DNA from: Sinohyriopsis cumingii
Lineage: Eukaryota; Mollusca; Bivalvia; Unionida; Unionidae
Length of the DNA stretch: 64,000 nt
Reading direction: 5' to 3'
NCBI GenBank assembly: GCA_028554795.2
Contig: CM068835.1
Coordinates: 55,609,719 to 55,673,718 of the forward strand
Part shown: piece after piece, positions 1 through 64,000 of the stretch
How positions within the stretch are numbered: the first letter of the stretch is position 1
Layout: each line of letters starts with the position of its first letter
Position numbers and translations under genes: made by a program
The notes under the pieces: generated by a model
Seen by the model: only the letters and a program-made list of their open reading frames with translations
Database searches by the model: none
Told to the model about the DNA's origin: nothing

Positions 1-77
1 AGCATCAAAGGCCAGTGGCTATAGGACTCATAGTACTAATTCAGTTTCCATAGAAAACCTATGCAAACACCATGATA

Positions 78-407
78 TTAAAAATTCAATAAGTTAAAAA
101 AAAAATTAGTGTTCATGATCAAACCAATATTTATCAGTATAGATGAAACCTGGATGTCAGCTTCTGTGTAGAGGAAAGGATATGAGCTTCGGCATTTTCT
201 GGACCTGCATGTGTTTGAAACATGTGCTTTCAATTTTGCACCAAAGAGTCTGGTGCTAACTTTAGAAATGAGTGTTCCAAACTCAAGACTGTTAAAGGAC
301 TGAAATTCCATCAATAAAACAATATCTCTATTTTTTTTTTCACTTACAACTAGGATAAGCTCACGAAAGATTATTTTTCCTACAACATAACTTACATTAT
401 TAACCAA
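78..407 (-). other. Open frame conserved in all three copies, unrecognised
   Basis: A minus-strand frame of about 109 codons stays open in copies 1, 2 (25577-25897) and 3 (48472-48792) with only a few amino-acid changes. It has no ATG at its nominal start. Strong splice-like signals lie inside it: on the minus strand the stretch TATGTTGTAG precedes a short block that ends at GTAAGTG. It may therefore be two short exons plus intron of a host gene rather than one protein. The middle (SFNSLEFGTLISKVSTRLFG) is the most protein-like part. I do not recognise a family. Conservation is weak evidence because the copies are young. Confidence 0.25.
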
Positions 408-620
408 TCCTGGTCAGCCTAACCCATACATACTCTAGTTTAGGTTCACTCATTTCCAGGCTGGTTCCCATTTTTCCATACCATTAGTACCATGAGTCCT
501 ATGCATTTTTCTATTTTTTAAAAATAAAACCAAACAGGATAATACTATTAATAATATTAGTAATACAAACTATATTTGGCTGAAGACAGTGCATACTATG
601 CCACAGACAGTTTAATCTCT

Positions 621-881
621 CTAATCCAAAAATATTCTTATATTCTCATGCTTTTCCCCATATGATTTTTTAAAGATGTTGTGAACAAAATGCCACAAGA
701 TTAAAACTGAAAAACCAAGTACATGTATAAGAATTTTGAGATCAAATTTATTTTCATAATTCTCCTTTATCAACTTCTGTTTTCTATGAGATATTGATGT
801 TCCTCTACCATATCCTTTTGGCCATGGTTGATTCGTAATGGTTAGATGAAGATTCACAGTTAGTTCATTAAACCAAATCAC
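621..881 (-). other. Open frame or exon conserved in all three copies, unrecognised
   Basis: A minus-strand frame of about 86 codons is open in copies 1, 2 (26111-26371) and 3 (49006-49266), with one amino-acid change in each of the other copies. The first 40 residues are polar and protein-like (NQPWPKGYGRGTSISHRKQK); the rest is AT-rich and hydrophobic. A possible acceptor, TTACATTAG, lies just upstream on the minus strand, so this could be one exon of a leftward host gene that includes the frame at 407-78. No family recognised. Confidence 0.25.
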
Positions 882-2480
882 CTAATGTAAGAACCTTCCA
901 GCAAGAAGCTGCCTGGTTGTTAAGTGTTCACAGAAGAGATAGAGCATATCACTAATATTTTATCTGCATGTGCTAGTACATGAAATAAATTGTAGGGTAT
1001 CAATCTAAATGGAGTATATTTTTGAAAAGGTAAAGCTTAAGTGTGTCAAAATACCTGACTCCTGGAAACTTGAACATTACGGAAGTAGTAGTATTGTTTG
1101 GTAAGACAACATCAACAATGAAGTAAGTGACATAAAAGCAGTACATTACACAAAGTATAGAGTTTCTCAAGTAAAACAGGACATGCTGATTAAACCCAAA
1201 ATTATCCTTAAAGCCTTTATGGCCATTATTTACAGTGGGATCCTCACTGTCTTTCTAAATTTGAAGCCAACATTATTCCTATCGATCTATATGGAAAGTG
1301 AAATTAGAACAGGATGCAATTAAAGTATACTTGAAAGACTACAAACAATATAAATAACATAGATAATTCAGTGAAAATAAAATAAAGCAAAACAAAAACC
1401 AATAAGAGGAACCTTACAAAATAACTATAAGATATAAGAGAACTGGCTGAAATGCTGACCACAGTGTTCAATGGATAAGATATAGGTGTCAGAATGTCAT
1501 TATCTGCTGAAAAATAATTAGTAATATTTTTTAAGAAAAAGAAGTTACTTCAAAACAATAAATACCAAATTTTCTTTCTTCTTAATTTCAGCATTTATGG
1601 TTAAGTGAAACTTTACTGCAGTTTCCAATCTCATTCTCTTTGGAACATTTATAATATAACAGTCTCTGGCAAGCCATTCCAATCATCCATTGCATTATAA
1701 TAATATGATGGTAGAGGATATGCTAATTACCTGTTGTACTACAAAGTTATGATTAATGCCTTTATTAGTATGCCAGTGATGTTTGAGCTCACTAGATATG
1801 CTGACTCACTGAGGTTGTTTGGCTCTCTTGTCCAAAATGAAATACCCCAGCAAATTAAAAGCAAAGATTAGTGATAAGATATTTTGGTTTCAATATTTTT
1901 TAAATATTTCTCATTTAAATAAAAAATTTTTTATCAATATCAAGTATGTTCTTCCAATACGTAGTACAGAAAATTACATGGAACAAAATAAATCACAATG
2001 GTACTGAATCAATGCTGCACACATATTATTTTCCAAGTCTGAAAAAAAGCATAATTGCATTGTCTATGAACAGACATAAGCCTATTATCAACTTTATTCT
2101 AGATAACATTTGTATTAACTTTACGGATAAATGTTGATCCAAGATAAGACTCAACTATTTTCAGTGATATCTGTAACTTGATACGATCCATTATATTTGA
2201 CACTAAACTATTGTCACCATTATATGTTTAAATTTTAACAAAAAAGAATACAATCATTTTCACTAAGATAAATTGATAGTTGATTATTATGTAACAGATT
2301 ATCGCATGATGCAAGTTTTTGTCCAAGATTATGTGATATAAAATAAAGATTTTTGTGTGATAAGCATTTCACTGTAATCAACATACAAAAATAATTAACA
2401 GTCTGATTGTTATATCAGTTACACAACAAAGCATGAGAAGGGACACTAGTACTAATATTAGTACCCCTACTCCTACCTCG
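882..2480. other. AT-rich non-coding stretch
   Basis: No convincing gene. Short frames at 1819-2137 are AT-rich and change reading frame between copies. On the minus strand near 1690-1560 a stretch reads DDWNGLPETVI, which recalls the C-terminal tail of some LINE reverse transcriptases, but nothing around it supports that. The matching stretch in copy 3 (49686-49967) is open for 93 codons in another frame because of a deletion. Confidence 0.6.
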
Positions 2481-2785
2481 TGGACGGGAACAACAAATCA
2501 AGTTGAGGCTACGACATCGTAGCTAAAGGGACTCAAGATTCTACCCCAAGATAGCAACGGTTATAACACTTCGGGTCTGACATTGTTCTATTTACACCAA
2601 CAATTTGGAGCCCGTTCGACAAGCATGACTGGAAAATAGACCAGCAAGTTGTTCTCCACCTTTTTTTTTTTTTTCTGACTGGCGGCGGAGTCAAACAAAA
2701 AAAAAAAAGGCGGATAACAACTTGCTGGTCTAGATTGGAACCTAGCTACGATGTCGTAGCCTCAACTTGATTTGTTTCCCGTTCA
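2481..2785. mobile_element. Fold-back MITE (outer element), copy 1
   Basis: Terminal inverted repeats of about 45 bp: the left arm starts TGGACGGGAACAACAAATCA and continues through GGCTACGACATCGTAGCT, and the right arm is its reverse complement, ending CCCGTTCA. Inside the arm, CTACGACATCGTAG is itself nearly palindromic. No open reading frame, so it is non-autonomous. It carries a second inverted-repeat element (2637-2732). I could not define a target-site duplication or superfamily. Confidence 0.85.
2637..2732. mobile_element. Nested hairpin MITE inserted in the outer MITE, copy 1
   Basis: A 96-bp element with inverted ends TAGACCAGCAAGTTGTTCTC / complement, a T-run, a GGCGGCGG core and an A-run. 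It is flanked by GACTGGAAAA and GATTGGAACC, an imperfect duplication of about 9-10 bp. The empty site GATTGGAACC is preserved in copy 3 at about 50909-50918, which proves insertion. Confidence 0.88.
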
Positions 2786-2965
2786 CTTCAAATTCTTTCA
2801 TAAAATGCAATGAATCGCCATTAAAAAAAGTGCCTGATTTATGATAAAAATATAAAAATCTAACGAATATGATCGAAAGATTGGCATAAACGTTTAGAAA
2901 TTAAACGTTTAGCTGGTGGCTATGGAAAACCAGACGAATATTTTACACAGTATATTGCTCTGAAG

Positions 2966-3048
2966 TAGACCAACAAGTTGTTCTCCACCTTTGTTTTTTG
3001 CCTTACTGGCGGCGGAAAATAAAAGGTGGAGAACAGCTTGTTGGTGTA
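2966..3048. mobile_element. Second hairpin MITE of the same family, copy 1
   Basis: An 83-bp relative of the nested element: ends TAGACCAACAAGTTG / AGCTTGTTGGTGTA in inverted orientation, arm TTCTCCACCTTT, and the same GGCGGCGG core. It is present in all three copies, so it predates the array. Confidence 0.85.
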
Positions 3049-3298
3049 GCCCTAAAGTAACTTAAGCATGTTTTCCCAATGAATGCACACCCCTTGCAAA
3101 AATAGGACTCTGTGATCACAGATATAGGCAGAATTTTTCACGGTTTGTAGTTTGATTGCTTAAAGCAGAGAATAATACAAAAATAATAGAGCATATACTT
3201 ATCCAAGGTCCGGTGTAAACGCCGATATGATTTCAGCACTATTTGATGCTTTAGCTTGAACGAATATGAAGAATTACGTATTAAACTGCGTTCTCTTT

Positions 3299-3360
3299 GA
3301 ACTGTGCCTGGTCTGGTTCCCTGCTTGGTATGCTCCCTGCATTCAAACCAGACTAGTTCA
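3299..3360. repeat. Small imperfect inverted repeat
   Basis: GTCTGGTT (3311-3318) pairs with AACCAGAC (3346-3353), with further weaker pairing outward (TGAACTG / TAGTTCA). A short hairpin, also found in copies 2 and 3. Function unknown. Confidence 0.6.
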
Positions 3361-3429
3361 ACAGCCACTTTTTTTTTTTATCAGTTACTTTTGTCTTTCT
3401 GAGCCAACTGGTTCACGGGGCCTACTAAA

Positions 3430-4030
3430 ATCAGCAAAGTCTGACAAAACCCGACAAAGCCACACAAAGCCTCAGAAAGAGATTAAGAGCCCCACATAGC
3501 AATGCAAAGTCAAATTAAAAAAGTGTATTTATATTGTTGATTATATTATGAATAAATTAACCAAGACGAAAGACTAGTTTTCAACATATTTATGCAGAAT
3601 TTAATGACTGAAACTTGGTGGACAAAGTTTGAAATCGAAAAATGACCAAGTAATAACAAAGTCTGACAAAATTATAAATTATATTGACGAATAAAATAAC
3701 CAAACTGAAGGCTAAGTTTTCAACATAATTGTGCCGAATTAAATAACCGACTCAAATTTTGCAAAGTTCGTATTCGATTAATGACAAAATCGTATGTAAA
3801 ATGTTTATTATTCGTTAAATCGTTCATTTTACTGATTATCGAAATAAAATGCAATATTTCAATATGTCCTAATTATACAAAGCCTGACAAAGTCATACAA
3901 AGCCCAATAAAGCCACACAAAGCCTGACAGAGTCGTGCAAAGTAATATTAGACAATGTATATTGTAAATTATATTGACGAATAAATTAACCAAACGGAAC
4001 GACTAGTTTCAACATAATTATAAATAATTA
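3430..4030. repeat. Degenerate 10-bp-phased ACAAAGYC repeat with interleaved ~75-bp repeats
   Basis: Blocks of decamers of the form acaaagcctg / acaaagtcat / acaaagccca occur at 3433-3480, 3655-3665 and 3876-3942. Between them a block of about 75 bp beginning near 'attgacgaataaattaacca' and containing 'gactagttttcaacataatt' recurs three times (about 3542, 3674, 3965). Copy 3 carries an expanded version (51603-51690), and related decamers persist outside the duplication at 52376-52400 and 52534-52550. Confidence 0.8.
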
Positions 4031-4129
4031 CAAAATCTGGAAAAAATGCACATTTGCCCGTAGTCAGTCTAAACTATATTCGAAAAGCAAATATGTATAT
4101 TTGTATGTGATATAAATAAAATATATGTA

Positions 4130-4250
4130 GAATTTGTACATTGTATCCATGATATACCACTCGTTGTTCAAGCATCGTTTCCTTTTAATGAAAATATTTA
4201 TACATTTCTTGGTATATCATTGATACAGCGTACATACTATACATAAATTC
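4130..4250. repeat. Inverted repeat, MITE-like
   Basis: The left arm 4130-4159 (gaatttgtacattgtatcca...) pairs with the right arm 4210-4250 (tggtatatcattgatacag...aaattc), with a few mismatches and a small bulge; the loop is about 50 bp. Present in copy 2 near 29618-29737. No coding capacity. Confidence 0.7.
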
Positions 4251-4485
4251 TGCTAATACACCGTTATTCTGGTCAGAAATACGTGTCTTTAAACTGTTTA
4301 TAAATAATCAAAATAAAATATGTGATAAAACACAACCTTGCCTTACCTCGGCTGGGCAGTTAAATATTTATATCAAGCTATTCTGCGCTTTCACACAATC
4401 TTTCATATTTGCATATATGGGTTTTGGTATAATAAGCATTTTATAACTATTTTCATTTACTAATTTATGATAAAGTGAGTTTCTG

Positions 4486-4513
4486 TCATGTCAATATGGA
4501 CAAACGCTTTTTG

Positions 4514-4548
<35 letters not shown>

Positions 4549-4818
4549 TATAATAATAATAACAGTATTTGGACTGTTCATCGAGCTTTCATAGTTGTAC
4601 ACTCCACTGTCGGTTGTACGAATGCACACACGACACTTATAAGGGTATTGTCCAAAAACAGTTTTTAAATCAACAGATGTCAACCCATCACACTTTGCAT
4701 GCATCCATCACTTGCACTTATCACAAATAAAGGAACCAACACAAAAATTAAGTCCACATACAGCAGAAGACCAGTTTGTTTTTGTTTGTTGTCTGTTTCG
4801 AGCAAAACCACTAGGCAT
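4486..4818 (-). pseudogene. Broken PHD-finger protein, copy 1
   Basis: Starting at the ATG at 4818, the frame begins MPSGFARNRQQTK and enters a Cys/His pattern that fits a PHD zinc finger: CGLNFC, then CDKC, then WMHAKC and finally CRVC, with an aromatic residue before the last pair. PHD fingers bind histone tails in nuclear proteins and also occur in some retroelement-encoded proteins. The frame is interrupted by an in-frame TGA (4708-4710) between CDKCK and WMHAKC, exactly inside the finger; the same TGA is in copy 2. The C-terminal part runs into the ATT microsatellite, read as poly-isoleucine, and ends KKRLSILT. A short or truncated gene is likely; no upstream exons found. Confidence 0.6.
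4514..4562. repeat. ATT/AAT trinucleotide microsatellite
   Basis: A run of AAT units with one interruption. On the minus strand it is in frame with the PHD-finger pseudogene and reads as poly-Ile. The copy 2 tract (29979-30042) is longer by about 15 bases. Confidence 0.95.
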
Positions 4819-5211
4819 TTTGGAATTTAAATATAATATGATTTTTGATAAATATAAACAAGAAATATAATCTAGAGAGATGTAAAAGATATACGATAAA
4901 ACTAAAATGGAGTAACTTTTGTGTTGATATACCAATATTACCATGTCTCCTATTATTAATAGGCATCATTTTGGCATGTTGCATGCTATTAATTGGTTAA
5001 TTATTCAAAGATATACAGGTGTTACATTTGGGTTTTCAAGTTAGGAATGATAATAATACTTTCTGTGATGACTACTGGTTCATATACAAGGAAATAGTTT
5101 TATAAAAGGCCGTTTAGCAGACAAAGAGGAATTTTTATTTTTTTTTATTTTTAAACATCCAATAATATTTTGTCCTGTTCTTTTAATTCTAGTTAAGAGA
5201 GCCGGATCGTG

Positions 5212-6535
5212 CAATATAACAGTTATAAAACAAACCACGTGATCTTAAATGGAAAACATGACAAAACAGATTCATGCAAATTCATCCACTCTGCTCCTAG
5301 TCCTTCGCAGTCCGATATGGATTTTAGCGTGTATGCAAGCATTCATTCGACACAGAATATGTTTGAATGGCCAAAGACCATCCTCTTACAGCTGGACACG
5401 GGTCGTCCCAAATATTTTCGATCCATAACATTTTGCTGTTGTTTGTCAACGCTGAATTTTACAGTGTGTCCAAATCCAAATAAATTATGTCTTTCTAAGG
5501 TTTCTTCAAAGATGATCTCACCATGAAATTTTCAATTTTCATTTTATGTTAAAAAGAACAACGGGAAAGCAATGTCCTGGAATGACTGACCCGAGCCAAA
5601 CAGATATGTGAACTCTGTATTTTTAATGTTAATATAGTATTCGCACAACTCCCGTTTGTTAGCCGATTTTGAAAACAAAAGGCACCAAAGTTATAAAAAT
5701 ATACACAACGTATTCGTTTCAGTCATCAATTTATCATTTCTAACTTGATTTTTGCGGGGTGGGTGGGTGGGCAACGCTTTCAACTTAGTGGCGTTTCGAA
5801 TGAAACGGGAGTTTCTTTCGTAACACGTTCGCCATATTTGCATGTCTCTGTTTTCGAGCAACAGATACCATGTAGTTCACCGACTTTGATAATCTCAATA
5901 AACCCGTAAATTTTGGATTTTCATCTCTTTGAACACATGTATACAAGCGTTCATTCTATTTTTATTTTTGTTCACTTTGTGTTAGAAATTTTAAATTATA
6001 CATTGCAAACATTGGACGAAGAAGACACAGCTTTTACTGAAATTGAATGTTCTAGACGCTTGATAAGGACAGTGTGCAGTACCGAGAACTTCCTTTTGGA
6101 TTGAAACGCCAATTATTTGACAACGTAATCCCCACCCCGCTACATCTGTTGGAAATTATAAATTGATAAATGAATATTTATCGTTTACAAATTAATTATT
6201 TTAGTTATATAAAAATATTTCAAAATCGAAATCGTTTTTTGTTGATTTTTCTTTTATTGTATAGCGCTGCACAAAATCTAAAATTATGTTAAATGCGGTC
6301 AAATTCTGCTATGCGTCGGGAGATATTTCAGGCATTGTGACATTCGTAGCTGGCAGGATGTTTAACTAATGAGTGTTATTTATGTTTCAGTTAGAGGTGG
6401 AAAAATATTATTGTTCTATGCCTGCAGTTTAGACTTTAACCATTTCAAGAGGCTACAATTGCATAAAAGCATCGCATAATACACTTTATCTTTACCCTTG
6501 CATTTCTTTCGTAAACAGTCTGCAAAGTGAGGTAC
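5212..6535 (-). pseudogene. Degraded minus-strand gene, unrecognised, copy 1
   Basis: Read leftward, several protein-like stretches lie close together in changing frames. The best is one frame from about 5680 to 5212: it includes NKRELCEYYINIK, then a TAA and a TGA near 5549-5535, then a clean stretch containing EIIFEETLERHNLFGFGHTV and MDRKYLGRPVSS, then a TGA near 5343. Further upstream are ETCKYGERVTKETP (near 5830), MPEISPDA (near 6330) and VPHFADCLRKKCKGKDK (near 6510). Amino-acid composition is far from AT-rich random translation and the main stretch is kept in copy 2 with a conservative change. I do not recognise the family. Either a decayed intronless gene or several exons. The opposite-strand frames at 5209-5526 and 5913-6104 look like its shadows. 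Confidence 0.5.
5756..5771 (+). promoter_or_regulatory. G-quadruplex motif
   Basis: GGGGTGGGTGGGTGGG: four G-tracts with single-T loops, a textbook parallel quadruplex pattern, in an otherwise AT-rich context. Conserved in copy 2 (31238-31253). Confidence 0.85.
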
Positions 6536-6562
6536 AGAATAACTGTGTAAAGATGAGTTTAT

Positions 6563-6588
6563 ATAATAATAATAATAATAATAATAAT
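6563..6588. repeat. AAT microsatellite
   Basis: Short AAT run; the copy 2 equivalent (32044-32093) is about twice as long. Confidence 0.95.
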
Positions 6589-7200
6589 CTGTATGATAAA
6601 ATGAGCTTCTCGAGACCTGAGTGTGGTTATTGAAAGTTGTCTCCCTTACACTTCCACTGAATGTTACATACTCGGGATTATTACTTTTGGCCGAAATTCC
6701 AAGAACATGAATCTGGAGATTTAATCACAATACAAAAAAAAAAAAAAAAAAAAAACAAAAAAAAAAAAAACATCCGACTGGTTGGAAATGGCGAATGAAG
6801 CGTGGATTGACATTACATAGTCTCTAAAATATGCATGTCAGCATATAATACTTATTAGCATACACAAAAACCAAACATGTAACTATTTGATTCTGCTCAG
6901 GACTGTAACTGTGACATTTTGAATCATTTGAACTGACTCTTGCGACATATGACAGGAATTTAGTTTTTCATCGGTATGTGTTAAATCTGTATCAATGGAA
7001 ATGTGAAAGCACACATGTTGGTTAAAAGGCTTTGTTGGCAAAATACCTTAAAGTGGGCGCAGCCAAACCAAATCATGTATTGACAGCGTGCTTCTGGTGC
7101 ACACCAATAACGCTGGCAAATTACGTGTCCTTACTTTACGGATTTAGGGTCTATTGACATGAAAATCGCTGAAAGACCGTCTGATTTTAAAATATATTCA
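6589..7200. other. Non-coding stretch left of the virus-like block
   Basis: Contains an A-rich tract (6734-6770) but no supported gene. The left breakpoint of the copy 2 deletion is at 7061-7063. I could not define the left end or terminal repeat of the virus-like block; its first recognisable coding signal is near 7230. Confidence 0.5.
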
Positions 7201-7234
7201 TCACCATAAAGCGGAACAATAACTAACAAAAAAA

Positions 7235-7830
7235 AAATAAGCTGAATTAATTGAAAAATGTAACGATATTGGTTTTGAAACGTACAGAAAAATCATCTAA
7301 TTTAAGTGAACTAGCTTCATTTGCAATCGTAGGTTTTGATAACAATACAATGTATTTAAATCCTGACTATCTTGAAAAACCTGTAAGTCGATCGCAATGG
7401 GAAAACTGGATATTTCATATAAAATTTTAAATCAAGAGCTTCCTATAATGATGTGACTTTTGTGATGTTTAATAATGAAGTAGAAAATCAGCAGGAACAT
7501 ATTTATATGACAATGACTCGGACACGAGGACAACTATCAAAACTTACTCCATTGAAACCTCACCCTTTAATTCTCTCACCAGAACCTGAAGTTTCTCAAC
7601 AAAAACAACCAATAACATTTCAACAGAAAGAAGAAGAGGAGAAAGAAGACGAACCAGAGCTAATTAATATCAAGAATAAATTTATTCCTGAAGGTATTAA
7701 TTTTTTGTATAAATTTAGTAGGGGAAGAATGGAAAATATTGCTACTACAGGAGATGAAATGGAAGAATTTGTAAAACCAGAATATATTGATGATTATAGA
7801 GCAAATCAAGAAAAATGGGCTAAGGATTGA
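7235..7830 (+). pseudogene. Virus-block gene 1, unrecognised, frame-broken
   Basis: The downstream part (7453-7830) is one open frame of 125 codons: a polar N-terminal half, a glutamate/lysine-rich centre (EEEEKEDEPE) and a C-terminal part with YKFSRGRMENIATTGDEMEE. Upstream, protein-like stretches in two other frames (AELIEKCNDIGFETYRK near 7243, then FDNNTMYLNPDYLEKP near 7340) show that the gene once began further left and has at least two frameshifts. The first ATG-like start of the open part is not in a convincing context. No family recognised. It is absent from copy 2 because of the 3,000-bp deletion. Confidence 0.45.
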
Positions 7831-7869
7831 TATTCTATATCTTCTAATAACATTTCAAGTGATGATGGC

Positions 7870-8270
7870 ATGAGTTTTGAGTTTTTTAAACAAAATATAA
7901 AAAGAAACAGAGAGAGAATATTGGCAGCAGATGAGAAATTAAAAAAAGACAAGAAAAATCAGCAAAACAAGCAAGTGCATTTAAACCTCCAGAAAATTGT
8001 GAAAAATGTGGCGATGACACACCTCTCTGTGCTACAGGAAGTGGTTTTTCTACCCAAGGAAGCAGTCTTATTACTTGTTCTGGCAGTGTTCTTACCGACG
8101 CAGATATATTAGAAGTTCTGATTGGAGGAAAACGTGCTGGAAATAATTCGTCTGAAATCATTAATGAAATATCTGATATTTGTCGAAGATTATTTACTGG
8201 CGGTATTATGGATCGCAACATTTATCGTTCTCTCATTGATGAAATCGCTGATGATTATCACAGCGACTAA
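7870..8270 (+). pseudogene. Virus-block gene 2, CxxC-containing, frameshifted
   Basis: The frame starting MSFEFFKQNIKRN is lysine-rich. It loses coding character after an A-rich run near 7945-7960, and the coding signal continues one frame over to the TAA at 8268-8270. The second part has PENCEKCGDDTPLC, a possible zinc-binding pair of cysteines, and an acidic helical C-terminus (DEIADDYHSD). Expected intact length is about 130 residues. Family not recognised; position before the capsid gene suggests a virion or assembly role. Missing from copy 2. Confidence 0.5.
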
Positions 8271-8301
8271 ACAATTAATTAATCAGTATGTAATTTAAAA
8301 A

Positions 8302-8625
8302 ATGATTGTACACAATGCAGAACGTGTATCTGTAATGGTCAGGGTAATAAACTCACGATTGCCAACTCACAAAGCGATTTACGGAGATGGACTCAGTGAT
8401 ACTGTTATGGCTTTTTTCTTCAGAAGGATGGCTCCGAAAGCAATACCGATTGCAAAACAATTAGGGATGAAAGCTATTGAGGTTATTCGTGATAAAGGTA
8501 TTAATGCTATTGGTAATCTTGCCGTTAAAGCGTTCTCGACAGTCAATGATAGACTAGCTCGATTAGTACGAATAAAACCACAACCAACAGTGAAAGTGGA
8601 CAGCCTGCAAATGGCAGTAAAATAA
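8302..8625 (+). CDS. Virus-block gene 3, small basic hydrophobic protein
   Basis: A single open frame of 107 codons, one of the few in the block without an obvious lesion. After a short N-terminal part, the sequence AIYGDGLSDTV leads into a hydrophobic, alanine-rich amphipathic region (AIPIAKQLGMKAIEVI, INAIGNLAVKA) and a basic tail with RLARLVRIKPQP. Small proteins of this kind near the capsid gene of Polinton-like elements are often minor virion components or membrane-active peptides; that role is inferred from composition and place only. ATG chosen as the first in frame; an internal ATG at 8332 is also possible. Absent from copy 2. Confidence 0.45.
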   Translation: MIVHNAERVSVMVRVINSRLPTHKAIYGDGLSDTVMAFFFRRMAPKAIPIAKQLGMKAIEVIRDKGINAIGNLAVKAFSTVNDRLARLVRIKPQPTVKVDSLQMAVK

Positions 8626-8713
8626 TAAATCAAGACGCAAATCAAAAACTATCAGAGTTGGCTGGTGAAGCACAAAAATATAACAGCAAGTTTAATAGCA
8701 GGAAGTGGTGTTC

Positions 8714-10127
8714 ATGTTAGACGATAACAATTATAATAAAATGTTCAAACGTGTATCCGATCCGGCGTTCGATATAGACGCACCAGTTCTCAGATGAATC
8801 TATACGTGATTATCAATTTTATTCTTACTACGCAAGACAACCAAATCAGCGTGGAAGAATCGAATTAAAAATTCAAGACAAAAGCAGATATCTTTTATCT
8901 GCTGAAGCATTTATTGAGGTAGAAGGTGAAGTTATGAAAGCAGATGATACTGAATACGCTGCTGATGTTAGAGTTGGTTTTGTCAACAACGGTATCATGG
9001 CGTTATTTGACAGTGCCACGTATATCATCGAAGGAAGAAATATTGAATCAATTCAGAAGGACGGTCATCTTGCCACGACGATAATAGGTCTAGCAAGATA
9101 TTCTGATGATTACACAAAATCAGCCTGCCCAAAAATGATGTTCTACAAAGACGGCGCTGACTTTCCTGACCACAGACCGTATAATATAAGATGATCAAGA
9201 AACTTTGCCGACAACGACGACGCTGATATATGGCTTGTATCTCATGGTGCTCATCAAGATTAGAACTTAGGATTTTTATCACGACGATCAGTGCTGAAAG
9301 ATGTTCGCAGAAGATTTTCACGCGCAATGCCACTGTCACATATTTTTGGATTTTGCAGAAATGTTAGAAAAGTTATCTTTGGAGCTAGACATACAGCTGC
9401 ACTTGTAAGAAAGGCTACTGATGGTGATACGATTTGGCGACCTGCTGGTGATGCTGGTAAAGTAATACTAACAAAACTTTCGTTGTGGATGCCAGTAAGG
9501 ACTCAAACGATTACCAAAGAACAAAAACTACTTTCTTTCATGGATTCAGGTGGTAAATCATTACTATCATGGTTGACCACAGACAGTGTTCAAGCTAGTG
9601 TAAATGGTTTATTTACATGGCACATAGTATCAAAGCAGGTTTTTTCCGCACCACGACATATATATGTTGCTTTTCAAGATTTTGCGCGAAAGATTCACAA
9701 ACACGTAGTCATATGATATTTGACAAACTTGGAGTTAATGAAGTTTCTTTACGGATAAAAGGACATCAAGAACCAGGTGAGGATATATAGTAAATTTTGA
9801 TCAAAATCATGTAGCTCGTGCATATCATCGTTTGATGACATTTTTGGGACGTGATCAAAACATAGACACAGGGTTGCAAATATCACAATTCGATTTTACG
9901 ATGCTGTATCCGATTTATTACTTTTCGCTGGAGCATCTTGATTTATCTAGACAATCTGTCGTTGATATTCACTTTCGAGCTCAAGTAACACAACCTCCTG
10001 TTGCTATAGTTGGTCCATTCTTGGTAGTTACAGAGCAATTGCAGTTATTCTTTCAGACAAAGCAGCGATGCTTGAAGGTGCTGGTGGAAGAATGCGAGTT
10101 ATTGACGCTGCAGTAGAAAACATGTAA
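8714..10127 (+). pseudogene. Double-jelly-roll major capsid-like protein, decayed
   Basis: From the ATG at 8714 to the TAA at 10125-10127, about 470 codons' worth of sequence shows capsid-like coding in shifting frames. Pieces: 8714-8798 (KRVSDPAFDIDAPVL, ends at TGA), about 8798-9194, 9291-9716 (PLSHIFGFC, GKVILTKLSLWMP, FTWHI, PRHIYVAFQ), 9832-10047 (TMLYPIYYFSLEHLDLS) and a last frame ending VIDAAVENM. This motif set is what I know from the large invertebrate family of double-jelly-roll capsid proteins of Polinton/adintovirus-like elements, often labelled F54H12.2-like in databases. The pieces lie in the expected order. At least four frame breaks. Copy 2 keeps only the last ~60 bases because of its deletion. 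Confidence 0.72.
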
Positions 10128-10234
10128 TTAAATCACTTATCCTATTATAAAAATATCGTACAGTCACGTTTGTGTCACTCTGACTTCCAGTCAGGTGAAA
10201 AAATCACAATCAAAACTCGCGAGTAGATGCGGAA

Positions 10235-10633
10235 CAAAAATATCACTAAAAAATATCAAATTCTAATGGTGAACCAAACAAATTATCATTAACCAAGACT
10301 CAACTTAAACATTGTAATAAGGCCTTAGAATCAAAAACTGGAGTTGAACTTCATCTTTCTCCGAGCGCTATTAAAGATATGGTTCAATTTGGTGGAATAT
10401 TTCCACCTCTTACAGCTATGCCAGCATTAATATCCGCAGCCGCACCTGCCGTTGCAAAAGCAGCCGCGTTAGGTGCTCTTGGAACCGCTGCTGGAATAGC
10501 ATTAAAGAAAGCAACAATACAAGGATATAAAAGAGGAAAGGGGTCAAAGATTATCGGGAAACCCTTATCGGTACGGGAAAGGTCTGAGACTTTCCAGGAA
10601 CACCTCGTTAATCCGTCCAATGTCAAATTTTGA
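10235..10633 (+). pseudogene. Ala-rich internal capsid peptide-like protein (pVI/pX type), copy 1
   Basis: An open stretch from about 10235; the first ATG in the well-formed part is at 10379. The upstream part reads KTGVELHLSPSAIKDMVQFG, followed by GGIFPPLTAMP, a run of alanine and glycine residues (positions about 18-45 after the ATG) and a basic segment GYKRGKGSKIIGKPLS. Composition and position immediately before the protease recall the small internal and membrane-lytic proteins of adenovirus-like viruses; this is analogy, not a domain match. Copy 2 has one extra A near 32794 that shifts the upstream frame, while the Ala-rich core is kept with two changes. Confidence 0.5.
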
Positions 10634-10685
10634 TTACTTGATGCTGCTAAAAAAATGAAATATAAACAAATTCAGAGGTGTTTTT

Positions 10686-11033
10686 ATGCGTGACCAATTA
10701 CCAAAACAACCAAACAATTTTGAAACAGGCATTATTAATCTTGATGATAATTTAGGGTCTGGTACTCATTGGGTGGCATACGCAATTGATCCACGTGGAA
10801 TCGTTTATTTCGATTCGTATGAGCTTCCTCCACCAGTTGATTTTTTAAAATAGATAAACAAAATAAAACCTCCAGTCTGGTATTCAACATTACCTACACA
10901 AACGCGAACTGGTCCACCTATATATGGTCGTGAAGTAATTAATGTACTTGACGCTATATCAAAGTCTTCCAATGTACCTCATAAAGCCGTGCATGATTAT
11001 AGAAGTAATCGCGTCGTTTTAAACAGATCTTAA
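10686..11033 (+). pseudogene. Adenain-like cysteine protease fragment, copy 1
   Basis: From the ATG at 10686 the frame reads MRDQLPKQPNNFETG, then GTHWVAYAID and YFDSYELPPP. A His in GTHW followed about 17 residues later by an acidic residue in YFDSY matches the first two catalytic positions of adenovirus-type proteases, which mature capsid precursors. The frame has an in-frame TAG at 10851-10853 shared with copy 2 and then continues to the TAA at 11031-11033. The expected downstream catalytic Cys region is not visible: the last part (YGREVINVLDAIS) has no cysteine. So the 3' half is either lost or a different gene fused by deletion. A short frame just upstream (RGVF before MRD) suggests the original start lay further 5'. 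Confidence 0.62.
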
Positions 11034-11038
11034 AGTAT

Positions 11039-11662
11039 AATGGTTGATATTTACGGAAGATCTTCTTCTATCAAGGGCAAGAAAAAAAAGATGATATTGA
11101 TTTGTCAAATTACGCGACTAAAGATGAACTTACTGATATTATGAACCTCTCTGGAGTTGACAGAGTTGAAGTTGTTATTTTTCAGGATAAATACGGTATT
11201 TTAAAGACGAGCTACATCAAATGGAATGATATAGTTCGTAGAGTTCTCGGTGGTACTACGGATAACATTCCAGTATTTACTGATGGCGGAAATATCAGAG
11301 ACTCAGATATATCATTCGCAACTATTAGAAATGAAATCACAAGGAGCGTTGCTAATCATTTGGGGAGCACCGGTGATACAATGACAGACGGACTCAGCAT
11401 GAACGGAAATAAGATAGTTGTTTAAAGAGATCCAACATCTGATGAAGCTGCCGCGACAAAAAACAAATATGTAGACACAGTAGATACTACATTATCCACG
11501 CTACAAACTGAGTATGACGTTCACGTACATATGTTTTTAAATACTCGTAGAAATTTTCAAAAACTCAATAAAATCGCAGATGATTTCTTTGGCACCCCGT
11601 TGACTATTGGCGTAAAACTCGTTGATATTAAGACAGCTATATCAGAAATTGAAACGATTTGA
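11039..11662 (+). pseudogene. Fibre-like protein, frame-broken, copy 1
   Basis: The ATG at 11039 opens MVDIYGRSSSIKGK, then an A8 run (11086-11093) shifts the frame. The main open part (11102-11425) begins LSNYATKDELTDI and ends in GDTMTDGLSMNGNKIVV followed by a TAA at 11423-11425. The GDTMTxGLxMNGNKI pattern is typical of fibre proteins in phages and Polinton/adintovirus-like elements, where it lies in the shaft before a trimeric attachment tip. Same-frame coding character continues past the stop (AAATKNKYVDTVDTTLS) to a TGA near 11660. The A-run is one base shorter in copy 2 (33586-33592), showing ongoing slippage. Confidence 0.65.
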
Positions 11663-11781
11663 AAAAAATAGAAGATGTCATAAATGGGATTCCTGAGATC
11701 GATAACAATAATTAATCTAATTAAAATCCCCCACGGGCAGATTACCAACATAGGATACACAGTATCATCAGGATTCTAAAC

Positions 11782-11948
11782 ATGGTCACAGCAAATATAA
11801 CGCTCAAATATACCGCAGAAGTCACTGGTGTGAATAGACTGCCTGTGTTCAGTGCTGCAAAATTTGAGATATTTACTACGTATCCCTGGCAGCATTCAAC
11901 CGATAAGTTTTCTGGAGTTGTGTCTATCATATTAAAGAAAGGCAACGA

Positions 11949-12028
<80 letters not shown>

Positions 12029-12114
12029 AAGCATCTGATAAAAAATTAACTGCAACGTCTTACTGGTGGTGTCTAGAATGTGTAGCTGAAACACCTCGAT
12101 TGGTTACTAAGTAA
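11782..12114 (+). pseudogene. Fibre tip or unknown virus-block frame split by a TA microsatellite, copy 1
   Basis: A frame of 110 codons starting [18 protein letters not shown] and ending [16 protein letters not shown]. Its centre is a pure TA tract (11951-12026) read in frame as Ile-Tyr repeats, so the frame happens to survive in this copy. The first 55 residues have beta-rich character ([20 protein letters not shown]). It follows the fibre-like gene directly and could be its C-terminal tip after a frameshift. In copy 2 the tract is 254 bp with interruptions and the two halves fall in different frames. Confidence 0.4.
11951..12026. repeat. TA microsatellite inside a virus-block frame
   Basis: A pure AT dinucleotide tract of 76 bp. 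The equivalent in copy 2 (34449-34702) is about 254 bp with GTAT and TAGA interruptions. Confidence 0.98.
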
Positions 12115-12120
12115 AATGTA

Positions 12121-12234
12121 ATGAGCACTTCAATCGACGTTCAGATATTTAGGTACAATCAAGCACGTGAATGGCAAACAAAATTTAAAGGTACCGTCGA
12201 AAAGTATACAATAAAAATAAAGAAATATCGTTGA
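12121..12234 (+). pseudogene. Short virus-block frame, N-terminal remnant
   Basis: A 37-codon frame beginning [18 protein letters not shown] and ending at TGA. It overlaps nothing and sits just before the long open frame 12325-13332. It may be a small gene or part of an upstream one cut off by mutation. Also present in copy 2 from 34798 with one Lys-to-Gln change. Confidence 0.35.
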
Positions 12235-12324
12235 CTTGTAGTTATTGTTGATATAATTGTTTAATCAGTTAAAGAAATCGCATTAGCGCAATTACTTGTA
12301 TATTATAGTTCGCCAAATATCTGA

Positions 12325-13512
12325 TCAAAATCATTTGGTGGATTACAGTCGAATAATTCACTTGTTTTTGCAAATAAAAGTAAAGATGATGGAACCCCCG
12401 ACTGGTTAGTTGTTTCTATTCCTACAGGAAGCTATCAGATCGAACAAGTCAATGATGAATTTCAACGGAGAATCAAATCAGCAACTGGAAGAGAAGCAAA
12501 AATAGCTATAATAGTCCACGAACCAACATTATCATCCGCGATAGAGATAAATTATCCAGATTACGTTGTATATATTTATCAGCCATCAATCAGATTTGTT
12601 TCAGGTTGGCCTGAAATGTTATCAGAATATCAGGGACCGCCAGAACCACCGCGATTTGATTTTAATACATACAAGAGAATATTTCTAAAATATCCAGAAT
12701 ATCGAAAAGACGAATCTCCATTAAACTCTGATCGTCAATATTTATATTATCCTAGTATGATCATCAAATCATCAGTACAAAGAGTTTATGCTGTTAATGA
12801 AGAAACATTCAAATCATTGGCTGACACAATTAAAAATGAACATAGAACTGCATATACATCATTAGTAAATTTATTAAAAGATTACATTCTGGAGTATCCT
12901 AATGACGATCTAATAAAGAAAATCATTGAAACAATACAACATTTAAATAACGTTATATTAGACCTTGACTATATTAATCAAAACAGTATTGAGATGATAT
13001 CATCTAAGGAACTTATTTCTTCTGAAGAAAGAATTGAAAAAATTAAAGAAATATTTCTTAATCGTTATAGATTAACTGAAGCTGAATTACCAACAATTGT
13101 AATGCCAGAATTTAAAACCTACGAACTAAAAAAATCATATAGAAAAATACCCCCCCCCCCAACTATTCTAAGACACAATAACAATCCGTACGGTGAAGGT
13201 CGTCATATTTCACTAGGAATCGTTAGTATAACCTCAGCGATTGCAGTCAATCTTGTATGTGACGTAATTGATGGCAGGTCTCAAATAGATGTTGAAAAAA
13301 CAAATCAGCCTCAACAAGGATATATTTTATAGAATTTTACTCCGCAAGTACCTCCTGGATATTTGATTGTATAAGAACCTATTAATCCTGTTTATTTACG
13401 ATGTCATAATCCGTTATTATCAAGAATACATTTCAAACTTACTGACCAGAGTGGACACTTAATTGACTTAAGAAATAAAAATCTGAATTTAAATCTGTAT
13501 GTTAAATCTTAA
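12325..13512 (+). pseudogene. Long virus-block gene, probable capsid companion, copy 1
   Basis: The frame is open from just after a TGA (12322-12324) to a TAG (13330-13332), 335 codons; the first ATG is at 12616. It reads on in the same frame past TAG and TAA (13372-13374) to a TAA at 13510-13512. Features in order: PTGSYQIEQVNDEFQRRI (beta-rich part), NYPDYVVYIYQPSIRFVSGW, a proline-rich junction EYQGPPEPPRFDF, a charged helical region of about 160 residues (KIIETIQHL, SSEERIEKIKEIF), a poly-Pro stretch coded by a C11 run, then HISLGIVSITSAIAV, and after the stop VPPGYLIV and FKLTDQSGHLIDLRN. The two ends resemble a protein I associate with Polinton-type clusters beside the capsid gene; the helical centre looks like extra sequence inside it. 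Function not established. Confidence 0.5.
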
Positions 13513-13547
13513 AGATTTTTACATTTATTCCAGAAGCATATTATATA

Positions 13548-13814
13548 ATGTACCAACATGTGAGGGTTTTTATACACGACAAGGCGGGGGTGGGGGTACT
13601 TGAAAACGCTATCAAAACAATAATGACACAGTCTCCAGTAAACACAGAACAATTTAGTGTTGACATAGTTATTGATGAATACGGTAACGAAGACTTTTTA
13701 GTGACGCAGGAACAATTAAATGAGCTCCGGCTAGAACTTGTTTCTATGATCACGTGTGAAAGAGATCAGATTCTAAATTATTTACATTCCTGCATTAAAC
13801 TCGATCAACTTTAA
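13548..13814 (+). CDS. Small virus-block frame, unrecognised, copy 1
   Basis: An open frame of 88 codons from an ATG at 13548 to TAA. It is acidic in the middle (IVIDEYGNEDFLVTQEQLNE) with a helical C-terminus ending in HSCIKLDQL. No lesion in this copy. In copy 2 a 2-bp deletion near 36304 breaks it. It faces the minus-strand frame 14345-13824 across the TA tract, so the two are convergent. Family unknown. Confidence 0.4.
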   Translation: MYQHVRVFIHDKAGVGVLENAIKTIMTQSPVNTEQFSVDIVIDEYGNEDFLVTQEQLNELRLELVSMITCERDQILNYLHSCIKLDQL

Positions 13815-13823
13815 AAATATTGT

Positions 13824-13842
13824 CTAGCTCTGAATAATTTGG

Positions 13843-13917
<75 letters not shown>

Positions 13918-14345
13918 ACATAATACCTTTTATACTGATTTTTGCTTATCACTCTCACTAGTGACGTTGTTACTACAATCACTGTTATTTTTAGAAGCGA
14001 GAGTGTTTCCCTTTTCAGTATCTGATATAATTTTTTCAGTTGTCTCTCGCATGTGTCTATAATCTTTTTTGTCTCGTATTCGTCAAATAATTTTGATCTA
14101 ATCATATCAATTGCGATAGAAAGAGGTACAAATGTATCTACTTCTTTATCTTTCACTGTTGATAAGGATTGTAGCATGATCTGCTGGATCGTTTTTATCA
14201 ATCGATATTCAGATGATAGTGTATATCCACCCTGAATTTTACGATTTTGTAATGATTCGAAATCAGAAATGATCTTTTCAGGATCAAGTTGAATATTTAT
14301 GCCATCTTTTTAATTTTTTTATTGCAGAAATAATAGCATTAATAT
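13824..14345 (-). pseudogene. Minus-strand helical virus-block gene, copy 1
   Basis: Read leftward, the open part starts after a TAA near 14310 and includes DPEKIISDFESLQNRKIQGG, then QQIMLQSLSTVKDKEV and ETKKIIDTCERQLKKLYQIL, ending with a hydrophobic segment and then the TA tract (13849-13913), which is read as Tyr-Ile repeats. Upstream, AIISAIKKLKRW in the neighbouring frame abuts it across an A-run, so a one-base slip has separated the N-terminus. Predicted mostly alpha-helical and charged; no family recognised. No ATG start is available in the main frame. Confidence 0.45.
13849..13913. repeat. TA microsatellite
   Basis: TA tract of about 65 bp in copy 1 and about 242 bp in copy 2 (36524-36765). 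It forms the 3' end of the minus-strand virus-block frame. Confidence 0.98.
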
Positions 14346-14404
14346 TTTTAAAGTTCAATTTATTATATATATTTTATATATTAAAATTATATTCCTTAAC
14401 CACA

Positions 14405-14430
14405 CGATATATTACATATGTAATATATCG
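14405..14430. repeat. Perfect 26-bp palindrome
   Basis: CGATATATTACAT followed directly by its reverse complement, with no loop. It sits between the end of the virus-like block and the heat-shock-type promoter. Identical in copy 2 (37257-37282). It could mark an element end or a dimeric factor site; unknown. Confidence 0.9.
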
Positions 14431-14566
14431 CAAACACAACATCTAGGCTACTGAATAAATATTTTACTCACCTCTGCTCTCTCTCGAATTCAGCTGCAGT
14501 CCGACGAGGAGGATAGAGAAATTCTGGCTTCTTTTTTAGTCAGTTATTTGGGGAAAACCCACAAGC

Positions 14567-14732
14567 TTCAAGAACCTTCTATGGAATCATTAGGTCGTTC
14601 TGGCAAAACCGTCTATCATCAACCCAGAACCTTCCAGAGAATCACAAGATCGAGCCACTTGGAACGTTCCAGACGTTACGGTTTTCCCCAAACTATTTGA
14701 CTATAAAAGACAGGGAATCGCTCTCTCTCTCA
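14567..14732 (+). promoter_or_regulatory. Heat-shock-type promoter: three HSEs plus TATA box, copy 1
   Basis: HSE 1 at 14567-14579 is TTCaaGAAccTTC, three perfect inverted 5-bp units. HSE 2 at 14627-14639 is GAAccTTCcaGAG, and HSE 3 at 14662-14674 is GAAcgTTCcaGAC, both with an imperfect third unit. TATAAAA lies at 14702-14708 and an initiator-like TCAATT at 14730-14735. Spacing (last HSE about 30 bp from TATA, start about 25-30 bp further) is what animal HSP70 promoters show, where trimeric heat-shock factor binds the HSEs. All three elements are intact in copy 2. The downstream gene is not a chaperone. Confidence 0.8.
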
Positions 14733-15138
14733 ATTAGTCTGGAAATTTATATTTTGAAGTGGACAGGAGGTAAGTAAAATATTGTCTTAAACCACGTGTA
14801 TTAATTGTTACGCAGATAGTTAAACGTACATGTACGCGTGACTTTCTGTCCTGATTTCGCTTGCAAGTTAGAAATCTAAATTATCCTTTAACTAACGTGT
14901 ACTCGTGACTTTCTGTCTTGATTTCTTTTGCAAGTTAGAAACCTAAATTATCCTTTTACTAATTTGAACTATTATACAATCATGTTACTTCACTGATATT
15001 AATTATGACACAGATAGGGTTAATTAATACCATGACAACATGAATTGTGATTGACGGACAATCATGTACTGCAAAATTATCTCCCTTCCCTAATGTCATT
15101 GACCTTATTTATTTATTTGTTTATTTATTTATTCGCAG
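14731..15138 (+). other. Noncoding first exon and 5'UTR-type intron behind the heat-shock promoter
   Basis: After the likely start at about 14731, a short leader ends at GGACAGGAG|GTAAGTAA (donor GT at 14770). A matching acceptor, a T-rich tract ending ATTCGCAG, lies at 15131-15138, giving a 369-bp intron of the same length in copy 2 (37622-37990). Such an intron in the 5'UTR is known from several invertebrate HSP70 genes. Exon 2 should start at 15139, but no HSP70 start or conserved N-terminus follows in any frame. Confidence 0.65.
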
Positions 15139-15149
15139 AAGTTGTTATT

Positions 15150-17011
15150 GAAAACTGAACAAGTGATACAAAGGTCACTCACAAAAGCTGCTTGAGCATA
15201 GCTAACCAAACATAAGTCGTGGATGTCAATGTGCACGAGATCAAGACACCAGCAAGCAACGGCTGCATCATTGCCTAACCATACGTATTTTGGATACTAA
15301 GATACATGATGTAATTGTTTTGAATAGCGGGTTCATACCGGTCTATGCTTGGTTTTTCGATGACATGCATTGAAATGCCGAAATCATGTGATCGTTCAAT
15401 AAACAGATGCATATCAATATCAGTTATCAATTTGGACAAAGTGGATCCCAAGCCATTTCTGGCGATGAAATGTACTTTGAAGGGTCTCTCTTAAACAAAT
15501 GCAATACGTTGTTTCGATATGCTTCAGACACATATACGATTGCATGTGCTGTTTTCTGCTCCTCTTTAAGATCGAGTGATGTGACGTTGAATGAGAATTT
15601 TGAAATCGGTTGAGTTAAAAGCATCATTAATCTTTCAGCTATTTGTGGCCATAAAGCTCATTAATATTGTCATGGTTCAAAATCATACCTGTGGGTAAAA
15701 AGATTTGTTTCCGAATCTATTTTGCTGTATCTCTGATAGATTTCAAAACATGTTAATAGAATCCTTACCACTATGTAATATTGGTGGTTCAGTTTACTGT
15801 CCCATCTTCGCATTTTCGCTGTACCTATGTTAACTTTAGAATATTTTACCATGTTCAGGCATAATCGTGCACTGAGACTTTTCGCTAATTCCACCGTTAT
15901 ATAAGTCATGCTGGTCAATCAGCAGTTGTGTTACGTGTTAAGCAAATGCGGGCAAAATTTGCATGGAAACGTTTTACCCTCGAGCTTGGTGTGTCGGTAA
16001 ACAACTGGTCAAGATTCTTCATCGATACATAATGAGATAGCGACTCTGGGCCAAGCATATATCTTAACAGATCCATCTGAGCACGCTTTGCACATACGGC
16101 GCGAGTGGAAGCTGGTACAATCTCTTATCACAAGTGAACACATTAACCTTGAATCAGGCGTTTCAAATTTTTTGATTGCGGCCCTGGAAACCTGCACTAT
16201 AAATTCTATATCACCGAGATTGACTTCATATAAGTATTAATGCTATCCACGCGGCTGGTCTGTGTTGTTACTAATGGTATTAAAGACATAGACCTTTACA
16301 GGTATTGCGTAATAATGCCATGGAATGTTTAAAATCTATAACGTTTAGTCTTTAATTACTTCAATCTCTCGTCTTTGTCTTATAGTATGCTTTATTAATG
16401 GTGATACAGATGTAAACATCTCAAACTCAACAGGACTTTGACAATATTTATAGTCACCATTAGCTACATTACACTTTTTCCTACCTGGAAAGGTAATTTT
16501 TAATCTTACATTAGGCTCTGCAAAATAAATAAGCATAGATTTCTCATGCGGGCCAAGTATATCAGATCCTAACGTTGACACAATCTCAACCAAGGTTGCT
16601 TTAATATCATCAGGAACTGTTTATTTTCCAGTGTGAGGTTCAAACCCAACTCGAAAAGTTCCATATACTTATTTGTATCCAATAGTCCTAACAATGGGTG
16701 AAACGTTTACAAATAATCCATAAATTCCATTCTTTTGCAACATATTTTCTTTAGTAAATTCTTCATGCAGTGGCAAACTGTTTTTCTTCTAGTTCGTGGT
16801 ATTTGTTTTCGCTATTCTTGTCATCATCTTTAACTATTATATTAATGCCGAGAGCATTTCTCTAATTACCCTACCCTTGGCGATCTTCACTACTTAGGCT
16901 ACTATAGTCACTTGTTGTTTCATCCTCCTCACTGCAGTATGGACGTGTTTCGTTACCTGTTTTTAACGTATGCGCCTTTATAATTTCTAATACGATATTA
17001 TGTAAAGCCAT
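15150..17011 (-). pseudogene. Degraded minus-strand gene, about 600 codons, unrecognised, copy 1
   Basis: It begins at an ATG at 17011 (MALHNIVLEIIKAHTLKTGN), has an acidic/serine stretch CSEEDETTSDYSSLSSEDRQ, then a TAG with continuation in another frame. Further coding-like pieces in order: NMLQKNGIYGLFVNVSPIVR (near 16740), 16593-16345 (ILGPHEKSMLIYFAEPNV, GRKKCNVANGDYKYCQ), 16240-16009 (SRAAIKKFETPDSRLMCS, MCKACSDGSV), 15918-15670, 15627-15427 (NVTSLDLKEEQKTAHAIVY) and about 15480-15300 (GLGSTLSKLITDIDM). At least five frame breaks, no clear splice sites, so probably a single-exon gene that has decayed. Cysteine pairs suggest a zinc-binding site. I recognise no family. It points toward the heat-shock promoter and overlaps its exon 2 in antisense. 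Confidence 0.5.
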
Positions 17012-17683
17012 TTAAGATTTTCCGTGCTAATATTGGCTAAGATGTTCTGGTTCCTAGTACAAGACAATTCTTAAGTTTATGTGTTCGAGAAGTGATATAA
17101 CTACTTTTGAGCCTGTTTAATAAATCTTGCAAGCATTGTAGAATAAAGAATTCCTGGGTCACAGCACATATCCTCTATCACTGTTGTTTGAAGAGAAATC
17201 TGGGAGGAAGCTAGGAGAACTTGAGTAAGCAGAAAAATACAGGGAGATTAACAGCAGGATTAAAAAAAGTTAAAGAACTCAAAGGGAGACTTGGTTAGAG
17301 GACTAAAGTAAGGGAGTCGAGAAACGCCTGAACCAAAACAAGGGTAGATATACATAAAGGTTGGTGTAAGACCTGACAACAAAGATACTAGCTGACCCTA
17401 AATGAACACGATCCCACTCAGACAAGCAATATGCACACCACAATTATCATCTTGAAAAATCGTGTTATCTCTGCTTCTCCTAAAAGGATAGTCACATTAA
17501 CGTTAGGTATCTCGAAATAACTTCTTATGATGTCTAGGTGATACTAAAATAAATTGGGGCTGATCTGAGATTCATTATGGCCTACATGGCAACCATGTTG
17601 TAAAACTTGTTATTACTGTTCCACCTAAAGGAAAACTTTTATAGACAAGGCCCTTTCAGTAGAAGTTTTCTTATGAAGTCTAG
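17012..17683. other. Intergenic stretch, no supported gene
   Basis: No frame of interest on either strand apart from short fragments. Contains A-rich segments near 17220-17290. Confidence 0.5.
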
Positions 17684-17917
17684 TTGGGCAGAATGAGATC
17701 TGGACTCCAGTATGGCTGCAATTCTGTCCGGTTTAGCAGGCTTCTTATCGTTACTCCCATGATGGATGTTTATATTGATATGGCTCTTCACCGAAAGAAA
17801 TGTGATGTTCATTTTGTCCTAAATAATCGCGGTGTCAGTTTCACATCTTGTTGTCATTGTGGTCATCTTGACAATCTAGTATTTATTAAGAATATCAGAG
17901 ACGGCTTCAACACCTAG
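17684..17917 (+). other. Hypothetical small frame, identical in copies 1 and 2
   Basis: A 77-codon frame containing MDVYIDMALHRKKCDVHF and SCCHCGHLDNLVFIKNI; the translation is identical in copy 2 (40536-40769). The +1 frame of the same DNA also reads as three hydrophobic segments (ILSGLAGFLSLLP, MFILIWLF, HLVVIVVILTI) interrupted by TGA, TAA and TAG, so one of the two is the real remnant. I cannot decide which; no family recognised. Confidence 0.3.
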
Positions 17918-18589
17918 CAGATACAGTTTAAATGTCTTGGATTTCTACACTTTGGAAAATACACATATGGCATAAAGAAGCTATTTAAGCTTAAGCACGA
18001 TTAAACAGTTAGAGGTATATATAAAACAAAATATACAAAAGTTGCAGTTAGGTCTTTATCGGAACATGTTATTATTCATAAATATAATCAATCTTATTGA
18101 TTACAAATTCCACAAAACAAATAAACAAAAGCTGCACATCCATCATTCTGTATTAGAAATCACATATTTAAAATATTTTGATAATTACAATACTACCTCG
18201 TTAAAAATAGTTACCTTAATAAAATATTTTATTTTTGTTGCAATATGCCCCCAAAAGGAGAACATTCCAATAACCTATCCCTCTGCTCTATAAATCATTT
18301 TATAACATTTCTGAAACAGCATCCATGCCGAATCTATAATTTGCGGGAATTATATTTTTAAATAATTTTTAATACAAATAATGTTTTATTTGTAGATCAT
18401 ATATTGGTATTATTACGATATATTCTTAGGCAATTGTCTATATTAAACTTTTATTAAAAAAGAAACAATCTAGTACTTATCATAATGTTTGAAACAAATA
18501 TTATATTCGTCTATTTGATTTGAACATAATTTTCAGTTATATAGAAGTACCAAACAGGGATGTATGTCTAAAATGGTAGCACCCTGAAG
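17918..18589. other. AT-rich non-coding stretch
   Basis: No supported gene; the open frame at 18042-18293 is AT-rich and its end shifts in copy 2 through a T-run length change near 41080. Confidence 0.5.
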
Positions 18590-21500
18590 AATTATGAGTG
18601 GCGGCAGATCCAATGAAAATTTAAATTATTCAAGGGAATCACAACATTTTGAAATATGTTTATTTACAAATTTATTGGTTTTATAAATTTCATAAACCTT
18701 CGCAAAACGTGTGAGAAAAACGCCAAAGCACAAAATGGAATGAAGCAACATGAATAAATCTTAAATACGTATAAGAGGTTAGCAACACTAATTAGATTAT
18801 ATCGTACAATTACATTATAATTCAGCATCAGAACCATTAAAACTGATGTTTTGTATGTAAACTATATATAATCATCTATTTGTTATGATATATTAGAAAC
18901 AAAATAAACATTTGATGTACTGCATCATTTACAGTAACAGCAAGACAAACTGAGAGCAACACTTTGGTATTAAACCAGAAGTTTAGAAGTAGGTCATGAG
19001 ACAAAATCGGTTCGTACAGACACTATTGAATAGTCAGGGCATCCTACATTCGAGACGTGAAATAGCAATGTAGCATATTATGCCATATGGCGACAGTTTG
19101 AATTGTTCGATATTGCTGCTTTAGCTCAACCTGGAAAAGCTTTGCCATATGGGCAGGAAAATTATTTAATAAAACATCGGTTGGACTAAATCAAATGCAG
19201 TGGTAGTACTATTGACAACTGGAAGCATTCACGAGAAGAACGATAATTTGAAGTGTGTTTTAGGACATATTGCCCTTAAGAATTAGATATAGCACGGGGA
19301 AAAGTAGGGAATATTACATCAAAACACAAAATGGAATGGAAAAAAGGAATAAATCTTAAATACATATTAATAGGTTTAAAACACTAATTAGATCCTATTG
19401 TGTATGAATAATTCAGTATGAAACCCTTAAAACGTATGTTCTTTACGTCAACTATATATTATCATCTATTTGTTGTGATAAATTGCAAACTAAAGAATTA
19501 TATCATGCAATGCATAATTCGGAGGCAAGATCGTGCATTATTTACATCAGACTATTTTATTTTTATTCAATAACAACATATATGTTAGCTTCATTTGTAT
19601 TTCAGTTGTGTAGTGATCGGGTAAAGAGGGACCAATTTCTATTGAATACTATATTACAAATCTAGTGGGACTGTTAATAACAATTTGGATGAAAATGATT
19701 TTGTACTAGACATGTTACTCAGCTAACTTTTGAAGCAAATCCAGACAGAGCCCCAGCTGGCAACTATACTATTATTAGGAATCTATGACACAAACACATA
19801 CGATACATAAAACTATAATTCGTCAGTACAAATTAGAGTATCATCAGATACTGAGTTTCCTGTACAAGCTGTGTCTTGTAGCTATCAGAATTCCAGACGA
19901 ATGACGGCACATGTAACAACAAGACAAAATGGAAACAACCCTCGAGTTTAAGACCAACACTTGGAAGCAGTTAATGAGACAACATCTATTGGCACAGAGA
20001 ATATTAAAATTCAAGCATTCTACATTTGAGAAGTGGAATAGCCATGTAGCATCTTACGCTATATGGCGACAGTTTGAATTGTTCGATATTGCTGCTTTAG
20101 CTCAACCTAGAAAAGGATTGGGCAAGAAAATTATTTAAAAAAACATCGGTTGGACTAAATCAAACGCAGTGGTAGTACTATTGATAATTGGAAGCATTCA
20201 CGGGAAGAACGATATTTTAAAGTACGTTTATGGACATATTGCCTTTAAGAACTTGATATAGCACGGGGAAAAGTAGGACATATTACAGCAAACCACAAAA
20301 TGGAACGGAAAATAGGAATAAATCTTAAATACATATTTAGAGGTTGAAAGCACTAATTAGATCCTATCGTACATGAATAATTTAGTATGAAACCCTTAAA
20401 ACGTATGTTCTTGATGTCAACTATATATTATCATCTGTTTGTTGTGATGGATTATAAGCTAAAGAATTATATCATGCAATGCATAATTCAGGGGCAAGGT
20501 CGTGCATTATTTACATCAGACAATTTAATTTTTTTCAATAACAACATATATGTTAGCTTCATTTGTATTTCAGTTGTGTAATGATTGGGAAAAGAGGAAC
20601 CATTTTCTATCGAATACTATATTGAGAATCTGGAGGGACTGTTAATAACAATATGGATGAAAATGATTTTGTACTAGAAATGTTACTCAGCTAACCTCCG
20701 AAGCGAATCCAGACAGAGCCCCAGCTGGCGACTATAATATTATTAGCAATCTATGACCCAAACACATACGATACATAAAACTATAATTCGTCAGTACAAA
20801 TTAGAGCATCATCAGATAATGAGTTTACTGTACAAGCTGTGTCTTGTAGCTATCAGAATTCCAGACGAATGACGGCACATGTAACAACAAGACAAAATGG
20901 AAACAACCCTCGAGTTTAAGACCAACATTTGGAAGCAGTTAATGAGACAACATCTATTGGCACAGAGAATATTAAAATTCAAGACATTCTACATTTGAGA
21001 AGTGGAATAGCCATGTAGCATCTTACGCTATATGGCGACAGTTTGAATTGTTCGATATTGCTGCTTTAGCTCAACCTAGAAAAGGATTGGGTAAGAAAAT
21101 TATTTAAAAAAACATCGGTTGGACTAAATCAAACGCAGAGGCAGATCTATTGTTACATCGAAGCATTCTCAAGAAGAATGCCATTTTGAAGTGTATTTAT
21201 GGACATACTGCGTTTAAGAATTTCGTATACCATTGGGAAAAAGTAGGGAATATTACAGCAAAACACAAAATGGAATGAAACAATATGAATATTTCTGAAA
21301 TACACATGTATAGGTTAACAACAGTAATTAGCTTCTATTGTACAATTGCATGCAAAAATCAGTATGAAACCCTTAACACTGTTGTTATTTATGTCAGCTA
21401 TACATAATCCTCTATTTGTTGTGATAGACAGATTTCAAACAAAAGAATGATATCATTTACTGTGTCATTCACAGGCAAAGTTATGTATTATTTGCATCAG

Positions 21501-22130
21501 ACTATTTTATTTTTATTTAATAACAACATATATATTAGCTTCATTTGTATCTCAGTTGTGTAACGAACGGGTTAAAATTGGATCGTTTTATATTGAATAC
21601 TATATTGAGAATCTGGAGGGCCTGTTTATGACAATATGGCTGAAAGTGACTTTATACATAAAAATGTCACCCAGCTTACCTTCGAAGCAAACCCAGACAC
21701 ATCGCCAGCTCACAAATGTAATATTGAGAAGCAGGAGGGCTTATTTATGACAGTATGGATGAAAATAATAACCAGCTAACCTACGAAGCAAACACAGACA
21801 CAGTCCCAGCCCCCAACTGTAATATTGATAGAAATATATAGCACTAACAGATATATCAAACAAGAATTAGTACAAATTGGAGTATCATCACATACTGAGA
21901 CTCATGTACAAGCCGTGTTTTGTACCTATCGGAAGTCCAGACGGTACATGTAACAACAAGACAAAATGAGAGCAGCCACCGTATATTAAGTCAGCATTTG
22001 GGAGCATGTAATGAGACAATGTCAGTTCGTACAGAGAATATTGAATGCTCAAGACATCCTGCATATGACGACGGTTTGAATTGTTCGATATTTCAGCTTT
22101 AGCTCAACTTGGATTGAACAAAAATGGTAA
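18590..22130. repeat. Tandem array of ~970-bp repeats, about 3.6 copies, copy 1
   Basis: Landmark 'gacagtttgaattgttcgat' occurs at 19092, 20068, 21037 and, as 'gacggtttg...', 22070; landmark 'agtatgaaaccc' at 19412, 20385 and 21359 with a diverged form at 18823. Spacing is 969-976 bp for the inner units. The first unit lacks about 385 bp between landmarks and the last is more diverged and about 60 bp longer. Open frames inside (for example 19929-20138 with MRQHLLAQRILKF and WRQFELFDIAALAQ) are short and not shared across all repeats, so they are probably not genes. Confidence 0.88.
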
Positions 22131-24311
22131 CGGAACAGAAATGTTGCATTATATTACTTTAATCAACTTTATTTAATGTTGAACAGTTTTTGAAGACTAG
22201 TAGCTTGTTTCCCATTTTATTAGAAATATATGATTTTACTATTTATGGACCATTACAATAATAGAATACCAGAAATATGTACTATTAAGAGAGATGAAAT
22301 ATATGTCTGCCACGGTTATCGTTAATATTTCGGATACTATGATATCATTTGGTATCAAACCTATTTTTGTATTACTCTCTGAAGTTAAGAAAAGCTATTT
22401 TGCCGGATTAAAGTAATTCATAATGCGTATAAACGCATATACATATATGTAGACTCACTCCTTAGAACTATTCTTTCTTTCTATGCCCCAGGCAACTGCT
22501 TCATCCTGCAGGGTTATCAGAATAGACTTATGTACATATTAATAAAGATGAAGTAAACTTGCTACGTTACATAATATACTTGAAAAAAAAGTTCAAATGA
22601 TGGCACTGTATTTTCACTGCCACTCAGCTTCCGTGTACATCAATTTCATATACAGTACAGAGACACTATATAAATATATTTGAAAATGAAAATATCAACA
22701 TTCATACTTTTGAAACAAATGTTCACACGTTTTAACAAATATTTAACTCCAAAATGAAAATGAGCAACTATCAGAGACCATAACTCTGAACATAAGTTAA
22801 ACATTCATGACATGACAGTGCAAACGAATCTAAAACCCGTCATCATAATATAAACATCATTCAACATCCTATTGGTACTGAATAAGTTTTACTTGCAAAA
22901 CATAAATATCTATGTAAAATGTTAGTATGTAGGATGTAGGTAAACAAAGTCTATTTCCCCAAATAAAGGTAGAGCTAGATCTCATGACTCATTATTCACT
23001 ACGAGTTCTTAAGATTGAATCTTCTACCTTTTATGGTGTAGTCCTGAATATTGTATATAAAATTTAATATGGTTCCACAGACGCCTGCCCAGAACACGTT
23101 CTTTCCTCTATGGCGGTTCCACCGTCAATTTTCTTGTAACCGATGCTATTATCTGAAACTTTCCATGCTGTCTTGAAACGTCCTCTCACTTACTGTCTCG
23201 CTGGATTCTGACGTGGTGCGTTTACCTAGGAATAAAAAGTGTCTTTTCTAATTTAACGTGTCACACACACTACATATTAGTTCATTCATGTACATCTTTT
23301 AAAGATTAATTTTTAAACTGCTTACTATGTAAATAATGTCAAGAGAGCACATTTTAACATGAAACATTACACTTCGAATTTAACTCCGAGAAACATTATC
23401 ATTGTTGCATGTTTTTTACTCTCCTCTCAGTTTCTGTAAAACAGCTAGCCGTGGGTGTAACACATTGCACAGACCACTTCATCTCTATAGACAGTGACTA
23501 GCTGTAAATTTACATGAATTTCTAAAAAAAGATGTAAAAAAATAAACATATCTTCAAAATAAAATCACAAACGGCATATCAATCTTTCAACCAACCATGA
23601 CCTGGATATACTTGAATTATATAACGGAGTACTTAACATTCTGAGATAGAAAGTGTGTTGCCCATAAGGGAAACAAGTATGGTTTTCACAGACGATGACC
23701 ACGGCAGGAAATCAGAGTGTAGGTGTTCAGCGACTGATAAGTACATATTAATAACAGCAATGTATTACACATCGCTATTGAGTAACCCAATTTACTCAAA
23801 GTAGGTAAGCTGATTTATAAAAATTTGATCCAAAAAATGTCTTATGTATCTCTACTTTTTAACTCTTGGTTCTTGGCTCTGTCTTTATTATATGTAAGTT
23901 TTGTTAAATACTTGTAACTTGTAATGATCACAAATAATAAAGATATTAAGTATTTAATTTTTGCATACCGGGGCAAAATTCTATTTAAAGATAATAAAAT
24001 TGTAGTTTGCAAAGGATCTACAACAAACATCAGCACATTCAAAGCTACTGGTACATTACCACATTGAAGACTTGGAATCATTCGAAACACTCTGTTCTTT
24101 AGGAATAGTCTTAAAACCTAGGATTATTTGGGACTTAATCAACAGTACGGTAAGTTCCTCTTAGATTTTCATTTTATTAGAGATATAAACTATCACAAGA
24201 ATGTGTTTACTGAGCTTAAGACTCGAAACACTTATCGTTTTTCCAATTTTGAAAACTATTATTTATTTATATAGGTCTAACAACAATGATCTTTAAATTA
24301 TGAAACTCAAG

Positions 24312-24377
<66 letters not shown>

Positions 24378-25491
24378 TAATTGTAATGTTCATATCACAT
24401 GCACTAATTTATATAGCTACATTATAATATATATCAATTATTTTCAATTGTATTCATACCAAACTGCGTCACGTATAGACAAATTTTTAACATGTTCATA
24501 TCTTAAAAAAAAAAGACTTAAAATGCAACAGGACTGATCTGTGGTGTGCACTACATTTTGACAAATGATATTAACTTTCTTTGTTTAAAATTTATAAAAA
24601 TGGTCAACAAAAAACACTAATGATAACTTTCTGAATAACACATTTAGGACTATTTGTGATTTAAGTCAAAACACTGTTTTTATTAAATTTTCACTTTGCA
24701 TGTGTTACAGAAATAAATTAACTGATTTTAGTCATCATGTTGATTTTGCTTTTCTCTGAAGCATAATTTAAGAACTTGAGTCATAAAATCTTTAATTTTC
24801 TCTTAGAAAGGGCAATTTGTGATTTTTAGTAATGTTGCATTAACATGTTTGTTTTTTCTCCATTTCTTTTCCTAATTAACTGAATCCTGGTATTTATGAA
24901 CACTTACTTTAGCCTATTTAACTTTCTCATGTGACTTATGTTGTGTACCAGAATATCTGCACTTTTAGCAAACTTTCAATCTGATTAAAATCAAGTCTCC
25001 ACTGCCCTAAGTGAAGACTGTGGAGATCTGATTTTAAACATATTGGCAAAATTTATGAACAATGCTAGAATATATGGAAATCCAAACAGTATATTAAATA
25101 TAAATGTTCTGAAAATTAACTTAAAAACAAAGAACAGTTCGCATCCTATATTGTGTGTGTAAGTGGCAAAATTATTAAAAACACTGAAAGCTTAGAGTGT
25201 TTGTGGTGATACAGATTAACTAGAGATTGAAGAATCAATGATATAAATACTACAATTCACTCTCTTTATACTATAAGAAAACAAAGTGCTCCAATAATCT
25301 GTAAAACGCATTTCTAAACATTCTTCCATACATATATGACACTAGCAGTTATATTAGCATTTTAATAATGTTTATGTGTTGATTACCCTTTAAAGTATTT
25401 TCTACAATAGTTTCCAGTATACAGTGGAGATAACCACTGTAACTGCTAAACATTCACCTGAATTGGAGTTCCATCCCTTGCTATAATCATC
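22131..25491. other. AT-rich intergenic stretch with possible minus-strand exon fragments
   Basis: No gene can be established. On the minus strand near 23225-23150 a splice-acceptor-like TTTATTCCTAG is followed by a polar stretch (KRTTSESSETVSERTF) ending in TAA. Near 24115-24060, TAATCCTAG is followed by KTIPKEQSVSNDSK. Near 25500-25460 a stretch MIIARDGTPIQ ends at a donor-like CAG|GTGAAT. Together with the frames at 881-621 and 407-78 they could be exons of one leftward host gene repeated with the array, but nothing identifies it. Sequence otherwise unremarkable. Confidence 0.3.
24270..24376. repeat. Microsatellite-bearing repeat module (TA tract), copy 1
   Basis: A ~40-bp lead 'tataggtctaacaacaatg...' ends just before a TA tract (24313-24376). 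The same lead occurs in copy 2 (47135-47175, tract 47179-47274) and, with a few changes, before a CT/TA tract at 53711-53750. Confidence 0.75.
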
Positions 25492-25576
25492 AGCATCAAA
25501 GGCCAGTGGCTATAGGACTCATAGTACTAATTCAGTTTCCATAGAAAACCTATGCAAACACCATGATATTAAAAAT

Positions 25577-25897
25577 TCAGTAAGTTAAAAAAAAATTAGT
25601 GTTCATGATCAAACCTATATTTATCAGTATAGATGAAACCTGGATGTCAGTTTCTGTGTAGAGGAAAGGATATGAGCTTCGGCATTTTCTGGACCTGCAT
25701 GTGTTTGAAACATGTGCTTTCAATTTTGCACCAAAGAGTCTGGTGCTAACTTTAGAAATGAGTGTTCCAAACTCAAGACTGTTAAAGGACTGAAATTCCA
25801 TCAATAAAACAATATCTCTATTTTTTTTTTCACTTACAACTAGGATAAGCTCACGAAAGATTATTTTTCCTACAACATAACTTACATTATTAACCAA
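25577..25897 (-). other. Conserved open frame, copy 2 of 78-407
   Basis: Same frame as copy 1, with one Ala-to-Thr change in the C-terminal half and a different AT-rich tail. Confidence 0.25.
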
Positions 25898-26110
25898 TCC
25901 TGGTCAGCCTAACCCATACATACCATAGTTTAGGTTCACTCATTTCCAGGCTGGTTCCCATTTTTCCATACCATTAGTACCATGAGTCCTATGCATTTTT
26001 CTATTTTTTTAAAATAAAACCAAACAGGATAATACTATTAATAATATTAGTAATACAAACTATATTTGGCTGAAGACAGTGCATACTATGCCACAGACAG
26101 TTTAATCTCT

Positions 26111-26371
26111 CTAATCCAAAAATATTCTTATATTCTCATGCTTTTCCCCATATGATTTTTTAAAGATGTTGTGAACAAAATGCCACAAGATTAAAACTGA
26201 AAAACCAAGTACATGTATAAGAATTTTGAGATCAAATTTATTTTCATAATTCTCTTTTATCAACTTCTGTTTTCTATGAGATATTGATGTTCCTCTACCA
26301 TATCTTTTTGGCCATGGTTGATTCGTAATGGTTAGATGAAGATTCACAGTTAGTTCATTAAACCAAATCAC
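26111..26371 (-). other. Conserved open frame, copy 2 of 621-881
   Basis: Same frame as copy 1, one Gly-to-Arg change (PKRYGR). Confidence 0.25.
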
Positions 26372-27969
26372 CTAATGTAAGAACCTTCCAGCAAGAAGCT
26401 GCCTGGTTGTTAAGTGTTCACAGAAGAGATAGAGCATATCACTAATATTTTATCTGCATGTGCTAGTACATGAAATAAATTGTAGGGTATCAATCTAAAT
26501 GGAGTATATTTTTGAAAAGGTAAAGCTTAAGTGTGTCAAAATACCTGACTCCTGGAAACTTGAACATTACGGAAGTAGTAGTATTGTTTGATAAGACATC
26601 AACAATGAAGTAAGTAACATAAAAGCAGTACATTACACAAAGTATAGAGTTTCTCAAGTAAAACAGGACATGCTGATTAAACCCAAAATTATCCTTAAAG
26701 CCTTTATGGCCATTATTTACAGTGGGATCCTCACTGTCTTTCTAAATTTGAAGCCAACATTATTCCTATCGATCTATATGGAAAGTGAAATTAGAACAGG
26801 ATGCAATTAAAGTATACTTGAAAGACTACAAACAATATAAATAACATAGATAATTCAGTGAAAATAAAATAAAGCAAAACAAAAACCAATAAGAGGAACC
26901 TTACAAAATAACTATAAGATATAAGAGAACTGGCTGAAATGCTGACCACAGTGTTCAATGGATAAGATATAGGTGTCAGAATGTCATTATCTGCTGAAAA
27001 ATAATTAGTAATATTTTTTAAGAAAAAGAAGTTACTTCAAAACAATAAATACCAAATTTTCTTTCTTCTTAATTTCAGCATTTATGGTTAAGTGAAACTT
27101 TACTGCAGTTTCCAATCTCATTCTCTTTGGAACATTTATAATATAACAGTCTCTGGCAAGCCATTCCAATCATCCATTGCATTATAATAATATGATGGTA
27201 GAGGATATGCTAATTACCTGTTGTACTACAAAGTTATGATTAATGCCTTTATTAGTATGCCAGTGATGTTTGAGCTCACTAGATATGCTGACTCACTGAG
27301 GTTGTTTGGCTCTCTTGTCCAAAATGAAATACCCCAGCAAATTAAAAGCAAAGATTAGTGATAAGAAGATATTTTGGTTTCAATATTTTTTAAATATTTC
27401 TCATTTAAATAAAAAAATTTTATCAATATCAAGTATGTTCTTCCAATACGTAGTACAGAAAATTACATGGAACAAAATAAATCACAATGGTACTGAATCA
27501 ATGCTGCACACATATTATTTTCCAAGTCTGAAAAAAAGCATAATTGCATTGTCTATGAACAGACATAAGCCTATTATCAACTTTATTCTAGATAACATTT
27601 GTATTAACTTTACGGATAAATGTTGATCCAAGATAAGACTCAACTATTTTCAGTGATATCTGTAACTTGATACGATCCATTATATTTGACACTAAACTAT
27701 TGTCACCATTATATGTTTAAATTTTAACAAAAAAGAATACAATCATTTTCACTAAGATAAATTGATAGTTGATTATTATGTAACAGATTATCGCATGATG
27801 CAAGTTTTTGTCCAAGATTATGTGATATAAAATAAAGATTTTTGTGTGATAAGCATTTCACTGTAATCAACATACAAAAATAATTAACAGTCTGATTGTT
27901 ATATCAGTTACACAACAAAGGATGAGAAGGGACACTAGTACTAATATTAGTACCCCTACTCCTACCTCG

Positions 27970-28273
27970 TGGACGGGAACAACAAATCAAGTTGAGGCTA
28001 CGACATCGTAGCTAAAGGGACTCCAGATTCTACCCCAAGATAGCAACGGTTATAACACTTCGGGTCTGACATTGTTCTATTTACACCAACAATTTGGAGC
28101 CCGTTCGACAAGCATGACTGGAAAATAGACCAGCAAGTTGTTCTCCACCTTTTTTTTTTTTTCTGACTGGCGGCGGAGTCAAACAAAAAAAAAAAAGGCG
28201 GATAACAACTTGCTGGTCTAGATTGGAACCTAGCTACGATGTCGTAGCCTCAACTTGATTTGTTTCCCGTTCA
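27970..28273. mobile_element. Fold-back MITE (outer element), copy 2
   Basis: As in copy 1, with the nested element at 28126-28220. Confidence 0.85.
28126..28220. mobile_element. Nested hairpin MITE, copy 2
   Basis: 95 bp, same position and flanks as in copy 1, so inserted before copies 1 and 2 separated. Confidence 0.87.
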
Positions 28274-28453
28274 CTTCAAATTCTTTCATAAAATGCAATG
28301 AATCGCCATTAAAAAAAGTGCCTGATTTATGATAAAAATATAAAAATCTAACGAATATGATCGTAACATTGGCATAAACCTTTAGAAATTAAACGTTTAG
28401 CTGGTGGCTATGGAAAACCAGACGAATATTTTACACAGTATATTGCTCTGAAG

Positions 28454-28537
28454 TAGACCAACAAGTTGTTCTCCACCCTTTTTTTTTTGTCTGACTGGCG
28501 GCGGAAAATAAAAGGTGGAGAACAGCTTGTTGGTGTA
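28454..28537. mobile_element. Second hairpin MITE, copy 2, with converted core
   Basis: The arms match the copy 1 and copy 3 counterparts, but the core reads CCTTTTTTTTTTGTCTGACTGG, like the nested element, instead of CTTTGTTTTTTGCCTTACTGG. This is a patch of sequence from the neighbouring family member. Confidence 0.85.
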
Positions 28538-29950
28538 GCCCTAAAGTAACTTAAGCATGTTTTCCCAATGAATGCACACCCCTTGCAAAAATAGGACTCT
28601 GTGATCACAGATATAGGCAGAATTTTTCACGGTTTGTAGTTTGATTGCTTAATGCAGAGAATAATACAAAAATAATAGAGCATATACTTATCCAAGGTCC
28701 GGTGTAAACGCCGATATGATTTCAGCACTATTTGATGCTTTAGCTTGAACGAATATGAACAGTTACGTATTAAACTGCGTTCTCTTTGAACTGTGCCTGG
28801 TCTGGTTCCCTGCTTAGTATGCTCCCTGCATTCAAACCAGACTAGTTCTACAGCCACTTTTTTTTTTATCAGTTACTTTTGTCTTTCTGAGCCAACTGGT
28901 TCACGGGGCCTACTAAAATCAGCTAAGTCTGACAAAACCCGACAAAGCCACACAAAGCCTCAGAAAGAGATTAAGAGCCCCACATAGCAATGCAAAGTCA
29001 AATTAAAAAAGTGTATTTATATTGTTGATTATATTATGAATAAATTAACCAAGACGAAAGACTAGTTTTCAACATATTTATGCAGAATTTAATGACTGAA
29101 ACTTGGTGGACAAAGTTTGAAATCGACAAATGACCAAGTAATAACAAAGTCTGACAAAATTGTAAATTATATTGACGAATAAAATAACCAAACTGAAGGC
29201 TAAGTTTTCAACATAATTGTGCCGAATTAAATAACCGACTCAAATTTTTGCAAAGTTCGTATTCGATTAATGACAAAATCGTATGTAAAATGTTTATTAT
29301 TCGTTAAATCGTTCATTTTACTGATTATCGAAATAAAATGCAATATTTCAATATGTCCTAATTATACAAAGCCTGACAAAGTCATACAAAGCCCAATAAA
29401 GCCACACAAAGCCTGACAGAGTTGTGCAAAGTAATATTAGACAATGTATATTGTAAATTATATTGAGGAATAAATTAACCAAACGGAACGACTAGTTTCA
29501 ACATAATTATAAATAATTACAAAATCTGGAAAAATGCACAGTTGCCCGTAGTCAGTCTAAACTCCATTCGAAAAGCAAATATGTATATTTGTATGTGATA
29601 TAAATAAAATATATGTAGAATTTGTACATTGTATCCATGATATACCACTCGTTGTGCAAGCATCGTTTCCTTTTAATGAAAATATTTATACATTTCTTGG
29701 TATATCATTGATACAGCGTACATACTATACATAAATTCTGCTAATACGTGTCTTTAAACTGTTTATAAATAATCAAAATAAAATATGTGATAAAACACAA
29801 CCTTGCCTTACCTCGGCTGGGCAGTTAAATATTTATATCAAGCTATTCTGCGCTTTCACACAATCTTTCATATTTGCATATATGGGTTTTGGTATAATAA
29901 GCATTTTATAACTATTTTCATTTACTAATTTATGATAAAGTGAGTTTCTG

Positions 29951-29978
29951 TCATGTCAATATGGACAAACGCTTTTTG

Positions 29979-30028
<50 letters not shown>

Positions 30029-30298
30029 TATAATAATAATAACAGTATTTGGACTGTTCATCGAGCTTTCATAGTTGTACACTCCACTGTCGGTTGTACG
30101 AATGCACACACGACACTTATAAGGGTATTGTCCAAAAATAGTTTTTAAATCAACAGATGTCAACCCATCACACTTTGCATGCATCCATCACTTGCACTTA
30201 TCACAAATAAAGGAACCAACACAAAAATTAAGTCCACATACAGCAGAAGACCAGTTTGTTTTTGTTTGTTGTCTGCTTCGAGCAAAACCACTAGGCAT
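29951..30298 (-). pseudogene. Broken PHD-finger protein, copy 2
   Basis: Same gene remnant as 4818-4486 with the same in-frame TGA (30188-30190) inside the finger. Differences: one Asn-to-Ser change near the start (FARSRQQ), one Val-to-Ile change, and a longer poly-Ile run from the expanded ATT tract (29979-30042). All zinc-ligand positions are kept. Confidence 0.6.
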
Positions 30299-30693
30299 TT
30301 TGGAATTTAAATATAATATGATTTTTGATAAATATAAACAAGAAATATAATCTAGAGAGATGTAAAAGATATACGATAAAACTAAAATGGAGTAACTTTT
30401 GTGTTGATATACCAATATTACCATGTCTCCTATTATTAATAGGCATCATTTTGGCATGTTGCATGCTATTAATTGATTAATTATTCAAAGATATACAGGT
30501 GTTACATTTGGGTTTTCAAGTTAGGAATGATAATAATACTTTCTGTGATGACTACTGGTTCATATACAAGGAAATAGTTTTATAAAAGGCCGTTTAGCAG
30601 ACAAAGAGGAATTTTTATTTTTTTTTTTATTTTTAAACATCCAATAATATTTTGTCCTGTTCTTTTAATTCCAGTTAGGAGAGCCGGATCGTG

Positions 30694-32017
30694 CAATATA
30701 ACAGTTATAAAACAAACCACGTGATCTTAAATGGAAAACATGACAAAACAGATTCATGCAAATTCATCCACTCTGCTCCTAGTCCTTCGCAGTCCGATAT
30801 GGATTTTAGAGTGTATGCAAGCATTCATTCGACACAGAATATGTTTGAATGGCCAAAGACCATCCTCTTACAGCTGGACACGGGTCGTCCCAAATATTTT
30901 CGATCCATAACATTTTGCTGTTGTTTGTCAACGCTGAATTTTACAGTGTGTCCAAATCCAAATAAATTATGTTTTTCTAAGGTTTCTTCAAAGATGATCT
31001 CACCATGAAATTTTCAATTTTCATTTTATGTTAAAAAGAACAACGGGAAAGCAATGTCCTGGAATGACTGACCCGAGCCAAACAGATATGTGAACTCTGT
31101 ATTTTTAATGTTAGCATAGTATTCGCACAACTCCCGTTTGTTAGCCGATTTTGAAAACAAAAGGCACCAAAGTTATAAAAATATACACAACGTATTCGTT
31201 TCAGTCATCAATTTATCATTTCTAACTTGATTGTTGCGGGGTGGGTGGGTGGGCAACGCTTTCAACTTAGTGGCGTTTCGAATGAAACGGGAGTTTCTTT
31301 CGTAACACGTTCGCCATATTTGCATGTCTCTGTTTTCGAGCAACAGATACCATGTAGTTCACCGACTTTGATAATCTCAATAAACCCGTAAATTTTGGAT
31401 TTTCATCTCTTTGAACACATGTATACAAGCGTTCATTCTATTTTTATTTTTGTTCACTTTGTGTTAGAAATTTTAAATTATACATTGCAAACATTGGACG
31501 AAGAAGACACAGCTTTTACTGAAATTGAATGTTATAGACGCATGATAAGGACAGTGTGCAGTACCGAGAACTTCCTTTTGGATTGAAACGCCAATTATTT
31601 GACAACGTAATCCCCACCCCGCTACATCTGTTGGAAATTATAAATTGATAAATGAATATTTATCGTTTACAAATTAATTATTTTAGTTATATAAAAATAT
31701 TTCAAAATCGAAATCGTTTTTTGTTGATTTTTCTTTTATTGTATAGCGCTGCACAAAATCTAAAATTATGTTAAATGCGGTCAAATTCTGCTATGCGTCG
31801 GGAGATATTTCAGGCATTGTGACATTCGTAGCTGGCAGGATGTTTAACTAATGAGTGTTATTTATGTTTCAGTTAGAGGTGGAAAAATATTATTGTTCTA
31901 TGCTTGCAGTTTAGACTTTAACCATTTCAAGAGGCTACAATTGCATAAAAGCATCGCATAATACACTTTATCTTTACCCTTGCATTTCTTTCGTAAACAG
32001 TCTGCAAAGTGAGGTAC
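30694..32017 (-). pseudogene. Degraded minus-strand gene, unrecognised, copy 2
   Basis: Equivalent of 6535-5212 with the same stops. The clean stretch near 31005-30830 differs by Arg-to-Lys (ETLEKHNLFGFG). The G-quadruplex motif at 31238-31253 is retained. Confidence 0.5.
31238..31253 (+). promoter_or_regulatory. G-quadruplex motif, copy 2
   Basis: Identical GGGGTGGGTGGGTGGG despite a T-to-G change 4 bases upstream. Confidence 0.85.
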
Positions 32018-32041
32018 AGAATAACTGTGTAAAGATGAGTT

Positions 32042-32094
<53 letters not shown>

Positions 32095-32877
32095 CTGTAT
32101 GATAAAATGAGCTTCTCGAGACCTGAGTGTGGTTATTGAAAGTTGTCTCCCTTACACTTCCACTGAATGTTACATACTCGGGATTATTACTTTTGGCCGA
32201 AATTCCAAGAACATGAATCTGGAGATTTAATCACAATACAAAAAAAAAAAACAAAAAAAAACAAAAAACATCCGACTGGTTGGAAATGGCGAATGAAGCG
32301 TGGATTGACATTACATAGTCTCTAAAATATGCATGTCAGCATATAATACTTATTAGCATACACAAAAACCAAACATGTAACTATTTGATTCTGCTCAGGA
32401 CTGTAACTGTGACATTTTGAATCATTTGAACTGACTCTTGCGACATATGACAGGAATTTAGTTTTTCATCGGTATGTGTTAAATCTGTATCAATGGAAAT
32501 GTGAAAGCACACATGTTGGTTAAAAGGCTTTGTTGGCAAAATACCTTAAAGTGGGCGCAGCAGCGTTGCTTGAAGGTGCTGGTGGAAGAATGCGAGTTAT
32601 TGACGCTGCAGTAGAAAACATGTAATTAAATCACTTATCCTATTATAAAACTATCGTACAGTCACGTTTGTGTCACTCTGACTTCCAGTCAGGTGAAAAA
32701 ATCACAATCAAAACTCGCGAGTAGATGCGGAACAAAAATATCACTAAAAAATATCAAATTCTAATGGTGAACCAAACAAATTATCATTAACCAAAGACTC
32801 AACTTAAACATTGTAATAAGGCCTTAGAATCAAAAACTGGAGTTGAACTTCATCTTTCTCCGAGCGCTATTAAAGAT

Positions 32878-33132
32878 ATGGTTCAATTTGGTGGAATATT
32901 TCCACCTCTTACAGCTATGCCAGCATTAATATCCGCAGCCGCACCTGCCGTTGCAAAAGCAGCCGCGTTAGGTGCTCTTGGAACCGCTGCTGGAATAGCA
33001 TTAAAGAAAGCAACAAGACAAGGATATAAAAAAGGAAAGGGGTCAAAGATTATCGGGAAACCCTTATCGGTACGGGAAAGGTCTGAGACTTTCCAGGAAC
33101 ACCTCGTTAATCCGTCCAATGTCAAATTTTGA
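32878..33132 (+). pseudogene. Ala-rich internal capsid peptide-like protein, copy 2
   Basis: The 84-codon core matches copy 1 except Ile-to-Arg and Arg-to-Lys changes (KKATRQGYKKGKG). An extra A near 32794 breaks the upstream frame that is open in copy 1. Confidence 0.5.
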
Positions 33133-33184
33133 TTACTTGATGCTGCTAAAAAAATGAAATATAAACAAATTCAGAGGTGTTTTT

Positions 33185-33532
33185 ATGCGTGACCAATTAC
33201 CAAAACAACCAAACAATTTTGAAACAGGCATTATTAATCTTGATGATAATTTAGGGTCTGGTACTCATTGGGTGGCATACGTAATTGATCCACGTGGAAT
33301 CGTTTATTTCGATTCGTATGGGCTTCCTCCACCAGTTGATTTTTTAAAATAGATAAACACAATAAAACCTCCAGTCTGGTATTCAACATTACCTACACAA
33401 ACGCGAACTGGTCCACCTATATATGGTCGTGAAGTAATTAATGTACTTGACGCTATATCAAAGTCTTCCAATGTACCTCATAAAGCCGTGCATGATTATA
33501 GAAGTAATCGCGTCGTTTTAAACAGATCTTAA
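33185..33532 (+). pseudogene. Adenain-like protease fragment, copy 2
   Basis: Same frame and the same in-frame TAG (33350-33352) as copy 1. It has YFDSYGLPPP where copy 1 has YFDSYELPPP, and VAYVID for VAYAID. No catalytic Cys region seen. Confidence 0.6.
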
Positions 33533-33538
33533 AGTATA

Positions 33539-34160
33539 ATGGTTGATATTTACGGAAGATCTTCTTCTATCAAGGGCAAGAAAAAAAGATGATATTGATT
33601 TGTCAAATTACGCGACTAAAGATGAACTTACTGATATTATGAACCTCTCTGGAGTTGACAGAGTTGAAGTTGTTATTTTTCAGGATAAATACGGTATTTT
33701 AAAGACGAGCTACATCAAATGGAATGATATAGTTCGTAGAGTTCTCGGTGGTACTACGGATAACATTCCAGTATTTACTGATGGCGGAAATATCAGAGAC
33801 TCAGATATATCATTCGCAACTACTAGAAATGAAATCACAAGGAGCGTTGCTAATCATTTGCGGAGCACCGGTGATACAATGACAGACGGACACAGCATGA
33901 ACGGAAATAAGATAGTTGTTTAAAGAGATCCAACATCTGATGAAGCTGCCGCGACAAAAAACAAATATGTAGACACAGTAGATACTACATTATCCACGTT
34001 ACGAACTGAGTATGACGTTCACGTAAATATGTTTTTAAATACTCGTAGAAATTTTAAAAAACTCAATAAAATCGCAGATGATTTCTTTGGCACCCCGTTG
34101 ACTATTGGCGTAAAACTCGTTGATATTAAGACAACTATATCAGAAATTGAAACGATTTGA
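33539..34160 (+). pseudogene. Fibre-like protein, copy 2
   Basis: Main open part 33543-33923 with the same stop; the A-run is A7 instead of A8. Changes include GDTMTDGHSMNGNK for copy 1 GDTMTDGLSMNGNK. Confidence 0.63.
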
Positions 34161-34279
34161 AAAAAATAGAAGATGTCATAAATGGGATTCCTGAGATCGA
34201 TAAAAATAATTAATCTAATTAAAATCCCCCACGGGCAGATTACCAACATAGGATACACAGTATCGTCAGGATTCTCAAC

Positions 34280-34791
<512 letters not shown>

Positions 34792-35001
34792 AATGTAATG
34801 AGCACTTCAATCGACGTTCAGATATTTAGGTACAATCAAGCACGTGAATGGCAAACAAAATTTAAAGGTACCGTCGAACAGTATACAATAAAAATAAAGA
34901 AATATCGTTGACTTGTAGTTATTGTTGATATAATTGTTTAATCAGTTAAAGAAATCGCATTAGCGCAATTACGTGTATATTATAGTTCGCCAAATATCTG
35001 A

Positions 35002-36190
35002 TCAAAATCATTTGGTGGATTACAGTCGAATAATTCACTTGTTTTTGCAAATAAAAGTAAAGATGATGGAACCCCCGACTGGTTAGTTGTTTCTATTCCG
35101 ACAGGAAGCTATCAGATCGAACAAGTCAATGATGAATTTCAACGGAGAATCAAATCAGCAACTGGAAGAGAAGCAAAAATAGCTATAATAGTCCACGAAC
35201 CAACATTATCATCCGCGATAGAGATAAATTATCCAGATTACGTTGTATATATTTATCAATCATCAATCAGATTTGTTTCAGGTTGGCCTGAAATGTTATC
35301 AGAATATCAGGGACCGCCAGAACCACCGCGATTTGATTTTAATACATACAAGAGAATATTTCTAAAATATCCAGAATATCGAAAAGACGAATCTCCATTA
35401 AACTCTGATCGTCAATATTTATATTATCCTAGTATGATCATCAAATCATCAGTACAAAGAGTTTATGCTGTTAATGAAGAAACATTCAAATCATTGGCTG
35501 ACACAATTAAAAATGAACATAAAACTGCATATACATCATTAGTAAATTTATTAAAAGATTACATTCTGGAGTATCCTAATGACGATCTAAAAAGGAAAAT
35601 CATTGAAACAATACAACATTTAAATCATGTTATATTAGACCTTGACTATATTAATCAAAAAAGTATTGAGATGATATCATCTAAGGTACTTATTTCTTCT
35701 GAAGAAAGAATTGAAAAAATTAAAGAAATATTTCTTAATCGTTATAGATTAACTGAAGCTGAATTACCAACAATTGTAATGCCAGAATTTAAAACCGACG
35801 AACTAAAAAAATCATATAGAAAAATAACACCCCCCCCCCACTATTCTAAGACACAATAACAATCCGTACGGTGAAGGTCGTCATATTTCACCAGGAATCG
35901 TTAGTATAACCTCAACGATTGCAGTCAATCTTGCATGTGACGTAATTGATGGCAGGTCTCAAATAGATGTTGAAAAATCAAATCAGCCTCAACAAGGATC
36001 TATTTTATAGAATTTTACTCCGCAAGTACCTCCTGGATATTTGATTGTACAAGAACCTATTAATCCTGTTTATTTACGATGTCATAATCCGTTATTATCA
36101 AGAAAACATTTCAAACTTACTGACCAGAGTGGACACTTAATTGACTTAAGAAATAAAAATCTGAATTTAAATCTGTATGTTAAATCTTAA
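35002..36190 (+). pseudogene. Long virus-block gene, probable capsid companion, copy 2
   Basis: Same upstream TGA (34999-35001) as copy 1. The open frame ends early at 35859 because the C-run (35830-35839) is C10 preceded by ACA rather than C11, shifting the frame. The shared TAG is at 36008-36010, but the second stop of copy 1 is CAA here (36050-36052). The helical centre is kept with a handful of substitutions. Confidence 0.5.
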
Positions 36191-36225
36191 AGATATTTAC
36201 ATTTATTCCAGAAGCATATTATATA

Positions 36226-36490
36226 ATGTACCAACATGTGAGGGTTTTTATACACGACAAGGCGGGGGTAGGGGTACTTGAAAACGCTATCAAAACAATA
36301 ATGACAGTCTCCAGTAAACACAGAACAATTTAGTGTTGACATAGTTATTGATGAATACGGTAACGAAGACTTTTTAGTGACGCAGGAACAATTAAATGAG
36401 CTCCGGCTAGAACTTGTTTCTATGATCACGTGCGACAGAGATCAGATTCTAAATTATGTACATTCCTGCATTAAACTCGATCAACTTTAA
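36226..36490 (+). pseudogene. Small virus-block frame, copy 2, frameshifted
   Basis: Equivalent of 13548-13814 but with a 2-bp deletion near 36304 (GACAGTC for GACACAGTC). Confidence 0.45.
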
Positions 36491-36518
36491 AAATATTGTC
36501 TAGCTCTGAATAATTTGG

Positions 36519-37199
<681 letters not shown>

Positions 37200-37418
37200 T
37201 TAAAGTTCAATTTATTATATATATTTTATATATTAAAATTATATTCCTTAACCACACGATATATTACATATGTAATATATCGCAAACACAACATCTAGGC
37301 TACTGAATAAATATTTTACTCACCTCTGCTCTCTCTCGAATTCAGCTGCAGTCCGACGAGGAGGATAGAGAAATTCTGGCTTCTTTTTTAGTCAGTTATT
37401 TGGGGAAAACCCACAAGC

Positions 37419-37990
37419 TTCAAGAACCTTCTATGGAATCATTAGGTCGTTCTGGCAAAACCGTCTATCATCAACCCAGAACCTTCCAGAGAATCACAAG
37501 ATCGAGCCACTTGGAACGTTCCAGACGTTACGGTTTTCCCCAAACTATTTGACTATAAAAGACAGGGAATCGCTCTCTCTCTCAATTAGTCTGGAAATTC
37601 ATATTTTGAAGTGGACAGGAGGTAAGTAAAATATTGTCTTAAACCACGTGTATTAATTGTTACGCAGATAGTTAAACGTACATGTACGCGTGACTTTCTG
37701 TCCTGATTTCGCTTGCAAGTTAGAAATCTAAATTATCCTTTAACTAACGTGTACTCGTGACTTTCTGTCTTGATTTCTTTTGCAAGTTAGAAACCTAAAT
37801 TATCCTTTTACTAATTTGAACTATTATACAATCATGTTACTTCACTGATATTAATTATGACACAGATAGGGTTAATTAATACCATGACAACATGAATTGT
37901 GATTGACGGACAATCATGTACTGCAAAATTATCTCCCTTCCCTAATGTCATTGACCTTATTTATTTATTTGTTTATTTATTTATTCCCAG
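37419..37990 (+). promoter_or_regulatory. Heat-shock-type promoter, first exon and intron, copy 2
   Basis: HSEs at 37419-37431, 37479-37491 and 37514-37526, TATAAAA at 37554-37560, donor GT at 37622, acceptor CCCAG ending 37990. All core bases equal copy 1; I saw one difference between HSE 1 and the donor (T to C in the leader). Confidence 0.78.
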
Positions 37991-38001
37991 AAGTTGTTAT
38001 T

Positions 38002-39863
38002 GAAAACTGAACAAGTGAAAAAAGGGTCACTCACAAAAGCTGCTTGAGCATAGCTAACCAAACATAAGTCGTGGATGTCAATGTGTACGAGATCAAGCCA
38101 CCAGCAAGCAACGGCTGCATCATTGCCTAACCATACGTATTTTGGATACTAAGATACATGATGTAATTGTTTTGAATAGCGGGTTCATACCGGTCTATGC
38201 TTGGTTTTTCGATGACATGCATTGAAATGCCGAAATCGTGTGATCGTTCAATAAACAGATGCATATCAATATCAGTTATCAATTTGGACAAAGTGGATCC
38301 CAAGCCATTTCTGGCGATGAAATGTACTTTGAAGGGTCTCTCTTAAACAAATGCAATACGTTGTTTCGATATGCTTCAGACACATATACGATTGCATGTG
38401 CTGTTTTCTGCTCCTCTTTAAGATCGAGTGATGTGACGTTGAATGAGAACTTTGAAATCGGTTGAGTTAAAAGCATCATTAATCTTTCAGCTATTTGTGG
38501 CCATAAAGCTCATTAATATTGTCATGGTTCAAAATCATACCTGTGGGTAAAAAGATTTGTTTCCGAATCTATTTTGCTGTATCTCTGATAGATTTCAAAA
38601 CATGTTAATAGAATCCTTACCACTATGTAATATTGGTGGTTCAGTTTACTGTCCCATCTTCGCATTTTCGCTGTACCTATGTTAACTTTAGAATATTTTA
38701 CCATGTTCAGGCATAATCGTGCACTGAGACTTTTCGCTAATTCCACCGTTATATAAGTCATGCTGGTCAATCAGCAGTTGTGTTACGTGTTAAGTAAATG
38801 CGGGCAAAATTTGCATGGAAACGTTTTACCCTCGAGCTTGGTGTGTCGGTAAACAACCGGTCAAGATTCTTCATCGATACATAATGAGATAGCGACTCTG
38901 GGCCAAGCATATAGCTTAACAGATCCATCTGAGCACGCTTTGCACATACGGCGCGAGTGGAAGCTGATACAATCTCTTATCACAAGTGAACACATTAACC
39001 TTGAATCAGGCGTTTCAAATTTTTTGATTGCGGCCCTGGAAACCTGCACTAGAAATTCTATATCACCGAGATTGACTTCATATAAGTATTAATGCTATCC
39101 ACGCGGCTGGTCTGTGTTGTTACTAATGGTATTAAAGACATAGACCTTTACAGGTATTGCGTAATAATGCCATGGAATGTTTAAAATCTATAACGTTTAG
39201 TCTTTAATTACTTCAATCTCTCGTCTTTGTCTTATAGTATGCTTTATTAATGGTGATACAGATGTAAACATCTCAAACTCAACAGGACTTTGACAATATT
39301 TATAGTCACCATTAGCTACATTACACTTTTTCCTACCTGGAAAGGTAATTTTTAATCTTACATTAGGCTCTGCAAAATAAATAAGCATAGATTTCTCATG
39401 CGGGCCAAGTATATCAGATCCTAACGTTGACACAATCTCAGCCAAGGTTGCTTTAATATCATCAGGAACTGTTTATTTTCCAGTGTGAGGTTCAAACCCA
39501 ACTCGAAAAGTTCCATATACTTATTTGTATCCAATAGTCCTAACAATGGGTGAAACGTTTACAAATAATCCATAAATTCCATTCTTTTGCAACATATTTT
39601 CTTTAGTAAATTCTTCATGCAGTGGCAAACTGTTTTTCTTCTAGTTCGTGGTATTTGTTTTCGCTATTCTTGTCATCATCTTTAACTATTATATTAATGC
39701 CGAGAGCATTTCTCTAATTACCCTACCCTTGGCGATCTTCACTACTTAGGCTACTATAGTCACTTGTTGTTTCATCCTCCTCACTGCAGTATGGACGTGT
39801 TTCGTTACCTGTTTTTAACGTATGCGCCTTTATAATTTCTAATACGATATTATGTAAAGCCAT
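38002..39863 (-). pseudogene. Degraded minus-strand gene, unrecognised, copy 2
   Basis: Equivalent of 17011-15150, ATG at 39863, with the same frame breaks and a few substitutions (for example Thr-to-Ile and Ile-to-Leu in the piece near 39049-38861). Confidence 0.5.
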
Positions 39864-41440
39864 TTAAGATTTTCCGTGCTAATATTGGCTAAGATGTTCT
39901 GGTTCCTAATACAAGACAATTCTTAAGTTTATGTGTTCGAGAAGTGATATAACTACTTTTGAGCCTGTTTAATAAATCTTGCAAGCATTGTAGAATAAAG
40001 AATTCCTGGGTCACAGCACATATCCTCTATCACTGTTGTTTGAAGAGAAATCTGGGAGGAAGCTAGGAGAACTTGAGTAAGCAGAAAAATACAGGGAGAT
40101 TAACAGCAGGATTAAAAAAAGTTAAAGAACTCAAAGGGAGACTTGGTTAGAGGACCAAAGTAAAGGAGTCGAGAAACGCCTGAACCAAAACAAGGGTAGA
40201 TATACATAAAGGTTGGTGTAAGACCTGACAACAAAGATACTAGCTGACCCTAAATGAACACGATCCCACTCAGACACGCAATATGCACACCACAATTATC
40301 ATCTTGAAAAATCGTGTTATCTCTGCTTCTCCTAAAAGGATAGTCACATTAACGTTAGGTATCTCGAAATAACTTCTTATGATGTCTAGGTGATACTAAA
40401 ATAAATTGGGGCTGATCTGAGATTCATTATGGCCTACATGGCAACCATGTTGTAAAACTTGTTATTACTGTTCCACCTAAAGGAAAACTTTTATAGACAA
40501 GGCCCTTTCAGTAGAAGTTTTCTTATGAAGTCTAGTTGGGCAGAATGAGATCTGGACTCCAGTATGGCTGCAATTCTGTCCGGTTTAGCAGGCTTCTTAT
40601 CGTTACTCCCATGATGGATGTTTATATTGATATGGCTCTTCACCGAAAGAAATGTGATGTTCATTTTGTCCTAAATAATCGCGGTGTCAGTTTCACATCT
40701 TGTTGTCATTGTGGTCATCTTGACAATCTAGTATTTATTAAGAATATCAGAGACGGCTTCAACACCTAGCAGATACAGTTTAAATGTCTTGGATTTCTAC
40801 ACTTTGGAAAATACACATATGGCATAAAGAAGCTATTTAAGCTTAAGCACGATTAAACAGTTAGAGGTATATATAAAACAAAATATACAAAAGTTGCAGT
40901 TAGGTCTTTATCGGAACATGTTATTATTCATAAATATAATCAATCTTATTGATTACAAATTCCACAAAACAAATAAACAAAAGCTGCACATCCATCATTC
41001 TGTATTAGAAATCACATATTTAAAATATTTTGATAATTACAATTCTACCTCGTTAAAAATAGTTACCTTAATAAAATATTTTTTTTTGTTGCAATATGCC
41101 CCCAAAAGGAGAACATTCCAATAACCTATCCCTCTGCTCTATAAATCATTTTATAACATTTCTGAAGCAGCATCCATGCCGAATCTATAATTTGTGGGAA
41201 TTTTATTTTTAAATAATTTTTAATACAAATAATGTTTTATTTGTAGATCATATATTGGTATTATTACGATATATTCTTAGGCAATTGTCTATATTAAACT
41301 TTTATTAAAAAAGAAACAATCTAGTACTGATCATAATGTTTGAAACAAATATTATATTCGTCTATTTGATTTGAACATAATTTTCAGTTATATAGAAGTA
41401 CCAAACAGGGATGTATGTCTAAAATGGTAGCACCCTGAAG
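39864..41440. other. Intergenic stretch, copy 2 of 17012-18589
   Basis: Contains the identical hypothetical frame 40536-40769 and otherwise nothing supported. Confidence 0.4.
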
Positions 41441-44400
41441 AATTATGAGTGGCGGAAGATCCAATGAAAATTTAAATTATTCAAGGGAATCACAACATTT
41501 TGAAATATGTTTATTTACAAATTTATTGGTTTTATAAATTTTATAAACCTTTGCAAAACGTGTGAGAAAAACGCCAAAGCACAAAATGGAATGAAGCAAC
41601 ATGAATAAATCTTAAATACGTATAAGAGGTTAGCAACACTAATTAGATTATATTGTACAATTACATTATAATTCAGCATCAGAACCATTAAAACTGATGT
41701 TTTGTATGTAAACTATATATAATCATTTATTTGTTATGATATATTAGAAACAAAATAAACATTTGATGTACTGCATCATTTACAGTAACAGCAAGACAAA
41801 CTGAGAGCAACACTTTGGTATTAAACCAGAAGTTTAGAAGTAGGTCATGAGACAAAATCGGTTCGTACAGACACTATTGAATAGTCAGGGCATCCTACAT
41901 TCGAGACGTGAAATAGCAATGTAGCATATTATGCCATATAGCGACAGTTTGAATTGTTCGATATTGCTGCTTTAGCTCAACCTGGAAAAGCTTTGCCATA
42001 TGGGCAGGAAAATTATTTAATAAAACATCGGTTGGACTAAATCAAATGCAGTGGTAGTACTATTGACAACTGGAAGCATTCACGGGAAGAACGATAATTT
42101 GAAGTGTGTTTTAGGACATATTGCCCTTAAGAATTAGATATAGCACGGGGAAAAGTAGGGAATATTACAGCAAAACACAAAATGGAATGGAAAAAAGGAA
42201 TAAATCTTAAATACATATTAATAGGTTAAAAACACTAATTAGATCCTATTGTGTATGAATAATTCAGTATGAAACCCTTAAAACGTATGTTCTTTACGTC
42301 AACTATATATTATCATCTATTTGTTGTGATAAATTGCAAACTAAAGAATTATATCATGCAATGCATAATTCGGAGGCAAGATCGTGCATTATTTACATCA
42401 GACTATTTTATTTTTATTCAATAACAACATATATGTTAGCTTCATTTGTATTTCAGTTGTGTAATGATCGGGTAAAGAGGGACCAATTTCTATTGAATAC
42501 TATATTAAAAATCTAGTGGGACTGTTAATAACAATTTGGATGAAAATGATTTTGTACTAGAAATGTTACTCAGCTAACGTTTGAAGCAAATCCAGACAGA
42601 GCCCCAGCTGGCAACTATACTATTATTAAGAATCTATGACACAAACACATACGATACATAAAACTGTAATTGGTCAGTACAAATTAGAGCATCATCAGAT
42701 ACTGAGTTTCCTGTACAAGCTGTGTCTTGTAGCTATCAGAATTCCAGACGAATGACGGCACATGTAACAACAAGACAAAATGGAAACAACCCTCGAGTTT
42801 AAGACCAACACTTGGAAGCAGTTAATGAGACAACATCTATTGGCACAGAGAATATTAAAATTCAAGACATTCTACATTTGAGAAGTGGAATAGCCATGTA
42901 GCATCTTACGCTATATGGCGACAGTTTGAATTGTTCGATATTGCTGCTTTAGCTCAACCTAGAAAAGCTTTGCCACATGGGCAAGAAAATTATTTAAAAA
43001 AACATCGCTTGGACTAAATCAAACGCAGTGGTAGTACTATTGATAATTGGAAGCATTCACGGGAAGAACGATATTTTGAAGTACGTTTATGGACATATTG
43101 CCTTTAAGAACTTGATATAGCACGGGGAAAAGTGGGACATATTACAGCAAAACACAAAATGGAACGGAAAATAGGAATAAATCTTAAATACATATTTAGA
43201 GGTTGAAAGCACTAATTAGATCCTATCGTACATGAATAATTTAGTATGAAACCCTTAAAACGTATGTTCTTGATGTCAACTATATATTATCATCTATTTG
43301 TTGTGATGGATTATAAGCTAAAGAATTATATCATGCAATGCATAATTCAGGGGCAAGGTCGTGCATTATTTACATCAGACAATTTAATTTTTTTCAATAA
43401 CAACATATATGTTAGCTTCATTTGTATTTCAGTTGTGTAATGATTGGGAAAAGAGGGACCATTTTCTATCGAATACTATATTGAGAATCTGGAGGGACTG
43501 TTAATAACAATATGGATGAAAATGATTTTGTACTAGAAATGTTACTCAGCTAACCTCCGAAGCGAATCCAGACAGAGCCCCAGCTGGCAACTATAATATT
43601 ATTAGCAATCTATGACACAAACACATACGATACATAAAACTATAATTCGTCAGTACAAATTAGAGCATCATCAGATACTGAGTTTACTGTACAAGCTGTG
43701 TCTTGTAGCTATCAGAATTCCAGACGAATGACGGCACATGTAACAACAAGACAAAATGGAAACAACCCTCGAGTTTAAGACCAACACTTGGAAGCAGTTA
43801 ATGAGACAACATCTATTGGCACAGAGAATATTAAAATTCAAGACATTCTACATTTGAGAAGTGGAATAGCCATGTAGCATCTTACGCTATATGGCGACAG
43901 TTTGAATTGTTCGATATTGCTGCTTTAGCTCAACCTAGAAAAGCTTTGCCACATGGGTAAGAAAATTATTTAAAAAAACATCGGTTGGACTAAATCAAAC
44001 GCAGAGGCAGATCTGTTGTTACATCGAAGCATTCTCAAGAAGAATGCCATTTTGAAGTGTATTTATGGACATACTGCGTTTAAGAATTTCGTATACCATG
44101 GGGAAAAAGTAGGGAATATTACAGCAAAACACAAAATGGAATGAAACAATATGAATATTTCTGAAATACATATGTATAGGTTAACAACAGTAATTAGCTT
44201 CTATTGTACAATTGCATGCAAAAATCAGTATGAAACCTTTAACACTGTTGTTATTTATGTCAGCTATACATAATCATCTATTTGTTGTGATAGACAGATT
44301 TCAAACAAAAGAATGATATCATTTACTATGTCATTCACAGGCAAAGTTATGTATTATTTGCATCAGACTATTTTATTTTTATTTAATAACAACATATATA

Positions 44401-44995
44401 TTAGCTTCATTTGTATCTCAGTTGTGTAACGAACGGGTTAAAATTGGATCGTTTTATATTGAATACTATATTGAGAATCTGGAGGGCCTGTTTATGACAA
44501 TATGGCTGAAAGTGACTTTATACATAAAAATGTCACCCAGCTTACCTTCGAAGCAAACCCAGACACATCGCCAGCTCACAAATGTAATATTGAGAAGCAG
44601 GAGGGCTTATTTATGACAGTATGGATGAAAATAATAACCAGCTAACCTACGAAGCAAACCCAGACACAGTCCCAGCCCCCAACTGTAATATTGATAGAAA
44701 CATATAGCACTAACAGATATATCAAACAAGAATTAGTACAAATTGGAGTATCATCACATACTGAGACTCATGTACAAGCCGTGTTTTGTACCTATCGGAA
44801 GTCCAGACGGTACATGTAACAACAAGACAAAATGAGAGCAGCCACCGTATATTAAACAAGCATTTGGGAGCATGTAATGAGACAATATCAGTTCGTACAG
44901 AGAATATTGAATGCTCAAGACATCCTGCATATGACGACGGTTTGAATTGTTCGATATTTCAGCTTTTGCTCAACTTGGATTGAACAAAAATGGTA
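41441..44995. repeat. Tandem array of ~970-bp repeats, copy 2
   Basis: Same organisation as 18590-22130. Its second and third units both read GAAAAGCTTTGCCACATGGG where the second and third units of copy 1 both read GAAAAGGATTGGG. Confidence 0.88.
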
Positions 44996-47177
44996 ACGGA
45001 ACAGAAATGTTGCATTATATTACTTTAATCAACTTTATTTAATGTTGAACAGTTTTTGAAGACTAGTAGCTTGTTTCCCATTTTATTAGAAATATATGAT
45101 TTTACTATTTATGGACCATTACAATAATAGAATACCAGAAATATGTACTATTAAGAGAGATGAAATATATGTCTGCCACGGTTATCGTTAATATTTCGGA
45201 TACTATGATATCATTTGGTATCAAACCTATTTTTGTATTACTCTCTGAAGTTAAGAAAAGCTATTTTGCCGGATCAAAGTAATTCATAATGCGTATAAAC
45301 GCATATACATATATGTAGACTCACTCCTTAGAACTATTCTTTCTTTCTATGCCCCAGGCAACTGCTTCATCCTGCAGGGTTATCAGAATAGACTTATTTA
45401 CATATTAATAAAGATGAAGTAAACTTGCTACGTTACATAATATACTTGAAAAAAAAGTTCAAATGATGGCACTGTATTTTCACTGCCACTCAGCTTCCGT
45501 GTACATCAATTTTATATACAGTACAGAGACACTATATAAATATATTTGAAAATGAAAATATCAACATTCATACTTTTGAAACAAATGTTCACACGTTTTA
45601 ACAAATATTTAATTCCAAAATAAAAATGAGCAACTATCAGAGACCATAACTCTGAACATAAGTTAAACATTCATGACATGACAGTGCAAACGAATCTAAA
45701 ACCCGTCATCATAATATAAACATCATTCAACATCCTATTGGTACTGGATAAGTTTTACTTGCAAAACATAAATATCTATGTAAAATGTTAGTATGTAGGA
45801 TGTAGGTAAACAAAGTCTATTTCCCCAAATAAAGGTAGAGCTAGATCTCATGACTCATTATTCACTACGAGTTCTTAAGATTGAATCTTCTACCTTTTAT
45901 GGTGTAGTCCTGAATATTGTATATAAAATTTAATATGGTTCCACAGACGCCTGCCCAGAACACGTTCTTTCCTCTATGGCGGTTCCACCGTCAATTTTCT
46001 TGTAACCGATGCTATTATCTGAAACTTTCCATGCTGTCTTGAAACGTCCTCTCACTTACTGTCTCGCTGGATTCTGACGTGGTGCGTTTACCTAGGAATA
46101 AAAAGTGTCTTTTCTAATTTAACGTGTCACACACACTACATATTAGTTCATTCATGTACATCTTTTAAAGACTAATTTTTAAACTGCTTACTATGTAAAT
46201 AATGTCAAGAGAGCACATTTTAACATGAAACATTACACTTCGAATTTAACTCCGAGAAACATTATCATTGTTGCATGTTTTTTACTCTCCTCTCAGTTTC
46301 TGTAAAACAGCTAGCCGTGGGTGTAACACATTGCACAGACCACTTCATCTCTATAGACAGTGACTAGCTGTAAATTTACATGAATTTCTAAAAAAAGGTG
46401 TAAAAAAATAAACATATCTTCAAAATAAAATCACAAACAGCATATCAATCTTTCAACCAACCATGACCTGGATATACTTGAATTATATAACGGAGTACTT
46501 AACATTCTGAGATAGAAAGTGTGTTGCCCATAAGGGAAACAAGTATGGTTTTCACAGACGATGACCACGGCAGGAAATCAGAGTGTAGGTGTTCAGCGAC
46601 TGATAAGTACATATTAATAACAGCAATGTATTACACATCGCTATTGAGTAACCCAATTTACTCAAAGTAGGTAAGCTGATTTATAAAAATTTGATCCAAA
46701 AAATGTCTTATGTATCTCTATTTTTTAACTCTTGGTTCTTGGCTCTGTCTTTATTATATGTAAGTTTTGTTAAATACTTGTAATTTGTAATGATCACAAA
46801 TAATAAAGACATTAAGTATTTAATTTTTGCATAACGGGGCAAAATTCTATTTAAAGATAATAAAATTGTAGTTTGCAAAGGATCTACAACAGACATCAGC
46901 ACATTCAAAGCTACTGGTACATTACCACATTGAAGACTTGGAATCATTCGAAACAATCTGTTCTTTAGGAATAGTCTTAGAACCTAGGATTATTTGGGAC
47001 TTAATCAACAGTACGGTAAGTTCCTCTTAGATTTTCATTTTATTAGAGATATAAACTATCACAAGAATGTGTTTACTGAGCTTAAGACTCGAAACACTTA
47101 TCGTTTTTCCAATTTTGAAAACTATTATTTATTTATATAGGTCTAACAACAATGATCTTTAAATTATGAAACTCATG

Positions 47178-47275
<98 letters not shown>

Positions 47276-48386
47276 TAATTGTAATGTTCATATCACATGC
47301 ATTAATTTATATAGCTACATTATAATATATATCAATTATTTTCAATTGTATTCATACCAAGCTGCGTCACGTATAGACAAATTTTTAACATGTTCATAAC
47401 TTAAAAAAAAGACTTAAAATGCAACAGGACTGATCTGTGGTGTGCACTACATTTTGACAAATGATATTAACTTTCTTTTTTTAAAATTTATAAAAATGGT
47501 CAACAAAAAACACTAATGATAACTTTCTGAATAACACATTTAGGACTATTTGTGATTTAAGTCAAAACACTGTTTTTATTAAATTATCACTTTGCATGTG
47601 TTACAGAAATAAATTAACTGACTTTAGTCATCATGTTGATTTTGCTTTTCTCTGAAGCATAATTTAAGAACTTGAGTCATAAAATCTTTAATTTTCTCTT
47701 AGAAAGGGCAATTTGTGATTTTTAGTAATGCTGCATTAACATGTTTGTTTTTTCTCCATTTCTTTTCCTAATTAACTGAATCCTGGTATTTATGAACACT
47801 TACTTTAGCCTATTTAACTTTCTCATGTGACTTATGTTGTGTACCAGAATATCTGCACTTTTAGCAAACTTTCAATCTGATTAAAATCAAGTCTCCACTG
47901 CCCTAAGTGAAGACTGTGGAGATCTGATTTTAAACATATTGGCAAAATTTATGAACAATGCTAGAATATATGGAAATCCAAACAGTATATTAAATATAAA
48001 TGTTCTGAAAATTAACTTAAAAACAAAGAACAGTTCGCATCCTATATTGTGTGTGTAAGTGGCAAAATTATTAAAAACACTGAAAGCTTAGAATGTTTGT
48101 GGTGATACAGATTAACTAGAGATTGAAGAATCAATGATATAAATACTACAATTCACTCTTTTTATACTATAAGAAAACAAAGTGCTCCAATAATCTGTAA
48201 AACGCATTTCTAAACATTCTTCCATACATATATGACACTAGCAGTTATATTAGCATTTTAATAATGTTTATGTGTTGATTACCCTTTAAAGTATTTTCTA
48301 CAATAGTTTCCAGTATACAGTGGAGATAACCACTTAACTGCTAAACATTCACCTGAATTGGAGTTCCATCCCTTGCTATAATCATC
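44996..48386. other. AT-rich intergenic stretch, copy 2 of 22131-25491
   Basis: Same content as in copy 1, with the microsatellite module at 47135-47274. No supported gene. Confidence 0.4.
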
Positions 48387-48471
48387 AGCATCAAAGGCCA
48401 GTGGCTATAGGACTCATAGTACTAATTCAGTTTCTATAGAAAACCTATGCAAACACCATGATATTAAAAAT

Positions 48472-48792
48472 TCAGTAAGTTAAAAAAAAATTAGTGTTCA
48501 TGATCAAACCTATATTTATCAGTATAGATGAAACCTGGATGTCAGCTTCTCTGTAGAGGAAAGGATATGAGCTTCGGCATTTTCTGGACCTGCATGTGTT
48601 TGAAACATGTGCTTTCAATTTTGCACCAAAGAGTCTGGTACTAACTTTAGAAATGAGTGTTCCAAACTCAAGACTGTTAAAGGACTGAAATTCCATCAAT
48701 AAAACAATATCTCTATTTTTTTTTTCACTTACAACTAGGATAAGCTCACGAAAGATTATTTTTCCTACAACATAACTTACATTATTAACCAA
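48472..48792 (-). other. Conserved open frame, copy 3 of 78-407
   Basis: Still open, with one Thr-to-Arg change near the C-terminal third. Confidence 0.25.
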
Positions 48793-49005
48793 TCCTGGTC
48801 AGCCTAACCCATACATACTCTAGTTTAGGTTCACTCATTTCCAGGCTGGTTCCCATTTTTCCATACCATTAGTACCATGAGTCCTATGCATTTTTCTATT
48901 TTTTTAAAATAAAACCAAACAGGATAATACTATTAATAATATTAGTAATACAAACTATATTTGGCTGAAGACAGTGCATACTATGCCACAGACAGTTTAA
49001 TCTCT

Positions 49006-49266
49006 CTAATCCAAAAATATTCTTATATTCTCATGCTTTTCCCCATACGATTTTTTAAAGATGTTGTGAACAAAATGCCACAAGATTAAAACTGAAAAAC
49101 CAAGTACATGTATAAGAATTTTGAGATCAAATTTATTTTCATAATTCTCCTTTATCAACTTCTGTTTTCTATGAGATATTGATGTTCCTCTACCATATCC
49201 TTTTGGCCATGGTTGATTCGTAATGGTTAGACGAAGATTCACAGTTAGTTCATTAAACCAAATCAC
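49006..49266 (-). other. Conserved open frame, copy 3 of 621-881
   Basis: Still open, with one His-to-Arg change (NLRLTIT). Confidence 0.25.
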
Positions 49267-50758
49267 CTAATGTAAGAACCTTCCAGCAAGAAGCTGCCTG
49301 GTTGTTAAGTGTTCACAGAAGAGATAGAGCATATCACTAATATTTTATCTGCATGTGCTCGTACATGAAATAAATTGTAGGGTATCAATCTAAATGGAGT
49401 ATATTTTTGAAAAGGTAAAGCTTAAGTGTGTCAAAATACCTGACTCCTGGAAACTTGAACATTACGGAAGTAGTAGTATTGTTTGATAAGACATCAACAA
49501 TGAAGTAAGTGACATAAAAGCAGTACATTACACAAAGTATAGATTTACTCAAGTAAAACAGGACATGCTGATTAAACCCAAAATTATCCTTAAAGCCTTT
49601 ATGGCCATTATTTACAGTGGGATCCTCACTGTCTTTCTAAATTTGAAGCCAACATTATTCCTATCGATCTATATGGAACGTGAAATTAGAACAGGATGCA
49701 ATTAAAGTATACTTGAAAGACTACAAACAATATAAATAAGATACAAAATTCAGTGAAAATCAAATAAAGTAAAACAAAAACCAATAAGAGGAACCTTACA
49801 AAATAACTATAAGGTATAAGATAACTGGCTGAAATGCTGACCACAGTGTTCAAATTTTCTTTCTTGCTAATTTCTTCATTTATGGTTAAATGAAACTTTA
49901 CTGCAGTTTCCAATCTCATTCTCTTTAGAACATTTATAATATAATAGTCTCTGGCAAGCCATTTCAATCATCCATCGCATTATAATAATAGGATGGTAGA
50001 GGATATGCTAATTACCTGTTGTACTACAAAGTTATGATTAATGCCTTTATTAGTATGCCAGTGATGTTTGAGATCACTAGATATGCTAATTCACTGAGGT
50101 TGTTTGACTCTCTTGTCCAAGATGAAATAGCTCAGCAAATTAAAAGCAAAGATTAGTGATAAGAAGATATTTTGGTTTCAATATTTTTTAAATATTTCTC
50201 ATTTAAATAAGTTTTTTTTATCAATATCAAGCATATTCTTCCAATAAGTAGTACAGAAAATTACATGGAACAAAATAAATCACAATGGTACTGAATCAAT
50301 GCTGCACACATATTATTTTCCCAGTCTGGAAAAAACATAATTACATTGTCTATGAACAGACATAAGACTATTATCAACTTTATTCTAGATAACATTTGTA
50401 TTAACTTTACGGATAAATGTTGATCCAAGACAAGACTCAACTATTTTCAGTGATATCTGTAACTTGATATGATCCATTATATTAGACACTAAACTATTGT
50501 GACCATTATATGTTTAAATTTTAACAAAGAAGAATGCAATCATTTTCACTAAGCTAAATTGATAGTTGATTATTATCTAACGGATTATTGCATGATGCAA
50601 GTTTTTGTTCAAGATTATGTGATATAAAATAAGGATGTTTGTGTGATAAGCATTTCATTGTAATCAACATATTTAACAGTCTGATTGTTACATCAGTTGC
50701 ACAACAAAGGATGAGAAGGGACACTAGTACTAATAGTAGTACCCCTACTCCTACCTCG

Positions 50759-50957
50759 TTGACGGGCACAACAAATTAAGTTGAGACTACGACATCGTAG
50801 CTAAAGGGACTCCAGATTCTACCCCTAGATAGCAACGGTTATAACACTTCGGGTCTGACATTGTTCTATTTACACTAACAATTTGGAGCCCGTTCGACAA
50901 GCATGATTGGAACCATGCTACGATGTCGTGGCCTTAACTTGATTTGTTTCCCGTCCA
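50759..50957. mobile_element. Fold-back MITE, copy 3, without nested insertion
   Basis: Same terminal arms, 199 bp. Where copies 1 and 2 have the 95-96 bp hairpin element, this copy has the single sequence CATGATTGGAACCATG, the pre-insertion state. Confidence 0.87.
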
Positions 50958-51149
50958 CTTTAATTTCTTTCATAAAATGCAATGAATCGCCATACAATAG
51001 TGCCTGATTTATAACAAAAATATAAAAATCTAACGAATATGATCGTAACATTTGATAAACCTTCAGAAGTCTCTGCAAAGAAAATTAAACGTTTAGCTGG
51101 TAGCTATGGAAAACCAGACGAATATTTTACACAGTATATTGCTCTGAAG

Positions 51150-51232
51150 TAGACCAACAAGTTGTTCTCCACCTTTGTTTTTTGCCTTACTGGCGGCGGA
51201 AAATAAAAGGTGGAGAACAGCTTGTTGGTGTA
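51150..51232. mobile_element. Second hairpin MITE, copy 3
   Basis: Identical in core to copy 1 (CTTTGTTTTTTGCCTTACTGG). Confidence 0.85.
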
Positions 51233-52267
51233 GCCCTAAAGTAACTTAAGCATCTTTTTCCAATGAATGCACACCTCTTGCAAAAATAGGACTCTGTGAT
51301 CACAGATATAGGCAGAATTTTTCACGGTTTGTAGTTTGATTGCTTAATGCAGAGAATAATACAAAAATAATAGAGCATATACTTATCCAAGGTCCGGTGT
51401 AAACGCCGATATGATTTCAGTACTATCTGATTCTTAGCTTGAACGAATATGAAGAATTACGTATTAAACTGCGTTCTCTTTGAACTGTGCCTGGTCTGGT
51501 TCCCTGCTTAGTATGCTCCCTGCATTCAAACCACACTAGTTCTACTGCCACATTTTATTTGTATCAGTTACTTTTGTCTTTCTGAGCCAACTGGTTCACG
51601 GGGCCTACTAAAATCAGCTAAGTCTGACAAAACCCGACAAAGCCACACAAAGCCCGACAAAACCTGGCAATGCCACATAAAGCCTCAGAAAGAGATTAAG
51701 AGCCCCACATAGCAATGCAAAGTCAAATTAAAAAAGTGTATTTATATTATTGATTATATTATGAATAAATTAACCAAGACGAAAGACTAGTTTTCAACAT
51801 ATTTATGCAGAATTTAATGACTGAAACTTGGGCGACAAAGTTTGAAATCGAAAAATGACCAAGTAATAACAAAGTCTGACAAAACTGTAAATTATATTGA
51901 CGAATAAAATAAAAAACCTGAAGGCTAAGTTTTCAACATAATTGTGCCGAATTAAATGACCGACTCAAATTTTCCAAAGTTCGTATTCGAATAATGACAA
52001 AATCGTATGTAAAATGTTTATTATTTGTTAAATCGTTCATTTTACTGATTATCGAAAGAAAATGCAATATTTCAATATGTCTTAATTATACAAAGCCTGA
52101 CAAAGTCATACAAAGCCCAATAAAGCCACACACAGCCTGACAGGGTCGTGCAAAGTAATATTAGACAACGTATATTGTAAATTATATTGAGGAATAAATT
52201 AACCAAACGGAAGGACTAGTTTCAACATAATTATTTATAATGATAAAGTACTGACAAAATCTGGAAA

Positions 52268-53144
52268 AATAATATATTTGAAATGTCTGTTATTTTATAA
52301 ACTGTTCATTTGACTGATTATCGAAACAATGTTGACAAACTAAACACACCTTTCGATGTTTCATAAGAAAGACGTACAAAGCCTGACAAAGTCATACAAA
52401 AATGTGCATTACTGCTTTGTGGCGTTTTTTCATAAATTACACAAGAAAAATGAAGGATATACTACGAACACCAAATTGAATGCCTGGTAATTGGGAGACA
52501 TATTCCAAATTGACTGTATCTCAAAAATTCATGCAAAGCCTGACAAAGTCTTTACTGGAATGTTCATTATTGTAAAATGTCTGTATATGATAAACAATCG
52601 ACAGAAATGGTTATATTTCACACCGGCACACAATGTCATAAAATGACATAATAAAAATGTGTTGATTGAATTAAAGGTAGGGCGGTCCCACTCACCTACT
52701 TGTGATTGCAACAGGCGTTGACGCTTGTTAATGAAATACAGTAGCACCTCACTACCATATGCCCTAAATTTTTATATCAGTAGTAAATAATTTCCGGCAT
52801 TGTAAGTTTAAAAACGTTTCTGTCGCTGTACTGAGTTAAATAGATAATAAACAAATAATGATCATAGACAAAGCAGACATCTTCTAATTATGTTGTATTT
52901 ATTGACATAAATTTTGTATCAGCACTACATACTTTCGAATATTGTAAGTAATTGTCATGTATTTGTTCCTCGTGATCCTGTCATTATTTTCTCCCAACAC
53001 TTAATGTAATTAAATATTTTTATAAATTGACACGAGGATGTTTCTTTGTCAAACTAAAGGAGAAAGAGTAGAATAAACAAATAAGAAAATTCAACCTCCA
53101 TTTGGAAAGATAGTTGTATAAACTTACACTAACCGTAAATAAAT
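52268..53144. other. Right edge of the array; more decamer-type repeat, then AT-rich DNA
   Basis: After homology to copy 1 position ~4045 ends, related repeat modules continue: 'ttcatttgactgattatcgaaa' (about 52305-52326) resembles copy 1 3823-3843, and acaaagcctg-type decamers recur at 52376 and 52534. No gene. Confidence 0.6.
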
Positions 53145-53468
53145 ATGTTTAGAAAGTTGCACTTTTGTACGAATAATGATAAGAAAATGTTTGAGAAAAT
53201 GCATGATTTAATATTTAACGAAATTCACCATTGTTATATACGTCTTTGCGCGTCTTTGCGGTGTTTAGTAGTACCGATACGTCTAAGGGACGAAACTTAT
53301 TGGGGCGAAACTGCTCATAGTCAAAGAAACAACGTGATAATAATTAGAGCTGGTAACCGCGAAAAATTTTGTAAAAGGGGTATACCAAAACAAAATAGTA
53401 TATCCTTGCTATTATTTGGAGAAAAAAATAATTATCTTGAGAGAAAGAAAAGAAAATATTTCAGCTGA
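53145..53468 (+). other. Hypothetical basic frame
   Basis: A 107-codon open frame starting at an ATG at 53145, Cys/His/Arg-rich in the first half (HHCYIRLCASLRC) and ending in the lysine-rich ERKKRKYFS. It contains a short direct repeat (CGTCTTTGCG twice, about 53241-53259). After the stop, another frame reads RRSRSRERK. Not recognised; single copy, so no conservation test within the window. Confidence 0.25.
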
Positions 53469-53710
53469 AAAGACGATCACGGTCACGAGAGAGAAAAATA
53501 AATTGGGCTGGATAAAAAAAAAAAAATATTGAAATTGAAATTGCACCAAGTAACCTACAAAAATATCGTTCGTCACAACGGTATAGGTACACTTCCCTTG
53601 GGACCTATCTAAAGTGTTTATGTAATCAAAGATACAAAGTTGCAATTTCCGGTCGACACAGTAAGGTTAATGTTTTTGTTACGGGTCATACATATAAATA
53701 TTATTTGTGT

Positions 53711-54775
<1,065 letters not shown>

Positions 54776-54894
54776 ATGGATATTGTAACTTTATTATGTT
54801 GTGGATTTAGTTCATTCCTCATATTAGGAGCATCTGAGATCGGATTATTAGGGAGATATGTTGAATGCACTACTGCACCCGGATCCATTAAAAT
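54776..54894 (+). CDS. Candidate first coding exon with signal-peptide-like start
   Basis: ATG at 54776 opens MDIVTLLCCGFSSFLILGAS, a short N-terminus plus hydrophobic core that fits a secretory signal peptide, followed by EIGLLGRYVECTTAPGSIK. The frame meets a donor-like AAAAT|GTAAGA with GT at 54895 (phase 2); the unspliced frame would stop at once. A matching phase-2 acceptor exon was not found. Could be exon 1 of a secreted or membrane host protein. Unrecognised. Confidence 0.35.
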
Positions 54895-55368
54895 GTAAGA
54901 CAAGCCTTTAGTGCATCTTTAACAGGTTTTAGACTTATGTACACTATAGTGCAATAACAACCTATTCTTAATTCAAAAGCCTTTTTGCGGATATTATCTC
55001 TTTCCAGAAGAAATTTAGACAAATGCTTATACCTTTATGTAACGCTGAAATTTAAACATTCATATCCTGCTTGTTTGCCCGAAATTTAAAATTTAAGTGC
55101 TTTAAAAGTGAAAGGAATACAACATCAAAACACGATCAAATATGTGTCTGTCAATTATCGGTACATCATCAAACACAAGTATATATGTGCCTGTCAATTA
55201 TGCATCGTAATTAGTAAAATGCATCAATATTGTGAATATTGCCCAGATCCGAGTAATGATGTAAAACATGGACAAGGAGGCAAAACATATTGACATACAT
55301 TTTAGATTTTTTGGAGCTATCAAATTTCAAATGCAAAAATTAATATCGTACCTTATCTGATTCTTCAG

Positions 55369-55454
55369 TCTTTATCTGTAACAGTGTTACCTTAAACAAG
55401 TATTACAAATGGACATTGCGAGACCCAATGTTCGTGCTCAATCCAAGGATCCTC
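55369..55454 (+). CDS. Candidate internal exon
   Basis: Between an acceptor-like CTGATTCTTCAG (ends 55368) and a strong donor CTC|GTAAGT (GT at 55455), the frame reads CNSVTLNKYYKWTLRDPMF then VLNPRIL. The composition is that of an extracellular domain. Its phase (needs a phase-1 upstream donor, ends in phase 0) does not join directly to the exon at 54776. Family not recognised. Confidence 0.35.
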
Positions 55455-58400
55455 GTAAGTATTCTAATTTGTAAAACCACTATACAAGCAAAACACTGCA
55501 CTACGCCTTGTAAGCCTATTTTGTTGAAAAAAACAATTAAGATAATGGTGTATATTTATAGGCACATCTGTGTATTCTTATGTGTTAAGCTATGTCAGCA
55601 CGATAATGGCTAGAAGATATCATTAAAAGTTAAGTTGAAATACGTAAAGGTGAATCTACAACAAAACCTTGCAATTGGTAGACACTGTCCTTAAAAAGTA
55701 TTTAGCATATTTAAATTTCATATGTTTATCTCTTTCACTAGATGCTCGTTACATTCCATTTTAGAAGGAACGTTTCTCCAGGTTTGCTATGATGCAAGTA
55801 ACCTGTTTGACATACGCACTGTTTTCACTGTTTTATTATTGCAATGCACGCTTTCAGACTTGCAAACTAATTTCACTAGTCACACTTCAGTGCAGTTTTG
55901 AATTAATACATTCTGGACCCTTTTGTGACAGATGTTTGAGCTGTTCCTGTCAGTCATAGATTGGTACATCATTACCCTGACATAGTTTGCCACACATCAT
56001 AGATACATTTTGATTCATTTCACATATGTTTATCAGATAGGAAAACAGCTCTAATATGTTTATTTGATACACATTTTTAATATGTAATAAGTATAAAAAA
56101 CGCGCTTTCCAGTATCACTTCAAACGTCTTAACAACTCAAATAACATCACTATTCTAAGAAAATAAATTAGCTTTTATTCTGTATAGTAACTCATACACA
56201 CAAAGAGTAAACCACATATCCCATCATATTTCCATCTTTTCTTAGACGTAATTATTTCACGATCAATTCATTCAGCTGACGATCAAACTCATTTGTTCGG
56301 CCACATTTCTAATATCGTAAGAATGTGTTTTCATTCAACATTAGTTTTCAATCTGTTTTCATAACTTGGCGCTACTTTAATTGTATTACCACCAAACTGA
56401 GTCTTGATTTCCGACTTCAGTCTATTTTTTGGAAACGTTTGTCGAAAATGTAGGCACTTAAAAATTCATGTCGTTTGTGGGGGGGGGGGAACATTATTTA
56501 AAATGATGTAATTTTTGTTGAGAAAATGCAGTCTTAATATTCCCTGGTAATCAATTCTACGTGGACTGGCCATCTATTCTACACAGAGTAGCCATCTATT
56601 CGACCTAGACAGGAATATTTGAATTCGTACTGACCATGTTCATCGAAGATCACTACTACTTGAAATGGGGGAAATCATTTCTATTGCGCAAACTTTAAAA
56701 TTAACACTATCAAATACACAGTTCTTACAGCCGGGGATTTTTTGAAACGTCTATTCAAGTATTTCTGAAATACGTACAGTCGTTTTCAAGGTGTATTTTG
56801 TCTTACTCAGTCTGAATCTTTTTTGCCTGTTTCTGTTACCTTCCAGGGTTATACGTCATTTGACACCCCACTACTGAAACTGCTTGTTTTGTCCATTCAT
56901 TATCTTGGACTGTAAATCAATAGCAAAAATTAGGAATTTGAAAAATGATGTATTGTTTGGTCTTTTTCAGATATTTGATTTCATTTTCCTTCCGATAATT
57001 AATTGAATTATTTTTGGGCACAATTCAAGAGGTTTTCCTAATAACTTCAAGGACTTTTCAAAGATAATACTAAATGTTTTAAAAAGTTAGAAATGTTTTC
57101 AAGGTAACCTTTTAACCTCAAAGAATTTTCAAGGAAGTACGAACGATGAAATTTCATTAAAGTGTTTTGAGTATCAGTTTTTATGAAATTGCCAACAAAA
57201 TGCAATTTATATCTATATTTATATCAATGAATTCATAGTGGTTTCCTATACTTTTCGTAGAACGATCAGTATTAATTATTCATTGGTTCATTAAATGTGT
57301 GGTTTGAATGGACACAAACGGTACTCTGCAAAGAAAAATATAAAACAGAACTTTAAAAACTTCATTTAACCAGGCAGAATGAACGCCAGTTGCTGATATA
57401 AAAGTTCATCAAAATTTGTGACAAATCGGGTTTTTCGTGGATACATTTTTCATTTTTGAAGATAATCCCTCCAGAATGGAGTTTTAAATAAACATGTTTG
57501 TCTTAGAAAACCTCTCTTTGATAGCTCAAAATCTGTTTATATTAACTATCCCATAAGATTTGAGTCATACACATGACCTTACATATGTAACACGATGCAT
57601 CACCGTTGACATACATAACTATTGAAATTTACATAAAGGTACATAAAAAGCATTTTCATTTCCAGAAAAACAAATGTTACCTTTACCTATCTGTATATAT
57701 TGCTATGAATAAAGTTGATATAGAAACGGCGCTTTTACATTTGACAAGAAGCCCTTAAAATATATACTTAGTCACATAACAAGAACCAATTTGTTTGTTA
57801 AAAAAGCAGCTATGGAGGTCTCATATAAAATTCTTCCAAGCACTTTTCCTTTGTTAGTTACTTATCATTAGTTACCCTTTACGCAACAAAGTACACATAT
57901 CACTTCAGTTACTTACGCAAATTCTAAAAATCCACAAATGCTTAGTATAAGTAGGGTTTGAAGACCTGCTGTTTTCAGTCTGAAGATAATACTTTCGTGA
58001 TTTGAATCCATTAAATTGTCAGATTTTTTTTGATGCCTATGGATAAACAAAGTCGATATTCTTTGTTACAATATTTTAACTGACAGGTAAGCAATGGAAT
58101 AGATAACTGACAAACGCTAAATGTTGAGAAATATTGATCTTCAGAACTTGTTAAAGGTACAAAAAGATATTCGTAAAATGTAGATATGTATCAATCTCCT
58201 GTGGAAGTACTCGTATCCTCTTATCGATAATTTTATTACCAATGTATCGTAGCATATTGGCACCAAACTTGCAACGCAATTCTACCCAGTATACCTTGGC
58301 AAAAAGAAGGAAATGAAAGTTGACACAATACCCTGAAGGATGGGACTGACATAAGCTAAATGGCTAATTTTTTCTGTAAGAAACAAATAACTTTAGAAGA

Positions 58401-59886
58401 GTGTTCTGTCTAATACAAATCCATTTGTTAACAGAAACAAAAGAGTAGGTTTTTCTATAGAACTCATACAACCTGACAAAACGTAATACATGTATGATTG
58501 AAGTCCGCATCTGCTACCTGCCCTGGTCTTTGTTTAATGTCAATCTACCATCGTACAAATGATGCTAATCGCACGCTATGCAAATGACACTGCGGGTTTC
58601 GAATATGCTTCGATAAACTCCATGCTCTATTATTTCTAGACTTCATTCCGGATGCATCTGCATTGGCAGTTGACGCTAGGGCAATAACAATTATCCTTTT
58701 AATTCTTTTCAGCATGTAATCTCTTAGTAAGACAATAAAATAAATGGGTCTCTTCTTTCTAATTTCAATTTAACTTTAGGTATATTTAAAAAAATTATAT
58801 ATCTTTATTTAAACGGGATAAAAGTGATGAGCAGTGAGAAAAAACAAAGACAAAATGTAAGTCTGTATTCTAATTAAGCACTGAAATTTTGTTGCTGTTT
58901 TAAACCCACCCATGTTTGACAAGCAGATGCATAGCACATTTCTCTTCTGGCTTAAGTTTACATACTAGTTTCTTTAAGGCCCTTTACTTATTTGTGCCAT
59001 AACTATGTTAAATTTATATAATGAATAGAAGTAATTCATCAATCGTTCGAAGATTAAGTTTTGTACAAAGCAAAGGAACGTAACTTATTTCTACGCATAC
59101 TTGTAAATAGTAAACTCATTTGTCGCAATGATTTTAAATTTCTGTATCTAGATTAATAATTACAATATATTTTCTAGCTTTTTTGCAACTGTCCAGTCAT
59201 GTTTCCGAAAATCATATCAACGCCAACATGTGACTACCTTTGGCACGCATTTACACTCTGTCAAATGTCAAATACCTGAATTGTATGGAATGATTTTATC
59301 ATTTGTGCTGATATAAAACGTGATTTTTACAGCAAGTCAGCGGTACCAGATAGTATGCATGTCCCGTGTAATTTAAGCCACTAACTGATTACAAATCAGT
59401 TAGAGAGACAAAATTACTTTTTGAATAAAATCGTTGTCGCACATTGGGTTTGCATAGCTGCATTCCATTACAAATGTTAAAAATAATGATGGTTTGGAAG
59501 TTGAAAATATTTTACAGCAAATAAGATGGTAGAAGACAACTCCAGAGTCACTATAATCAAGTTAATTTTTATATAGTTAATGCATTGCTAAAAACAAATT
59601 TACAAGATGTTTGTGAGTTTCTTTTCTTTAAAACCACTAAAGAATTCATATTAGCATTTTAAACTAATTGTTTACTTCAAGTGACTGTCTCCTTTAAAAG
59701 GATTTGCTGCTTCTGTTAAAAGTATTACCAACAGCTGAAGACTACCTAAAGGGGAAAACTATAATCAGGTCTAATAATAGATCAAAGTTAGAGTTTCCTC
59801 CCTTGAGATATAACTCTACTTCTTCTGTATCAGATCAAATATTTTAATCTGGAATCATGCTAGTTATATGACCATGTCTGTTCATC
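55455..59886. other. Long non-coding stretch, probably intronic or intergenic
   Basis: No supported gene. Contains a G10 run (about 56480-56489), an octamer-like ATGCAAAT (58577-58584) and a perfect 10-bp-stem hairpin at 59381-59403. Base composition uniform and AT-rich. Confidence 0.5.
59381..59403. repeat. Perfect short hairpin
   Basis: CTAACTGATT, a 3-base loop, AATCAGTTAG. No T-run follows it; function unknown. Confidence 0.7.
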
Positions 59887-60093
59887 TTATTCATAGTAGC
59901 ATTCATGTTTTACTTTGGTATATATATGTGTTATAATGTTAATTCTACTTTGCACTCCACTTTCAATCATCAGCAATATGTCATAGTCTGTTAAAATGGC
60001 AAGTTCGATACCTAATAACATTACAATTACATCATGACAATACCCAAGAGCACTGTAACATTGTGAACATTTAGTTTGTACATTTTGATACAA
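59887..60093 (-). pseudogene. DNA polymerase B-like fragment of a Polinton-type element
   Basis: A minus-strand frame of 68 codons contains GIELAILTDYDILLMIESG followed by VQSRINIITH. This resembles a conserved stretch in the protein-primed family-B DNA polymerases of Polinton-like elements, where it lies between catalytic motifs. The surroundings (ALGYCHDVIVML before it) fit less well and no neighbouring motif was found, so this is at best a short relic. No proper start. It is more than 11 kb from the nearest array copy. Confidence 0.35.
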
Positions 60094-61428
60094 ATATGCT
60101 TAAAACTAATGTCACCTAGCAACAAAGTGTCCATCATGACTAAAAGGTATCACGTGTGTGAAGGTTACACTATTCAATGATATCACATCATTAATATGTT
60201 TTGTACTGATCCCTTTGTTTGAATTGCTGCATGGTTAGTTAAAGGTCTCTATGCTGGTATAGCAATCTTATGAAATCTTTAAAAGGAATACAATGGATTC
60301 ATGTGAGACAATGTCTTCCACAAACATTCAGGTCATGTCTCTATAGTGTTTCGGTGTTTGCGTTAACTTTTGGCCATTTAAATCTTTCCAACTGATCATT
60401 TGCCTGCCATGTCCCAACCAACATAACCGAATCAAAATAATCTGATGCAAGGCCACTTCATCAATATGCTTAGAGCTTAATCATTATTGACCTCTTAATG
60501 ATGTAACCAATGTTACTAGCTGGATAAAAATCAATGATAAGTGTAGTTTTCCCTGGCTCATCCTATCCAATATTTTACGCACATTAACAAACATATACAA
60601 TTCTCTTGTAAAAGTTCTCATAATATCCTATACATTTATCGGATCGTAATCAAATCAATCTGTCTAAATTATATTTTGATTGCATATTATTCTAAAACTT
60701 ATTCCACGCCATAAAACAAATGTAGGGTTTTTATTTGTCACAATGATGCAATTATTGTGTTCCTAACCCATTCTTGCAAACCTATGTATGAGTTCCTCTG
60801 AGTACTGATTTCTACCGATATCTATTTATATGAAATGTTAAATATTGTACCCTGTCAACCTCTGTTGTGCACTTTTGCTCATTATATGTCCAACTTTGGT
60901 ATGTAAGATATACAAAAATGTTCAGTAGCATCATCCATTTATCCTCTGTTTGATATAGACTTAGAAACTTTTTGATTCGTGATAAAAGTTTCAATACTAA
61001 ATTTGTTCACCTTCATGACATGTCATTTCACATGTTTGATCAATTAAGTCTAGCTGAGCTCACTAAACACCGAAATAAAAAATATATATTTGTATGATCT
61101 TCTTCAAATATGGTTTAATGTAATTCAGAAATTCAAACAAATCAGTATTCATTAATATTTATATTAAATTAATATCTAAGTTATGTGCCATATACTGTTT
61201 AAATTTCTGTATTTATGTTCTAATATCTCTTAGTGTCATTATAGGGTTTTAGTGTCCAGTGGTACAAATGTTTCTAGTCAACTTGTTGCCCTTTGTGACT
61301 GTTGTCGTACTAGTTTATGTTATTAGGATTAACTATGTCTTATATTGTCCATTTTGTCTGCTGATGAGCTTTTCCAAATATGATTCATCATCATTTAAAA
61401 AATCAATACAAATCTTGATTATTACCAC
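60094..61428. other. Non-coding stretch with weak minus-strand coding traces
   Basis: Fragments such as the open frame 60994-60812 (TYNEQKCTTEVDRVQYLTF) and HGRQMISWKDLNGQKLTQ (near 60410) could belong to the same decayed element as 59887-60093, but no motif confirms it. Confidence 0.3.
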
Positions 61429-61676
61429 CATGAACGGCATTTGTTGGTGGCAAGTGGGGCGACCGCCCCAGGTCCCGCTCTTGAAGGGGCCCCGCGCTTC
61501 AGGCCAAATGTCGTCCTTATGAGTTTGTCAAGCTATATTCTCCGCCAAATCGCGAACGTTGATCTAGTCTAGACTTAATCAATGTTTGCAGTAGCATATC
61601 AATCGAGATACCGATACTCTGACCCCGCGCGGCCATGGTCGTCCCTAGGCTCCGCGTACTCCTAACGCCGCCTCTG
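61429..61676. mobile_element. hAT-like MITE with perfect 8-bp target duplication
   Basis: A GC-rich 248-bp island in AT-rich DNA. Flanked on both sides by ATTACCAC (61421-61428 and 61677-61684). The right end read inward is CAGAGGCGGCGTTAGGAG; the left end CATGAACGGCATTTG matches it at about 10 of 16 positions, so the TIRs have decayed. 8-bp duplications and CAGRGGCGG-type ends are typical of hAT transposons. One frame reads GRPPQVPLLKGPRASG, a translation I associate with ends of hAT elements carrying ZMYM/TTF-type transposases. No transposase inside. Confidence 0.85.
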
Positions 61677-61684
61677 ATTACCAC

Positions 61685-63441
61685 CCAAAAATATGTGTTC
61701 ATTAACATTTCTAATAAAAGAATTTTTAATTTTCGTAATGATTTGTCTGTTTAAATTCCATCGTTTCCAAAATTTGCGTTGTTTTCTAGCTTACAAAAAA
61801 TCTGTTCTAATTTTGTCACACATTTTCTGGGAATCTGCATATACAATATTTAAGTATGCATTGATATTCTTTTTAAACAATACATATTTAAATATAATTA
61901 ATTTCTATTTTATGCAAATACATGTAATATGTCTCAACAACTATTGTTCACATAAGTGCTTTACATCAGTATAGGAGTTATCTACAAGGTGAACGTGAAC
62001 GCATTCCACGAAATATACTGACCAGCATGCATAATCTATTAAGTACTGAGGAATGATATTAGAACCACAAAACCGCAAATTAGATACTGATGACCGGACA
62101 GTCAGAGAGATATATAGAAATTTATGTTAATCAAACAATTGTACTTGATAACCTTCTCCTTCATGTCCAGGTTTCTTCTTGAAATACCCACAAGATGACG
62201 ATTTTCGAATGTGTTCAAGGATCGGATCATCAAAATGTTATAGATTGGAATGATTATAGCACCGAAAAGGCATAGGACATCGATTCCTTCCCCTGAAATT
62301 GGAAATTGAAAAATTCTACTTTTAAAATTAGAAATTCTCTACATTTGACACAAGGTAAAATCTCGTGTGCTGCTTACTTCAAACTTCATAATTGATTAGA
62401 ATATTCATACTGCCAGGAAAACTTAATTGCATGGCTTGACCTAGCTTCAAATCTGATAAATCTGATAACAAAATTTATATTGAAGCAACCGGATTGAAAA
62501 CAAGGCAGCAAATTATAAGGCAATATTTAAATTAAATCTGATTATAACCTCAGAACGAAGCCAAGTTGATCAAATGTTCATTATGGACTTCATTAAGTGT
62601 TAGAATGATAAGCAGTGCAGAGGCAACAATATTTACCCTTACAAAGTAATGTTAACAGAATTACAGGTAAGACTTTATACATGAAGATGCTGTACACATA
62701 CCATATGACGTATTAGGTTAAATATAACATAATTCTCAGACAGTTACATGGAATAAGAGGACTAACATTGAAAACGTTACAAAAATAATTCATGGTTCCA
62801 GGGTCAGAATATAAAGCAATAAAGATGGATTTAATAGATCCCCTATTGTATCAACTGTTTAACGTGTACTTGATATACATATCTGAATGAAGAAGGGTGT
62901 TCATTTAGGCTATGAGATAAGTAGATAGCAAATTATCTGTTTGTATTTAAATAAAAAATCTTAACAAGAAATTGACTATGAAATACGCATAATTAATATT
63001 TTTGAAAAACACAACTTTACATAACTTGATTATAATTTCAGTTATAGCTCACAACAATCAAAAATCAGTTATTCACTGTAAACATTATGTCACCAACGTA
63101 TCAAAATCATTTTAGTCCATTGTAAAAGTAACAAACAAAATAATTGCACACCGAGACAAAGATGGTCCATGTATATTTTTATAAAGATGTTAACTATCTC
63201 TTGATGGTATGTTTCACTTTTAGTCCGGGACTGAAGATTGTAATTTTAGATTGATGTTGTTTAGTTGAGGTTTGAGTTCTAGAATATGACAATAAATGCT
63301 TCATAAAAGAGAACATGTTAATATTTAGAGATAATATTCTGACTGGAGGAATGAGTCTTACGATGTATATCAAGTCGGAATGAATCGTGAAATAGGCTAG
63401 GTAAGGATGAATTGCGACTAACACTCTTAGTAGAGAAGTGG

Positions 63442-63442
<1 letters not shown>
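61685..63442. other. AT-rich non-coding stretch
   Basis: An open frame at 61693-61974 is AT-rich and hydrophobic; nothing supports it as a gene. No repeats of note. Confidence 0.5.

Positions 63443-63521
<79 letters not shown>
63443..63521. repeat. TA microsatellite
   Basis: Pure TA tract of about 79 bp; its flank does not match the module at 24270 and 53711. Confidence 0.97.
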
Positions 63522-63526
<5 letters not shown>

Positions 63527-64000
63527 ATTATTGTTTCATATTTCCTATTACTGTTGTTATTTTAATACCAATCTACAGACGTATTTAATGTTCTCTTTAG
63601 AATTAACCTGAGCTGAATGATTTGGTTCGTCCATTCATTTGAATTAGAAGCTGCTCATGTGATGCTCTGGACTAAGCATTTGGAGATGATTCTGAATTCA
63701 TTCAAGGAGATTTTGGGCAATGACACGATGATGCACTCCAGACTGTTCTTAGATTAGCACATTCTGGACCTTGAATTTGTTAAAAACACTTTTTATTCGG
63801 ACTTGTTATAGAACTTTTGGGATCGTTTTAGATGTAATGTAATGATTTAGATGTAATTTGTAATATTGCAATTTCCTCCTGAAAGTTCAATTGTATAATT
63901 TAGAAAATTAAATTTGTGGTTACGGTTTACAAACTTTGTTTGTTGTTCTTCTTCTATTACTTTTCTTATGACTATAGAGTCGCACTATCATGGCAAAACC
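63522..64000. other. Non-coding right end of the window
   Basis: No gene or repeat seen. Confidence 0.5.

Follow-up and report, generated by a model that had tools for sequence, protein, structure and literature searches.

The window analysed here, a stretch of 64,000 nucleotides of the Sinohyriopsis cumingii genome, carries a compact gene block that is very probably a decayed endogenous virion (structural) module from an animal virus of Polinton/adintovirus type, lodged in a unionid mussel genome. An earlier note on this DNA, made from the letters alone (hereafter the sequence-only reading), had proposed endogenised Polinton/adintovirus-like virion genes, and this proposal is supported by a match of the capsid gene to the family PF21738, by a core-peptide-like neighbour and by a penton-like gene. 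According to the list of open reading frames (ORFs), a plus-strand run of short ORFs from approximately 7.25 to 13.8 kb forms one compact gene block, as the note had claimed. The block is inert today; its genes are pseudogenes and no product is expected from them. Among the components of the module, we graded the identification of the capsid as firm, that of the penton-like gene as moderate and that of the protease as weak. The features are listed below by position in the window, strand and description.

7423..7827, plus: acidic ORF piece of 135 codons; no Pfam or PHROGs match
7935..8267, plus: ORF piece; no Pfam match, one chance-level PHROGs match (E 0.24)
8299..8622, plus: small basic internal/core-peptide-like gene; likeness to Potamilus streckersoni P0044
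8742..10127, plus: major capsid protein (double jelly roll), pseudogene; PF21738, homologues, alignment, tree
10250..10630, plus: ORF with an Ala-rich hydrophobic stretch; family matches at chance level only
10659..10850, plus: candidate part of an adenain-like cysteine protease; PF00770 and ASFV S273R match
11048..11422 and 11426..11659, plus: ORF pieces called fibre-like in the sequence-only reading; weak matches only
11725..12111, plus: ORF interrupted by an AT microsatellite (AT repeat at 11951-12026)
12325..13512, plus: penton-like minor capsid gene with a long insert; homologues, fold of P0006
13506..13811, plus: ORF of 102 codons; Pfam matches below cut-off only
13827..14309, minus: convergent ORF, one end formed by an AT microsatellite; Pfam matches below cut-off only
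32559..37260, plus: second copy of the block (copy B); self-comparison, alignment

Capsid and core-peptide-like genes

The capsid-like gene was borne out by both profile and homology searches. Capsid piece 9264-9713 matched the double-jelly-roll profile PF21738 in Pfam (E 5.5e-9, 36.1 bits against a cut-off of 27), while the Pfam scan of pieces 8778-9191 and 9781-10113 gave no match. For the first capsid piece, 23 of 27 candidates were homologues, with the best at 6.4e-53; a profile search with the capsid recovered 126 homologues among 7994 scored, and 25 of the 30 aligned members matched PF21738 at E 0.001. When the profile searches proposed in the sequence-only reading were run, the capsid was thus matched and the protease was matched weakly, so that the refuting outcome named there, a lack of any capsid or protease match, did not occur. 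The three longer pieces (8778-9191, 9264-9713 and 9781-10113) are collinear along the capsid homologues in the alignment, and the C-terminal residues lie in another frame, in ORF 9966-10127, the end of which resembles homologue P0058. Likeness to P0016 suggests a start at 8742. The gene is broken by two in-frame stops within 8778-9713, in addition to frame changes. Comparison of the capsid alignment with bacterial and archaeal genomes identified no relative, and neither did a search of solved structures by sequence with the capsid profile. Viral contigs searched with the capsid, penton-like, protease and 10250-10630 queries yielded 0 confirmed relatives.

The core-peptide-like gene is located directly upstream of the capsid gene, and it corresponds to the internal-peptide-like gene of the sequence-only reading. 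Its product shares 65% identity over 86 residues with the N-terminal part of P. streckersoni P0044, a predicted protein that runs from this core-peptide-like part on into the capsid; therefore, this neighbourhood is common to one mussel genome, P0044 being the single mussel relative from which the likeness in gene order is known. By its sequence, the product of 8299-8622 would be an internal/core peptide.

Protease-like, fibre-like and remaining ORFs

Downstream of the capsid, ORF piece 10659-10850 matched PF00770 (E 0.0045, 17.1 bits, below the Pfam cut-off of 21.3) and the ASFV S273R protease, PDB 6lj9 (E 0.0023), and it carries a His-containing GTHW segment. A cysteine-box pattern sought at 10000-11700 was not found. 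The protease-like gene claimed earlier is thus weakly supported, as part of an adenain-like protease.

The fibre-like gene assigned to 11048-11659 was not confirmed, all matches being weak: the best PDB match was a metalloprotease at E 0.11, a phage tail fibre appeared at E 0.57, and a phage tape measure protein reached only E 0.09. Matches to L-PSP on 11426-11659 (E 0.0027) and to ParM_N on 13506-13811 (E 0.0014) were dismissed as chance matches, since they were short or did not reach the cut-off. The further unnamed genes that the sequence-only reading had placed in the cluster were recovered as pieces without a family, at 7423-8267, 10250-10630, 11725-12111, 13506-13811 and, on the minus strand, 13827-14309. 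Possibly the gene of 7423-7827 begins further upstream, at approximately 7251. Part 11725-11943 gave no PHROGs match. The product of 10250-10630 might be pX/pVI-like.

Penton-like gene

The penton-like gene, at approximately 12.3-13.5 kb, is an addition to the genes listed in the sequence-only reading. In the first copy of the block (copy A), its frame is open over 335 codons (12325-13329), and stops precede the conserved C-terminus. Fifteen of 1400 candidates were homologues, the best at 2.9e-90, and organism names were attached to three of the 15, all of them unionid (one Potamilus and two Sinanodonta). The E-values of their best homologues exclude chance for both the capsid and the penton-like gene. 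The insert of the penton-like protein varies between relatives; variable inserts are reported in the penton DE loop of adintoviruses and MELD viruses in PMC11071296.

The fold of a short homologue, P0006, for which the model is of low confidence, gave four viral matches below 0.001; two of these are MELD virus proteins, one at rank 1 (E 1.2e-5) and one, named a putative penton, at rank 3 (E 2.9e-4). When the P0006 model was compared with 596 PDB chains, the top 16 rows included 14 chains that come from adenovirus capsids or are derived from adenovirus pentons, and entries for the mavirus penton ranked 21 and 24. Viral pentons lead these fold matches at low TM-scores and middling Z, and the predicted fold lends moderate support to a penton identity of 12325-13512. 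Modelling of an insert-bearing homologue, P0005, was of low confidence and produced no viral fold match below 0.001. At the sequence level, the pentons of adenovirus and mavirus did not match the penton-like protein, and solved structures searched by sequence with the penton profile contained no relative.

Relatives in mussel genomes

Among the 120 capsid homologues listed of the 126, 11 were named by organism: seven Sinanodonta, two Potamilus, one Watersipora and one Hydra. Unannotated mussel proteins homologous to the capsid or the penton-like protein include P0002, P0044 and P0048 of P. streckersoni and P0010, P0011, P0021, P0023, P0025, P0062 and others of Sinanodonta woodiana. In a midpoint-rooted tree of 32 chosen rows, in which the row of this locus covers 34% of columns, the capsid piece fell inside a 10-row clade (100/99) with a single named row, from Sinanodonta. 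This clade is nested in a 15-row clade (100/100) separate from the rows of Hydra and Watersipora; the exact position of the capsid piece within its own clade is weak (89/77). Of the new lineage suggested by the sequence-only reading, what stands is this 10-row capsid clade of a 32-row tree, apart from Hydra and Watersipora.

Molluscs are already known to carry Mavericks as such: PMC10294476 reports them from every mollusc genome that it analysed, and PMC8905726, on a Mercenaria genome, tabulates copies. The present results indicate that unionid-type mussel genomes hold Polinton/adintovirus-type virion genes, with a capsid clade apart from the sampled cnidarian and bryozoan ones. A search of literature titles and abstracts, mostly outside subscription journals, returned no description of these virion genes in unionids.

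The separation of the capsid clade from Hydra and Watersipora would also suit a virus class in which these virion genes came to be combined with a replication system that is not the polymerase and integrase of Polintons. We consider this unlikely: no alternative replication gene was recognised, and genes missing from a single decayed locus count for little as evidence. Equally doubtful is the idea that freshwater mussels carry, or carried, a distinct virus lineage whose virion genes, for this capsid and for a penton whose insert is large and variable, travel without the Polinton polymerase and integrase; if true, the loci would be traces of a DNA virus that was chimeric or depended on a helper and that replicated in some other way.

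Replication half and element ends

A module of Polinton/adintovirus type could have arrived here as part of a complete or an incomplete viral genome; its replication half may have been lost, may never have entered, or may be situated elsewhere. The sequence-only reading had recognised no replication module nearby, and our scans agree: no polymerase, integrase or packaging ATPase family match was found in the scanned ORFs of 1-25491 and 48387-64000. In these two regions there were 104 ORFs of at least 60 codons after low-complexity ones had been dropped, and 102 of them were scanned against Pfam, the exceptions being 11725-12111 and 11745-12059; all 83 shorter ORFs (34-59 codons) at 4048-7450 and 14250-18700 were scanned as well. 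For one of the scans of the longer ORFs, the result covers 25 of 28 families. The separate family scan and the motif search were both confined to DNA outside copy B (25492-48386). As a rough gauge of the power of the family scans, they recognised one of the three longer capsid pieces, and heavy, old decay could hide replication genes. The motif search gave only a Walker-A pattern at 3092 and a loose polymerase pattern at 61792, both on the minus strand and rejected as far from the block; a DesK_N match on one short ORF (E 0.0014) was attributed to chance (short or below cut-off), and coding-looking minus-strand pieces at 15.3-16.7 kb, considered as replication remnants, had no family match. 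A search for terminal inverted repeats within 1-26000, with microsatellites masked, gave no pair with E <0.1 joining the flanks at 4-7.4 kb and 14-18.7 kb. At this locus, the defective element with virion genes only that the sequence-only reading had considered is consequently supported, its genes being broken and its replication genes and terminal repeats not recognised.

Two versions of this reading differ in what was integrated. There is about an even chance that a complete Polinton or adintovirus entered and later lost its replication half to deletion or to decay past recognition. The end of the plus-strand block against the minus-strand ORF 13827-14309 can be compared with the layout that PMC8097293 describes for vertebrate Mavericks, in which two modules on different strands both face the centre; deletions do occur at this locus, as copy B illustrates, and the reported presence of Mavericks in every mollusc genome analysed (PMC10294476) points the same way. 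This version has to be set against the scanned ORFs, which matched no polymerase, integrase or ATPase, and against flanks that no inverted repeats pair. Possible, with a clearly smaller probability, is the integration of only part of a viral genome, namely a virion-gene fragment captured in DNA repair. The compactness of the block, with terminal repeats and replication genes not recognised nearby, is consistent with such a capture, but decay and rearrangement could yield the same picture, and the edges of the block are not mappable without an empty site.

Tandem duplication and decay

Self-comparison revealed a tandem array, in which 1-25491 is repeated at 25492-48386 and the first 4 kb appear again at 48387-52260. 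Copy B lacks the equivalent of 7063-10061 (3 kb), a loss that took away the core gene and almost the whole capsid gene; the five bases GCAGC are present at both deletion ends. In the part of the block that both copies retain, they differ at 48 of 4337 aligned columns (1.1%). The stops at 10851, 11423 and 13330 are untouched by the listed differences, and therefore this decay would have preceded the duplication. Following integration of the viral DNA, the virion genes would have decayed, approximately 25 kb of surrounding DNA would then have been duplicated in tandem, an order suggested by the shared stops and the 1.1% divergence, and copy B would finally have lost 3 kb including the capsid gene. 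The duplication may have come about through recombination between repeats in the flanks. The tandem copies thus form a small record of decay, with common stops, later divergence and a capsid gene lost in one copy.

The copies are 98-100% alike in 500-base bins, a degree of likeness at which two haplotypes could have been misassembled as a tandem. Assembly artefact or contamination is nevertheless very unlikely: the same flanks surround the block in both copies, yet microsatellite lengths differ and a 3 kb deletion separates them, and relatives are present in annotated mussel genomes. Retention of host-domesticated capsid genes for a function, e.g., against related viruses, might be suspected from the 335 open codons of the penton-like gene in copy A and from the duplication of the block, but we disfavour this explanation as extremely improbable. 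The capsid, protease and penton-like genes are all interrupted; in copy B, an indel disturbs the penton-like frame, and most of the capsid gene is missing; and of 274 penton-like codons compared between the copies, 10 are changed, eight non-synonymously and two synonymously.

Comparison with known systems

The decayed virion module resembles adintoviruses and MELD viruses as described in PMC11071296 in its hexon-type capsid, its penton-like gene and its candidate adenain-like protease, with fold matches of the penton-like protein to MELD proteins, and differs from them in that the OTU-type PolB and chromodomain integrase given there were not recognised at this locus. The definition of adintoviruses in the same source asks for a hexon that BLASTP links in both directions with reference adintoviruses. 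With Polintons/Mavericks, the block has in common the grouping of capsid, putative minor capsid and candidate protease on one strand, as described in PMC8097293, and the capsid family PF21738 is also carried by the Hydra and Watersipora proteins. Here, the penton-like gene follows the protease piece, in contrast to the minor capsid gene that the text of PMC8097293 names ahead of the major capsid and protease, and terminal repeats, polymerase, integrase and ATPase were not recognised at this locus. The virion genes place the mode of working with the Polinton/adintovirus group, whereas filing as a full Polinton or adintovirus cannot be done by the tests made here.

Judging from family likeness, the capsid faces of a working relative would consist of the double-jelly-roll protein and the vertices of the penton-like protein; the small basic protein would accompany the DNA inside the particle, and the adenain-like protease would mature it. 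The minus-strand ORF at 13827-14309, with Pfam matches below cut-off only, provides the one hint of an opposite module of the kind that PMC8097293 reports in vertebrate Mavericks.

Tandem array and its partial third copy

The window carries a tandem array with a unit of about 25 kb, arranged as follows:

1-52260, tandem array
1-25491, copy A
25492-48386, copy B
to about 52260, partial third copy

In ungapped comparison, the first 1 kb of the partial third copy is about 99% identical to copies A and B, and the sequence beyond it is about 94-98% identical to them; gapped BLAST gave identities of 89-92% for this copy.

Repeats and minus-strand frames within the unit

Directly past the block of decayed Polinton/adintovirus-type virion genes lies a higher-GC stretch with a series of short, coding-looking frames on the minus strand (15278-16620), for which a family search found no protein family match. 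A satellite-like array of three to four direct repeats, recurring about every 969 bases, occupies 18603-22113, and its copy B counterpart lies at 41454-44934.

Inside the block, AT microsatellites are more than three times as long in copy B (34449-34702 and 36519-36769) as in copy A (11951-12026 and 13843-13917).
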